From positions 1 through 64,000 of the forward strand of contig JAVVLW010001350.1 in the NCBI GenBank assembly GCA_034401795.1: a stretch of DNA of 64,000 nucleotides, read 5' to 3'. The notes beneath the pieces were generated by a model. That model made no database searches. It worked only from the letters and a program-made list of their open reading frames with translations, and was not told the DNA's origin. Source of the stretch: Chaetoderma sp. LZ-2023a. Lineage: Eukaryota; Mollusca; Caudofoveata; Chaetodermatida; Chaetodermatidae. The position numbers were made by a program, and so were the translations under genes. Shown in pieces: positions 1-64,000 of this stretch. Every line of letters begins with the position of its first letter. Position 1 is the first letter of the stretch.

Positions 1-1501
1 TCATCATACAGAGACTGGGCGACTTCGTTCCACCCTGGCGGTTTATGTAACTCACTACTGTTGAGTTGTCTGAACATATCATCACAAATTTTCCCTCCAC
101 TTCCTTCAAGAACGGTTCCAGGCCTAGAATTACAGCCCGTAATTCTAGCATGTTGATATGTTCCTTTGACTGATCCAGATTCCAAAGCCCTGACATTGTG
201 GCTTCTTCCAGGCAAGCTCCCCATCCCTCAATCGATGTATCCATAAACATCGTTACTTGAGGGTGGGGAGGCGTCAGCATGACCCCCGCCAGGAGATTCC
301 CTCTCCATCTACCAATGAAGGTGATGAATGAAAGGGTCCAACACTTGAATGCACGAGTCCAGTGATCCTGAACTCTGCGTCCACTGAGTCATGAGAAACA
401 ACTGAATCGGCCGCCTGAGGAATGACTGGTTCCATTGAAACCATCAGACCTAGCATTCTCAGATAGACTCGTGCTAGAATATAACGACTGCTGCAAACCA
501 ATCATATGCACGAGAGGAGATTCTCCACTCTCTCCTGGGATGGATAAACATATCCTATCTCCAGATCGAAGAACATACCCTAAATCTGTGAGAGTTTTCA
601 AAACTATCTCCAGATTTGCTGTCAAACTTTCTGGGTTGTGTGCTTTTAGCAACCAGTCATTTATGCTATATTTCTCCTGCGGTGGTATGCTGTGATAGCA
701 AGTACCACTCGAGTGAAGACCCTTGGAGCCGTCGAGATGCTGAATGGAAGAACTTTGAATTCCTATTGGCGTCCTTGAAAAGCAAATCTCAGGAACCGAC
801 GAAAACTCCTTGCAATTGGAATGTGGAAATAAGCATCTTTAAGATCTAATGATGCTGTCCACATCCCCTTCTCTAACCCCAACAACACTGATTTTATTGT
901 TTCCATTTTGAAACTCGGTGTATCTATAAACTTGTTTAGTGGTTTGAGGTTGAGAATTGGTCTCCACCCACTCCCCCCCCCCCCCCCCCCCCCCCGGTGT
1001 TCTTTGTCACAAGAAACATGGTTGTATAGAAGTCTGGCCAATCCTGCGCCAGTTGAATTGCTTCTTTTAGAATTAGAGATTCTATCTCCTCTTTTATGCA
1101 CAATCGTTTGTCTGGATCTCTTGGAATTTGAGTCCAGACCGGTACGCAATGGCGGACATTTTATCCACTCCGTGCGAAAGCCATTGTAAGACTAAGCGGT
1201 CCTGAATTAATCGCTCCCACTTCTGAATGTGGAAAGTCAAACAATCTCCCACTGGGGCACCTAGGGTTAACGGGGTGCTCATGAATATTTGAAGGGTGTG
1301 TGTCTCTGGTATGTGTGACAACACCAGAGTGGTACCTGTGGTAACCGGAGATTCTTTTAGCCCATCAGGCCCGGTTACCACGTGCCGCTCCTCACGCGCC
1401 ACGTGCACCTCGGTCCTCGGTGCACGGGCTGCTGTCTGGCTGACTGTGCTTGAGGCACTGGCTGATGTACAGCAGCAGGCTGCTGCTGGCGCGGCTGACA
1501 C
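1..1501 (-). pseudogene. Reverse transcriptase-RNase H of DIRS copy 0, broken
   Basis: Read right to left, RT begins near 1240 (KWERLIQDRLVLQWLS), continues through GWRPILNLKPLNKFIDTP and LDLKDAYFHIPI, and RNase H fragments with NRQGGTKSPSLCMM reach the window edge. A homopolymer of C on the plus strand (977-995) adds a glycine run before GWRP. Between 389 and 760 the frame is lost and the YIDD catalytic box is damaged. The order matches the 729-codon intact homologue at 13982-16171. It is certainly dead. Confidence 0.85.
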
Positions 1502-3400
1502 GGTCTCTGAACCCGGCCAGCCTGCTGGCCTCTGACAATGCCAGCACTGCCATGAGCATAGTGCTGTCGAGCAGCCGAGGGCTGAACATGCACATGTTCT
1601 CTGCGCAGCACTTCAAACTGTGCACGCAGCGCCCTCTGGTTGTTCACCAAATTAGCTGTCTCTTGGAGGTGCCGACAACCCTCACCTCCAAAAAGACCAG
1701 GGCCCGCCATCAGCGCTTGCAACAAGCGCGACTTGAGCTCCTGGGACGGGCACAAATTGTTCAAGGCAAAAGTGCGCCTCGTCCTCAGTGATTTGGTGAC
1801 TGACCTAGTCAGACAGTCCAACACCAGGTTGATCCCATCCTGGATAGCTCATTGCACTGTCACCAGACTAGGCTGTTGGTGCACCGATGCTGCTACTACC
1901 CCCGATAGCAGCTGAGACACATGAGACAGTGCACTGATCGCTGCTCGCAAGCTCTCCTCGGTGTCACGCAAGGCGGCATTAGCCGAGCGCACAGCACCGA
2001 GCACAGCGCTCCCATGTCAGCACGGGTGCCCAGCCGCGTATCTTCTCCCAGAGCGGCCTGGTCGTCCGCGCTCGGTCTGGGCGCTAGACCATATCAAGTG
2101 TACTGACTAGCAGTAACTCGACATCGCCTAGCAACCCCACGTGGGGGGGGGGCGGGGCCTTCGCGAGGCGACCTTTCGGTCTGATCGACTCCTCTGACGC
2201 TGTGAAGATATCTAAGATATGTTCAGAATATGACAGAGACTGAGTCATGTTGGCCAATGGCTTTGCCTGTAACCATGCCCGAGGGTTACTGGCGGCCGTT
2301 TTGTCCACGGGAAGCTCTGGTCTGACTGCGAGGAGCCACGCGCATGCGTCAGACCAGTCTTCGTCCGTAGCTACCTGTTAATTGCCGATGAGCAGCGGGC
2401 CCTCATCATCTTCAATGGCATTCGCAGGTAGGTCGTGGAGGAGGCTATAGACGAACCTGGCTGCTCAGGGAACGCATACGGGCCCGCGAAGGCTGGCATG
2501 ACATTCTCCACAGACTGACTGAGCACTGAAGTCGCGCTCGTGTGTGAGGCATAAAGCACAGTAGCGCGGCCCGGATCATCCGTATGAGATTCCACGTCCA
2601 AGCGTGGTATCTTATACGGGTGGCCACCCACTCCAAATCGGCCCACAGGCTGAATCATGAAACCTGCTCCTGAGGGAACAGAACCATAGGTGTGAGCGGA
2701 CGCACTCCCTATGAGAGTAGTGTAGACGCTTGCATCCATGTCTTCACGACCATCCTGTGAGCCGAGCAGGTAGTCTTCATCATCTTCCTGGTCAGGAAAG
2801 TTAGACTCTGGGTTAGCAAGAAACACTAACTCAGACTGACCAGGAGAATGCCTGAGAGCAGATAATGAGGGTACTCCGCGAGTGATCGAGGCCAGGCCCG
2901 CTGGTCGGGTCCCGCCTGATGCTGCTCGCGCCGCTGGATCACCAGGCGATGCGAACATCAAGCCTGGTTTCAAGACGGCCGCCCCTGGATCATTGAATCT
3001 TTGTCCGACCTAGTAGGGCATGATCCAGGGATGGGGGCTACCTGCACTGAGGTCGATGCGCAGGAAGTTGAAACACCTGTTCCCGGCAACATGCCGCGAA
3101 GCATGTCAGGCATCAAGTCTTTCAAAGTCCTGCGCATCTCACTCACAAACTCAACCTTGAAGGCCTCGCGCTCACCCTTCTCAGAGGCCTTCTTCTTACC
3201 CTCCTTCTTCATCTTCTTGCCATCCTCGACCATCAGCTTTGCCTGTAATGCAAAGAATTCAGAGGTTAGATCTCCCCCCCCCCCACTCTTTACAAATGGC
3301 ACATTTGTTGGACAGCCTACAAATGGTACAAGATGGGCAAGGGTGGGGGAAGAATCGAGCACTCATGGACTTTAAACAAGATGGACATGACCTCTGAAAG
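1375..3400 (-). pseudogene. ORF1 (Gag-like) of DIRS copy 0, broken
   Basis: Several frames together resemble the intact ORF1 at 16113-18161: a Cys/His N-terminus (SCPSCLKSMSARFFPHPC) near 3400-3300, a lysine-rich charged segment (KKMKKEGKKKASEKGEREAF), DLMPDMLRGMLPGTG, a middle acidic stretch EDDEDYLLGSQDG, and a C-terminal part with GPGLFGGEGCRHLQETANLV. Frameshifts separate the pieces 2970-3362, 2371-2973, 2084-2308 and 1375-1824. An AG preceded by pyrimidines sits just before the Cys/His part, as in other copies. Confidence 0.8.
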
Positions 3401-4322
3401 GAAGGCATACGAAGACAATGAGTATTATAGTTTGTAAACTTTGTTATTTCTTTTTAGTAAACAAAAGAACAAACTCGAGAGAGGACATCCACTTATATTA
3501 CTGAAAACCCCGAAGGGACAGATGACTTCTCTTGTTAACAATAACAAAAAACAACCAGGAACCCGAATTAAGAATGGATGAGGACGAGAGAAAGATTATG
3601 ACTATCTAGATATCGCTCTACATTCATACTAAGGGATGATAATAACATCAATAAGATTTCTCTAAACTAAGATTATAACATTAAGGAAAGAGGAAAATCT
3701 CTGGTAGATTATGACATCAAACCTCAATGCAACAACTCCTTCAAGGAGAGGGGACATCAGAAATGAATGCAAGAAATACCTAGTGACTAAAACATTCATT
3801 ACTCAAGAATAATATAATATTAAATTATATATATTCGAGAGCCCATGCAGATACAAGAGAGAATACAGTGCAATAAAGATGGCAGCAGAAATTGTAAATA
3901 TTTTAAAATAATTATGTGCCATAATTAATAAACTCCCTTACCCTGAACACTGGCAAGCCATCCTCTTGTGCAGAACATGTCCATCCATCCACTGAGACTC
4001 TTCTTTCTGCAGAGACTGATGAAGGGGATGGGACAAAAGGAGGGAGATATTTATTCGTGCTATATGTCCGACCCTTAGACATATCATAATGACAAGTGGG
4101 AAAAAGAGACATGAACAACCTCCGAGAGAAGAACAGGCACCCTTACCATCCATAAGTTGAACCTGTGAACACAAAGCACAAGAGATTAATAGCCCTAGGC
4201 GCTGGGAGAATTTAACAAGGATTCCCAGCACCTGAAAATGTGTTAACGCCAAATCGGCCGCGAACGAAAACCAGTAACATATAATAGTTACAAGTCCTAA
4301 TTAATATATGGAACAATATCAC
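3401..4322. other. Non-coding leader of DIRS copy 0
   Basis: There is no open gene here. On the minus strand a conserved acceptor-like CTTTGTGTTCACAG lies near 4165, equivalent to CTTTGTGTTTATGTCCACAG in family A, suggesting additional leader splicing. Confidence 0.6.
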
Positions 4323-4367
4323 CTTAATGGATGAAGAGGACTCGTCTGACGATTATGCATCAGCCAT
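4323..4367 (-). pseudogene. Putative spliced first exon of ORF1, DIRS copy 0
   Basis: An ATG opens 15 codons (MADA, stop, SSDESSSSIK) ending at a GTGATATT donor. The same position in the other family B copy (36968-37015) and the three family A copies has a 48-51 nt ATG exon with a similar donor. The fifth codon here is TAA, so this exon is dead in this copy. Confidence 0.55.
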
Positions 4368-4442
4368 TATGGATAAATGATGATAATAGATAATGAAAAT
4401 TCTCAAGAAAGAGCTTGGAAAGTTTTCCACAAGTTGCTTGTA

Positions 4443-4636
4443 GCCAATATATTAGAAAACGGAAGTACCAGTATGCGCATGTGCAGTAGGTGGGGTCTGT
4501 CATGTGCATGACTGTGTACATCCACCTGCCCATTAGGGGCACCTAACTTTTTATAATTCTGAATATTATTGAACAGAGCCGATATACTAGTATATCAAGA
4601 GTGTTAGGGAGGTAAGTATGTGCTCACGATGTGAAA
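4443..4636 (-). repeat. Right ITR of DIRS copy 0 (family B)
   Basis: It contains the shared core GTAGGTGGGGTC, GCACCTAACTTTTTATAAT and, next to the end, AGTGTTAGGGAGGTAAGTAT, and ends GTGAAA. It matches the inverse of the left ITR at 28794-29010 and the right ITR of the second family B element. The NRF-1-like palindrome has decayed to GCGCATGTGC. Confidence 0.8.
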
Positions 4637-5462
4637 CACACATTATGTAATTTATTTTAAATTATTTATTCTATTGTATGCCGATGATACAATACTAATG
4701 GCGGAATCTCCAAAAGAACTACAAAATGCATTAGATACATTAAATGAGTATTGCATAACATGGAAACTTTACGTAAATGCATCAAAAACTAAAGTACTAA
4801 TACTCTCGAGAGGTAAAATAAGAAAACTACCACAATTTCAACTGGGCAACGAAGATGTGGAGATCGTCCATGATTATGTATATTTGGGCGTTAAATTTAT
4901 ATATAATGGCAAGTTCACCAAAGCCATCAAACCTACCTATGATAAAGCCAGTAGAGCCATGTTTTCACTACTCACAAGAGCTAAAAGCCTTCATCTGCCT
5001 ATTGATATACAGCTAGAGCTCTTTCACACCATGATCCTTGCTATTCTTCTCTATGGGTGTGAAATTTGGGGTTTTGAAAATATTTAACCATGTCGAAAAA
5101 CTTCATAAGCGCTTTTGTAAAATTCTCTTGAGTGTAAAAATTACTACACATACATTGATGGTCTATGGTGAACTCGGCCAGTATCCTCTACGCATAGCGA
5201 TAGCCAAAAGAATGGTACTATTTTGGGCAAAATTAATAACAGGCAGGGAATCCAAAATTTCATATAAACTATATAGATTACTACATAATCTTTCATCAAA
5301 TAACACATTTCAGTGGCCATGGATGCTGCATATTAAAAGTGTTAGGTAATACCGGCCTGTCGATGATATTGACAAATCAAGACCCGTGCCATACAGACTG
5401 GATAAAATCAGTATTAAATCAACAGCTCTCTGATCAGTATATGCAAGAGAGGCGCGGGGAAA
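4637..5462 (+). pseudogene. Non-LTR retrotransposon (LINE) reverse transcriptase, 5' part
   Basis: The plus strand reads KLFILLYADDTILMAESPKE, then YVNASKTKVLILSRGKIRK, YLGVKFIYNGKF and LLYGCEIWGF: the catalytic YADD box and thumb region of a LINE RT. Reading continues in other frames (5038 and 5339 starts) to HTDWIKSVLNQQLSDQYMQE, so two frameshifts exist. The frame is open up to the DIRS end at 4636 on the left, and stops making LINE sense at 5462, where DIRS copy 1 begins. The C-terminus resumes at 19532. The LINE family is not clear to me. Confidence 0.85.
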
Positions 5463-5677
5463 TAAACGAAATCAAGGATTTCTTTTTTCACGAGAGAGTT
5501 GATACTTACCTCCCTAATACTTTTGATATTGCTAAATATTGGCTTTCACTCAATAAACACTCAGATTAAAACAGTTAGGTGCCCCTACTGGGCAGGGAGT
5601 CAGAGCGTAGTCTGGCGGATGCCAGCCCCACCACCGCGCATGCGCAGACTAGCACTTCCTCTGACTAATTTATTGGC
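5463..5677 (-). repeat. Left ITR of DIRS copy 1
   Basis: It starts TAAACGAAATCAAGGATTTC, then GATACTTACCTCCCTAATAC, GTTAGGTGCCCCTACTGG and the palindrome GCGCATGCGC followed by ACTTCCTCT. From the ATACTTACC arm inward it is the exact inverse of 19340-19531; the outermost 40 bp differ, as in DIRS elements where the two ends are complementary to the ICR instead. Confidence 0.88.
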
Positions 5678-5746
5678 TGATACACATGCAACTATAAAGA
5701 GCCTGAAGACCGAGCCTCTGTGGGGTGGAGAGGCCGGGTCCGTATC

Positions 5747-5845
5747 TAGGGAGGTAAGTATCCACTCTCTCGTGAAAAAAGAAATCCTTGATTTCGTTTA
5801 TTTCACATCAAGAGTATACTTACCTCCCTAATACTTTTGATATTG
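5747..5845 (-). repeat. Internal complementary region (ICR) of DIRS copy 1
   Basis: The first half (GGTAAGTATCCACTCTCTCG to the TTTCGTTTA end) is the complement of the element's left terminus; the second half (TTTCACATCAAGAGTATACT) is the complement of the right terminus. Together they equal the head-to-tail circle junction, the template DIRS elements use to complete both ends. Confidence 0.88.
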
Positions 5846-6380
5846 CCAGAATTCGACAGTGAATTCGGCGGGAGGGAGGCGAGGTCAAAAGACCAGCTCA
5901 TCCCTATACGCTTTTCTGCGTTTAAGGCACTTAAACTTCTGAAACTGTATGAAAAAAAAACCAGTCAGGATTTGACTAACCATCGGATAACACCCCCGAT
6001 GTATGAGAGATGACCGAATGTCATATGCGCTCCCCCCCCCTCCTTCCTGGGAGGAAGAGTCGAATGACCTCAATGTCCTATACGCTCTCTACGTACAAGT
6101 GCCATGTACTACAGGACAGAGACGAAAAAAATCCATTTTCGTATACTCTCAACAATGAACCACATAAATACACAAAACCATCATCATATTAATAACGGGT
6201 AACGTGACAAGACAATCAACAATGGACAACACATACACAAGACTGACCTTGTTGAAATGGCTGCTGACATCCTCTTCCCATTGGTGAAGAACGATGCAGT
6301 CCCAAAATAGTGGTTGTTTCCATAAATTAATTGTGAAATATATAAGCAATGAGGAAACCCCATCAAAAATATATGCCTAG
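5846..6380. other. 3' untranslated part of DIRS copy 1
   Basis: There is no gene. It is homologous to 12616-13142 of copy 2 and contains a C-rich run near 6033-6042. Confidence 0.7.
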
Positions 6381-9275
6381 TTATTTTTTCAAAATCGACA
6401 AGGCGAGAGGATTAGAGGTGTCACGGAGATAATGGTCTGTAAAACTTGACTCACAGTGCCACTGAGCCACCGACATAATATCATCCACAGGGACCCCCTT
6501 AAATAGGGCAGTGGATGTCACTACGCCGCGGAGACTGTGAGCCTTGGCCACGTCAACCTGCTTCCCGGTGGCGGATTTATGACAAAACTGAATGCATTCT
6601 ACAATCCACCTGGAAATGGTGTCCTTAGAAGCCCTGCCATGGGGTTCAATATATGACAACCATAACGCCGACTGGTCGGTGCGCCACTCCGCCGTACGTT
6701 GTTTGTACCGGCGAAGCGCCCGGACGGGACACCATGCTTTAGAATTAGGATCATATCTAGTTAAAGCAGGCAAAACAATAGGTTGACCTGGATATTTCAA
6801 CGACTGATTTTTAGCCAAGAAATTAATCCTAGGTAGCAGCTTAAGGCCTTCCCCTGAAACCACAAAACGGTCATCCTCGGCTGATAAGGCATGAATTTCA
6901 CTCCTACGCCTAGCCGAGGCCGCAGCAATTAAAAACACAGTCTTCAGTGTTAATAGTTTCATAGAAATGGAACTAAGTGGTTCAAACGGCTTATCACCTA
7001 GTACTTGAAGCACTAGCGATAAACTCCAAGACGGAATCACAGGTGGATTCCTTGGTCTTAGATTGCCCATGCCTTTAATTAATACATTTAATGTATTTAC
7101 TTCATCACTTCCCCTCTTAGCCAAGCAAGGAATAACAGACATTAAAGCTGACTTATAACCAGCAATAGAGTTAGGCTTGAGGCTATAGGCATCATAGAGG
7201 TGACAGAGGAAATCAGCTACTACCTGAATAGATGAATCCATTGGATCAATACATCTTTTTGAGCACCATTCTGCAAATCTGTTGATTTTATAATTATATG
7301 CTCTGGAGGTTGACCCCCTCCTGGCTTTGGCCATAAACATGGCTGCTTGCTCAGAAAAGCCCTCCTTAATTCTAGATTCCTTGACAACATCCACGCAGTC
7401 AATCTGAACTTTGACGGATTGTTGTGAAGGGCGTTGCCCTGGAAGATAATATCGTCCATCAGAGGCAGAGGAACCGGATTGTAGACCAGAAGGTCCAGCA
7501 GATCCGTATACCATGATCGGCTTGGCCAATCCGGGGCGATCAGAAGCACTTGGCATTCCTCTTGTCTGATTTTCTGAAGAATTTTTGGAATCAGGATTGC
7601 TGGAGGGAATGCGTATGCATACATTCTCCCCCAGCTGATAGCTAACGCATCTGTTGCGAAAGCGCTTGGATCCGGAATCGGAGAGACGTACGTCGTCATC
7701 TTCGCATTCTTCTTCGTTGCGAACAAATCGATGTTGGGTTTCCCCCAATGGTCGAACAGACGATCCGCCACACATTGATTTAGTTGCCATTCCGTGGGTA
7801 AAACACTCATCCTTCGGCTCAATGAGTCTGCTAGCAGATTTAACCTTCCCGGAATATGAACTGCTTTCAAGGTAATCTGGTGATCCAGGCACCAACAAAG
7901 CAGTCTCCATGTCATCATACAGAGACTGGGCGACTTCGTTCCGCCCTGGCGGTTTATGTAAGTCACAACTGTTGAGTTGTCTGAACGAATAAGAACAATC
8001 TTCCCCTGAACTTTCTGTAAGAAATGTTCCAGGCCCAGGACTACTGCTCTTAGCTCCAGTAGATTTATGTTCCTTTGACTGTTCCAGATTCCAAAGCCCT
8101 GATATCATGGACTCTTCCAGGCAAGCTCCCCAGCCCTCCATCGATGCATCTGCATACACAGTCACCTGAGGGTGGGGAGGGTTAGCATAACCCCCACCAA
8201 GAGATTCTCTGTGTCCAACCACCATTGCAGGTGATGAATCAGAGGCGCCAACACTGACACATTCGAGTCCAGCGAACCTGTACTCTGGGTCCATTGTGTC
8301 ATGAGAAATAACTGGATCGGCCGCCTGCGTAAGGCGGCCTGAGGAATGACTGGTTCCAATGAAACCATCAACCCCAGCATTCTCAAGTAAACCCGTGCCA
8401 GGACATGACGACTGTCGCACACTGACTGAATTAATGAGATGAGTTTCTGAACTCTCTCCTGAGTAGGATAAACATATCCTGTCTCTAGATCGAAGAACAT
8501 CCCCAGGTAAACAAACTTCTGGGATGGATTCAGCTCTGATTTTGGGAAATTGATCATCCAGCCTAAGTCTGTGAGAGTTTTCAAAACAATCTCCAGACTG
8601 GCCGATAAACTTTCCCGGGTGTGCGCTTTCAACAGCCAGTCGTCTATGTACGTGTGGACTGCTATGCTTCTCCTGCGGAGGTATGCGGTGATCGCAAGAA
8701 CCACACGGGTGAAAACCCGAGGAGCCGTGGAAATTCTGAAGGGTAGCACCCTGAATTCCCACTGTCTGCCCTGGAATGCAAATCTCAGGAAGCGACGGAA
8801 ACTCCTGTGTATGGGGATGTGGAAATAAGCGTCCTTCAAATCTATCGACGCTGTCCACATTCCCCTCTCTAACCCCGCCAACACCGAGCGCACAGTCTCC
8901 ATCTTGAAACTGGGCGTCTCTATGAACTTGTTCAATGGCTTGAGGTTGAGAATTGGTCTCCACCCTCCGGTGTTCTTTGTTACTAAGAACAGGGTTGAAT
9001 AGAAGCCCGGACACCTCTGTGCCGGCTGAATAGCTCCTTTTTGTATGAGGGAATTTATTTCCTCCTCGATACACAACCTTTGATCTGGATCTCTCGGATT
9101 TGGAGTCCAGATCGGCACTAGAGACAGTCGCGATGGCGGGCCTGTCATCCAATCGGGATGATACCCGACTGAAAGCCATCGCAAGACTAAACGGTCCTGA
9201 GTTAACCGTTCCCACTCTTGCATGTGGTCGGCTAGCCGGCCTCCCACCGGTCCACCTAGGGATAGAGGTGGACAT
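6381..9275 (-). CDS. Tyrosine recombinase frame of DIRS copy 1 (964 codons open)
   Basis: The last 340 or so residues are a DIRS-type tyrosine recombinase that integrates the circular DNA intermediate. Visible are a core-binding region (KARRGSTSRAYNYKINRFAE), the first catalytic Arg in SARRRSEIHAL, the HxxR box AHSLRGVV, the AQWH box and the nucleophile Tyr in TDHYLRD. The frame is open for a further 600 codons upstream, overlapping the RT gene in another frame, beginning at MSTSIPRWTGGRP. Where translation starts is unknown: the minimal enzyme could begin near MPSASDRPG-like sequence around 7560. ORF1 lies upstream in the same phase, separated by one UGA at 9348. Confidence 0.85.
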   Translation of the reverse strand: MSTSIPRWTGGRPASRPHARVGTVNSGPFSLAMAFSRVSSRLDDRPAIATVSSADLDSKSERSRSKVVYRGGNKFPHTKRSYSAGTEVSGLLFNPVLSNKEHRRVETNSQPQAIEQVHRDAQFQDGDCALGVGGVREGNVDSVDRFEGRLFPHPHTQEFPSLPEICIPGQTVGIQGATLQNFHGSSGFHPCGSCDHRIPPQEKHSSPHVHRRLAVESAHPGKFIGQSGDCFENSHRLRLDDQFPKIRAESIPEVCLPGDVLRSRDRICLSYSGESSETHLINSVSVRQSSCPGTGLLENAGVDGFIGTSHSSGRLTQAADPVISHDTMDPEYRFAGLECVSVGASDSSPAMVVGHRESLGGGYANPPHPQVTVYADASMEGWGACLEESMISGLWNLEQSKEHKSTGAKSSSPGPGTFLTESSGEDCSYSFRQLNSCDLHKPPGRNEVAQSLYDDMETALLVPGSPDYLESSSYSGKVKSASRLIEPKDECFTHGMATKSMCGGSSVRPLGETQHRFVRNEEECEDDDVRLSDSGSKRFRNRCVSYQLGENVCIRIPSSNPDSKNSSENQTRGMPSASDRPGLAKPIMVYGSAGPSGLQSGSSASDGRYYLPGQRPSQQSVKVQIDCVDVVKESRIKEGFSEQAAMFMAKARRGSTSRAYNYKINRFAEWCSKRCIDPMDSSIQVVADFLCHLYDAYSLKPNSIAGYKSALMSVIPCLAKRGSDEVNTLNVLIKGMGNLRPRNPPVIPSWSLSLVLQVLGDKPFEPLSSISMKLLTLKTVFLIAAASARRRSEIHALSAEDDRFVVSGEGLKLLPRINFLAKNQSLKYPGQPIVLPALTRYDPNSKAWCPVRALRRYKQRTAEWRTDQSALWLSYIEPHGRASKDTISRWIVECIQFCHKSATGKQVDVAKAHSLRGVVTSTALFKGVPVDDIMSVAQWHCESSFTDHYLRDTSNPLALSILKK

Positions 9276-9673
9276 AAGGAGTGCAAGAGCGGCACTGTCT
9301 CCTTTGCCAGAAACACCGGAGTGGTTCTCACCGCGGTAACCGTCCCATCAGGAACGATTACCACGCCCAGATCCTCGCGCGCCACGACCAGCACCGCGCG
9401 CACCTCGGTGCGCGGGCGGCTGCCTGGCTGACTGCGCCTGAGGAGCCTGCGCCCCCCTCGCTGCTGGCCGAATCGCACGCGGCCGAGGCCGACGCTGCGA
9501 TGGTGGTTGGCCTCTGACCTGGCCACTACCACCTCGAGCCTGCAGGGGACGATACGCAGGGGGTGCGGCGCGAACGTTGGCACGACGAAGCACCTCAAAC
9601 TGCTCGCGCAGCGCCCTCTGGTTATTGACCAGAGTAACCGTCTCCTGGAGGTGCCTACATCCCTCACCTCCAA
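7220..9673 (-). pseudogene. RT-RNase H of DIRS copy 1 (two small deletions)
   Basis: Compared with 13982-16171 the protein is nearly complete: GWRPILNLKPLNKFIETP, LKDAYFHIPI, the YIDDWLL catalytic box, RNase H with DASMEGWGACL and RSDNSTVVTYINRQGG, and the DIRS domain HWGKPNIDLFA..YAYAFPPAILIPK. One base is missing in a G run near 8180 and two more near 8070. The deletions add up to three, so the frame returns, but the short stretch between meets a stop at 8162. LPFRIST replaces the usual LPFGIST. Most likely inactive. Confidence 0.85.
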
Positions 9674-11410
9674 AGAGACCAGGACCTGTCATAGGCGTAC
9701 GCAGTAGCCTATTGTAGAGGTCCTGGGACGGGCACAGATTATCCAAGGCAAAAGTGCGCCTTGCCCGGACACTCCTGGTCACCGCCCGCGTCATACAGTC
9801 CAGAGCCAGGTTGATACCATCCTGGATGGCTCGCTGGACTGTGACCGGACTTGGCTGGCGCGATGCGGATGCTGTTACTACCCCTTGTAACAGCTGGGAG
9901 ACGTGGGACAGAGCGGCAATCGAAGCCCTCCCACTCTCCTCCGCATCACGCAACGCGGTATTTGCTGAACGCAACGCGTTCGAACACAAGACTCCCGTGT
10001 CAGACCGGGAGCCTGGCCGCGCATCCTCACCCAAAGCCGCGCGGTCATCCACGCTCGGCTTAGGTACCACACCGTACCGCTGGTAGTCCAGGGGCACGAT
10101 GCGGCCACGCCTGGCCACCTCGCGCGGGGCCTTAGCGAGACGTCCACTTGACTTAATGGACGTCTCCGCCGCCTCGAACATGTCAACGACATGCTCTGCC
10201 AGCGGCAGAGAAGGCATAGCGTTAGCAGTAGGCTTACCAGCTAACCACGGCCTGTGATCACGCTGGCTAGCCGACTGCTCCACAGGCAGATCTGGTCTAA
10301 CACTCACCAACCACTGGTAAGCGTCAGACCAATCCTCCTCCGTGGCTAGCTGCGAGCGCTCTACAAGACGGGGGCCTTCGTCTTCCTCCTGAGCGCAAGC
10401 AACAGAGCTTGACGGCGGATACGCTGATATCCCTGGCAAGCCAGGGAGAGCATGTGGGCCTGACAATACCGGCATGCTAATCTCACTGGCTTGACCAGGA
10501 GCAGGCGCCGTGGTAGAGCGCGGGGCATATACCGCCCCACCACGGCCCCGGCCAGCACCAGCGACACTCTCGGCAAGCCGAGGTATGCGGTAACGCTGGC
10601 CTTCAGCGCCCAGGGCCACAGTCTGAACCGTGGATTCTACCCCTAGGTGAGTAGAACCGTGGAATAAGCCGCCTGTATTCCCCGCGAGGGGTGCACAGAC
10701 GTCGTAATCCATGGCCACATCCTCAGACGGCGACCCCAACAGGTAATCCTCATCCTCCTGGCCAGACAGATTAGACTCCGGGTCAGCAAAGAGAGCTAAC
10801 CCGGACTGGCCAGGGAAGGGGCCATACGAGGTACTGGCACCCGCGGTGTGCGGATACCCCTGGACTGATAAGCAGCCCGCGGGTTCCAGCGACAACCGTC
10901 CACGGTCCCTATTGGGCGCGGCACTAAGCCTGCTGCCAGGGTCGTGGAACACCCCCTCTAATGGGGCCACCTCTGAATCTTCAAACAACGGAAGCGTACT
11001 AAGGAACGGTGATTCAGAGGTGGGGATTACCTGCTCCGAAGCAGATGATGAGGCCAACAAAGGATTTGGTCCAGGAAGCATGCCACGAAGCAACTCTGGA
11101 ACCAAATCCTTTATTGTCCTCCTCATCTCTCCCAACATCTCGGTCCGGAAGGCCTCCATGTCCACCGCGGACGAGGCCTTCCTCTTACCCTTCTTACTTA
11201 CAACCTATTTTTTCTGCTTCTTCTTCTCCTCCTCCACCACCTTGTCCTTCGCCTGCAAGCACAAGAATTCGGACATTAGCTCGCCCCCCCAGTGCTTACA
11301 TATCTCGCAATTAAGCAAGGGACCACAGGGGCTACACTGAAAACAGAGATGAGGACCAAACTTGTCCCTCAAAAATCGTCCACAGGACGCACAACCAGGT
11401 CTCTGAAAAA
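9348..11410 (-). pseudogene. ORF1 (Gag-like) of DIRS copy 1, with an early TAG
   Basis: A 605-codon frame is open from 11165 to the UGA at 9348. Upstream, the same frame continues through a Cys/His segment (RPGCASCGRFLRDKFGPHLC, around 11410-11330) but is stopped by TAG at 11205-11207 inside the lysine-rich linker, where copy 2 is open. Other segments match copy 2: DMEAFRTEMLGEMRRTIKDL, SNLSGQEDEDYLLGSPSED, GPGLFGGEGCRHLQETVTLV, and an Arg/Gly C-terminus (RGARGAGRGARGSGRG). An acceptor-like TTTTTCAG precedes the Cys/His part in phase with the 12167-12217 exon. Confidence 0.85.
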
Positions 11411-12166
11411 GGCTAAAGGACGAGGAGTATGAGCAATCTAGTTAAGCTTAGAAACTCACCAACTCAAGAGAAGGAAAATGATCATAAAGATCATAATTTA
11501 TCAGAAAACCAGCTTCGGACAACTTTAATTGTTAATAAAGAGCAAGGCTGATTATGACGTCATTAATCCTATGACAGGAAAAAATCGATCCCCAACAAAC
11601 ATCCCAGTGCAAGGACGAATTGTATCTCTAACCAGAACATGTGCAGAATGGACATTTCGACTACACAACCATCAGATATATACTGATAACAATGGCAAAT
11701 ACTGTTAATTATCTCCCTTTCCTCCAAATAATTAACATCACCTCATATCAATAATTAGATACCTGACACCTTGTCTAGACAAACCATCCAACCTGATGAA
11801 CTGGAGCACTCCACCAACTGAACGCCTCTTAACTCTCTCCACCTCTAGGGGAAGGAATTGGATCAAGAGGGCAAAGTGAGAAGACCTTTATAATAGGCCT
11901 CCAACTCACTGGACATAAAATTTTTGGTTAGATAACCTAACAGTATTAGTAGGAAATGGAACCATGGTGGAGACACAAACCCTCTGCTGATGTGATGTCC
12001 ATTATATATCTTCACACAGACCTGTGGACATAAACACAAAGAGAGATTAGTCTTATATAGCACCTAGTTGAAATAAACCAACTAAACAAGGCGCTTATCA
12101 CGTTTAGCGCTAGTCCCGGAAACACATTACACCGGGACAAAACTCGCTAATTTTACTAGAAGTCAC
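11411..12166. other. Putative ORF1 intron/leader of DIRS copy 1
   Basis: There is no convincing gene. On the minus strand CTTTGTGTTTATGTCCACAG (near 12020-12040) looks like a second acceptor, and the stretch around 11860-12000 is unusually conserved with copy 2, including a short open frame (WFHFLLILLGYLTK) and the palindrome GGTTAGATAACC. Confidence 0.55.
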
Positions 12167-12217
12167 CTGATTTAAAGGTCCTGGGCCCTCCTCTGGCGAA
12201 TTCATCCTTCCTGCCAT
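12167..12217 (-). CDS. Putative spliced first exon of ORF1, DIRS copy 1
   Basis: ATG opens exactly 17 codons (MAGRMNSPEEGPGPLNQ) ending CAG before GTGACTTC. The matching exons in copies 2 and 3 are also 17 codons with SP.EG.G and a final Gln, although the DNA has diverged. Splicing to the TTTTTCAG acceptor near 11410 would continue in phase into RPGC. Copy 2 inserted 15 bp upstream of this ATG. Confidence 0.6.
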
Positions 12218-12232
12218 CTTTATCAGGGATAA

Positions 12233-12448
12233 TAAACGAAATCTAGGATTTCTTTTTTCACGAGAGAGTTGATACTTACCTCCCTAATACTTTTGATATT
12301 GCTAAATATCGGCTTTCACTCAATAAAACACTCAGATTAAAAACAGTTAGGTGCCCCTACTGGGCAGGGAGTCAGAGGTAGTCCGGCGGATGCTCGCCCC
12401 ACCACCGCGCATGCGCCGACTACTACTTCCTCTGGCTCATTTATTGGC
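12233..12448 (-). repeat. Left ITR of DIRS copy 2
   Basis: It begins TAAACGAAATCTAGGATTTC. From 12272 inward (ATACTTACCTCCC..) it is the perfect inverse of 19071-19248 up to CTTCCTCT. It contains GCGCATGCGC at 12407-12416. Confidence 0.9.
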
Positions 12449-12514
12449 TAACACATGCAACTACCAAGAGCCTGAAGACCGAGCCTCTGTGGGGCGGAGA
12501 GGCCGGGTCAGTAT

Positions 12515-12615
12515 CTAGGGAGGTAAGTATCAACTCTCTCGTGAAAAAAGAAATCCTAGATTTCGTTTATTTCACATCAAGAGTATACTTACCTCCCTAA
12601 TACTTTTGATATTGC
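12515..12615 (-). repeat. Internal complementary region of DIRS copy 2
   Basis: The left half (AGGTAAGTATCAACTCTCTC through ATTTCGTTTA) is the exact complement of 12233-12281. The right half (TTTCACATCAAGAGTATACT..TTGATATT) is the exact complement of the right terminus at 19220-19263. This defines both element ends to the base. Confidence 0.92.
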
Positions 12616-13142
12616 CAGAATTCGAAAGTGAATCTGGCGGGAGGGAGGCGAGGTCAAAAGACCAGCTCTTCCCTATACGCTTTCAAGCGTTTTAAGGCAC
12701 TTATGACGTCTGAAACTGTGTGAAAACACAGTCAGGATTTGATAAACCATCGGATAACACAACCGATGCCTGAGAGATGACCGATTTGTCATATGCGCTC
12801 CCCCCCCTCCCTTGGGAGGAAGATTAAATGACCTCAATGTCCTACACGCTCTCTTCGTACTAGTGCTAAGTACTATAGGACAGAGACGAAAAGGCTCCAT
12901 TTTCGTATACTCTCTATAAAGAACCACAACCCACATAAACCATCACCATATTAATAACACTGGGTAACGTGACAATACAAACAATGAACAACACATGAAC
13001 AAGACTGACCTTGTTGTCCTAGGAAGCTGTCATCATGAATCCAGTAGAGAAGGATGATACAGTCCCGACAAGTGGTTGTCACCGTCGCTGAATGGCGAAG
13101 TATATAAGCAATGCGGAGGCACTCTTCACAAACATAAAGCGG
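12616..13142. other. 3' untranslated part of DIRS copy 2
   Basis: No gene is visible; it is homologous to 5846-6380. Confidence 0.7.
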
Positions 13143-16040
13143 TTATTGTTTCAAAATCGACAAGGCGAGAGGGTTAGAGGTGTCACGGAGGTAATGGTCT
13201 GTAAAACTAGACTCACAGTGCCACTGAGCCACTGACATAATATCATCCACAGGGACCCCATTAAAAAGGGCAGTGGATGTCACGACACCGCGGACACTGT
13301 GAGCCTTGGCCACGTCAACCTGTCGCCCGGTGGCGGATTTGTGACAAAATTGAATACATTCCACAATCCACCTAGAAATGGTGTCCTTAGACGCCCTACC
13401 ATGGGGTTCAATATATGACAACCATAACGCTGACTGGTCGGTACGCCACTCCGAAGTACGCTGTTTGTACCGGAGCAGCGCCCGTACGGGGCACCATACT
13501 TTAGAATTAGGATCATATCTAGTTAAAGATGGCAAAAAAATAGGTTGACCTGGATATTTCAATGACTGATTTTTAGACAAGAAATTAATCCTAGGTAGAA
13601 GCTTAAGGCCTTCCCCTGTAACCACAAAACGGTCAACCTCGGCTGATAAGGCGTGAATTTCACTCCTACGCCTAGCCGAGGCCGCAGCAATTAAAAATAC
13701 AGTTTTAAGAGTTAACATTTTCATAGAAATGGAACTAAGTGGTTCAAAAGGCTTATCACCTAGTACCTGGAGCACCAGTGATAAACTCCAAGACGGAATC
13801 AGTGGAGGATTCCTTGGTCTTAGATTGCCCATGCCTTTAATTAATACATTTAATGTACTTACTTCATCACTCCCCCTATTAGCCAAGCAAGGAATAACAG
13901 TCATTAAAGCTGACTTATAACCAGCAATAGAGTTAGGCTTGAGGCTATAGGCATCATATAGGTGACAGAGGAAATCAGCCACTACCTGAATAGATGATTC
14001 CATTGGATCAATACATCTTTTTGAGCACCATTCTGCAAATCTGTTGATTTTATAATTATATGCTCTGGAGGTTGACCCCCTCCTGGCTTTGGCCATAAAC
14101 ATGGCCGCTTGCTCAGAAAAGCCCTCCTTAATTCTAGATTCCTTGACAACATCCACGCAGTCAATCGGAACATTGACGGATTGTCGTGAAGGGCCTTGCC
14201 CTGGAAGATAAGGTTGTCCATCAGAGGCAGCGGAACCGGATTGCAGACCAGAAGGTCCAGCAGATCCGTATACCACGATCGGCTTGGCCAATCCGGGGCG
14301 ATCAGAAGCACTTGGCACTCCTGCTGCCTGATTTTCTGAAGCACCTTTGGAATCAGGATTGCTGGGGGGAATGCGTATGCATACATTCCCTCCCAGCTGA
14401 TAGCTAACGCATCTGTTGCGAAAGCGCTTGGGTCTGGAATCGGAGAGACGTACGTCGTCATCTTCGCATTCTTCTTCATTGCGAACAAATCTATGTTGGG
14501 TTTCCCCCAATGGTCGAACAGACGATCCGCCACACATTGATTTAGTTGCCATTCCGTGGGTAAAACACTCATCCTTCGGCTCAATGAGTCTGCTAGCAGA
14601 TTTAACCTCCCCGGAATATGAACTGCTTTCAAGGTGATCCCATGATCCAGGCACCAACAAAGCAGTCCCCATGTCATCATACAGAGACTGGGCGACTTCG
14701 TTCCGCCCTGGCGGTTTATGTAAGTCACTACTGTTGAGTTGTCTGAACGAATTAGAACAATCTTGCCCTGAACTTTCTGTAAGAAATGTTCCAGGCCCAG
14801 GACTACTGCTCTTAGCTCTAGTAGATTGATATGTTCCTTGGACTGATCCAGATCCCAAAGCCCTGATACTGTGGACTCTTCCAGACAAGCTCCCCACCCC
14901 TCCATCGATGCATCTGTATACACAGACACCTGAGGGTGGGGAGGGGTTAGCAAAACCCCCAGCAAGAGATTCTCTGTATTCAACCACCATTGCAGGTGGT
15001 GAATCAGAGGCGCCAACACCGGCACGTTCGAGTCCAGCGAACCTGAACTCTGGGTCCACTGTGTCATGAGAAACAACTGGATCGGACGCCTGCGCAAGGC
15101 GGCCTGTGGAATGACTGGTTCCAAAGAAACCATCAAGCCCAGCATTCTCAAGTAAACCCGTGCCAGGACATGACGACTGTCGCACACCGACTGAATTACC
15201 GAGATGAGTACTTGAACCCTCTCCTGAGTGGGGTACACATACCCCGTCTCCAGATCGAAGAACATGCCCAGGTAAACAAACTTCTGGGATGGAGTTAGCT
15301 CTGATTTCGGGAAATTGATCATCCAGCCCAAGTCCGAGAGAGTTTTCAAAACAATCTCCAGATTGGCTGACAACGATTCCCGGGTGTGTGCTTTCAATAG
15401 CCAGTCGTCTATGTACGTGTGGACTGCTATGCTTCTCCTGCGGAGGTATGCAGTGATCGCGAGAACCACACGGGTGAAGACCCGAGGAGCCGTGGAAATT
15501 CCGAAGGGTAACACCCTGAATTCCCACCGCCGGCCCTGAAATGCAAATCTCAGGAATCGACGGAAACTCCTCTCTATGGGAATGTGGAAATAAGCATCCT
15601 TCAAATCTATCGACGCTGTCCACATCCCTCGCTCTAACCCCGCCAACACCGAGCGCACAGTCTCCATCTTGAAACTGGGTGTCTCGATGAACTTGTTCAA
15701 CGGCTTGAGGTTGAGAATCGGCCTCCACCCTCCGGTGTTTTTTGTTACTAAGAACAGGGTTGAATAGAAGCCCGGGCACCTCTGTGCCGGCTGAATGGCT
15801 TCTTTTAGTATGAGGGAATTTATTTCCTCCTCTATACACAACCTCTGATCCGGATCCCGTGGAATGGGAGTCCAGATCGGCGCGAGAGACAGTCGCGATG
15901 GCGGGCCTGTCACCCAGTCGGGACGATACCCGACCGAAAGCCATCGCAAGACTAAACGGTCCTGAGTCAACCGCTTCCACTCTGGCAAGCGGGCGGCCAA
16001 ACGGCCGCCCACCGGTCCACCTAGGGATAGAGGTGGACAT
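13143..16040 (-). CDS. Tyrosine recombinase frame of DIRS copy 2 (965 codons open)
   Basis: C-terminal recombinase domain, about residues 640-965: core-binding region with KARRGSTSRAYNYKINRFAE, catalytic Arg in SARRRSEIHAL (about 790-792), His914 and Arg917 in AHSVRGVV, His941 in AQWH, and nucleophile Tyr950 in DHYLRD. It would cut and rejoin the circular cDNA and the target. Residues 1-600 are the alternative frame of the RT gene; this region is Ser/Gly/His-rich and resembles no domain I know. The frame is in the same phase as ORF1, separated by a single UGA (16113-16115) with no other stop before MSTSIPRWTGGRP. It could start internally near residue 560-600, from a spliced RNA or by readthrough; I cannot decide. 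Confidence 0.88.
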   Translation of the reverse strand: MSTSIPRWTGGRPFGRPLARVEAVDSGPFSLAMAFGRVSSRLGDRPAIATVSRADLDSHSTGSGSEVVYRGGNKFPHTKRSHSAGTEVPGLLFNPVLSNKKHRRVEADSQPQAVEQVHRDTQFQDGDCALGVGGVRARDVDSVDRFEGCLFPHSHREEFPSIPEICISGPAVGIQGVTLRNFHGSSGLHPCGSRDHCIPPQEKHSSPHVHRRLAIESTHPGIVVSQSGDCFENSLGLGLDDQFPEIRANSIPEVCLPGHVLRSGDGVCVPHSGEGSSTHLGNSVGVRQSSCPGTGLLENAGLDGFFGTSHSTGRLAQASDPVVSHDTVDPEFRFAGLERAGVGASDSPPAMVVEYRESLAGGFANPSPPSGVCVYRCIDGGVGSLSGRVHSIRALGSGSVQGTYQSTRAKSSSPGPGTFLTESSGQDCSNSFRQLNSSDLHKPPGRNEVAQSLYDDMGTALLVPGSWDHLESSSYSGEVKSASRLIEPKDECFTHGMATKSMCGGSSVRPLGETQHRFVRNEEECEDDDVRLSDSRPKRFRNRCVSYQLGGNVCIRIPPSNPDSKGASENQAAGVPSASDRPGLAKPIVVYGSAGPSGLQSGSAASDGQPYLPGQGPSRQSVNVPIDCVDVVKESRIKEGFSEQAAMFMAKARRGSTSRAYNYKINRFAEWCSKRCIDPMESSIQVVADFLCHLYDAYSLKPNSIAGYKSALMTVIPCLANRGSDEVSTLNVLIKGMGNLRPRNPPLIPSWSLSLVLQVLGDKPFEPLSSISMKMLTLKTVFLIAAASARRRSEIHALSAEVDRFVVTGEGLKLLPRINFLSKNQSLKYPGQPIFLPSLTRYDPNSKVWCPVRALLRYKQRTSEWRTDQSALWLSYIEPHGRASKDTISRWIVECIQFCHKSATGRQVDVAKAHSVRGVVTSTALFNGVPVDDIMSVAQWHCESSFTDHYLRDTSNPLALSILKQ

Positions 16041-16171
16041 AAGGAGGGCCAGAGTGGCACTGTTCTCTCGGCCTGAAACACCGGAGTGGTTCCCACCGCG
16101 GTAACCAGGCCATCAGGCCCGATTACCGCGACCAGATCCCCGCGCGCCCCGCCCAGCGCCGCGCGCACCAC
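13982..16171 (-). CDS. Reverse transcriptase-RNase H-DIRS domain, copy 2 (729 aa)
   Basis: An intact polyprotein. RT occupies about residues 100-390: GWRPILNLKPLNKF (148-161), LKDAYFHIPI (190-199), LPFGISTAPRVF (221-232) and the catalytic YIDD (253-256). RNase H occupies about 410-535, with acidic residues in YTDASMEGWG (Asp420), LELRA (Glu452), RSDNST (Asp477) and HIPGRLNLLADSLSR (Asp528). Residues 545-640 (HWGKPNIDLFA, SPIPDP, YAFPPAILIPK, LLIAPDWPSRSWYTDLL) form the domain that follows RNase H in DIRS elements and has been compared with Dam-like methyltransferases in the literature. The listed ATG overlaps the end of ORF1 by 59 nt in a different frame. It overlaps the recombinase frame for 2059 nt. 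Confidence 0.93.
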   Translation of the reverse strand: MVRAALGGARGDLVAVIGPDGLVTAVGTTPVFQAERTVPLWPSLCPPLSLGGPVGGRLAARLPEWKRLTQDRLVLRWLSVGYRPDWVTGPPSRLSLAPIWTPIPRDPDQRLCIEEEINSLILKEAIQPAQRCPGFYSTLFLVTKNTGGWRPILNLKPLNKFIETPSFKMETVRSVLAGLERGMWTASIDLKDAYFHIPIERSFRRFLRFAFQGRRWEFRVLPFGISTAPRVFTRVVLAITAYLRRRSIAVHTYIDDWLLKAHTRESLSANLEIVLKTLSDLGWMINFPKSELTPSQKFVYLGMFFDLETGYVYPTQERVQVLISVIQSVCDSRHVLARVYLRMLGLMVSLEPVIPQAALRRRPIQLFLMTQWTQSSGSLDSNVPVLAPLIHHLQWWLNTENLLLGVLLTPPHPQVSVYTDASMEGWGACLEESTVSGLWDLDQSKEHINLLELRAVVLGLEHFLQKVQGKIVLIRSDNSTVVTYINRQGGTKSPSLCMMTWGLLCWCLDHGITLKAVHIPGRLNLLADSLSRRMSVLPTEWQLNQCVADRLFDHWGKPNIDLFAMKKNAKMTTYVSPIPDPSAFATDALAISWEGMYAYAFPPAILIPKVLQKIRQQECQVLLIAPDWPSRSWYTDLLDLLVCNPVPLPLMDNLIFQGKALHDNPSMFRLTAWMLSRNLELRRAFLSKRPCLWPKPGGGQPPEHIIIKSTDLQNGAQKDVLIQWNHLFR

Positions 16172-18161
16172 GGTGCGCGGGCTGCTGTCTGGCTGGGTGC
16201 GGCTGGGGAGCCTGCGCCCCCCTCACTGCTGGCCGAATCGCCCGTGGCCTAGGCCTACGTTGCGACGGTGGCTGGCCCCTGACCTGGCCAGCACCACCTC
16301 GAGCCTGCAGAGGACGATACGCAGGGGGTGCCGCGCGAACACGCTCCCGCCGGAGCACCTCAAATTGTTCCCGCAGCGCCCTCTGGTTATTAACCAGAGT
16401 GACCGTCTCCTGGAGGTGCCTGCATCCCTCACCTCCAAAGAGACCAGGACCTGTCATAGGCGTCCGCAGCAGCCTATTATACAGGTCCTGGGACGGGCAC
16501 AGATTGTCAAGCGCAAACGTGCGCCTCGCCCGGACACTTCTGGTTACCGCCCGCGTCAAACAGTCCAAAGCCAGGTTGATACCATCCTGAATGGCTCTCT
16601 GGACTGTCACCGGGCTAGGTTGGCGTGATGCGGAAGCCGCTACCACCCCTTGTAGCAGCTGGGAAACGTGGGATAGAGCGGCAATCGACGCTCTCCCACT
16701 CTCCTCCGCATCCCGCAGCGCGGCATTTGCCGAACGCAACGCGTTCGAGCACAAGACTCCCGTGTCAGAACGGGAGCCCGGCCGCGCATCTTCGCCCAAA
16801 GCCGCGCGATCATCAACGCTCGGCTTTGGCACCACACCGTACCGCTGGTAATCCAGGGGCACGATGCGGCACCGCTTCGCCACCTCGCGAGGGGCCTTCG
16901 CGAGACGTCCATTCACCTTAATGGACGCCTCTGCCGCTTCGAACATGTCCACGACATGCTCAGCAAGCGGCAGAGATGGCATAGCGGTAGCCGCCGGCCT
17001 ACCAGCTAACCACGGCCTATGGTCACGCTGGCTAGCCGGCAGCTCCACGGGTAGATCTGGCCGAACACTTACCAGCCACTGGCAAGCGTCCGACCAATCC
17101 TCCTCCGTGGCTAACTGCGAGCGCTCTACTAGACGAGGGCCTTCGTCTTCCTCCAGAGCACTCGCAGTTGATGTCGACGGCGGGTAAGCTGATACCCCTG
17201 GCAAGCCTGGAAAAGCATGCGGGCCCGAGAGAGCAGGCATGCTAAAATCCGCGGCTTGACCAGGAGCAGGCGCCGTGGCAGAGCGCGGGGTAAACACCGC
17301 TCTACCACGGGTCTGACCAGCACCAGCCATACCATCGGCAAGCCGAGGTATGCGGTATCCGTGGTCAACAGCACCGCCCGGGGACACCCTCTGGACCGTG
17401 AAATCTACTCCTGCGTGAGTAGAACCATGGAACACGTCGCCTGCATTCCCCGCGAGGGGTGCACAGACGTCGTATTCCATGGCCACGTCCTCAGAAGGCG
17501 ACCCCAGCAGGAGATCCTCTTCTTCCTGGCCAGAAAGATTAGACTCCGGGTCAGCAAAGAGAGCTAACCCGGACTGGCCAGGAAAGGTGCCATAGGAGGG
17601 TTTGGCACCTTCGGCGCGCGGATACCCGGGGTCTGATGAGCAGACCGCGGGTCCCAGCAACAACCGTTGTCCACGGCCCCTCGGCGCGGCGCCATGCCTG
17701 CTGCCAGGGCCTTGGACTGCCCCCAACAAAGGGGCCACCTCTGAATCCACAACCGGACCGGACCTAAAGAGACCGGATTCAGAGGCGGGGATCACCTGCT
17801 CGTAAGCAGATGCCGAGGACAACAAAGGAGCTGGCCCAGGGAGCATGCCACGAAGCAACTCTGGGACCAGATCCTTTATTGTCCTCTGCATCTCTTGCAA
17901 CATTTCGGACCTGAAGGCCTCCATATCCACCGCGGATGAGGCCTTCTTCTTACCCTTCTTACACACTTTCTCCTTCTTCTTCCTCTCTTCCTCCATTACC
18001 TTCTCCCTTGCCTGCAATGCGAGAAAATCAGACATTAATTCGCCCCCCCACAGCTTACATACGTCGCACTTCAGCAACGGTCCACAGGGACTGCAGCTGA
18101 AGCACAAGTGCGGGACGAAGCGGCTTTTAAGAAACCTCCCGCAGGACGGGCAACCAGGTCT
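16113..18161 (-). CDS. ORF1 (Gag-like) main exon, DIRS copy 2 (682 codons)
   Basis: Starting at the AG acceptor (TTTCAG ends at 18162), it reads RPGCPSCGRFLKSRFVPHLC, then CxxC and CDVC: a Cys/His array likely to bind zinc. A Lys/Glu-rich helix follows (EEERKKKEKVCKKGKKKAS), then MLQEMQRTIKDLVPELLRG, an acidic SGQEEEDLLLGSPSED, a helical region around GPGLFGGEGCRHLQETVTLV and an Arg/Gly tail (GARGAGRGARGSGRGNRA) suited to nucleic-acid binding. No CCHC knuckle is seen at the C-terminus. An ATG at 18188 would add MSLSFVLFQ, but those codons are the pyrimidine tract of the acceptor; the 18929-18979 exon is the better start, giving 699 aa. It ends with UGA then UGG. Confidence 0.85.
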   Translation of the reverse strand, partial: RPGCPSCGRFLKSRFVPHLCFSCSPCGPLLKCDVCKLWGGELMSDFLALQAREKVMEEERKKKEKVCKKGKKKASSAVDMEAFRSEMLQEMQRTIKDLVPELLRGMLPGPAPLLSSASAYEQVIPASESGLFRSGPVVDSEVAPLLGAVQGPGSRHGAAPRGRGQRLLLGPAVCSSDPGYPRAEGAKPSYGTFPGQSGLALFADPESNLSGQEEEDLLLGSPSEDVAMEYDVCAPLAGNAGDVFHGSTHAGVDFTVQRVSPGGAVDHGYRIPRLADGMAGAGQTRGRAVFTPRSATAPAPGQAADFSMPALSGPHAFPGLPGVSAYPPSTSTASALEEDEGPRLVERSQLATEEDWSDACQWLVSVRPDLPVELPASQRDHRPWLAGRPAATAMPSLPLAEHVVDMFEAAEASIKVNGRLAKAPREVAKRCRIVPLDYQRYGVVPKPSVDDRAALGEDARPGSRSDTGVLCSNALRSANAALRDAEESGRASIAALSHVSQLLQGVVAASASRQPSPVTVQRAIQDGINLALDCLTRAVTRSVRARRTFALDNLCPSQDLYNRLLRTPMTGPGLFGGEGCRHLQETVTLVNNQRALREQFEVLRRERVRAAPPAYRPLQARGGAGQVRGQPPSQRRPRPRAIRPAVRGAQAPQPHPARQQPAHRGARGAGRGARGSGRGNRA

Positions 18162-18928
18162 CTGAAACAGGACAAAGGACAGGGACAATGAGCAAGATAG
18201 TTAAGGTTAGCGAACTCAAAACCAACTAAAAAGAGAGGACAGGATCATCAAGATCAGAAATCAAGAAGAACCAGCCATGGACAAAACGTTAATTGTTAAT
18301 AAAAAGGCCAAGGCCGATTATGACGTCATCACTCTCGTGACCAAATTAATCGATCCGCAACAAGCACCAAGAGCAAGAACGAATTGTATAAGTAAACGGA
18401 ACATTTCCGTTGAATTGGCATTTCGAGTACACAACAATCAGATATACAGAGATAACTCCTTCCAATTCTAGCATTGGCAAAAAGGGAAATTATCTCCCCT
18501 TTTGTTTACATTATAATTAGATACCTGATCCTTGTATAGACAAACCATCCAACGTGATGAACCGGAGAACTCCACCATAGTACGCCTCTACATTCTCTCC
18601 ACCTCAGGGGAAGGAATTGGAGCAAGAGGGCAAAGTGAGAAGACCTTTATAACAGGCCTCCAACTCACTGAACATAGATCTTTTGGTTAGATAACCTAAC
18701 AGTATTAGTAGGAAATGGAACCGTGGTGGAGAGAAAACATATCCTCTTGTGCCGAAAAGTCCACCAAAGCTTCTATGCGATACCTGTGGACAAAACACAA
18801 AGAGAAATGAGACATATGAAGCACCATGTTGTAAAAAACCAACATAATCAGGCGCTAATCACGGTAAGCGCGAGTCCCGGAAATACATTAAACCGGGACA
18901 AAACACGCTAGCATATCAAAGAATTCAC
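18162..18928 (-). other. Putative ORF1 intron of DIRS copy 2
   Basis: There is a consensus donor and acceptor at its ends. A second acceptor-like CTTTGTGTTTTGTCCACAG ends near 18786, followed by a 64-codon open stretch (18604-18798, RFHFLLILLGYLTK) conserved in copy 1, which could be an alternative leader exon. Confidence 0.5.
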
Positions 18929-18979
18929 CTGATAAAGCGATCCCGCTCCTTCTAAAGGCGAATCCTCCCTTTCCGACAT
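18929..18979 (-). CDS. Putative spliced first exon of ORF1, DIRS copy 2
   Basis: ATG opens 17 codons, MSEREDSPLEGAGSLYQ, ending at CAG before donor GTGAATTC. The intron would be 18162-18928 (767 bp), with acceptor CCTTTGTCCTGTTTCAG, joining in phase 0 to RPGCPSC. Same-length in-phase exons exist in copies 1 and 3, and 45-48 nt versions in family B, all followed by GTGAN donors. The amino-acid pattern is kept while bases differ, which argues for coding use. Confidence 0.65.
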
Positions 18980-19070
18980 GCTTCCACCAAAAATAATCGT
19001 CAAACGTGAGCGAAAAACAAGGCAACGCGCAGAAAAGTATGAAAAAACACAAAACCGCATGTAACCCTTT

Positions 19071-19263
19071 GCCAATAAATGAGCAAAGAGGAAGTAGTAG
19101 TCGGCGCATGCGCGGTGGTGGGGCGAGCATCCGCCGGACTACCTCTGACTCCCTGCCCAGTAGGGGCACCTAACTGTTTTTAATCTGAGTGTTTTATTGA
19201 GTGAAAGCCGATATTTAGCAATATCAAAAGTATTAGGGAGGTAAGTATACTCTTGATGTGAAA
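19071..19263 (-). repeat. Right ITR of DIRS copy 2
   Basis: Inverse of 12272-12448 with no mismatch up to the AGAGGAAG step. It holds GCGCATGCGC at 19103-19112 and ends TATTAGGGAGGTAAGTATAC then GATGTGAAA. This is the 5' end with respect to the coding strand, so it should contain the promoter. Confidence 0.9.
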
Positions 19264-19339
19264 ACCTTCTAAGCTTTCACAAAAACACTAATAATTGAGC
19301 TAAGAAAAGCACTAGCACAAAAACATGTGTAGACTCTCT

Positions 19340-19531
19340 GCCAATAAATTAGCAAAGAGGAAGTGCTAGTCTGCGCATGCGCGGTGGTGGGGCTGGCATC
19401 CGCCAGACTACGCTCTGACTCCCTGCCCAGTAGGGGCACCTAACTGTTTTAATCTGAGTGTTTATTGAGTGAAAGCCAATATTTAGCAATATCAAAAGTA
19501 TTAGGGAGGTAAGTATACTCTTGATGTGAAA
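19340..19531 (-). repeat. Right ITR of DIRS copy 1
   Basis: Exact inverse of the inner part of 5463-5677, including GCGCATGCGC (19373-19382) and GGAAGTGCTAG. It ends ATTAGGGAGGTAAGTATACT then GATGTGAAA at 19531, followed by LINE sequence. Confidence 0.88.
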
Positions 19532-19915
19532 TCTTCAATAGCAGATTATGCAGAGGATTTAAAACTCGAAAAATATCTAATCTCTCTCCCAGAAAAGCTA
19601 TCAAAAATACTCTGTAAATTTCGAACCATTAACCACCGACTACCAATAGCAGAGGGGAGGTGTGCAGGTATCGTTCCCAGACATGAACGTTTTTTGCAAT
19701 CTATGTGACCTAAATGTATTAGGCGATGAATTCCACTAATTATTTGGATGTCCTGAAATAAATGCAGAGAAGAATGTATGTTCCTAACTATTATACACTT
19801 CGCCAAAATACACATAAAATGTATCAACTTTTCAATACAAAAACCCGCAAAACAATAATAGCTCTCTGTAAATATACTGACATCATTATAAATAAGTTTA
19901 AAAAGAAGAAATGAT
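19532..19915 (+). pseudogene. Same LINE, 3' part after the DIRS insertions
   Basis: Immediately after the right end of DIRS copy 1 the plus strand reads LEKYLISLPEKLSKILCKFR then TINHRLPIAEGRCAGI, then in another frame FCNLCDLNVLGDEFH (a Cys-rich knuckle), then NTKTRKTIIALCKYTDIIIN and a lysine-rich end. This is the usual C-terminal order of this LINE type, so it is the missing end of the RT at 4637-5462. Frameshifts and stops show it is dead. Confidence 0.82.
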
Positions 19916-20728
<813 letters not shown>

Positions 20729-20738
20729 TTAACATATA

Positions 20739-20980
20739 TTAACTCGTTCATGGTCAAAATGTTAAAGACAAATTTACATTTTTCCTCAGTCAATCTCCAT
20801 TTGCAGGCCAAGAAAACTATTTTTTTAAATTTACCACTGGAATGACTGGCTCGTTTATAGAGCCAGTTATTTGCAAAGGTAAATTTTTTAAAATAGTTTT
20901 TTCCTGGCCTGCAAATGATGGACATTCCTCAAGACAACTGAGGAGGCCGGTTTTGGCCGGCTTGACCATCAAAGGGTTAA
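20739..20980. repeat. Palindromic MITE with AAAGGGTTAA end (piggyBac-like?)
   Basis: The left arm CCATTTGCAGGCCAAGAAAA and the right arm TTTTTTCCTGGCCTGCAAAT fold back around a centre GAATGACTGGCTC/GAGCCAGT. The right end is AAAGGGTTAA and the left end a decayed TTAACTCGTT. It has relatives at 20981-21240 (partial), 21835-21920 (partial) and 50102-50326 (complete). Confidence 0.6.
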
Positions 20981-22145
20981 CAATTAAATCGGACAAAGCC
21001 GGCCGCTGCAGTGCTCTTGTGAAATCTGCAGAACAAGAGAAAACTTTTTTTGAGAATTTACCACTGGAATGGCTGGCTCAATAACTGACATAACTGAGCC
21101 AATCATTAAAGTGGACAATTTTAAAAAATAGTCATCTTTTGTTCTGCAAATGTAGATTTTCTATGTTCATTTCTCAATGTGAATCTACATAATCTTTCTC
21201 TAACTAAAACTATATGATTAACACTTAAATGGCCAAATTTGCTCAAGAAAATATCAATTTCTTAGAGAAAATGTCCAGTTAAAGTTATCTTGTCTTGGCC
21301 TGCAAATGGACATTCCACAAGACGACAGCTGATGCTGAGCTAGGCTTGACCAGTATAGCTGTATAACCTGGCTATAGCACACTCACCCAAAACTGGTCAC
21401 TATTGATCAGTGGTCACTCAATCAGGGATGAGTGGCAACTGAAGAAAAACACTGAAATTCACTGAGTAAAGACTGAAAAACACCTACACCTCTTAGAAAA
21501 AGGTTATATTTAAAGGTATTTAATCAAAGGCAGAAACTTTTGAAATCCCAATTTTAGCCAAAAACACTGAAATCAGTGAATCCACTGAAACCTCGTGTAT
21601 GCTAAGTACTCGTGCATGATCAATACAACTCAATTTTTGGGGAGCACCATCTTATAGCGATGGCGACATATGTCTTGGCGTGCGCGATTAAATGAAAAAT
21701 CGTGATTATGTTTTAAACCATGAAATTATATCATTAAAAATTAAATAATCATAAATAAATTATATTCAATCTATTGCATAAAATATTTCAAAACCTACCT
21801 TTTAATTACTCTTTAATCTGGTCGGTCATGAAAACTTACATTTTGCTCAGTGAAGACTATTTTTGAAAATGTATCACTGGAATGACTGGCTCAAGAATAG
21901 TCTTCTCTTGCCCTGCAAATGAACTTTTCTAAACACCATTGCAGCTTTCGTCATTGATATTCTTTTGTTGTTATGTCTGGGTAATTTGTATCCAAGCTGA
22001 TTAATCGAGTAATCACAATTATTTTCAAATAATCGATTGTGATCACTCAAATCAATAATCACACAAGCCTAACTATGACGACAGCAATAACCATGATGGC
22101 AGTGACAATGGCGATGACTCAGGTATGTGTGAATGGGATACAAAC
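20981..22145. other. CDK8 intron 5 with decayed palindromic repeats
   Basis: There is no gene. A second palindromic unit lies around 21010-21160 (GAACAAGAGAAAACT.. facing ATCTTTTGTTCTGCAAAT) and a fragment at 21835-21920. An AT-rich segment with ATCGATT and GATTAATCG motifs lies at 21990-22060. Confidence 0.5.
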
Positions 22146-22203
22146 CTATTTTAACTCTGCCTCGCTCAGGACCTTCTCCCATCACTAAAATATTAGCAGG
22201 TTT
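22146..22203 (-). CDS. CDK8: CDK8 exon 5 (KPANILVMGEGPERGRVKI)
   Basis: A 58-nt exon encoding KPANILVMGEGPERGRVKI plus one base. It completes the HRDLKPAN catalytic loop begun in exon 4; the Asn coordinates magnesium. GEGPERGRVKI is essentially identical to vertebrate CDK8. The acceptor is TTTCAG and the donor GTTTGT, which departs from the usual GTRAGT. Its small size and the 22-kb upstream intron full of mobile elements make it a likely place for splicing errors. Confidence 0.94.
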
Positions 22204-22430
22204 CTGAAACAAATATTATTGAGATTATTATCAATCACTGTTGATGAAATATCAATTTAGTGTGAAAAAAAAATCATTTTATTAACCAGATTTCATAAAA
22301 TTTATAAGATGATTTAAACTGATTGCTTTTAAGAGTACTTTCTTAATTCTTCGTCACGAATGCATAATTGATGACGGCCTAATCATTGTTGTATGAATAC
22401 TATGTCTTTTTATTATTTAATAAACATACT

Positions 22431-22518
22431 GTTGAATATTTTGAAACTAATCTGACTGGGTGCTGTTGCTGCCATAAACAGCAACAGCACCAAGCCAAAT
22501 TAGTTTCAAAATATTCAA
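22431..22518. repeat. Foldback mini-element, GTTGAATATTTTGAAA type (copy 1)
   Basis: The left arm GTTGAATATTTTGAAACTAA is mirrored by TTAGTTTCAAAATATTCAA, with inner arms GGTGCTGTTGCTG and CAGCAACAGCACC. The whole 88 bp forms one near-perfect hairpin. Related half-copies lie at 22624-22710 and 22735-22785. Confidence 0.75.
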
Positions 22519-22855
22519 GCTTACCTGGATAGTTTTCTGGAAATTGATAGTCATGGAGTTCGGGGATTGATCGATCCCAACACAGGCGAAGTGTGGGTGG
22601 AGCTTAGCTAAAGGGAGATGACCTGTTGAGTATTTTGAAGTTAATTTCACTCGGACCTGTTGTTGTTGTTGACTTTTTATTACCTGTCAAATTAGCTTTG
22701 AAATATTCTATATGGCTAATTACATGGATATGCGTATTTTGAATTCAGATTCTTGAAAATTAGTTTCAAAATATTCAACACCTAATTTGACTGGGATTTA
22801 TTGATGTCAATGGTTTCAAAATATCCACTAGCTTTTTAGGTATACTGTTATATAT

Positions 22856-22901
22856 ATGATGATGATGATGGTGAAGATGATGATGATGGTGGTGGTGATG
22901 C

Positions 22902-22945
<44 letters not shown>

Positions 22946-23099
22946 GTGAAGATGATGATGATGATTATGCTGCTGCTGCTGCTGATGATGATGATGATGA
23001 TATTGATGCTGGTGGTGATGAAGCTGACGATAATGATGACAATGATTATGCTGCTGCTGCTGCTGGTGATGATGATGATCATGACGATGATTATGCTGC

Positions 23100-23141
<42 letters not shown>

Positions 23142-23162
23142 CGACGATGATTAGGCTGCTGC

Positions 23163-23221
<59 letters not shown>

Positions 23222-23462
23222 TTGATGCTGATGACGATTACGATGATGATGATGACGATGATTATGCTGCTGCTGCTGATAATGATGATGATGATGATTA
23301 TGCTGCTGCTGCTGCTGCTGATGATGATAATGATGCTGATGATGTTGATGATGCTGATGAAGCTGACGATAATGATGATGGTGGTGGTGATGCTGATGAT
23401 GATGATGATGAAGCTGACGATAATGATGCTGCTGCTGATGATGATGATGATGACGATGATGA
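22856..23462. repeat. Compound trinucleotide microsatellite (GAT/GCT)n
   Basis: About 600 bp of GATGATGAT runs interspersed with GCTGCTGCT blocks. Long open frames on both strands (His/Gln-rich on minus, Met-rich on plus) are a trivial consequence of the repeat. It lies in CDK8 intron 4. Confidence 0.95.
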
Positions 23463-23899
23463 CTGTGTTCTGCAGGTGAAGAAGTGAATACTTCCTTCAG
23501 CTGCAATCAGATTTTCTTCAAGCTTCTCCATTGTGTCTTGTCCACTGGAAGGATCCTAAGCTGTTTTAGGTTCTTTATCATCTTTAGTGGTCTTAAATCA
23601 CAGACACTAACCCTTTAGCCACTGAAATACTAGTGTCACAATCACACAACACTGATAGCAATCCATAATTAAGACACCAGAATTTCAGAGGTAATTGAGT
23701 TAATATCTTTGATTTTAATTGCAAAGTCTGAATTCATGAATCCCGCTTCACAATCAATCATATGATGCCATAATCATCGACGTGATGTGTAAGCTGACGT
23801 TATAATCAATTACGTCATGAATCACTCGATTTAGTCCATCTTAAACGCTTAATAGTCCATCAGGCTGTATGAATTGTATGTCTTTACTATTTAATAAAT

Positions 23900-23981
23900 A
23901 TGCTGAATCTTTTAAACCACATGTAATTTGACTGGGCGCTGTTGCTGTTGCAGTCAAATTAGTTCCAAAATATCCAACAGT
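23900..23981. repeat. Foldback mini-element, GTTGAATATTTTGAAA type (copy 2, diverged)
   Basis: AATTTGACTGGGCGCTGTTG faces CAGTCAAATTAGTTCCAAAA; the outer arms are GCTGAATCTTTTAAA and AAAATATCCAACAG. It is shorter and more diverged than the copy at 22431. Confidence 0.6.
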
Positions 23982-25745
23982 TTACCTGTATAGTTTTCTG
24001 GTAATTGAGATTCAAGGAGTTCATGGATCGATCCCAACATGTGCGAAGTATCAGTGGAGCTTGGCTAAAGATGGACATGGAATAGATAAATCTGTGTTTA
24101 TTCCTTAGCATACTGTTGACTATTTTTTCAAGCATACCATTTTTATTTGAGGAAAGTATGCTAGTTTGTATTGGACGCCGGATAAATTTTGGCCAAAACT
24201 CTCCCCAAAGATTCTTATACTCATAGGACACATAGAGAAATTGAAATCCATTCTCTAAAATGGTTAAAACTCATAGAACCTATCACGAAAATTGAACGCA
24301 ATTTCAGTACACATGCTTACCGCTATACCACTATGTTCAATGTACGCCTAAAAAATATCATCATGGAAGTGAAATTATTAATGGCAAATTGTTAAAACTG
24401 GCCTAATATCACGTATCTTCAACAAACATCATTTATTCCACCCAAAATAAATGTTACTTTTGACATAAAATGTTGCCTAGAAAATATAGAAATCACGTAA
24501 CATTAGGAATGTGATAAGATCACCAGTTGTGCTTACTAGATTTCTTCTAATATCTGCCATTCCCCAACTGAATTTATCCAATCAGAACAGAGACATAACA
24601 TTTCTCCTCAGAAAAAATTAGTAATGGAACAGTGTTTTCTCTCATATTGCGCATTAATTTTGTAATATCGACCAACATTAAATGATCCAAAACGGAATCA
24701 AGATGTATGACAAAAATTGCTTGAAAGTCTGAGAAGTAAAATAATATAAAGCGCTTCTTAAGTTGGCGAGCCGCTGGCTCTTTTGCGATTGGGGGCGCCA
24801 TGTTCTCGCGAGATCTCACATGGGAGTTTAATAGCAAACGGGTTCGGATCAGACTTAAAGTACAATACTTAGTTCCTATCACACAATAATAAGATATTTA
24901 ATTCCGAGTACTGAGTTCAGAATATTTATATTCGAGTACTCACTCTAATTAAAAATAATCTTTTGCGATTTGAGGGGAATCATGTGATTTATATCATTTC
25001 TGGACGCCCTTTTATGTCAAATTCAGGATTAATTTTGATGTAATAAATGATCTTTATTAATGGATACGCAATATTTAGGCGCTCCAAATTAATAATTTCG
25101 CTACCACGCTGATATTTTGAGGTATACATTAAACATAGTCGTATGGGGGGGTGGGGGGTGGGGGGGGCCCCGAGGCGAGAATTTGTAGCATGTGAATATG
25201 AGTTAAATTTTCGTGGTATCATTTGAAATTTTTTTTTACGAAACCTTAGACCAAAAAAGTGTGCTAAAAAAATTATAGGACGCAACCCTCTTCCTAGAAC
25301 ATGTAATATGACCAACGAAATGCGTCCTTAGTCGCGATTTAACGGTAATTGAATTGGAAGACATTGCTAGCAGCCTTCTTCTTCTTTTCGTTCGCTGATC
25401 ATACCGCCAGTCCTGTAAGTGACTATCGACATGATCATAAGCGGCCTAATCCAATACAATTGTGTTCAAAATATTCAACACAACATTTCTTACTAACAAA
25501 CATGTTTCCGTTTTTTTGCTTGGAAAAGATTTCAACGTAACCCGATCTGTACCACAGAATGTAGAAGCTGTAGTGATAAAGCTTTAGCTTTTTAACCATG
25601 TAGCCACATGCTCCCCTAAAATCAAAACTTCAGGGGCCTAGTCAATTTTTACAAGGGCGCCTATCTTATAATTATGATGCATCGGCACACAAGATACTAC
25701 ATTTAAAAACACAGGATATAATAATTTAAGATTTACTAATATATA
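23982..25745. other. Intron 4 DNA without a recognised gene
   Basis: Mostly AT-rich. It contains a G-rich tract at 25144-25170 and a 61-bp stretch (25378-25438) that recurs inverted inside DIRS family B at 36386-36446. The only promoter-like feature is the TCTCGCGAGA site listed separately. Confidence 0.5.
24804..24813 (-). promoter_or_regulatory. TCTCGCGAGA palindrome 2 bp upstream of an ATG
   Basis: TCTCGCGAGA is a known core-promoter palindrome of metazoan housekeeping genes. Here it is followed on the minus strand by AC and ATGG opening MAPPIAKEPAARQLKKR. I recognise no protein, and the frame soon becomes AT-rich. It could be an intronic promoter, a retrocopied first exon, or chance. Confidence 0.3.
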
Positions 25746-25769
25746 CACCTGTGCAAAAGTTAAGCACCA
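25746..25769 (+). repeat. Left terminal inverted repeat of the Tc1 element
   Basis: CACCTGTGCAAAAGTTAAGC plus CACC-type continuation, preceded by TA. Identical to the inverse of 27379-27402. Confidence 0.93.
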
Positions 25770-26067
25770 CCCTATTTTTACGCACATGCGAGGGTATATT
25801 CATGTGCTATGAAGAAAGCAATAGCATAAACATTTATGTACCCATCCATCTTAGTGCAAGAGGTAATAATGCAACTAGAGGAATGCTGATTATGATGGTG
25901 GGGAAACACTGTATGTTTTTGTTGGAACTTGAAAACGAGGCCTGAATATGGTTACGTTGACACAACTGACAACTATTGCCCTACAGTTGACACACGTGGC
26001 TAGATTGTCATTAATGGTGTCTGAAAACGAAGTTTAACATCTGTGCACGAGTTTGAGACTGTCATTA

Positions 26068-27093
26068 TTAATACCGGGTATATCCACCTTGTGCCTGGAT
26101 GACGGCCTGGACACGACGTCTCATGCTGGTCACCAACCGACTGATACGCCATTGTGGTATTCGTTGCCATTCAAGATGGAGTGTGTCTGTTAATTCCTGT
26201 AGGTTCTGCACAGGAGGATCCCTCCTTCTCACCATGTTTCCCAGAATGTCCCAGATATGCTCAATAGGGTTCATGTCAGGGCTCCTTGCTGGCCATGGTA
26301 GGGTTTCGATGGCATTCTGGTGGAGGTATTCATGCACAGCTCTAGCACGATGTGGTCGGGCGTTGTCATCCATGAATATAGGGTGGGTTCCAGGTGCATG
26401 ATTTACAAAATGAGGGACCACAACTCTATCCAGTATGGAATCTTGATATCTTTGTCCATTTCGTGTTCCAGGTACAGTCAACAGATCCAGCTTACAATCA
26501 AATGAGATGCACCCCCATATCATAACGGAACCTCCACCAAATGGAACTTCTTCCATGATGTTACGTTGGTCGTACGCCGTGCGTCTGGACCTCCATACAC
26601 GAGTTCGACCATCTGTGGCATGAAGCAGGAACCGACTTTCATCGGACCAGTGTACCCGTCTCCAGGATCTCATGTTCCAGTGTCTTCTTTCGTTGCACCA
26701 CCTCAGACGCTCCTCTTTGTGGTGTGCAGTGAGGAGAGGATGTCTGACAGGTCTCCTAGCTTTCATGCGAGCAGCACACAGTCTCCTTTTGACGGTACAC
26801 ATTGACACTCTATTGCGCGTTTCCTGTTGCTGGCTGAGCACTCTGCTGTTGGTGAATGGAGATCTCCTAACAAGGCGTACTAGGGCTCGATCATCACAGG
26901 CAGTAGTCTTCTTCGGTCTTCCAGATCTAGGCCTGTCCTTCACCTCGTTAGTTTGCCCATGTTTTGCAATCAAACGACTGATTACAGTATGGTTAATGTT
27001 CAGCTGTCTGCCAATCTCTCTGCATGACATACCAGTGGTATGCATGCCTATGATTTGCCATTTCACACTATCACTTAACCTTCGTCTTGCCAT
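26068..27093 (-). CDS. Tc1-like transposase (DD34E), 341 aa
   Basis: This protein cuts and pastes the surrounding element. Residues 1-50 hold a paired-type helix-turn-helix (SCREIGRQLNINHTVISRLI), followed by a GRPR-like linker RPRSGRPKKTT (54-64) and a second DNA-binding half (about 70-125). The catalytic triad is Asp151 (HWSDESRF), Asp243 (FMDDNARPHRA) and Glu278 (SPDMNPIEHIWD), with exactly 34 residues between the last two, the Tc1 signature. The glycine box FGGGSVMIWGCIS (185-197) is present. No stop or frameshift is seen; the start MARRRLSDSVKWQI is typical. The length fits the family (about 340 aa). Confidence 0.95.
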   Translation of the reverse strand: MARRRLSDSVKWQIIGMHTTGMSCREIGRQLNINHTVISRLIAKHGQTNEVKDRPRSGRPKKTTACDDRALVRLVRRSPFTNSRVLSQQQETRNRVSMCTVKRRLCAARMKARRPVRHPLLTAHHKEERLRWCNERRHWNMRSWRRVHWSDESRFLLHATDGRTRVWRSRRTAYDQRNIMEEVPFGGGSVMIWGCISFDCKLDLLTVPGTRNGQRYQDSILDRVVVPHFVNHAPGTHPIFMDDNARPHRARAVHEYLHQNAIETLPWPARSPDMNPIEHIWDILGNMVRRRDPPVQNLQELTDTLHLEWQRIPQWRISRLVTSMRRRVQAVIQAQGGYTRY

Positions 27094-27378
27094 AGCGGTT
27101 CACAATCAAGAGCTAATTCTCTCTGTACAAATAAACCACGGTCATGAACACAAAATCCCTAATCTTGTCGCCTAAATCTGTATGTAATGTTCTACACCTC
27201 AAACTGGACTTTTACATAACTGAACACGTGTGCTGTTTCCCACCACGCACGGACATCAAGCGGCGTGAAGTCATGCATGCATGTGCATTTCGTACTTGGA
27301 ATTATGTCAGCTAACGCGGGGACAAAAAGTATGGCAGCCTAGTTGTACCATCATGTTTCTACGTTCTATTGTTTTTGC

Positions 27379-27402
27379 TGGTGCTTAACTTTTGCACAGG
27401 TG
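27379..27402 (-). repeat. Right terminal inverted repeat of the Tc1 element
   Basis: Ends CTTTTGCACAGGTG followed by TA; a 24-bp exact inverse of the left end. Confidence 0.93.
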
Positions 27403-27499
27403 TATAGAATGCGTTAAATAAGTTGCTTTCAAGCTTAAACATAGCTTTCAACGATAAATTACAAGTATCTCAATTTCACAGCAAATGAATAAAAAAACT

Positions 27500-28210
27500 G
27501 CTGAACATTTTTAAACTACAGTCTACCATGATAGAATGCATCTAGTCAAATTTGGCTGAAATATGTCACGCAGCTCAGGAGGAGTAGCATTTTGACCATT
27601 TCCGAATGATTTTTCATAAAATCTAAGGTTTTCACCCAAAAAATTGATCAATCAAAATTCTGAAAACATGATTTATCGCCTACCGCCACAGAATGCATCT
27701 AGTCAAATTTAGTTGAAATATGTCAAGCAGCTAAGGAAGAGTAGCATTTTGACCATTTCCGGTTGATTTTTCATACAATCTCAGATTTTCACCACAAAAA
27801 TTGATCAACCAAAATTCTGAAAAGAGTTCTAGAGCCTACCACCATAGAATGCATCGAGTTAAATTTGGTTGAAAAATGTCAAGCAGGTAAGGAGGAGTAG
27901 CATTTTGGCCATTTCCGGTAGATTTTTTTAAAAATCACAGATTTTCACCCAAAAAATTGATCAATCAAAATTCTGAAAAGATGTTTTAGACCCTACCACC
28001 ACAGAATGCATCTATACAGATTTGGTTGAAATATGTGAAGCAACTAAGGGGGAGTAGCATTTTGATCATTTCCGGTAGATTTTTCATAAAATCTCAGATT
28101 TTCACCCAAAAAATAGATCATTCAAAATTCTGAAAAAAAGGTCCGGAGGGTAGCAGCAACTTAGGATCATTCCAGCTAAATTTGGTTGAAAGCAGTCAAA
28201 CCGTTAAGGA
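27500..28210. repeat. 157-bp tandem repeat, about 4.5 units
   Basis: Unit landmarks AGAATGCATCTAG.. recur at 27531, 27688, 27844 and 28001, a spacing of 156-157 bp. Each unit has AGTAGCATTTTGACCATTTCC and TTTTCACCCAAAAAATTGAT. Units differ by about 5-10 percent. The array ends in the tail described next. Confidence 0.88.
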
Positions 28211-28302
28211 GATGCGATTTGACGGACGCACGATGACGGATGGACGGAGGACGGCTGCCATGGCACAAGCTCACTTGGCCTTTCAGGCCAGGTGAGCTAA
28301 TA
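28211..28302. repeat. GGACGGA-rich tail with AGCTCAC/GTGAGCT hairpin
   Basis: GACGGACGCACGATGACGGA and GGACGGAGGACGG are followed by the hairpin AGCTCACTTGGCC TTTCA GGCCAGGTGAGCT. I associate this tail with dispersed repeats abundant in molluscs, which would make the tandem array the body of that repeat. This is from memory only. Confidence 0.5.
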
Positions 28303-28462
28303 ATATGATTGGAAGCAGAAACCATTGCTGCCTTAGGAAGCAACACTGGCTTCCAGTCATATTAATTTCAAAATATTCCTCAGAATATGTTATACAGGAA
28401 GGCAGAAATGGCTTCCAGTCATATCAATTTCAAACTATTCAACAAAATATGCTATACATCAC
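28303..28462. repeat. Foldback mini-element, GTTGAATATTTTGAAA type (copy 3 and half copy)
   Basis: ATATGATTGGAAGCAG..CTGGCTTCCAGTCATAT, then TAATTTCAAAATATTC, followed by a repeated half GGCTTCCAGTCATATC..TTCAAACTATTCAAC. The inner arm sequence differs from the other copies, but the ends are the same type. Confidence 0.55.
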
Positions 28463-28682
28463 GAAAAAATGTACTTTTTAAGGATTGAAAGGGCTAATGA
28501 AACTGGCTCAACTATCAATAGAGTCATCCGATACATGTATATGATTTTCTATTCATAAACTTAAAATATGAATGCAAAAATTCAGGTTACACACCCCCCC
28601 CCCCCCCACCCTTGCTGGTGAGTTTGGGTAGGCAAGCCTAATATCCAGTAGCCATGCTGATCTTCATGACTGCTGAGTGCAG

Positions 28683-28793
28683 TGTTGTCACTGACCAGAT
28701 CTCTGTGCAGCACCCAGTGAGCATGCAAATAGTGAATGCTGCTATAGTGTTGTCACTGACCAGATCTCTGTGTAGCACCTGGTTAGCGGGTAA
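28683..28793 (-). repeat. Two extra copies of the CDK8 exon 4 3' end plus donor (64-bp units)
   Basis: GTGTTGTCACTGACCAGATC recurs at 28683, 28747 and, across the DIRS insertion, at 44141. On the minus strand the first unit reads IHYLHAHWVLHRDL followed by GTCAGT, like exon 4 itself. The second is cut at 28793 by DIRS family B; its remaining 18 bp (ATAGTGAATGCTGCTATA) follow the DIRS right end at 44123. These are pseudo-exons unless spliced. Confidence 0.88.
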
Positions 28794-29010
28794 TAAGAAA
28801 ATTTATCAAATTTCTTTTTCAGGAGTGAGATGACATACTTACCTCCCTAACACTCTTGATATACTAGTATATGGGCTCTAAATTCAATAATATTTAGAAT
28901 TATAAAAAGTTAGGTGCCCCTACAGGGCAGGTGGAATGTACACAGTCATGCACATGTCGGACCCCACCTCTGCGCATGCGCATACTGGTACTTCCATTAC
29001 TAAATATTGG
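28794..29010 (-). repeat. Left ITR of DIRS B1
   Basis: TAAGAAAATTTATCAAATTT, then GACATACTTACCTCCCTAAC, GTTAGGTGCCCCTACAGG, GCGCATGCGC (28972-28981) and GGTACTTCC. It is the inverse of 37091-37239 plus 44082-44122. Confidence 0.85.
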
Positions 29011-29081
29011 CTGACATAGAAGCAACTACTCAAATAACCAAAGGATCAGGCCTCCGTGCATTGGAGAGGCCAGGATTCTGT

Positions 29082-29176
29082 TAGGGAGGTAAGTATGTCA
29101 TCGCACTCGTGAAAAAGAAATTTGATAAATTTTCTTATTTCACATCATGAGAACATACTTACCTCCCTAACATGCT
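29082..29176 (-). repeat. Internal complementary region of DIRS B1
   Basis: GGTAAGTATGTCATCGCACT through AAATTTTCTTA complements the left terminus; TTTCACATCATGAGAACATA complements the right terminus. Confidence 0.85.
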
Positions 29177-29368
29177 TCATAAAAGCGAGAATTTGACAGT
29201 AAATTTGGCAGCAGGGAGGCAAGGTCCTAAAACCAGTCCACCTTCGAAGAGACTAGCTCTTTGAATTTTCTTTGAAACATCTGAAATTGTGTCTGAAACC
29301 ACAACCAGGAATAGAATTTTGCATCGGATAATCGACCAATGAAGAGACATTGATTGAATCAAAAAAGC

Positions 29369-30230
29369 ATCCGCTTTTGTTTCTACGAGAATTCTTAATA
29401 CTTACCAGATGTACTATTATGATAATGACTATTATCTAGTCTAGCTCAAAATAAACAATTAAAACTCCGCACTCTCCTGGTCCTGCCCATACTGTGTTCG
29501 GGAATTACCATAGCTCCTGGTACCGAGTCAATTCCCAATCACAGTCAGATTTGTCTTATATTTGCCTTGACAAACAGCGAAAGCAGCTTAGCCTCACCTC
29601 AGCGGGGCGGGGCGGCTGAGAATGGCCATAGTACATCTGGTAAGTATTAAGAATTCTTATAGAAACAAAAGCGGATGCTTTAATATATAATACTTACCAG
29701 ATGTATTATTATGATAAACTCCGGATTTCAACAGCCAAGAAATACCGGTGGGAGGAGGTGAGGCTCGAACCAGCACTCATCAACTATTCAACAGAGAAGG
29801 TTGTGAAGACTAGAACCCTGGCTTCGAATAATACTTACCAGATGTATTATTATGATAAACTCCGGATTTCAACAGCCAAGAAATACCGGTGGGAGGAGGT
29901 GAGGCTCGAACCAGCACTCATCAACTATTCAACAGAGAAGGTTGTGAAGACTAGAACCCTGGCATACGCTTGGGTTCTGCTATCTGACTCATAAAGTGCT
30001 AAACTTCCATGGTGTAGACCGCGCTCGCCACCCCCCCCCCCCTCTTTTGTCCGCACAAAATCCAGAGGGCTGTCGAAAAAATGGGATGCAACACCCACCA
30101 GACCCGTGTCAGCCCCAAGCCTCAGCTAGGGCAGTCCAATAGAGTGCAAAGAAGCTACTACAACTTCTAATTTTGAAAAAATATCAGTATATCGATTAAG
30201 TTTTCAAATTGGAATGAGTCTAATGTCTGT
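29369..30230 (-). mobile_element. Fragment of a third DIRS family (C): terminus and ICR
   Basis: AGCATCCGCTTTTGTTTCTA, then TTAATACTTACCAGATGTAC, reappears inverted at 29631-29680 (GTACATCTGGTAAGTATTAA.. AACAAAAGCGGATGCTTT), joined to AATACTTACCAGATGTATTA. This is the terminus-plus-ICR pattern of the other families with different sequence. Family B should have about 500 bp here and has about 1300, so the excess fits an inserted fragment. No genes remain. The right limit is uncertain. Confidence 0.6.
29689..29970. repeat. 141-bp perfect or near-perfect tandem duplication
   Basis: Two units, 29689-29829 and 29830-29970, both from AATACTTACCAGATGTATTA to TAGAACCCTGGC. They appear identical until the last bases. 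The duplicated block includes one ICR arm of the family C fragment. Confidence 0.9.
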
Positions 30231-30476
30231 TTGAGAGGATAAGTATACTCTTATACCAGACTATTTACCTAAGCAGTCTGATATTTCGACTGTAAGTAAA
30301 TATTATTATTAGTCACTTAATTAATGTAAACACTCACTATTTTGAGTGCTTGTTCTTTCTTGATCATCCCAGGAGCTCAGCCCAATCCACGGTCGTTCAC
30401 TGGTCATATGCACGGCTCTTGCTCAGTGCAGGAGGAAGTAATGTGCGATGTTTGTGAAATAGTGGTCGGATGTGGC

Positions 30477-31670
30477 TTAACTAATGTTCGACAAATTGGC
30501 AACGGCTACTGGATTAAGTGCGCTGGAGATGTCGCGAAGGTAGAAATCAGTAAATGACGACTCGGCATGCCATTGTGCTACAGACATCACCTCCTCTAAT
30601 GAGACACCCTTAAAAAGGGCCGATGATGCTGCTAATGCTCGGAGCTGATGGGCGTTCGCTCGATCAATCTGCTTTCCTGTAGCAATTTTGTGTGACATCT
30701 GAATAGCATCAACTATCCAACGAGAAATAGTATCTTTCGAGGCGCACAAATGAGGAGCTTTGAGACATAACCAGAGATATTTCAGGTCATCTCTCCACTC
30801 CTCAGTACGTTTTTTTATACATTTTCAGACATCTGACAGGACACCAAGCAGAAGAGTTTGGGTCATGTCTAACTAAACTTGGCAAATTGATCAGTTGACC
30901 TGGATATTTAAGTGACTGCTTCTTTGCCAGGAAATAAAGATGTGGAAGTAGTCTTAAACCTTCACCCGTGACGACAAAACGGTCTTGCTCAGCAGATAGT
31001 GCATGAATCTCGCTTCTCCTTCTCGCCGACGCTGCTGCAACCAAGAAAACTGATTTAATAGTTAACAGTTCAATATCTATAGATCTAATCGGTTCAAAGG
31101 GAGCATACCATAAAACCTGTAGAACAAGAGATAGATTCCATGCTGGGATAGGAATTGGCTGTCTAGGTCACAGATTGCTCATTCCTTTAATAATTTCATT
31201 CAAAGTGTCATTCTCCACTCCTTCAATGGCCAGACTGGGATCGACTGAAGCTAATGCAGACTTATATGCTGCTAGGGTTGAAGGTACAAGTTTTTCAACT
31301 TCGTATAAATGACAGATAAAATCTGCTATGTGTTGAACAGATGCAGATAAGGGATTAATATCTCTTCCCTGGCACCATTCTGCAAATTTGTTGATTCTAT
31401 AATTATATGTTTTGGTGGTTGACCCTCTTCTGGCTGAAGCGACAAACTTCACTGCTTGCTCAGAAAAGCCACCCTCAATTGCACGCTGCTTGACAACATC
31501 CATGCAGTCAATTTGAACATTTCCGGTCTGTCGTGAAGACACAGACCCTTGTTCTGAGTGATTAAATCCCTTCGGTCTGGAAGAGGGATTGGATTGCAGA
31601 CCAGAAGGTCCAGCAGATCCGTAAACCATAATCGGCCTGGCCAATGAGGGGCGATCAGTAGTACTTGGCA
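30477..31670 (-). pseudogene. Tyrosine recombinase of DIRS B1, broken
   Basis: It keeps the catalytic landmarks: SARRRSEIHALSAEQDRF, AHQLRALA (HxxR), AQWHAESSFTDFYLRD with the Tyr. The frame is broken by a frameshift at a T run near 30810 and a stop after KGMSNL near 31170 (an Arg CGA to TGA change would explain it). The upstream part (QIDCMDVVKQRAIEGGFSEQ) is open and overlaps RT. Confidence 0.88.
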
Positions 31671-32482
31671 TACTCCTTCTCTTATCTTTGCCAGAACTTT
31701 CAGGATGAGAATCATTGGAGGATACGCATACATTCCTTTCGAACTTATCGCCAGTGCGTCTACTGCCAAGGCTAGCGGGTCCGGGATCGGTGACACATAT
31801 GTGAACATCTTTGCGTTTTGTTTCATCGCAAATAGATCCACATTTGGTTTGCCCCAATGTTTGAATAGAACCTCCGCTACCGATTGGTTGAGCTGCCATT
31901 CCGTCGGATGACAAACCATCCTTTGACTGAGCGCATCTGCTAAGATGTTCAGTCTTCCTGGAATGTGTGCTGCCCGAAGAATAATATTCCTCTCTTGGCA
32001 CCACAGCAGAAGGTTCCAAATCATCATGCACAACTCTGGTGACCTCGTCCCGCCTTGGCGGTTCAAATAACACACCACTGTTGAGTTGTCTGTCCTTATT
32101 AGGACAATCTTGTCTTGAATTAAATTCTCGAACTTTCGAAGTGCTAATACCACCGCTAATAATTCGAGAACATTGATATGTTTCTGCGCATTGGTCCGAT
32201 CCCATTTCTCTGACACTGATCGATTGTCCAATACCGCTCCCCAACCCATCGTCGATGCATCTGTAAAGATGGACATCTGTGGTTGAGGAGGTTCTAGAGG
32301 AACACCTCGCAGGAGATTCTGTTCTGATAACCACCATTGAAGATGGAATATCAATGGTTGTTTTACTAGAATTGTCAGAGATAACGGATCCGTTTTCTGA
32401 GACCAGAACGACATTAGATACATTTGAATTGGCCTGCGCCTGAGCGCCACATAAGGAACCACTTTCTCCAGAGACACTAGTA
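31449..32482 (-). pseudogene. RNase H and DIRS domain of B1 (3' half of RT gene)
   Basis: Open for 347 codons: FTDASTMGWGAVLDNRS, RTDNSTVVCYLNRQGG, HIPGRLNILADALSQR, HWGKPNVDLFAMKQNAK, IAPHWPGRLWFTDLLDLL. It continues, across the hAT-like insertion, the RT at 34386-34764. The insertion at 32482/34380 split the gene after the RT thumb. Confidence 0.88.
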
Positions 32483-32816
32483 CAGGGTTCATACACCTTC
32501 AGCAGAATTAAATTCCATACCTTTTCCAGACTTTTCCAGACTCAATTTCAAATTTTCCAGACCTCATTTTGGGACTTCAATCAGACAAAAAACAAACACA
32601 GTTAGTAAGTTCATCATACATAAACTTTATTAAACTTTATAAAACAAGAATATCAAAACACAGCATGCACACTTTTGCCTGTGGAACTGAAGCAACCGCA
32701 GTAGTGGAAGACCCGAGGACAATAACAAACTGCATATATAAATAATTGTCACAAGAATGTTAAAGCACAGCGCGCGCACACACAGATATGAATTTCATTA
32801 CAGCAGCACATTTTTT

Positions 32817-32905
32817 GTTGAATAGTTTGAAAATAATTTGACTGGAAACTGTTGCTGCTTTAAGCAGCAATAGTTTCCAGTCAAATTATTTTCAAAATAT
32901 TCAAC
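32817..32905. repeat. Foldback mini-element, GTTGAATATTTTGAAA type (copy 4)
   Basis: GTTGAATAGTTTGAAAATAA.. GACTGGAAACTGTTGCTGCT faces AGCAGCAATAGTTTCCAGTC.. TTTTCAAAATATTCAAC. The hairpin is nearly perfect. Confidence 0.82.
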
Positions 32906-33183
32906 AGCTATCCTATCAAAACACACTATTAAAAGATCATAGGAGTTATCTTAATCTAATATAGCCAGAAATATCAACATACACACAAACACACACAGTG
33001 TGTCACACATACACAGGGTTTCTCATTATAAAGGGACCTTTTGAGGGTATATAGCCCCAAAATCTAGATTGGGAACAGTATATTGTCTATGAGTGGCTCT
33101 GGGAACCGTATATTGTCTAGGAGTGGCTCAGTGTTTTTCAGGATGCAAACCAGATATGAATTTCATTACAGCAGCACATTTTT

Positions 33184-33263
33184 TGTTGAATATTTTGAAA
33201 ATAATTTGACTGGAAACTGTTGCAGCAATAGTTTCCAATCAAACTATTTTCAAAATATTCAAC
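33184..33263. repeat. Foldback mini-element, GTTGAATATTTTGAAA type (copy 5)
   Basis: Same as copy 4 but with 9 fewer bases at the tip of the loop. Both copies share 35 bp of left flank (GATATGAATTTCATTACAGC..), so one arose by duplication inside the hAT-like element. Confidence 0.82.
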
Positions 33264-34385
33264 AGCTATCATGCAAAGTTGAGCTTGAGACACCCACATT
33301 TATTTGTTGAGGGAGACCCCCACCCCACCCCTTTAGATGACAAGTTAAACCCTGCACATATGCACAATATACTAATTTAATTTTAATTTACCATAGCTGA
33401 TCATATCGCCATAGCAACAGGAGGAATCCTCATTATCTTGACAATGTGGCCTCGCGATACGAAAGAGCTGTCGGACAGTCAATAATATTTTACCGTGACT
33501 CAGCGCAAAGTTGGGGTCATCTAACATTGGGCGATATAAAATTTCCACGCTTCTAAATGATCGCCATAGCAACAGGAATTCATTATTTTCACTCGATGAC
33601 AAGCCAACACAAGAGGCCTCATGATACAAGGACAAAGTTGGGATCATCTAACGTTGGGCGATACAAAAGTGATACGCTTCTAAATGATTCTGGTACTATC
33701 AATGTGAAAATGTAAAATATTCTTACCTTGAACCAAAGAAATCCGTAACTTTCGGTGCTGGCTTTAGACGAACTTCTGTCAGTGTCTCATGTTTTTTCCC
33801 TGGCATGTGGCTAACAAGAGCCGCTTCGCCCATATTCCCGATGTCAAACGACTTATTACAAACACTACATTTGGCAATGCGAGTTTGATGTGTTGTCCGG
33901 TAAAATCAAATCCTTATATTTATCATTAGTTTCCCAAACACTAGCATATTTGCACTTTCCCATCTTTACTGTATCACAAAAAAATGGCAATCTCGGAAAT
34001 TATTTCATTGTTTCTGCTTCTAACGCTCTGTACTATTTGACCGACGACTGCCGATTCACTCATTTTTATTGCGTTGTACTTGAACATGTTCAGAACCTGT
34101 ATTGCTCAACAACCGCGCGATGTTCCCGGTAATAGGCGGCTTTCTATTGCAAGACGAGACCGGGACCCAACTGAATTAGATTCTGGCAAGATTGGCGGAA
34201 AGGCGAGATTTCGTTCGTAAAGAAAAAGATTGCGGTCGGAAAAATTAGGATTGCCGATATTTTAATTTTCCATACGAGTTGGCCCAAAATTGGAATTTCC
34301 ATACTTTTTCCAGGCCTGGAAAAGGCTTTCCTAATTTTCCATACTTTTTCCAGACTTCCATACATGCGTACGAACCCTGCTAGTA

Positions 34386-34764
34386 AACCCAGTATTCTGA
34401 GAAACTGGCGCGCCGTCAGATAGGCTCCTAGAGAAACCGACTCCAAAACTGCAATCAGGCTCTTGACTCTGCTCTCCACTGGAAAAGCTACGCCGTCCCT
34501 GAGATTGAAAAGAATTCCCAGATATACAAACTCCTGGGATGGAGTCAATTCTGATTTCTCTAGATTCACGATCCATCCTAGCTCCTTTAGTAAGGCTAGG
34601 ACTACCTGAAGATTGTTGCGCAGATCGACTGGATTCCATGCCTTCAGCAGCCAGTCGTCTATGTAAGTGTGAACAGCTATGTTTCTCCTGCGAAGATAAG
34701 AAGTCATGGCGATGACCACTTTGGTGAAGACCCTTGGAGCTGTGGTCAAGCCGAATGGAAGCAC
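34386..34764 (-). pseudogene. Reverse transcriptase of DIRS B1 (5' half, N-terminus deleted)
   Basis: The frame begins MLPFGLTTAPRVFTKVVIAM, then HTYIDDWLLKAWNP, LGWIVNLEKSELTPSQEFVY. The fingers domain (GWRPILN, LKDAYFHIPI) is absent: immediately upstream the sequence switches to the middle of ORF1 (HADTGALC), so a deletion of roughly 1.5 kb joined them near 34765. The 3' side is interrupted by the hAT-like element. Confidence 0.85.
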
Positions 34765-35990
34765 AGCGCTCCCGTGTCAGCATGAGAGCCTGGCCGCGTG
34801 TCTTCCCCCAGAGCGGCGCGGTCATCCATGCTCGGTCTGGGAGCTAGACCGTACCAAGTGAGCTGACTGGCAGTAACCCGGCAACATCTCGCAACCTCGC
34901 GGGGGGGGGCCTTCGCGAGGCAACCTTTCGGCCTTATCGCTCTGGTTTGACAGCGAGGAGCCATACCCACGCGTCAGACCAGTTTTCGTCCGTGGCCACC
35001 TGCGAATTGCCAACAAGCAGCGGGCCCTCGTCATCTTCAACGGCATTCGCAGGTTGGGCTGTGGAGGAGGCTACAGACCTACCTGACTGCCTGGGGAATG
35101 CATACGGGCCCGTCAGGGCCAGCATGGCATTCTCCATGGGCAGGCCACGCACCGGAGCCGCATTCGTGTGAGGGGCATAAGACACACTAGCTTGCTCCGG
35201 GTTGTCTGTATAAATTCCACGGCTAAGCGTGGTATCTTATACTGGCAGCTGTCCACTCCCAAGCGGTCCACAGGTTGAATCATGAAACCCGCTCCTGAGG
35301 GAGTGGTGCGAGTGGCCCCACTCCCCATGAAGGGAGTGTAAACACTCTCATCCATGGCTTCATGTTCGTCCTGTGGGCCGAGCAGGTAGTCTTCGTCATC
35401 TTCCGGGTCAGGAAAGTTAGACTCCGGGTTAGCAAAGAAAGCTAACCCAGACTGACCAGGAAAATGATGATGATGAAGATACTCTGCGAGTGATCGCAGT
35501 CGGGCCCGCTGGTTTGGTCCTGCCTGACGCTACTCATGCCGCTGGATCACCAGGCCATGTGAACATCAAGCCTGGGTCCGAGTCGGCTGCCCCTGGACCA
35601 TTGAAAACTTTGTTGTCCGAACTAGGAAAGCATGATCCAGGGATGGGGGCTATTTGCTCTGAGCTCGATGCACAGGAGGCTGAAACACCTGTGCCCGAAA
35701 GCATGCCAGGCATCAGGTCCTTCAACGTCGTACGCATCTCACTCACTAACACTATTTTGATGGCCTCCAGCTCACCCTTCTCGGAGGCCTTCCTCTTACC
35801 TTCCCTTTCCTCAGTCTCTTGCCGTCATCCATCATCATCTTCACCTGCAATGAGAAGAATTCAGAGGTCAGATCCCTCCACTCTACAAATACCACATTTG
35901 TTATTAGACCTACAGCCATTACAAGATGGGCAGAGGTGGGGGAAGAATCTAGCCTTAAGATGTCTGTCGCATGACGAACATGATGACTTC
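34765..35990 (-). pseudogene. ORF1 (Gag-like) of DIRS B1, broken and truncated
   Basis: Pieces in several frames match ORF1 of copy 0: a Cys/His N-terminus just below 35990 (KSSCSSCD after TTTCAG), LVSEMRTTLKDLMPGMLSGT, then GPYAFPRQSG, and DEGPLLVGNSQVATDENWSD. The C-terminal third is missing through the deletion that also removed the RT N-terminus. Confidence 0.78.
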
Positions 35991-36967
35991 TGAAAGGGAG
36001 ACATATGAAGAGAATGAGCATTTTTGTTTGTTAGTTTTGTTAAAAAACTTTAAAAAAACAACTAGAGAGATAGAAGATAACCACTTTTACTGAAAACCCT
36101 GAAGGGACAGATGTCTTCAAAATAATAAGGAATAAACACAGCCAGGGATAAAATGAGAATGTTAGAAAATTTGTGAGACGCTGATTATGACACCCATTTA
36201 TCTCTACACATTCATAACATAAGATGATAATGACATTAAGAACGCTCTAATAAACAAGAGATTATACGTCAATATAACGGGTCTACTGGCTGATTATGAC
36301 ATCAAACCTCAATACAAAAGCCCCTTCAAGGGGAGAAGATATCGGATTATGAATGCAAGAAATACTTAGGACTACATACATTCATATGATCATGTCGATA
36401 GTCCCTTACAGGACTGGCGGTATGATCAGCGAACGAAAAGAAGAAAACATACATTCATCACTCAAGAATAATACAATACTATAATTATATATCTGAGAAC
36501 CCATGCACAAACACAAGAGAGAATACAGTGCAATAAGGATGGCAGCAAAAATTGTTAACAATTTTCAAATAATTAATTATGGCACAACTAATAAACTCCC
36601 TTATCCTGGACAAAGTTAAACCATCCTCTTGAGCAGAAAATCAGGTCCACACCATCCGCCGAATCTGTAGAGTCTGATGAGGGGATGGGACAAAAGGAGG
36701 GAGATCTTTTTCGTTTTAGATCTCCGACCCGTAGGCATACTCATTTAAGGGAGATATGATCGACTCTCTGTGAAGAACAGGAGCTCTACCATCATAAGAT
36801 GAGTGTGTGAACACAAAGACACAAGGGATTAGTAGAATTTAGATGCTGGAATAATTTAACAAGGATTCCCAAAGCCTAAACTCGCGTTAGCGCTGGGTAG
36901 CCGCGTTACGAAAACTGGTAACGTACCATTGTTACAGGTCTTAAATAAATATATGGAACAATATCAC
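35991..36967. other. Leader and putative ORF1 intron of DIRS B1
   Basis: No gene. It is homologous to 3401-4322 of copy 0, apart from the 61-bp extra piece at 36386-36446. The conserved acceptor is mutated here (GTTCACAC instead of GTTCACAG). Confidence 0.6.
36386..36446. repeat. 61-bp insertion flanked by ACATACATTCAT
   Basis: The insert is absent from copy 0 and lies between two copies of ACATACATTCAT (36374-36385, 36447-36458). Its inverse occurs at 25378-25438 with one visible mismatch (CCGCCAGTCCTGTAAG.. TATCGACATGATCAT). Confidence 0.8.
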
Positions 36968-37015
36968 CTTATTAGATGATGAGGCAGACTCCTCGGGCGC
37001 ATTAACATCAGCCAT
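36968..37015 (-). CDS. Putative spliced first exon of ORF1, DIRS B1
   Basis: ATG opens 16 codons, MADVNAPEESASSSNK, ending AAG before GTGATATT. It is the equivalent of the 17-codon exons in family A; in-phase joining to the KSSCSSC acceptor fits. The downstream ORF1 is dead, so this copy cannot make the protein. Confidence 0.55.
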
Positions 37016-37090
37016 AATGATAGATGGATGGAGATTGAATTGAAAATTCACAAAACAAGAGCTTGTAATTGTTTTCCAAGCAGCTTTGAA

Positions 37091-37239
37091 GCCAAAATAT
37101 TAAAAAACGGAAGTACCAGTAGGCGCATGCGCAGAGGTGGGGTCTGACATGTGCATGACTGTGTACATTCCTCCTGCCCAGTAGGGGCACCTAACTTTTT
37201 ATAATTCTGAATATTATTAGAGCCGATATACTAGTATAT
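37091..37239 (-). repeat. Right ITR of DIRS B1, outer part displaced to 44082-44122
   Basis: It matches 4443-4600 of copy 0 and holds GCGCATGCGC at 37123-37132. It breaks off at CTAGTATAT (37239) where copy 3 starts; the continuation CAAGAGTGTTAGGGAG begins at 44082. Confidence 0.87.
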
Positions 37240-37493
37240 ACGAGAGAGTTGAAACTTACCTCCCTAATACTCTTTGATATTGCTAAATATCGGCTTTCAC
37301 TCAATAAAACACTAATAAAAAGTTAGGTGCCCATACTGGGCAGGTAGTCAGATGACAGTCTGACGGATGCTAGCCCCACCACCGCGCATGTACAGACTAG
37401 TACAGTTTCCTCTGACTAATTTATAGGCTGACACTATGCAACTTTACAAGAGCCTTAAGACCGAGCCTCTGTGGGGCGGAGAGGCTGGGTCTG

Positions 37494-37597
37494 TATTAGG
37501 GAGGTAAGTATCAACTCTCGCGTGAAAAAAGAAATCTGTGATTTCGTTTATTTCACTTCAAGAGTATACTTACCTCCCTAATACTCTTTGATATTGC
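37494..37597 (-). repeat. Internal complementary region of DIRS copy 3
   Basis: GGTAAGTATCAACTCTCGCG.. and TTTCACTTCAAGAGTATACT, the complements of the two element ends. It still contains the 28 bp missing from the left terminus, showing that the terminus was lost after or during insertion. Confidence 0.85.
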
Positions 37598-38104
37598 CAG
37601 AATTCGTCAGGGAATTCGGCGGGAGGGAGGCGAGGTCAAAAGACCAGCTCTTCCCTATGCGCTTTTCTGCGTTTAAGGCACTGAAATTGTGTGGAAACAC
37701 AATCAGGAATAGAGTGCTGAGAGATGACCATATGTCATATGCGCTCCCCCACCCCTCTTCTTGGGAGGAAGACTGAATGACCTCACTGTTCTATACCCTC
37801 TCTATGTACAAGTCCCATGTACTATAGGACATTAAACGAAAAGGCTTCATTTTCATATACTCTCAATAATGAACCACAAAAAACATGTACCATCACCATA
37901 TTAATAACGAACGGTCAGGTGACATCACAATTAACCATGGACAACACATACACAAGACTGACCTTGTGAAAGATGGTTGCTGTCATCATCTCCCCATTGG
38001 TGGAGACTAATGCAGACCAAAAAAATGGATGTTTCCATTGATTAAATGTGAAATATATAAAAAATGAGGATACCTCATCAAAATATGTACACTTAGATTA
38101 GCTT

Positions 38105-39253
38105 TCAAAATCGATAAGGCGAGAGGATTCGAGGTGTCATGGAGATAATGGTCGGTAAAACTTGAGCTACTGACATAATGTCATCCACAGGTACCCCATT
38201 AAATAGGGCAGTGGAAGCCACTACGCCCCGAACACTGTGAGCCTTGGCCATGCCAACTTGCTTACCTGTGGCAGATTCATGGCAAAATTGAATACACTCT
38301 ACAATCCACCTGGAAATGGTGTCCTTTGACACCCTGCCATGGGGTTCAATTATGACAACCATAACGCTATTGGGTCCGTCCGCCATTCCTGAGTATGTTG
38401 TTTGTACTGGTTTAATGCTCGGACTGGACACCATGCTTTTGAATTAGGATCATATCTAGTCCAAGCTGGTAAAAATATAGGTTGACCTGGATATTTCAGA
38501 CTGGTTTTTAGCCATGAAATTTATCCTAGGTAGAAGCCTAAGGCCTTCCCCTGTAACCACAAAATGGTCTGCCTTGGCTGATAAGGCATGAATCTCACTT
38601 CTACGCCTAGCCGAGGCCGCAGAAATTAAAAATACAGTTTTAAGTGTCAACCTTTTCATAGAAATGGAACTTAGTGGTTCAAATGGCCTATCAGCTAGTA
38701 CCTGAAGCACTAGTGATAAACTCCAAGACGGAATCACTGGAGGATTCCTTGGTCTTAGATTGCCCATGCCTTTGATTAAAGTATGTAATGTACTTACTTC
38801 ATCACTTCCCCTATTAGCCAAGCAATGGATAACTGTCATTAAAGCTGACTTATAGCCAGCAATAGAATTAGGCTTCAGGCTATAGGCATCACACAGGTGA
38901 CAGAGGAAATTGGCTACTACCTGAATAGATGAATCCATTGGATTAATACATCTTTTTGAGCACCATTCTGCAAATCTGTTGATTTTATAATTATATGCTT
39001 TGGAGGTTGACCCCCTTCTGGCTTTTGCCATGAACATGGCTGCTTGCCCAGAAAAGCCCTCCTTAATTCTAGATTCCTTGACAACATCCACGCAGTCAAT
39101 TGGAACATTGACGGATTGCTGTGAAGGGTCTTGCCCTGGAAGATAATATTGTCCATCAGAGGCACAGGAACCGGATTGCAGACCAGAAGGTCCAGCAGAT
39201 CCGTATACCATGATCGGCATGGCCAATTTTGGGCGATCAGAAGCACTTGGCAT
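38105..39253 (-). pseudogene. Tyrosine recombinase of DIRS copy 3, broken
   Basis: KARRGSTSKAYNYKINRFAE, SARRRSEIHALSA and the HxxR box AHSVRGVV are legible, but the frame breaks near 38440 and the segment carrying AQWHCESSFTDH is partly deleted (SVAQVLPTIIS), removing the usual spacing to Tyr. Inactive. Confidence 0.87.
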
Positions 39254-40870
39254 TCCTCCTATCTGATTTTATGAAGAATTTTTGGAATCAGGATTGCTGG
39301 AGGGAATGCGTAGGCATACATTCCCACCCAGCTGATAGCTAACGCATCTGGAATCGGAGAGACACATGTCGTCATCTTCGCATTCTTCTTCGTTGCGAAT
39401 AAATCTATGTTGGGTTTGCCCCAGTGGTTGAACAGACAATCCGTCACACATTGATTTAGTTGCCATTCCGTAGGTAAAACACTCATCCTTCGGCTCAATG
39501 AGTCTGCTAGCAGATTTAACCTTCCCAGAATAGGAATTGCTTTCAAGGAAATCCTGTGATTCAGGCACCAGCAAAGCAGTTTCCATGTCATCATACAAAG
39601 ACTGGGCGACTTCGTTCCGCCCTGGCGGTTTATGTAAGTCACTACTGTTGAGTTGTCTGATCGTATTAGAACAACCTTGCCCTGAACCTTCATTAAGAAA
39701 TGTTCCAGGCCCAGGACTACTGCTCGTAATTCCAGTAGATTTTTATGTTCTTCTGACTGTTCCAGATTCCAAAGCCCTGATATCGCCGATTGTTCCAGGC
39801 AAGCTCCCCACCCGTCCATCGATGTATCTGTATACATCATTAACTGAGGGTGAGGGGGGTTAGTATCACCCCCGCCATTGCAGGTGGTGAATTAGAGGCT
39901 CCAGCACTGAACCTGTACTCTGGGTCCATTGCATCATGAGAAATAACTGGATAGGCTGCCTGCATAAGGCTGCCTGAGGAATGACTGGTTCCAGAGAAAC
40001 CATCGACCCCAGCATTCTCAGGTAAACCTGTGCCAGGACATGATGACTGTTGCACACTGACTGTATTACTGAGATGAGTACTTGTACCCTCTCCTGAGTA
40101 GGATAAACATATCCTATCTCCAGATCGAATAACATTCCCAGGTAAACAAACTTCTGGGATAGAGTCAGCTCTGATTTCTGAAAGTTGATTATCCAGCCCA
40201 AGTTTGTGAGAGTCTTCAAAACTATCTCCAGATTCGCTGATAAACTTTCCTGATTGTGGGCTTTTAACAGCTAGTCGTCTATGTACGTGTGGACTGCTAT
40301 GCTTCTCCTGCGGAGGTATGCTGTAATCTCAGGAAGCGACGGAAACTCCTCGCTATTGGAATGTGGAAATAAGCATCCTTCAAATCTATTGAAGCTGTCC
40401 ACATCCCCATCTCCAACCCTGCCAACACCGATTTCATTCTCCATTTTGAAACTGTGTGTGTCTATGAACTTGTTCAATGGCTTGAGGTTGAGAATTGGTC
40501 TCCACCCTCCAGTGCTTTTCGTCACTAGGAACACGGTTGAATAGAAGCCCGGGCAATTTTGTGCCGGTTGAATTGCTCCTTTGAATATGAGGGAATTTAT
40601 TTCCTCCTCTATACACAACTGCTGATCTGGATCTCTTGGAATTTATGTCCAGACTGGCACCAGAGACAGTCGTGATGGCGGGCCTGTTATTCAGTCGGGA
40701 TGATACCCGACTGAAAGCCATCGCAAGACTAAACGGTCCCGAGTCAACCGTTCCCACTCTTGCATGTGGTTGGCCAATCGGCCTCCCACTGGTCCACCTA
40801 GGGAGAGAGGTGGACATAAGGAGAGCAAGAGTGGCACTGTCTCTTGGTGCAGATGCACTGGAGTAGCTCT
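38917..40870 (-). pseudogene. RT-RNase H of DIRS copy 3, broken
   Basis: RT pieces 40271-40618 (GWRPILNLKPLNKFIDTH, HTYIDD) and 39866-40219 are out of frame and miss the LPFGISTAPRVF segment. RNase H 39259-39840 (YTDTSMDGWGACLEQS, RSDNSTVVTYINRQGG) is open. The DIRS domain continues at 38917-39246. Confidence 0.87.
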
Positions 40871-42905
40871 TACTGTGGTAATCGCCCCATCAGGTACGAT
40901 TACCATGACCAGATCCTTGCTCACCACGGCCCGCACCATGCACACCTCGGTGCGTGAGCGGCTGCCTGCGCCGGAGGAGCCTGCGCCCCCTCGCTGCTGG
41001 CCGAAGCGTGCACGGCGCTGCGCTGGTGGCTGGCCTCTGACCTGGCCACCGCCATCTCGAGCCTGCAAGGGATGATATGCAGGGGGAGCAGCGCGAACAC
41101 GCTCTCTGCAGAGCACTTCAAATTGCTCACGCAATGCCCTCTGGTTATTGACCAGGGTAACCGTCTCCTGGAGGTGCCTACATCCCTCACCCCCAAAGAG
41201 ACCAGGACCTGTCATAGGCGTACGCAGCAGCCTATTATACAAATCCTGGGATGGGCACAAGTTATCGCCCGGACACTCCTGGTTACAGACCAGGTTAAAC
41301 AGTCAAGCCAAGTTAATTCCATCTTGGATGGCTCTCTGGACAGTCACCGAACTAGGCTGGCACAATGCGGATGCCGCTACTACCCCTTGTAACAGCTGTG
41401 AGACGTGCGAAAGTGCTGAGATAGACGCCCTAGAACTCTCTTCCGCATCGCGCAATGTGGTGTTAGCCAAACGCAAAGCATTCAAGCACAGTGCTCCCGT
41501 GTCATACCGGCAACATGGCCGCGTATCTTCACCTAGCGCAGAGCGATCATCCGCGCTTGGCTTCGGCACTACACCGTATAACTGATATTGATCAGCTACA
41601 ATACGGCATCACCTTGCCACCGCGCGAGGGGCCTTCGCTAGACATCCATGTGCCCGAATGCACGTCTCTGCCACAGTGAACATATCAACAATATGATCAG
41701 CTATTGGCAGAGATGGCCTAGCGGTAACAGTCGGTTTACCTGCCAGCCGGGCGCTGGTCCCGTTGACTGGCCGACTGATCCACAGCAAGACCTGGCCTGA
41801 CGTTTATTAGCCACTGACAAGCGTCAGACCAGTCTTCCTCTGTTGCCACCTGCGAATGCTCTACAAGACAAGGGCCTTGGTCATCCTCCTGAGCAATTGC
41901 AGGTGAGTGTATGGCTGGAGGAAACGATATGCCTGACAAGCCAGAGAAAGCATGCAGGCCTGAATGAGCAGGCATGCCAAACTGACTGGCTTAACCAGGA
42001 GCAGGCGCCGTGGTATTGCGTGGGAAAAATTCGCCACACCACGGCCCTGGCCAGCACCTGCTACACCATCGGCAAGCCGAGGTATGCGGAAAAACTGGCC
42101 ATCAGATCCAGCCCGGGCTACCTTCTGTGCCGTGAACGCTACTCCTGCGTGAGTAGTCCCATGGACAATGTCGCCCGTATTCCCCGCGAGGGGTGCACGT
42201 ACGTCAATGTCCATGGACACGGCGCCAGAAGGAGAACCCAGCATATAATCCTTTTCTTCCTGGCCAGAAAGATTAGACTCCAGGTCAGCAAAGACTGCTA
42301 ACCCGGACTGGCCAGGAAAGGTACCATAGGTGGAGCTGGTACCTGCAGGGTGTGGATAATCCTGGCCTGATAAGCAGGCACCAGGCTCCAGCGACACCTG
42401 TCCACGAACAACCAGCGCGGCAAGCCTGCTGCCAGTGTCCTCATAGTGGAATTCACCCTCTATTAGGGCCACCTCTGAATCATGGACGAAAACTGGTAGG
42501 TCCCTAGGTAGCACCGATTCAGAGGCGGGGATTATCTGCTCCGGAGCAGATGAAGAGGACAATGAAAGATTTGAACCAGAAAGCATGCCACAAAGCAACT
42601 CTGGGACCAAATCCTTAACTGCCCTCTTCATCTCTCCCATCATCTCAATACGGAAGGCTTCCATATCCATAGAGGATGAGGCCTTCCTCTTACCCTACTT
42701 ACCAGAACCCTCCTTCTTAACTTTTCTCTCCTCCTCCAGAGCCTTCTCTTTGGTCTGCAAAGATAGAAATTCAGACATTAGCTCCCCCACCCACTTTTTA
42801 CAGATCTCACATTTAAGCATGGCCCACATGGCTGCATAGGGAGCATACGTGAGGGGCGAATCTATCCTTGATAAATCTTCCACATAATGACAACCAGGCC
42901 TCTGA
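40871..42905 (-). pseudogene. ORF1 (Gag-like) of DIRS copy 3, broken
   Basis: Segments match copy 2 in order: RPGCHYVE (Cys/His part damaged), DMEAFRIEMMGEMKRAVKDL, SNLSGQEEKDYMLGSPSG, GPGLFGGEGCRHLQETVTLV, in several frames. As in copies 1 and 2, ORF1 ends TGA TGG (near 40891) and the frame beyond is open into MSTSLPRWTSGRP. Confidence 0.83.
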
Positions 42906-43695
42906 AACAAGCCAGAGGACGAAGACAATGAGTATTTCAGTTATTGAATTAGAATCTCAAAACCAAATATAAACAAGGAGACTGGGGGCCATAAAGACCC
43001 AAGCTAATAATAAAACAGCATTGGACAAAACTTTTAAATGATAGTAAGGCGCAAGGCTGATTATGACGTCATAACTTCAAAAATAAGTAGTTAAATCGAT
43101 CCGAAAACAAACATCCAGGTGTAAGGACGAATTGTATTCATATCCAGAACATCCTAACTGGAAAGGATAGTGTATACAGATTATACAGACATCAGATAAA
43201 CAATGATAAAATGGCAGCAGATTTCATAAATATTTTCAAATATAATTGAAGTGCCTCATATCATAACTAGAATACCTGAGTCTTTAGCATAGACAACCCA
43301 TCCGATCTGATGCACTGGAAACTCCACCAACACTATGACCTCTTAACTCTCTCCACCTATAATGGGAAGGAAGTGGACCAAGAGGGCAAAGTGAGGAGAC
43401 CTTCATCTGAGGCCTCCAACTCACTGGGCATAGAATTTTTGGTTAGATAACCTAACAATATTAGTAGGAAATGGAACCTTGGTGGAGAGAAAAACAAACC
43501 CTCTGACGATGTGCTGTCCTGATCAATCATAGTTAGATACCTGTGGACATAAACACAAAGAGAGATTAGTATTTCATAGCGCCATATAGAAATAAACCAG
43601 ATTTTTATGCGCTATTCATATCTAATCGCGAGTCCCGGAAATACAATAGAACGAGACTAAAAAGCTAAATTAGACAAACATGTAGTTGAGTTCAC
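42906..43695. other. Leader and putative ORF1 intron of DIRS copy 3
   Basis: No gene. It keeps TTTCAG at its 3' end and CTTTGTGTTTATGTCCACAG near 43550, both on the minus strand. Confidence 0.55.
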
Positions 43696-43746
43696 CTGAT
43701 GGTTAGGTCCTGGGCCCTCCTCTGGAGATTTGGCGCGCTCTGACAT
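43696..43746 (-). CDS. Putative spliced first exon of ORF1, DIRS copy 3
   Basis: ATG opens 17 codons, MSERAKSPEEGPGPNHQ, ending CAG before GTGAACTC. Length and ending equal copies 1 and 2. A 48-bp segment including this ATG is partly duplicated at 43767-43815. Confidence 0.55.
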
Positions 43747-43887
43747 AATCCGTAGGTGAAAACACTCTCCTCTGGAGATTTGGCCCGCTCTGACATAATC
43801 CTTAGGTGAAAACACTCTTCTTTTTAACGAATGAATAGTTAAAAAACAGCAGAAAACTTTTGAGCAAAAATAGCATGTGAACTCTCT

Positions 43888-44081
43888 GCCAATAAATTAG
43901 CAAAGAGGTAGAACTAGTCTGCGCATGCGCGGTGGTGGGGCTAGCATCCGCCAGCCTGTCATCTGACTACCTGCCCAGTAGGGGCACCTAACTTTTTTAA
44001 TCTGAGTGTTTTATTGAGTGAAAGCCGATATTTAGCAATATCAAAGAGTATTAGGGAGGTAAGTATACTCTTGAAGTGAAA
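43888..44081 (-). repeat. Right ITR of DIRS copy 3
   Basis: It contains GCGCATGCGC (43921-43930) and ends AGTATTAGGGAGGTAAGTAT..GAAGTGAAA. B1 sequence follows at once. Confidence 0.86.
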
Positions 44082-44154
44082 CAAGAGTGTTAGGGAGTTA
44101 AGTATGTTCTCATAATGTGAAAATAGTGAATGCTGCTATAGTGTTGTCACTGAC

Positions 44155-44295
44155 CAGATCTCTGTGTAGCACCCAGTTAGCGTGTAAATAGTGAATACCA
44201 TCCAGAATCTGATACAGCAGAGATTTCACCATGTTCTTTGGAACATTCAAAGCCTTCTTGTTCACTTTAGCCGAGCGATGAAACTTGATGATATG
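44155..44295 (-). CDS. CDK8: CDK8 exon 4 (HIIKFHR..VLHRDL)
   Basis: Exactly 47 codons, phase 0 on both sides. It starts [14 protein letters not shown], continues [18 protein letters not shown] and ends WVLHRDL. HRD is the catalytic loop with the catalytic-base aspartate. The donor GTCAGT is weak-looking but is retained in two extra copies of the exon end (28683-28793). The acceptor is CTATTTTCAG, and the 32-bp satellite starts 10 bp upstream of the exon, so the likely branch point TACTAAT, 21 nt from the AG, lies in the first satellite unit. The next exon in the transcript is 22 kb away. Confidence 0.95.
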
Positions 44296-44305
44296 CTGAA
44301 AATAG

Positions 44306-47300
44306 ACATGAAATCATTAGTACCCGCCAGTGAAGTCACATGAAATCATTAGTACCTGCCAGTGAAGTCACATGAAATCATTAGTACCCGTCAGTGAAGT
44401 CACATGAAATCATTAGTACCTGTCAGTGAAGTCACATGAAATCATTAGTACCTGCCAGTGAAGTCACATGAAATCATTAGTACCTGTCAGTGAAGTCACA
44501 TGAAATCATTAGTACCTGCCAGTGAAGTCACATGAAATCATTAGTACCCATCAGTGAAGTCACATGAAATCATTAGTACCTGTCAGTGAAGTCACATGAA
44601 ATCATTAGTACCTGTCAGTGAAGTCACATGAAATCATTAGTACCTGCCAGTGAAGTCACATGAAATCATTAGTACCTGTCAGTGAAGTCACATGAAATCA
44701 TTAGTACCCGTCAGTGAAGTCACATGAAATCATTAGTACCCGTCAGTGAAGTCACATGAAATCATTAGTACCTGCCAGTGAAGTCACATGAAATCATTAG
44801 TACCCATCAGTGAAGTCACATGAAATCATTAGTACCTGTCAGTGAAGTCACATGAAATCATTAGTACCTGTCAGTGAAGTCACATGAAATCATTAGTACC
44901 TGCCAGTGAAGTCACATGAAATCATTAGTACCCGTCAGTGAAGTCACATGAAATCATTAGTACCCGTCAGTGAAGTCACATGAAATCATTAGTACCCGTC
45001 AGTGAAGTCACATGAAATCATTAGTACCTGCCAGTGAAGTCACATGAAATCATTAGTACCCATCAGTGAAGTCACATGAAATCATTAGTACCCATCAGTG
45101 AAGTCACATGAAATCATTAGTACCCATCAGTGAAGTCACATGAAATCATTGGTACCTGTCAGTGAAGTCACATGAAATCATTAGTACCTGCCAGTGAAGT
45201 CACATGAAATCATTAGTACCTGTCAGTGAAGTCACATGAAATCATTAGTACCCGTCAGTGAAGTCACATGAAATCATTAGTACCCGTCAGTGAAGTCACA
45301 TGAAATCATTAGTACCCGTCAGTGAAGTCACATGAAATCATTAGTACCTGCCAGTGAAGTCACATGAAATCATTAGTACCTGCCAGTGAAGTCACATGAA
45401 ATCATTAGTACCCATCAGTGAAGTCACATGAAATCATTAGTACCCATCAGTGAAGTCACATGAAATCATTAGTACCTGTCAGTGAAGTCACATGAAATCA
45501 TTAGTACCTGTCAGTGAAGTCACATGAAATCATTAGTACCCGCCAGTGAAGTCACATGAAATCATTAGTACCCGCCAGTGAAGTCACATGAAATCATTAG
45601 TACCCGTCAGTGAAGTCACATGAAATCATTGGTACCTGTCAGTGAAGTCACATGAAATCATTAGTACCTGTCAGTGAAGTCACATGAAATCATTAGTACC
45701 TGCCAGTGAAGTCACATGAAATCATTAGTACCCATCAGTGAAGTCACATGAAATCATTAGTACCTGTCAGTGAAGTCACATGAAATCATTAGTACCCGTC
45801 AGTGAAGTCACATGAAATCATTAGTACCCATCAGTGAAGTCACATGAAATCATTAGTACCCGTCAGTGAAGTCACATGAAATCATTGGTACCTGTCAGTG
45901 AAGTCACATGAAATCATTAGTACCTGTCAGTGAAGTCACATGAAATCATTAGTACCCATCAGTGAAGTCATATGAAATCATTAGTACCTGTCAGTGAAGT
46001 CACATGAAATCATTAGTACCCGCCACTGAAGTCATATGAAATCATTAGTACCTGTTAGTGAAGTCATATGAAATCATTAGTACCTGTCAGTGAAGTCACA
46101 TGAAATCATTAGTACCTGCCAGTGAAGTCACATGAAATCATTAGTACCTGTCAGTGAAGTCATATGAAATCATTAGTACCTGTCAGTGAAGTCACATGAA
46201 ATCATTAGTACCCGCCAGTGAAGTCACATGAAATCATTAGTACCCGCCAGTGAAGTCACATGAAATCATTAGTACCTGTCAGTGAAGTCACATGAAATCA
46301 TTAGTACCTGCCAGTGAAGTCACATGAAATCATTAGTACCTGTCAGTGAAGTCACATGAAATCATTAGTACCTGCCAGTGAAGTCACATGAAATCATTAG
46401 TACCCGTCAGTGAAGTCACATGAAATCATTAGTACCTGTCAGTGAAGTCACATGAAATCATTAGTACCTGCCAGTGAAGTCACATGAAATCATTAGTACC
46501 TGTCAGTGAAGTCACATGAAATCATTAGTACCTGCCAGTGAAGTCACATGAAATCATTAGTACCCATCAGTGAAGTCACATGAAATCATTAGTACCTGTC
46601 AGTGAAGTCACATGAAATCATTAGTACATGAAATCATTAGTACCTGCCAGTGAAGTCACATGAAATCATTAGTACCCGCCAGTGAAGTCACATGAAATCA
46701 TTAGTACCCGCCAGTGAAGTCACATGAAATCATTAGTACCTGTCAGTGAAGTCACATGAAATCATTAGTACCTGCCAGTGAAGTCACATGAAATCATTAG
46801 TACCTGTCAGTGAAGTCACATGAAATCATTAGTACCTGCCAGTGAAGTCACATGAAATCATTAGTACCCGTCAGTGAAGTCACATGAAATCATTAGTACC
46901 TGTCAGTGAAGTCACATGAAATCATTAGTACCTGCCAGTGAAGTCACATGAAATCATTAGTACCTGTCAGTGAAGTCACATGAAATCATTAGTACCTGCC
47001 AGTGAAGTCACATGAAATCATTAGTACCCATCAGTGAAGTCACATGAAATCATTAGTACCTGTCAGTGAAGTCACATGAAATCATTAGTACCTGTCAGTG
47101 AAGTCACATGAAATCATTAGTACCCGCCAGTGAAGTCACATGAAATCATTAGTACCTGTCAGTGAAGTCACATGAAATCATTAGTACCCGCCAGTGAAGT
47201 CACATGAAATCATTAGTACCCGTCAGTGAAGTCACATGAAATCATTGGTACCTGTCAGTGAAGTCACATGAAATCATTAGTACCTGCCAGTGAAGTCACA

Positions 47301-49935
47301 TGAAATCATTAGTACCCATCAGTGAAGTCACATGAAATCATTAGTACCTGTCAGTGAAGTCACATGAAATCATTAGTACCCGTCAGTGAAGTCACATGAA
47401 ATCATTAGTACCCATCAGTGAAGTCACATGAAATCATTAGTACCCGTCAGTGAAGTCACATGAAATCATTGGTACCTGTCAGTGAAGTCACATGAAATCA
47501 TTAGTACCCGCCACTGAAGTCACATGAAATCATTAGTACCCATCAGTGAAGTCATATGAAATCATTAGTACCTGTCAGTGAAGTCACATGAAATCATTAG
47601 TACCCGCCACTGAAGTCATATGAAATCATTAGTACCTGTTAGTGAAGTCACATGAAATCATTAGTACCCGTCAGTGAAGTCACATGAAATCATTAGTACC
47701 CATCAGTGAAGTCACATGAAATCATTAGTACCCGTCAGTGAAGTCACATGAAATCATTGGTACCTGTCAGTGAAGTCACATGAAATCATTAGTACCTGTC
47801 AGTGAAGTCACATGAAATCATTAGTACCCATCAGTGAAGTCATATGAAATCATTAGTACCTGTCAGTGAAGTCACATGAAATCATTAGTACCCGCCACTG
47901 AAGTCATATGAAATCATTAGTACCTGTTAGTGAAGTCATATGAAATCATTAGTACCTGTCAGTGAAGTCACATGAAATCATTAGTACCTGCCAGTGAAGT
48001 CACATGAAATCATTAGTACCTGTCAGTGAAGTCATATGAAATCATTAGTACCTGCCAGTGAAGTCACATGAAATCATTAGTACCCGCCAGTGAAGTCACA
48101 TGAAATCATTAGTACCCGCCAGTGAAGTCACATGAAATCATTAGTACCTGTCAGTGAAGTCACATGAAATCATTAGTACCTGCCAGTGAAGTCACATGAA
48201 ATCATTAGTACCTGTCAGTGAAGTCACATGAAATCATTAGTACCTGCCAGTGAAGTCACATGAAATCATTAGTACCCGTCAGTGAAGTCACATGAAATCA
48301 TTAGTACCTGTCAGTGAAGTCACATGAAATCATTAGTACCTGCCAGTGAAGTCACATGAAATCATTAGTACCTGTCAGTGAAGTCACATGAAATCATTAG
48401 TACCTGCCAGTGAAGTCACATGAAATCATTAGTACCCATCAGTGAAGTCACATGAAATCATTAGTACCTGTCAGTGAAGTCACATGAAATCATTAGTACC
48501 TGTCAGTGAAGTCACATGAAATCATTAGTACCCGCCAGTGAAGTCACATGAAATCATTAGTACCTGTCAGTGAAGTCACATGAAATCATTAGTACCCGCC
48601 AGTGAAGTCACATGAAATCATTAGTACCCGTCAGTGAAGTCACATGAAATCATTGGTACCTGTCAGTGAAGTCACATGAAATCATTAGTACCTGCCAGTG
48701 AAGTCACATGAAATCATTAGTACCCATCAGTGAAGTCACATGAAATCATTAGTACCTGTCAGTGAAGTCACATGAAATCATTAGTACCCGTCAGTGAAGT
48801 CACATGAAATCATTAGTACCCATCAGTGAAGTCACATGAAATCATTAGTACCCGTCAGTGAAGTCACATGAAATCATTGGTACCTGTCAGTGAAGTCACA
48901 TGAAATCATTAGTACCCGCCACTGAAGTCACATGAAATCATTAGTACCTGTCAGTGAAGTCACATGAAATCATTAGTACCTGTCAGTGAAGTCACATGAA
49001 ATCATTAGTACCCGCCAGTGAAGTCACATGAAATCATTAGTACCTGTCAGTGAAGTCACATGAAATCATTAGTACCTGTCAGTGAAGTCACATGAAATCA
49101 TTAGTACCTGTCAGTGAAGTCACATGAAATCATTAGTACCCGCCAGTGAAGTCACATGAAATCATTAGTACCTGTCAGTGAAGTCACATGAAATCATTAG
49201 TACCCATCAGTGAAGTCACATGAAATCATTAGTACCTGTCAGTGAAGTCACATGAAATCATTAGTACCCATCAGTGAAGTCATATGAAATCATTAGTACC
49301 TGTCAGTGAAGTCACATGAAATCATTAGTACCCATCAGTGAAGTCATATGAAATCATTAGTACCTGTCAGTGAAGTCACATGAAATCATTAGTACCCGCC
49401 ACTGAAGTCATATGAAATCATTAGTACCTGTCAGTGAAGTCATATGAAATCATTAGTACCTGTCAGTGAAGTCACATGAAATCATTAGTACCCGTCAGTG
49501 AAGTCATATGAAATCATTAGTACCTGTCAGTGAAGTCACATGAAATCATTAGTACCCGCCACTGAAGTCATATGAAATCATTAGTACCTGTCAGTGAAGT
49601 CACATGAAATCATTAGTACCCGTCAGTGAAGTCACATGAAATCATTAGTACCTGTCAGTGAAGTCACATGAAATCATTAGTACCTGTCAGTGAAGTCACA
49701 TGAAATCATTAGTACCTGTCAGTGAAGTCACATGAAATCATTAGTACCCATCAGTGAAGTCATATGAAATCATTATTACCTGTCAGTGAAGTCATATGAA
49801 ATCATTAGTACCTGTCAGTGAAGTCACATGAAATCATTAGTACCGCCAGTGAAGTCATATGAAATCATTAGTACCTGTCAGTGAAGTCACATGAAATCAT
49901 TAGTACCCATCAGTGAAGTCATATGAAATCATTAG
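44306..49935. repeat. 32-bp satellite array, about 175 units, in CDK8 intron 3
   Basis: The unit begins ACATGAAATCATTAGTACCT and continues GYCAGTGAAGTC. Units are 32 bp with few variants, mainly CCCGCC, CCTGCC, CCTGTC, CCCATC and CCCGTC at the centre, CATATG for CACATG, and TTGG for TTAG. One 16-bp half unit occurs near 46622. On the CDK8 sense strand every standard unit contains GTACTAATGATTTCATG. The array starts 10 bp from exon 4. Confidence 0.97.
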
Positions 49936-50101
49936 GTCTTATATTATTAGTCCAGCTGAGGTTTTTGTGATTCAGTACATGTACCTCCCACAGATGTTGT
50001 TTTTCACGATGCAAATGACAAATTTGAGCATCCCATGTGAGAGATATAAGACAATAAGTATGTCATGTACGTGTACCCTGCATCATATGCTTGATTTGCT
50101 T
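49936..50101. other. Intron 3 DNA between satellite and MITE
   Basis: Short unique-looking sequence; nothing recognised. Confidence 0.6.
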
Positions 50102-50326
50102 TTAACCCTTTACTGGTCACACCGGCCAAACCCAGTTGTTGAAGTGGTCTTGTGGAATGTCAATTTGCAGGGCAAGAGAAGACTATTTTTTTAATTTACC
50201 ATTGGAATGCCTGCCAGTCGTTCCCATGGTAAATTTTCAAAAATAGTCTTCACTTGCCATGCAAATTGACATTCAAAAGGGAAATATTTAGATTTTCTCG
50301 ACCAAATTTTACCATTAAAGGGTTAA
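50102..50326. repeat. Palindromic MITE, TTAACCCTTTA ends (piggyBac-like)
   Basis: The ends TTAACCCTTTACTGGT and, inverted, TTAACCCTTTAATGGT include TTAA on both sides, which would be a piggyBac-type TTAA target duplication with CCC-starting ends. The interior folds: CAATTTGCAGGGCAAGAGAA facing CTTCACTTGCCATGCAAATT. No coding capacity. Confidence 0.68.
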
Positions 50327-50395
50327 TGTGCAGGGCCATTATGATAACGCAGAGTTTGCAATATAAAAAAATACTTATAAATTATTCAATAAAGC

Positions 50396-50843
50396 TGCAG
50401 ACGCCACATAAACACTCGTCTGTTAGCGCAGCTGATGCAGACTCCACATAAACACTGGTCTGTTAGCGCAGCTGATGCAGGCTCCACATAAACACTGGTC
50501 TGTTAGCGCAGCTGAGGCAGACTCCACATAAACACTGGTCTGTTAGCGCAGCTGATGCAGACTCCACATAAACACTGGCCTGTTAGCGCAGCTGATGCAG
50601 ACTCCACATAAACACTGGTCTGTTAGCGCAGCTGATGCAAGCTCCACATAAACACTGGTCTGTTAGCGCAGCTGATGCAGGCTCCACATAAACACTGGCC
50701 TGTTAGCGCAGCTGATGCAGACTCCACATAAACACTGGTCTGTTAGCGCAGCTGATGCAGGCTCCACATAAACACTGGTCTGTTAGCGCAGCTGATGCAG
50801 GCTCCACATAAACACCAGTCTGTTAGTGCAGCTGATGCAGATT
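50396..50843. repeat. 40-bp tandem repeat, about 11 units
   Basis: Unit GCAGACTCCACATAAACACT then GGTCTGTTAGCGCAGCTGAT; small variants (GGCTCC, ACTGGCC). In CDK8 intron 3, 170 bp before exon 3. Confidence 0.95.
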
Positions 50844-51009
50844 CCTTGAACAATGAAGATAGAGAAAATATGTGTGCATGTATGGGCACTAGGTTTAGCT
50901 GCCAAGCCTGCTATATCACACTAAATTCTGCTTGATATTTATACTATTTTCTCTTTGTGCCGCGGATTAGCAAGCATTTACATGTATCATTAAGCATAAC
51001 TCCACATAC

Positions 51010-51120
51010 CCATAAGTCGAGTTCAGCAAATTCAAACAAGAGCCACACTTTTCTGTCTGAATGTGAGAGAAACACTTTCTGTAGACTAATCACATTCGGG
51101 TGTTTAAGTTCTCGCAGCAA
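51010..51120 (-). CDS. CDK8: CDK8 exon 3 ([14 protein letters not shown])
   Basis: Exactly 37 codons, phase 0 on both sides. The translation begins [20 protein letters not shown] and ends [12 protein letters not shown], covering kinase beta-4, beta-5 and the hinge. Human CDK8 is nearly the same here, with YAEHDLW at the hinge. The acceptor is a pyrimidine-rich tract ending TTTTTCAG and the donor is GTATGTGG. It lies about 170 bp from a 40-bp tandem repeat in the same intron and 1.1 kb from a 32-bp satellite array. I see no disruption. Confidence 0.95.
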
Positions 51121-52405
51121 CTGAAAAACAATAGAAATAGATTAGTCTAGTATTAAGACAAAGACAGATCAGTGTTGAGGTAAGCCACTCAGCACACAAG
51201 TGCCGGGTAAATTGTGCTAGATCTAGTGGTTACCAGATAAACAGAGTGAATAAAGTAACTTGTTACTAATAATGTTTTCAAATTGGTGGTCTAATTTTTA
51301 GTGGTTCTAGAAGACATTTTGCAAAAAGCAGGTCTGACAGCCAAGATGGTTCAGCTATGTACCAAGCAATTTCTAGAAATAATTGTACAAGATTAACTTT
51401 GTTCAAACACCCCAAAGAGACCTGTCAACCAGAACCAAACTTAGCATAAACATCTAATATTTAAAATGAATGTTTTACAAACAGATGACCTGTGGAAAAT
51501 TCCGCTACAATCAGATATTTATCTTAGAAAATATCAACCCATATTTAAGTGAGAATTTACTTTTTTGTTTAGGTCTTGATATAAAATTTTGAGATCTCTG
51601 TCCAAGTCCATGAAAGTAATACATAGTAGTCATGTATTTACTTATGCTAGTGTGAGTATTGCGGCTGTCATCTGTTTGTTTGTCTATCTGTTTACCTGAT
51701 GCAGATCTCTGGAATCCTATGAGGTAGAATCACCAAATTTGGAACATATACATATATTCACATCATGAGTGGCCAAAAAAATTTAGGCTGAGGTCAAAAG
51801 GAGCATCCCGAAATACACATTTCTAGCCATAAATCGGGAATGCAAGTAGGTAGAATCACCAAATTTTGCACATTCATACATATTATAGGTGGCTTCATAT
51901 TATAGGTGGCTAGAACTACTATAAGGTTCGGGGACAAAGCATCATATATCTAGGGAACGGGGTCATTAAGTGCATATCGGAATACATATTTTTGGCCATA
52001 ACTCTGGAAGAATCACCAGAATTAGCACATGCATTCAAATTACAACAATTTATGATTGCTTTGAGTTTGAAGTCAACGGATTAACTGTCTAGGTCACAGA
52101 GTAGGGTTGCACGATTTTTGCTTTGAAACATCGCGATCGATTTTATTTTAAAATCGCGATTTTCAATTAAATCGTATGTCCAAATTCCCAAAAGTATACA
52201 CCAGGGTAATGTGACAAACCACCAAAACTGGGACTTGGAATTTCTAGAAAAAGTTTAAATAAATGATACAAAAATAGCACGAAATTAGAACACAATTCAC
52301 AAAATATTCAACAGTACATTTATTTTGTTTTGAAAATTTACTACTTAGTTATTTCTGAGCTGCATTGTAATAATGAAGTAGTCTGGCAAGCAGAGATAAA
52401 CTTAC
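51121..52405. other. CDK8 intron 2
   Basis: No gene. A diverged internal repeat with TAGAATCACCAAATTT recurs around 51730, 51850 and 52010. An AT-rich palindrome (AAAATCGCGATTTT) lies near 52145. Confidence 0.6.
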
Positions 52406-52481
52406 AGCTATTTCTCGACATGCTGACATGGAAATTCCAGTGCCTTCAATTTGCTTTAGAGCGAAGTGTCGTCCATCAGTG
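52406..52481 (-). CDS. CDK8: CDK8 exon 2 (ATP lysine and SMSACRE helix)
   Basis: The 76-nt exon reads [13 protein letters not shown] then [12 protein letters not shown] after one leading base. ALKQIEG carries the conserved ATP-contacting lysine of kinase subdomain II. SMSACRE is the alpha-C helix, which in CDK8 takes the place of the PSTAIRE of cell-cycle CDKs and contacts cyclin C; its Glu pairs with the lysine. The acceptor reads CCTTTCAG and the donor GTAAGTTT. The start phase needs two bases from an upstream exon that I could not find between here and 64000. The exon ends in phase 0, matching the next one. Confidence 0.93.
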
Positions 52482-52575
52482 CTGAAAGGTAACAGCAAAC
52501 AAATTAGAACTATCACCAACATGGGGTTCTTAACTGTCCGACTGCTTTAAGCCACCAAACAATAATTTCAACAGG

Positions 52576-52761
52576 CAATAACTCTGGACATATTGAATAT
52601 TTTGAACACTAATTGGCTGAAAGTTGTTGGTGGCTTAGCCACCAACAACTCTCAGTGAAAGTGATTTCAAAATATTCAATATGTCCAGTTATTGCCCACT
52701 GAAAACAAATGGACTGAAAGTTGTTGGTGGCCTAGCAAATTAATTTCAAAATATTCAACAG
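52576..52761. repeat. Foldback mini-element, GTTGAATATTTTGAAA type (copy 6 plus half copy)
   Basis: CTGGACATATTGAATATTTT faces AAAATATTCAATATGTCCAG; the inner arms are GTTGTTGGTGGCTTAG and its inverse. A half copy follows, ending TTTCAAAATATTCAACAG. The inner arm again differs from all other copies. Confidence 0.75.
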
Positions 52762-54140
52762 CTTCTATCTATTGGAAATGAGTTTTATAGGGATTCATCA
52801 GTGAATGGATTAATGAAGTGATCAGCTCTGAGCTTACAACCATTGGGCTAGTGAAAATGCCCTGCGGGATAGTAAAATCAATAATGCACTATTCCGTCTG
52901 GGTTAGTTACAGTAGAAAAAAATCTGTAAAATCGACCCCTGTTATATATATATATATATTTTTGGGTGGACTGCCTGTTTTGTAAATGTAAAATCTATGT
53001 ATTATATGAAGATAAATAATTTTGAATCTTGAATAAGGGACTACAATCAGGGTTAGAAATAAATGAAAAGATGACTTTGCAACCTACATGTATGATGTCA
53101 TTTCATGCATTTTCAGGTTGCCCGCCACAGACTAAGGTTGCCCGTATATGTTAAGCTAAATGACAAGGAAAATTAGAATCACTATTACTTTGTCAAGTAC
53201 ATTCTGAAGAATGGGCACAATTATTGAGAAATGGCATTAAGCATACTGGTTACTCTTTCTAATAATTAAATAAATAAATGCCTGAAAATGAAGAGTTAGT
53301 CTGTAGGTATAAAACACCCAGTATATGATAGTGCTATTAGTCTGAGTATTTATCATGGTTGCCATGTGTACCATTAACAGCCAAAGTCGAGTTGCCCGTT
53401 TGAAAATCAGGTTGCCCCGGGCAACAGGGCAAATTGACATTTCGATCCATGGCAATAAACTATCACAGGATCTTCTAAAACCCTGCAAATCCTACAAATA
53501 AATTTACAGAATTAATCAGAGGGCAAAAACATATCTAAACCAGCTACTTGGCGAATGTTCAGTGAAAGAAATTTCCTTTGGCTGTTTCGCCATATTGTAT
53601 TTCAGAATTCCCTCCTTTATATAGGATCACCGTCCAGACTGACAGCGTCGCTGCTCAGTGAGGTTCCTGGTCACATATCCGCAACCCTTGGGGTGTTTCT
53701 ACAATTATTTGTAACATATTTACAGACAGTCTAGACAGTGAACCAGGGAGGCACTGACATCATCGCTGACAGCTGTGACGTAGGTTGGCTAAAGCAGGCT
53801 GTCAACTATGCCGTACAGTGAAGTCAGGTCGGCTCACATCTGTACCACCTGCCTTTTTAGATCTAGAGTCTTACAGGCTTTTCAGTTATGGCATCCTGGA
53901 TATATACTGACGACAGGGCTAACATCCGACATCTACTATTTACACTATCAGAGTGTATTCACAACTGAGCTCCCGATACAGGGCCTGACACTCAGCCTAT
54001 AACTTAACATGGACTTCTACTTCTTCTTCAGTATACTGTGGGGATCCAATTTGGACATCATTCCACAATGGTTGAGATGTGCAGGATGGATTAAAAATTT
54101 GGACAATTTATTAAAATCAGTTATTTACAGTTAAAAGCTC
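52762..54140. other. CDK8 intron 1, no gene recognised
   Basis: Unique-looking DNA with a short (TA)n run near 52946-52960. Neither CDK8 exon 1 nor other coding sequence is evident. Confidence 0.5.
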
Positions 54141-54149
54141 TTGGCAAAC

Positions 54150-54740
54150 AAGGTATGTACTGGTTAGGAGCTCCATCCCATAAAACAGGTTTTGAAGCTT
54201 GTGGCTGCCATTGCATTGCTGGGAAGGCTGTTCCAGATTCAGATTGCTGTTGGAAAGAAGAAGTGAGGCTTGGTGTCCGTTCTAGAATATGGTACCATTA
54301 GTCTGTGATGTATTCAACTTTAACGATGCCAGTGGATGATCGGGTTGACTCTAGGGTGGACCTCAACAAGGCTGTATGATTTTGTAGATCATGATAGCCT
54401 TGGCTTGGTCCCTGCACCCTTGGAGTAGTTCAAGTCCTAGTTCTTCAACGAGAGCTGTGGCGCTTGAGGTCTGGCTGAAATCCCGATATTCTACGTGCCG
54501 ATCATCACTGTACCATCTCAATGTCTCACAAGTGGATGCATATTCTAAGCTGGGATGTACAGTGTCTGTATTTTGGCTGGACAGCCCTTTAAGTTGCTGT
54601 ATACAAAGGCACTTGTCCAGTTGGCTTTGGCTGTGATGGATTGTATATGTTTTTTCCACTCAAGATCATTTGTAAATGTCAGGCTGAGGTACTTGGTGTA
54701 CACCGATCTTGGCCGCCGTAGGATCTTGGCCGCTAGTATA
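54150..54740 (-). pseudogene. Decayed LINE (non-LTR retrotransposon) C-terminal fragment
   Basis: On the minus strand: KYLSLTFTNDLEWKKHIQSI, then NLKGCPAKIQTLY, HPSLEYAST and DQAKAIMIYKI, the RT connection region and the LEYAS..YKI tail common in Jockey/CR1/L2-type LINEs. It is out of frame in several places. It differs in type and orientation from the LINE at 4637-5462. Confidence 0.72.
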
Positions 54741-56220
54741 CCGATCTTGGCCGCTAGTATACTGATCTTGGTCGACTGGTCTATCTAGTATTCTATATAT
54801 CTATGTTTTGTTTATGCCTATGTTTGGGTGACGATATACCTTTCAGATATATCGATATACCTGTTGTTCCTATTTCTATCTTTTCTATCATCTGTTTCCT
54901 ATGTTTCAGGTAATTGAATCTTGAATGGTTAACTGATGGCTAGCTGACGGCTTAACGTAATCCGGAAACATTGGCTGTTACGATTTTGAGCGATAAAGCC
55001 GATTGATACTAAAAGCCGGATCGGCGAAAACAACGGAATTTAAGTAGCAATGGCGAAACAAGTTCAGCGGTTAAAAAAAGTAACTTTGTAGACTACATAA
55101 ATTCTGTGATCATTTAATTTTGTAAAGCCGTGTTTAAATTAAAAACCGTTTTGAAATATAAATGAATCCAATCCGTACGAATACAATTTTTGAACCAAAT
55201 ATATTTTGTTGTATTTGTATCTTAAATCTTAGAATTCAGAAAGGTTTAGTTTATTTCCTATATTTCTTGACAAGATCGGACACGTATTCAATGTTCGAAT
55301 CGAATTAATAATGTTCTAATCTGCAAGCGTTTCAGAAAATCGCTAAAAATGATGAAAGTAGGCTACTAATACGAAAAATTAAAATTTTTAATTTCGAATT
55401 TAGAATGGTTTAAGTCCAAAATATATGAAATTTTGCTTTTTCTATGGTCAAGAGCTCGTTACAGAATGATCCATCTCTGGGACATACGCATGTGCTTGCG
55501 TCGTCCTTCTAGGTAACACGCGTTCTCATTGGTCAAGCGTTCTCATTGGCCCCAGTTGTATTCGACGTGTTTACGTAACTGTCTGTCCATGGGGTGTGTG
55601 ACAATACGGCTTCCCGTAATTATAGAGCGCAATTATTCCACTTAACCACGGGTGTTGTTACAGCAGACAAGCCACAAAACAAGGTGTTGTCTTAAAGCAA
55701 AATTCTGATTTTATCTTATACTTGGCACCGAAACACAGCAATAACTTTCACCAACATTCTGCGGTGGTTGTAGTTACAACTCTTGCGCGCAGATGGTGGT
55801 TCTTACTTTATGCATACTTGACACATTTTATTAATGGCTGCACCACAATCAGCGCTACCAACTCACAATCATAAATATCACTGACCCCAGCCTATAAAGA
55901 CCACACTGAAGAAGTTGCCTGTAATGGTGGTTCTTATAACAGCATGAACTTTATTATCGAACCACGCACCTTTAAGATCCACAATCATCTGTACCATCTT
56001 TAAAGCATGAGAAATGGTTAAGTGGACCACTCGCGTGGTGGTTCTAAAAAACATTCATACAGTTTCATATATACAATATATATGATGTACATATTGACAG
56101 TATCTACAAAAATTAACACATTTTACTTACCAACTAAACAGCAGTCATTTCGATGTATCAATAATAAGGGAGATTACTCTGGATAGGTTTAGTGACAATC
56201 GAAATAAACTATCCAGATTT
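54741..56220. other. Intron 1 DNA with a possible CCAAT-box cluster
   Basis: No gene. Two inverted CCAAT boxes (TCTCATTGGTCAAGC, TCTCATTGGCCCC) lie at 55525-55555, followed by TTTACGTAAC. This could be a promoter for a plus-strand transcript including the tandem exons at 56371, but nothing else supports it. Confidence 0.35.
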
Positions 56221-56370
56221 ATCGTCACACTTCATCATCGTCATTGTCATCACACGTTATCTGTAGATATTATTATGTCTGGGTATCGCTATCGCATACA
56301 TTGCCATCATCATCGGCGACACGTTATCATCAACATCGTTAACGAGATTATCATCATTACTTTTTTTTAG

Positions 56371-56442
56371 GTGCTCCTGATGTTGAAGAATTGGAAGAGG
56401 CGGTTGTCGCAGACGTCTTTCTTCCAGATCTTCAAGCGCCAG
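56371..56442 (+). CDS. Candidate 72-nt exon, array unit 1
   Basis: Between TTTTTTTTAG and GTATTAAG. With phase 1 on both sides it reads APDVEELEEAVVADVF then LPDLQAPG, so any number of units can be joined in frame. Acidic, with hydrophobic spacing; unknown function. Whether it is transcribed is unknown. Confidence 0.4.
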
Positions 56443-56630
56443 GTATTAAGCATACATACACGTATATTATTATCGTCATCGTCGTCACACTTCATCATCG
56501 TCATTGTCGTCACACGTTATCTGTAGATATTATTATGTCTGGCTATCGCTATCGCATACATTGCCATCATCATCGGCGACACATTATCATCAACATCGTT
56601 AACGAGATTATCATCATTACTTTTTTTTAG

Positions 56631-56702
56631 GTGCCCCTGATGTTGAAGAATTGGAAGAGGCGGTTGTCGCAGACGTCTTTCTTCCAGATCTTCAAGCGCC
56701 AG
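56631..56702 (+). CDS. Candidate 72-nt exon, array unit 2
   Basis: Same as unit 1 except GCCCCT for GCTCCT, a synonymous change; acceptor and donor intact. Confidence 0.4.
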
Positions 56703-56890
56703 GTATTAAGCATACATACACGTATATTATTATCGTCATCGTCGTCACACTTCATCATCGTCATTGTCGTCACACGTTATCTGTAGATATTATTATGTCT
56801 GGCTATCGCTATCGCATACATTGCCATCATCATCGGCGACACATTATCATCAACATCGTTAACGAGATTATCATCATTACTTTTTTTTAG

Positions 56891-56962
56891 GTGCTCCTGA
56901 TGTTGAAGAATTGGAAGAGGCGGTTGTCGCAGACATCTTTCTTCCAGATCTTCAAGCGCCAG
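56891..56962 (+). CDS. Candidate 72-nt exon, array unit 3
   Basis: Same as unit 1 except ATC for GTC (Val to Ile, conservative); splice sites intact. Confidence 0.4.
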
Positions 56963-57150
56963 GTATTAAGCATACATACACGTATATTATTATCGTCATC
57001 GTCGTCACACTTCATCATCGTCATTGTCGTCACACGTTATCTGTAGATATTATTATGTCTGGCTATCGCTATCGCATACATTGCCATCATCATCGGCGAC
57101 ACATTATCATCAACATCGTTAACGAGATTATCATCATTACTTTTTTTTAG

Positions 57151-57222
57151 GTGCTCCTGATGTTGAAGAATTGGAAGAGGCGGTTGTCGCAGACGTCTTT
57201 CTTCCAGATCTTCAAGCGCCAG
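57151..57222 (+). CDS. Candidate 72-nt exon, array unit 4 (donor lost)
   Basis: The coding core equals unit 1, but the donor reads GGATTAAG instead of GTATTAAG, so this unit could not be spliced normally. Confidence 0.35.
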
Positions 57223-57410
57223 GGATTAAGCATACATACACGTATATTATTATCGTCATCGTCGTCACACTTCATCATCGTCATTGTCGTCACACATTAT
57301 CTGTAGATATTATTATGTCTGGCTATCGCTATCGCATACATTGCCATCATCATCGGCGACACATTATCATCAACATCGTTAACGAGATTATCATCATTAC
57401 TTTTTTTTAG

Positions 57411-57454
57411 GTGCTCCTGATGTTGAAGAATTGGAAGAGGCGGTTGTCGCAGAC
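57411..57454 (+). pseudogene. Candidate exon, array unit 5, cut by DIRS family D
   Basis: The first 44 nt of the core (to GTCGCAGAC) are followed directly by the DIRS left end TGCAGGAAATG. The rest of the unit should lie beyond the right end of the element, outside the window. Confidence 0.6.
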
Positions 57455-57700
57455 TGCAGGAAATGTCAATTTCCCTTTCTCCGAGATCTAACAATACTCA
57501 CCATTCTGTTACTTCTGATATACAGATGGCCCTGACAGCGGCTCTAGGATTATAGACTTAGAAAGCTTTACCGACTCCTGGGAACCGGGTACTCGGCTCC
57601 CAACTGCTGAGTACCCGTTTACCATAGAGCTCATATTGTTTGCATAGCCACCAAACAAGAGAAAACTATGGCTTGCCTCCGTGGGGCTGGGAGGCTGGGT

Positions 57701-57804
57701 CCGTAACAGAATGGTGAGTATTGTTAGATCTTGGAGAAAGGGAAATTGACATTTCCTGCATTCTCCTTCGATCAATACTCACCATTCTGTTACTTCTGAT
57801 ATAC
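57701..57804 (-). repeat. Internal complementary region of DIRS family D
   Basis: GTAACAGAATGGTGAGTATT..GACATTTCCTGCA complements 57455-57520; TTCTCCTTCGATCAATACTC..CTGATATAC should complement the unseen right terminus. Confidence 0.85.
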
Positions 57805-58306
57805 ACCAGATTTGATCAGTAACCTGGTGGGAAGGGGCAAGCCATAAATGCTAATTTTGCCCCTTGGAGAAAGATTTTAGACTTCAAACTTGACTAACGG
57901 AGACCTAAAAGGACCGTCACGTTCACGGAACCGAATCACATTCGCGTCACAGCCCCCCCCCCCCCTTTTTCCTCATAAGAAAAGGGAGAGAACAAACGAA
58001 CATGTATCTCGCCTGAAAACACAAATATGCCAAGAGGGTTAACTACTCCCTGCATATTCCATGTATTAGCCTGGGAATGAGCATGAATATATAAGATGAA
58101 TGAACATGATACATATACATAATACAAAAACTCTCACTTATTGAATTACCTTATGATAATTGGACTTCAGACGTACCGCCTCCAACCATTCACCGGTTCG
58201 GCCATCAGTGACACAATCTGGTTGACATCCTCTCGTCTGACCATGCCTGCTTTAGGTTCTTTTCTTACCAAAGTGAAAAAAGGGTGAAGAGCAGTGTGGT
58301 CACTAA
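57805..58306. other. 3' untranslated part of DIRS family D
   Basis: No gene; a run of C near 57953-57964. Confidence 0.6.
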
Positions 58307-59425
58307 CTATCGTTTCAAAACAGCTAAAGCGAGTGGATTGGCTGAGTCTGACACATCCCTCATATAGTAATCCGTGAATGAGGACTCACAGTGCCATTGT
58401 GCAACGGCCAATGATGTCCTCTAACGGAACACCATTGTAAAGGGCGGTCGAGGCGGCTATTCCTCTGACATCGTGTGCCCTTACCCCTTGCACCTGGTGC
58501 CCAGTCGCCATCTCGTGAGTAGTCTGAATGCATTCGACCACCCAACGAGAGATAGTATCCATGGATGCGGCGCCATAAGGCTTTTTATGGCAGATCCACA
58601 GATGTCTATCGTTCGACCGTAACGAGTCAGTCCGTTTCTTGTACTTAGTCAAAGCACGGACCGGGCACCAGACACTGGCATCACGATCAAACCTAGTTAA
58701 CTTCGGTATAATGATCGGTTTGCCGGGATATCTCAAAGATTGGTTCTTTGACATAAACTCTGCTCTTGGCAGAAGACGCAGACCTTCTCCAGAAACAATA
58801 AATCGGTTCCTCTCTGCCGAAAGCGCATGGATCTCACTGCGCCTTCTAGCTGAGGAAGCTGCCACTAGAAAGACCGCCTTTAGAGTCAAATGCTTTAGAC
58901 TAGCCGAACGCAACGGTTCGAAAGGGTGCTTGGCCAGTACATTAAGCACTAAAGATAGACTCCAGGCTGGAATGACTACCGGTTGTCTCGGGCGGAGATT
59001 GCTCATTCCCTTCAACATCACATTTAACTGGGCCACCTCTGGACTATCCCTGTTGGCTAGACAAGGGATAACTGATGCCAAAGCTGACTTGTATCCAGCA
59101 ACTGTGACGGGAGCTAGTCCTGAAAAGAACAGCTCACAGAGAAAGTCTGCTATTTGCTGAATAGTAGATTGAAAGGTATCAATACCCTTTTCTTCACATC
59201 AGTCTGCAAATCTGTTAACCGTGTTGTTATATGACTTGAAGGTTGACCTCCTTCTCGCAGCCGCGATGAAATCAGCAGCCTGTCGAGAAAAGCCTTCCGA
59301 CGTGGAACGTTGTTTGATAACATCCACGCAGTCAATTTGAACATTTCGGGACGCTCGTGTAGGAAGCGTCCATTGGCCTGGGAGATTATGTTCGGAATCT
59401 CGGGCAACTGCACAGGATTTTCCAC
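58307..59425 (-). pseudogene. Tyrosine recombinase of DIRS family D, broken
   Basis: Landmarks: QIDCVDVIKQRSTSEGFSRQ, AARRRSTFKSYNNTVNRFAD, SARRRSEIHALSAERNRF, AHDVRGIA (HxxR), then after a one-base frameshift near 58413 AQWHCESSFTDYYMRD with the Tyr. A TGA follows RFAD near 59206 where families A and B have Trp (FAEWC). These two lesions, plus none else obvious, separate it from a functional gene. Confidence 0.88.
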
Positions 59426-61325
59426 CAGCAGATCTAGAAGATCCGTGAACCACGCCCTGCTCGGCTAATACGGCGCTATTAGCAGGACCAGACACGGTTC
59501 CTCCCTGACCTTCACCAATACCTTCGGTAGAAGAATGGTGGGTGGGTACGCGTAAGCGTGCATCCCTCTCCAGCTTATCGCCAGAGCGTCTGTATCGACG
59601 GCATTTGGATCTGGAATCGGCGAGACATATGTCATGATTTGAGCATTTTCCTTTGTGGCGAACAAGTCCACGTTGGGTTTGCCCCAATGCTCGAAGATCC
59701 GTCGCAGAACCGGAGGGTTGAGGGACCATTCTGTTGGCAAGATTCTCTGTCTGCGAGACAAAGCATCCGCCAGAATGTTCAATCGGCCAGGAATATGAGC
59801 TGCTTTCAAAACAAACGAGTAATTCCTGCACCATTGAATCAAGTGCCACACCCTGATACACAGAGTGGGCGACCTGGTCCCGCCGTGGCGATTTATATAT
59901 GATACTATTGTCGAATTGTCCGACCGTATCAATATCACCTTGCCCCTGATCATCGGAAGGAACTCTTCCAACGCCAGTTCCACTGCCATCATTTCCAACA
60001 GATTGATATGCAGCTGACACTCCGGGAGAGTCCATGTGCCCGAGACCTGGTGTTCTCCCAGGCAGGCACCCCACCCTTCCAGCGATGCATCCGTGTAGAT
60101 GGACAGCTGGGGGTGGGGTAGGTGCAGCGAAAACCCCTAATAGGAGATTCTGACACTGTTTCCACCATAGAAGATGTGATATTATCGGCTCCAAAACTGG
60201 CACCAGTTTTGACAGGGGTTCTGTTCTCTGTTTCCACAGAGACATCAGATACAACTGGATAGGCCTTCGCATTAGAGCAGCGTACGGGATAACCTGCTCC
60301 ATGGAGACCATCATGCCCAGCATCTGAAGGAACCGCCTCGCCTGAATGTGGTTTCCCACTCGAAAACTCTTGAGGATGGCTAACAGAGACACCACTCTGG
60401 GCTCTGACGGATAAACCCTGCCCTCCTCGAGGTCGAATCGCATCCCCAAATAAACGAAATGTTGAGTGGGCGTCAACTCGGATTTCTCCTCGTTGACTAT
60501 CCAGCCTAGATCTGAAAGTAACTTCAGAGTCAGAGCAGTATCCACGTTCAACCTGGCTGCCGAGTCTGCCTTGAGCAGCCAGTCGTCTATGTAGGTGTGT
60601 AGCGCCACGTTCTCTTTTCTGAGAAACGCTGTCACCGCAAGGACCACTCTTGTGAAAACCCTCGGAGCTGTCGACAGGCCAAACGGGAGAACTGTAAACT
60701 CCCATACTTGATTCTGAAACGCAAATCTCCGAAACCTGTGCCAACTCCGATTCATAGGAATGTGGAAATATGCATCTTTCAGATCGATCGATACACACCA
60801 CATTCCTTTCCTCAATCCCGCCATTACCGACCTCTGCGTTTCCATCTGGAACCGAGGCGTATGGATAAACCAATTTAATGGCCTGAGATTGAGTATGGGT
60901 CTCCATCCCCCTGTGTTCTTGGGGACAAGGAACATGTTTGAATAGAAGCCTGGAGTGTTCCGGTTTGCTGGTTTTATTGCTCCCTTCAGAAACAAACCCG
61001 ACACTTCCTTTTGAATGGCTTCTAACTTGTCTGGCTCCCTTGGTACGGGTGTCCAGACAGGTGCCAAAGACAGATTTTGTGGTGGAAAGTCCCACCACTC
61101 CGGCATGTAACCCTGGGATAACCATCCCAGGACCAGACTGTCTGACGTCACACCTCGCCAGGCCTCGACGAAACGCATGAGCCTTCCACCCACCATAGAC
61201 GCCTCGACGTCTAACGGGGTTGTCCGGCTCGCAGTCCGCCCCCCCCTCTTTCTTAACGAGAGAGACTGAGAACCATTTCGTTCTAGGCACGACGGGTATA
61301 ACTGGCACCACTGTTCCTGTCGCAC
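59150..61325 (-). pseudogene. RT-RNase H-DIRS domain of family D, broken
   Basis: RT is open from 61325: GGWRPILNLRPLNWFIHTP, IDLKDAYFHIPM, LPFGLSTAPRVFTRVV, HTYIDDWLLKAD. A frameshift near 60110 ends it; RNase H and the DIRS domain continue in another frame at 59465-59998 (RSDNSTIVSYINRHGG, HIPGRLNILADALSRR, HWGKPNVDLFATKENA). A TAG after LIAPY replaces the expected Trp, and the tail lies at 59150-59425. By the frameshift, the first frame runs into the recombinase reading frame. Confidence 0.88.
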
Positions 61326-61373
61326 AGGCGCGGTCCAGGCGGATATGAAGGGAGCTTTCGTACCCTCAGCCAG

Positions 61374-63474
61374 TCAGGTACGCTTCGGCCCCTTCTGTCC
61401 GCCCTTTGAGGCCTTACCCTTACCCTTCCCGCCTCTAGGGCGGTCAGGAGCAACATTGGGGAGGGTAGGCGCCTCTACAACCTTCCTGGGCTTCTTCGCC
61501 GGCGGTGGCTCCGAAAACCCAGCTGAAGCAGAAGTCGCAACAGGCCTGGCTTTCGCCTTGCCCTTATGCTTCTTCTGCTTCTTTGAAGGCTGTCCCGTTA
61601 GCGGTTTCCCCACAGCCCCTAGTGCGTGCGCTTGCCGCACTAGCTCTAGCTGTAGGTTTACCGCTAACCGATTCTGCGCGATACTGGCGGTATCCTCTAA
61701 GATGGCCCGCGCTTGGCCACCGAAGATGCTAGGCCCTGTCAGGGGCATCCCAAGAAGACGCTCCCTGACTGCCGTAGCCGGACGCATATGGTCAATGACC
61801 ATTTGCCTCCTGGATTTCGTCACTCGCGCTTGCACCCTTGCCAATGCGTCCATCGACAGCACCAGGCCGTCATTGACACATGAAAGCGCCACAGGTGGCA
61901 CAGGGTGGCCTGCCCCCGCTTCAGCCCACACCTACTGAAGGAGACGATAAGAATGGTTGACAGCGCTCATCGCTGCCCTCACACCCTCATCGCATAGGGA
62001 CAGGACTTCTTCCTGGTGTACCTGAGACTTGTCCACTAGTGCCGGACCGGGGCCACCCGCCACGGCACTCTGGACGCCCAGTACCCATCGGTCATCCTCT
62101 GTGACCGACGGGACTACACCATACCTGTCGTATTCCCCCCACGGAATACGACATCTTGCCCGCACCTCCCTGGAGGCCGCAGGGAGCTGACCATTGGTCA
62201 TCAGTTGTTTGCTATAAATAGCATCCAACAAATCTATGAACCGTGGATCCAGTCCCACTGACTGGATCCGGGCCGCGGGCAAAATCCCTGTCCTAATCGA
62301 CGCAACCGATGGACGGGGCGCATCTTCATCGGCCGTGGCCGAAACCACAGACGGGTCAACCCTGGCTAGCCACGCCAGAGCATCTGACCAATCTACCTCC
62401 GACGAAGACACCCCCGCAAACACATCACCCGTTGACGTGCTCACGGGTCTGCCAGCCACGGCCTCCCGGCAAGGAGCCACAGCTGACACGCCAGGCACTC
62501 CGCTACCACACGGTTCCGCCGCCACCCCATGAAACACTCCGGTCCATGGGGTAGGTCCGCACGGAAAACCGTACGGACCCGTAGCAGTCGCGGAACCATA
62601 GCCGGACACGGGCACCAACGGCACCCGACGTCCGACTGCCGGACCAGGCGAGATAGGTGAGTACCACGCCTGGCCCGGCACACCTGTTCCCGTGACGGCT
62701 GGTGCCAAACCAAGCCGCACGGAACCGGTGCACGGGAACGGATTGGCCTCAGCCACAGGCGGAGCCGCTGACCTGGCTTGCGCCAAACCAGACAAATGGA
62801 GGCCGGTTCCGTCCAGGACGGAATCAACCTCCATATTCTCCACCTGCGGCTTCACGGGCCGCAGCAACCTCTCCTCCTCGGCCTCCTCGTCTTCAGACTC
62901 CGAAGAGTCGTCACTAGATGAGTCAACCGTGGAGCCGTCCTGGCGGATGGCTCACACACCTGATGGACCGGCCACCGCTACTAGACCACCCGGAGGGGGC
63001 CGCAGAGAAACAGAACGGGACTGCCAGGGGGCCGTACGAGACGGCCCCCTCGGTAACCAGTCCAGAATCCTGTCCAAGGACAGGATCCGTACCAGGCATG
63101 GGGAGAAACTGCCCCCCAAGCTTTGGTAGCAGGAACGACACCAGCGTGGGCAGAACGCTATGCAGAAAACCCTGCATAGCCGGACCAAACCACGCCGGCG
63201 GTGCCATCTCCGCCACCTCCAGCTGGGGACGTGGAGCACCCCCACCGGCCGAACCGGGCACTCCACGATTTCCTCTCGGACCGCCTGACCCCGCGTCAGA
63301 CCCAGCCAAGTCCTTCTGGGCAAGGAACTTAACCATCATCTCAACGGACCACACTGCACAAACATTACACCTATGATCAATATTACACAGGGAACACCTA
63401 AAACAGGCATGGTCCTTGAACACGACACAGACAAACTTATGGCATTCGTCACATGATGGCGGGGCTGGCTTGGC
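61374..63474 (-). pseudogene. ORF1 (Gag-like) of DIRS family D, broken
   Basis: From the acceptor-like TTATAG ending at 63475: AKPAPPSCDEC, FKDHACFRCSLC, RCNVC, the same Cys/His order as families A and B. A frameshift near 62940 separates this from 61932-62867 (EVDWSDALAWLARVDPS, GEYDRYGVVPSVTEDDRWVL), and an in-frame TAG at 61932 separates the last part 61374-61931, which has LTGPSIFGGQARAILEDTAS, matching GPGLFGGEGCRHLQET, and a Lys/Gly-rich basic tail. Confidence 0.85.
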
Positions 63475-64000
63475 CTATAACATAAGCACAAACCTACAAT
63501 AAACAAGCGGAACGAGACCCGGATGGAAGGCAGACAAATAATTTTCAAATAATTTGACTCATAAATTAACTGTAACCCTCCCGCAGCCCACCCCACCACG
63601 TTACAACAACGATCGCATTGATTATGACGACAAGAACGAGGCGGGCATTAAACACACCCATAATAGATCCTCCAGGATGTGTAACGGCTCCAGGAATCAT
63701 ATCGCATAGCATTCGGGGTATATTTACTAATCAATATAAATTATACTCCTAACGAAAGCAGCACGATATGTGAAGAAAACAACAAAATGTATAACAAACT
63801 GCTGTATCACACGGTAAAACCGCAGACCACGCATTTACTCAAGAATTTTGAAACCACCGATCATTTTATCGTGATCGCACGTAAACTTGATCATTCTAAA
63901 GTTTCCGGTACCATTTTTAGTACGCAGCACCCAGAACAAGATGCGCGAATTAATGAAAAATTTTCTTCACATAAACATCCGAGCGACCGGGTGTGACGTC
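63475..64000. other. Leader of DIRS family D, up to the window end
   Basis: No recognised gene. A 69-codon plus-strand frame (63787-63996) matches nothing I know. The first ORF1 exon expected from the other families could not be identified. Confidence 0.45.

Follow-up and report, generated by a model that had tools for sequence, protein, structure and literature searches.

The window analysed here, a stretch of 64,000 nucleotides, carries a CDK8 gene, which was identified by alignment to a human CDK8 protein sequence and whose exons 1 to 6 follow one another on the minus strand of the contig (C763). Intron 3 of this gene contains a tandem array of 32-bp units, for which Tandem Repeats Finder gives 175.5 copies with 93% matches, in agreement with the approximately 175 units that the original prediction had placed at these positions. 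The same prediction set the edge of the array 10 bp upstream of exon 4, and this was also observed, given that the sequence CTATTTTCAG is all that separates the array from the exon. The coordinates of these features are listed in Table 1. In the window, no known RNA families were detected at the gathering threshold.

Table 1. Features of the array and of the neighbouring CDK8 exons (positions in the window; intron positions with a minus sign are counted back from exon 4)
Feature	Position	Strand	Basis
CDK8 exon 4, 141 nt, keeps the frame, starts and ends between codons, encodes up to HRDL	44155..44295	-	
CTATTTTCAG, sole intron sequence separating the array from exon 4	44296..44305	-	
Minisatellite array of 32-bp units in CDK8 intron 3, with 167 sense-strand TACTAAT	44306..49935	-	Tandem Repeats Finder and motif count
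Unit beside exon 4, GGCGGG type, free of AG; the array on C1261 ends in this type too	44306..44337	-	
TACTAAT closest to exon 4, A at 44317 (-22), most likely candidate branch point	44316..44322	-	
TACTAAT at -54, candidate branch point; besides that at -22, the only one for which the exon-4 AG is the first AG	44348..44354	-	
Partial unit of 15 nt, CTAATGATTTCATAT, at the exon-far end	49921..49935	-	
CDK8 exon 3, followed by the donor GTATGT that opens intron 3	51010..51120	-	

By its length of 5630 bp the array on C763 holds 175.9 units, and it can be divided into 176 pieces of 14 unit types, which include one partial unit of 15 nt, one of 31 nt and one of 48 nt; its most frequent unit reads GACTTCACTGACAGGTACTAATGATTTCATGT on the minus strand. 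The exact heptamer TACTAAT occurs 167 times on the minus (sense) strand within the array and 6 times in the rest of the window. When both strands of the whole window are considered there are 180 occurrences, compared with a mean of 7.8 and a largest value of 14 in 100 shuffles. The expectation that each standard unit would carry TACTAAT is borne out by the 167 exact copies, but not for every unit, since 8 of them read TACCAAT and one reads TAATAAT. A coding repeat was discarded, given that each sense frame contains 214-216 stops in this array, and 83-88 in the shorter array described below.

The array had been labelled a satellite, and this part of the prediction was not sustained. A 27-mer of the unit has 195 exact matches in the 2.44-Gb assembly, 144 in the window and 51 on a second contig, C1261, and a 32-mer allowing up to 3 mismatches has 236 matches, 170 in the window and 66 on C1261. 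The unit is in consequence restricted to the array and to its counterpart on C1261; satellite DNA, in the sense of arrays present at many loci, is ruled out, and the array is a single-locus minisatellite.

A search of the 2.44-Gb assembly with exon 4 also returned two matches at E values up to 0.001, one on C763 and the other on C1261. The array on C1261 (positions 44283-46504 of this contig) has 2222 bp, that is, 69.4 units. The two contigs are 99.6% identical along 42.5 kb, of which about 2.2 kb are array, and on the other side 13.6 kb align at 99.96% identity; between both long alignments there is a stretch of 940 bp with 98.2% identity, which holds a 40-bp repeat that is out of register. 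The sequences flanking the array show 1 difference in 455 bases and 5 in 1306. Judged from these identities, C763 and C1261 are probably two alleles or haplotypes, and this is the simplest reading because a further pair of short contigs, C1286 and C1564, likewise has chaperonin hits in common; C763 and C1261 may instead represent a recent duplication.

The order of the unit types was compared between the two copies. Starting from the exon-far end, the first 24 pieces are identical in unit type, and the agreement extends to 32 units if one C1261 unit with a private base is allowed; in 10,000 shuffles of the unit order the agreement was at most 3. At the exon end the last unit alone agrees, and in both copies it is of the GGCGGG type, without AG. 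Since the exon-far units agree and at the exon end only the last one does, the comparison of these two copies points to turnover on the exon-ward side of the array. An internal repeat of 27 unit types is present in the long copy.

The intron positions from -11 to about -5640 are repeat throughout, so any branch point outside the array would be located more than 5.6 kb from its AG, and the candidate branch point falls within the array. Branch points have been placed from A-10 to A-400 relative to the acceptor, for the shorter Drosophila introns the consensus is given as CTAAT at A-14 to A-26, and the presence of several branch points per acceptor is common in humans (PMC10638238, in part). The branch point of the exon-4 acceptor is very probably inside the array. 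In the unit adjoining the exon, the A of TACTAAT is found at -22, at a distance of 21 nt to the G of the AG, in line with the prediction, and the motif matches yUnAy (YTNAY) at the usual distance from the acceptor. This heptamer is predicted to pair with all six positions of U2, with an energy of -3.2 kcal/mol. The runner-up candidate of intron 3, TAATGAT at -19, is likewise within the array.

For comparison, a score was assigned to the best branch-point-like heptamer located 14-45 nt before an exon, using weights devised for this analysis, and the same was done for 27 other acceptors of the genome, 4 from CDK8 and 23 from CCT-family genes. From 30 CCT-family loci, L031 and L032 were left out as intact, bacterial-looking frames; for the remaining 28 the acceptor was picked by a script as the best-scoring AG in an open frame, and L033 and L037 (without a clear intron), L036 (identical to L035), and L040 and L058 (ambiguous) were dropped before counting, which left 23. 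TACTAAT at -22 scores 10.3, a value reached by none of the 27 acceptors, whose best candidates have a mean of 8.5. The separation achieved by the score is mild, given that 19 of the 27 acceptors reach at least 8.5 as compared with 13 of 27 control windows; the motif yTrAy at 14-28 nt was found before 13 of 27 acceptors, versus 6-7 of 27 control windows. The argument for a branch point in the array is carried more by its position than by its score.

Within the 130 nt that precede exon 4, both copies have AG only at -2, -62 and -126. A path free of AG to the acceptor AG exists for TACTAAT at -22 and at -54, and for none of the rest. If each TACTAAT is assigned the first AG that follows it by 10 nt or more, the exon-4 AG is reached from 2 of 167 motifs in the long copy and from 2 of 65 in the short one, and all the others lead to AGs within the array, which are 24 nt away for 102 of the 167 motifs and 40 of the 65, respectively. 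The approximately 175 possible branch points that had been proposed for the pre-mRNA are thus reduced by this rule, as far as exon 4 is concerned, to two in each copy.

Regarding the origin of the array, the sequence CTAATGATTTCATRT is common to both ends; the exon-far end opens with the 15-nt partial unit listed in Table 1, and the exon-near end closes with CTAATGATTTCATGT. The suggestion that the array grew out of the branch-point region is plausible because CTAATGATTTCATRT is found at both ends, the direction of growth being the part that we infer. If the array arose between two copies of the 15-mer, an earlier form of the intron may have had ...AAGACCTAATGATTTCATRTCTATTTTCAG as its end. 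In this putative ancestral end the heptamer ACCTAAT scores 9.1, and it may have been an ordinary branch point located at the same distance as the present one.

Considering the sequence as a whole, we favour with reasonable confidence an explanation in which a mostly neutral, hypervariable minisatellite overran the branch-point region of exon 4, so that the units at its end would be used and the others would be passive. According to this model, the single-locus minisatellite of CDK8 intron 3 would have expanded over the stretch that carries the branch point of the exon-4 acceptor; the one or two units closest to the exon (-22, perhaps -54) would most likely provide the branch points, together with CTATTTTCAG outside the array, and the remaining units would be mostly passive length. 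The order of the units has been altered on the exon-ward side, while in both copies an AG-free unit with TACTAAT is found beside the exon. In the full-length units of both copies, 3 of 10 substitution types fall in the 7 of 32 positions that correspond to TACTAAT, where about 2 would be expected by length, and one of these 3, TACCAAT, is also found in 2 units of the short copy; TACTAAT is not protected inside the array. Across the assembly, three TACTAAY spaced at 20-50 nt give 14,886 matches and the reversed control pattern gives 42,628 (overlapping matches on both strands, with the CDK8 array included), and enrichment of the motif was discarded as a driver because the reversed pattern is the commoner one. 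A sense stretch of 205 nt at the exon end does not fold better than its shuffles (z -0.86). The multiplication as such is probably without function, since the motif is unprotected, the folding is unremarkable, and ladders of the motif are common and not favoured. The array is special by its position, not by the multiplication of the motif; it is a real, well-placed oddity that is most likely passive.

An active role of the copy number was weighed against this explanation. The approximately 170 ACUAAY motifs could be occupied by SF1, by a STAR protein of the Quaking type, or by both, and the inclusion of exon 4 would then be slowed or repressed depending on the number of copies, a reading that we regard as unlikely. 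On the sense strand there are 170 ACTAAY in the long array and 66 in the short one, and the reading frame is open across exon 3 joined to exon 5, so that skipping of exon 4, if it occurred, would keep the frame and remove the HRD motif. If the Quaking response element is taken to be an ACUAAY core with a UAAY half-site within 1-20 nt, bipartite sites are few: a half-site at up to 20 nt accompanies 7 of the 170 cores of the long array and 2 in the short array, neighbouring cores being 32 nt apart. The motif is also unprotected across the units, TACTAAY ladders are common elsewhere in the genome, and the array carries ACUAAU, whereas the papers cited below mostly test ACUAAC. Competition of QKI with SF1 at ACUAA branch sites has been reported, and it is strong where two of these sites adjoin; in the QKI-repressed exon 11 of RAI14 two ACUAA are found within 80 nt of the acceptor, as are the motifs at -22 and -54 of CDK8; in RAI14, however, these are ACUAAC at 34 and 43 nt from the acceptor, whereas in CDK8 they are ACUAAU with a long ladder behind (PMC13004596, in part). 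Tandem UACUAAC of Gomafu/MIAT binds SF1 and delays splicing in vitro, and it resembles the CDK8 array in having many near-optimal branch-point copies in one transcript; nonetheless, the copies of Gomafu are few, belong to an exon of a noncoding RNA of the nucleus and are bound by SF1, while the 167 UACUAAU of CDK8 are intronic candidate sites (PMC3116199, in part). A further chain of events, in which the array would tune exon-4 splicing as a ladder of near-perfect branch points with CAG/GT sites in between, and a longer array would recruit more SF1 or QKI-type protein together with stalled U2, and would bring about a delay of exon 4, a unit-wise shortening or the skipping that yields an HRD-less product, seems to us decidedly unlikely.

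The long array contains 109 AGs, 102 of which are part of CAG/GT, and the short array contains 41 CAG/GT, so that the AG/GT junction characteristic of recursive or dual-specific sites is present in both. These donor-like sites had been noticed in units ending in CCTGCC, but their number was underestimated given that units of the CCTGTC type carry them too. The use of CAG/GT as acceptors and as donors could lead to the removal of whole units or to a stepwise removal of the intron, and we consider it very unlikely. Still, the array is not necessarily silent, because the in-array CAG acceptors have scores of 3.1-4.2, inside the range covered by the 23 CCT acceptors (from 2.6, with a mean of 5.9, values that lean high because the best-scoring AG in an open frame was chosen), and the pairing of the array donor with U1 over six bases, -7.1 kcal/mol, is comparable to that of five donors of CDK8 itself (-5.8 to -9.9). 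The TACTAAT located 24 nt before these AGs, as counted above, also speaks for such use. In UBC, splicing makes use of AGGT within tandem repeats, and since each unit with AG/GT resembles the UBC repeats, the removal of whole units is conceivable and a CAG/GT site could in principle be re-spliced as the UBC dual-specific sites are; the UBC repeats, however, are coding and their sites are used, whereas the candidate sites of CDK8 are intronic and lack the G at +5 (PMC10809524, in part). In this respect, the array donor GTACTA departs from AG/GTRAGT, and the six CDK8 donors that were read have G at +5; in addition, the scores of the in-array acceptors are below the CCT mean, and in-array acceptors used alone lead to stops in every frame. 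Regarding the lengths of the arrays, it is highly improbable that they are assembly errors and that the difference in copy number is unreal. Tandem repeats are prone to misassembly and both C763 (84,000 bp) and C1261 (74,000 bp) are short contigs, but the two share the same array edges, the leading 32 units (with one private base) and the last unit.

The closest known case to the CDK8 array is found in intron 18 of human ABCA7, where a VNTR with a 25-bp unit, present in about 12 to about 427 copies, abuts an exon and includes the donor GT, and its length correlates with the skipping of exon 19. The CDK8 array is similar in being a short-unit intronic array that abuts an exon and takes in a splice signal; in contrast to the donor GT of ABCA7, it is a candidate branch point that lies inside the CDK8 array (PMC5954066, in part), with the AG 10 bp outside. 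As in ABCA7, the copy number differs between the alleles, if the two contigs are, as is probable, alleles (175.9 and 69.4 units). In the literature searched, where subscription journals were sparse and some listings covered a part of the records (in one case the best 20 of 424), no description of an array that multiplies the branch point of its own acceptor was found. With the CDK8 array, VNTRs of the ABCA7 type, which take in a splice signal, would include the branch point in addition to the donor. Provided that the contigs are alleles, one animal would carry a natural experiment with the same acceptor and the same type of last unit, and with about 69 versus about 176 branch-point units. The comparison of the two copies allows one to ask whether an acceptor is affected by additional strong branch points located behind it, and if the array turned out to be inert, the choice of the acceptor would prove to be tolerant.

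Finally, one position of the unit reads CG, TG or CA in 47, 25 and 99 of the 171 typed units of the long array, and in 17, 9 and 40 of the 66 typed units of the short one; TA was absent from this position in these 171 and 66 units. The occurrence of CG, TG and CA, and never TA, is the pattern that would result from the decay of a methylated CpG, and the CA variants are the units that read CAG/GT. On the basis of this pattern, CpG decay may have been the source of the CAG/GT sites, with an ancestral state and a methylation that we infer, and the locus allows one to ask whether CpG decay seeds AG/GT splice sites in intronic repeats.

Besides the 32-bp minisatellite, intron 3 of CDK8 holds another tandem array, and the alignment of the window with C1261, a second contig that is probably allelic, suggests that this array carries one extra unit there. 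A long ATG trinucleotide repeat was found in intron 4, which also contains two partial copies of the end of exon 4 together with its donor, in an overlapping tandem arrangement. When the exon-4 region was compared with the 2.44-Gb assembly, 38 of the 40 scored matches (669 candidates) were copies, located elsewhere, of a dispersed repeat that lies shortly after this exon.

In five stretches of the window the minus strand carries long reading frames; we take them to be of the reverse transcriptase/RNase H and tyrosine-recombinase-like type, and presumably they represent DIRS-like retroelement copies inside the CDK8 region. Another frame on this strand, of 343 residues, resembles a Tc1/mariner-type transposase.

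Features of the CDK8 region, in window coordinates
Feature	Position	Location	Basis or detail
40-bp-unit array	50396-50845	intron 3	11.2 copies, Tandem Repeats Finder
ATG repeat	22856-23462	intron 4	~202 copies, Tandem Repeats Finder
Two partial copies, exon 4 end and donor	28681-28793	intron 4	57 and 70 bp, 93-94% identity
Dispersed repeat	43950-44086	after exon 4	
Long frames	6381-11204, 13143-18200, 30477-35529, 38105-42694, 58386-63474		
343-residue frame	26068-27099		

Elsewhere in the assembly (G000), the CCT-family search loci L032 and L031, on contigs C18 and C19, each bear an intact, intronless chaperonin frame, 549 aa long in L032 and 548 aa long in L031; both contigs are bacterial in look and may possibly derive from symbionts or contaminants.
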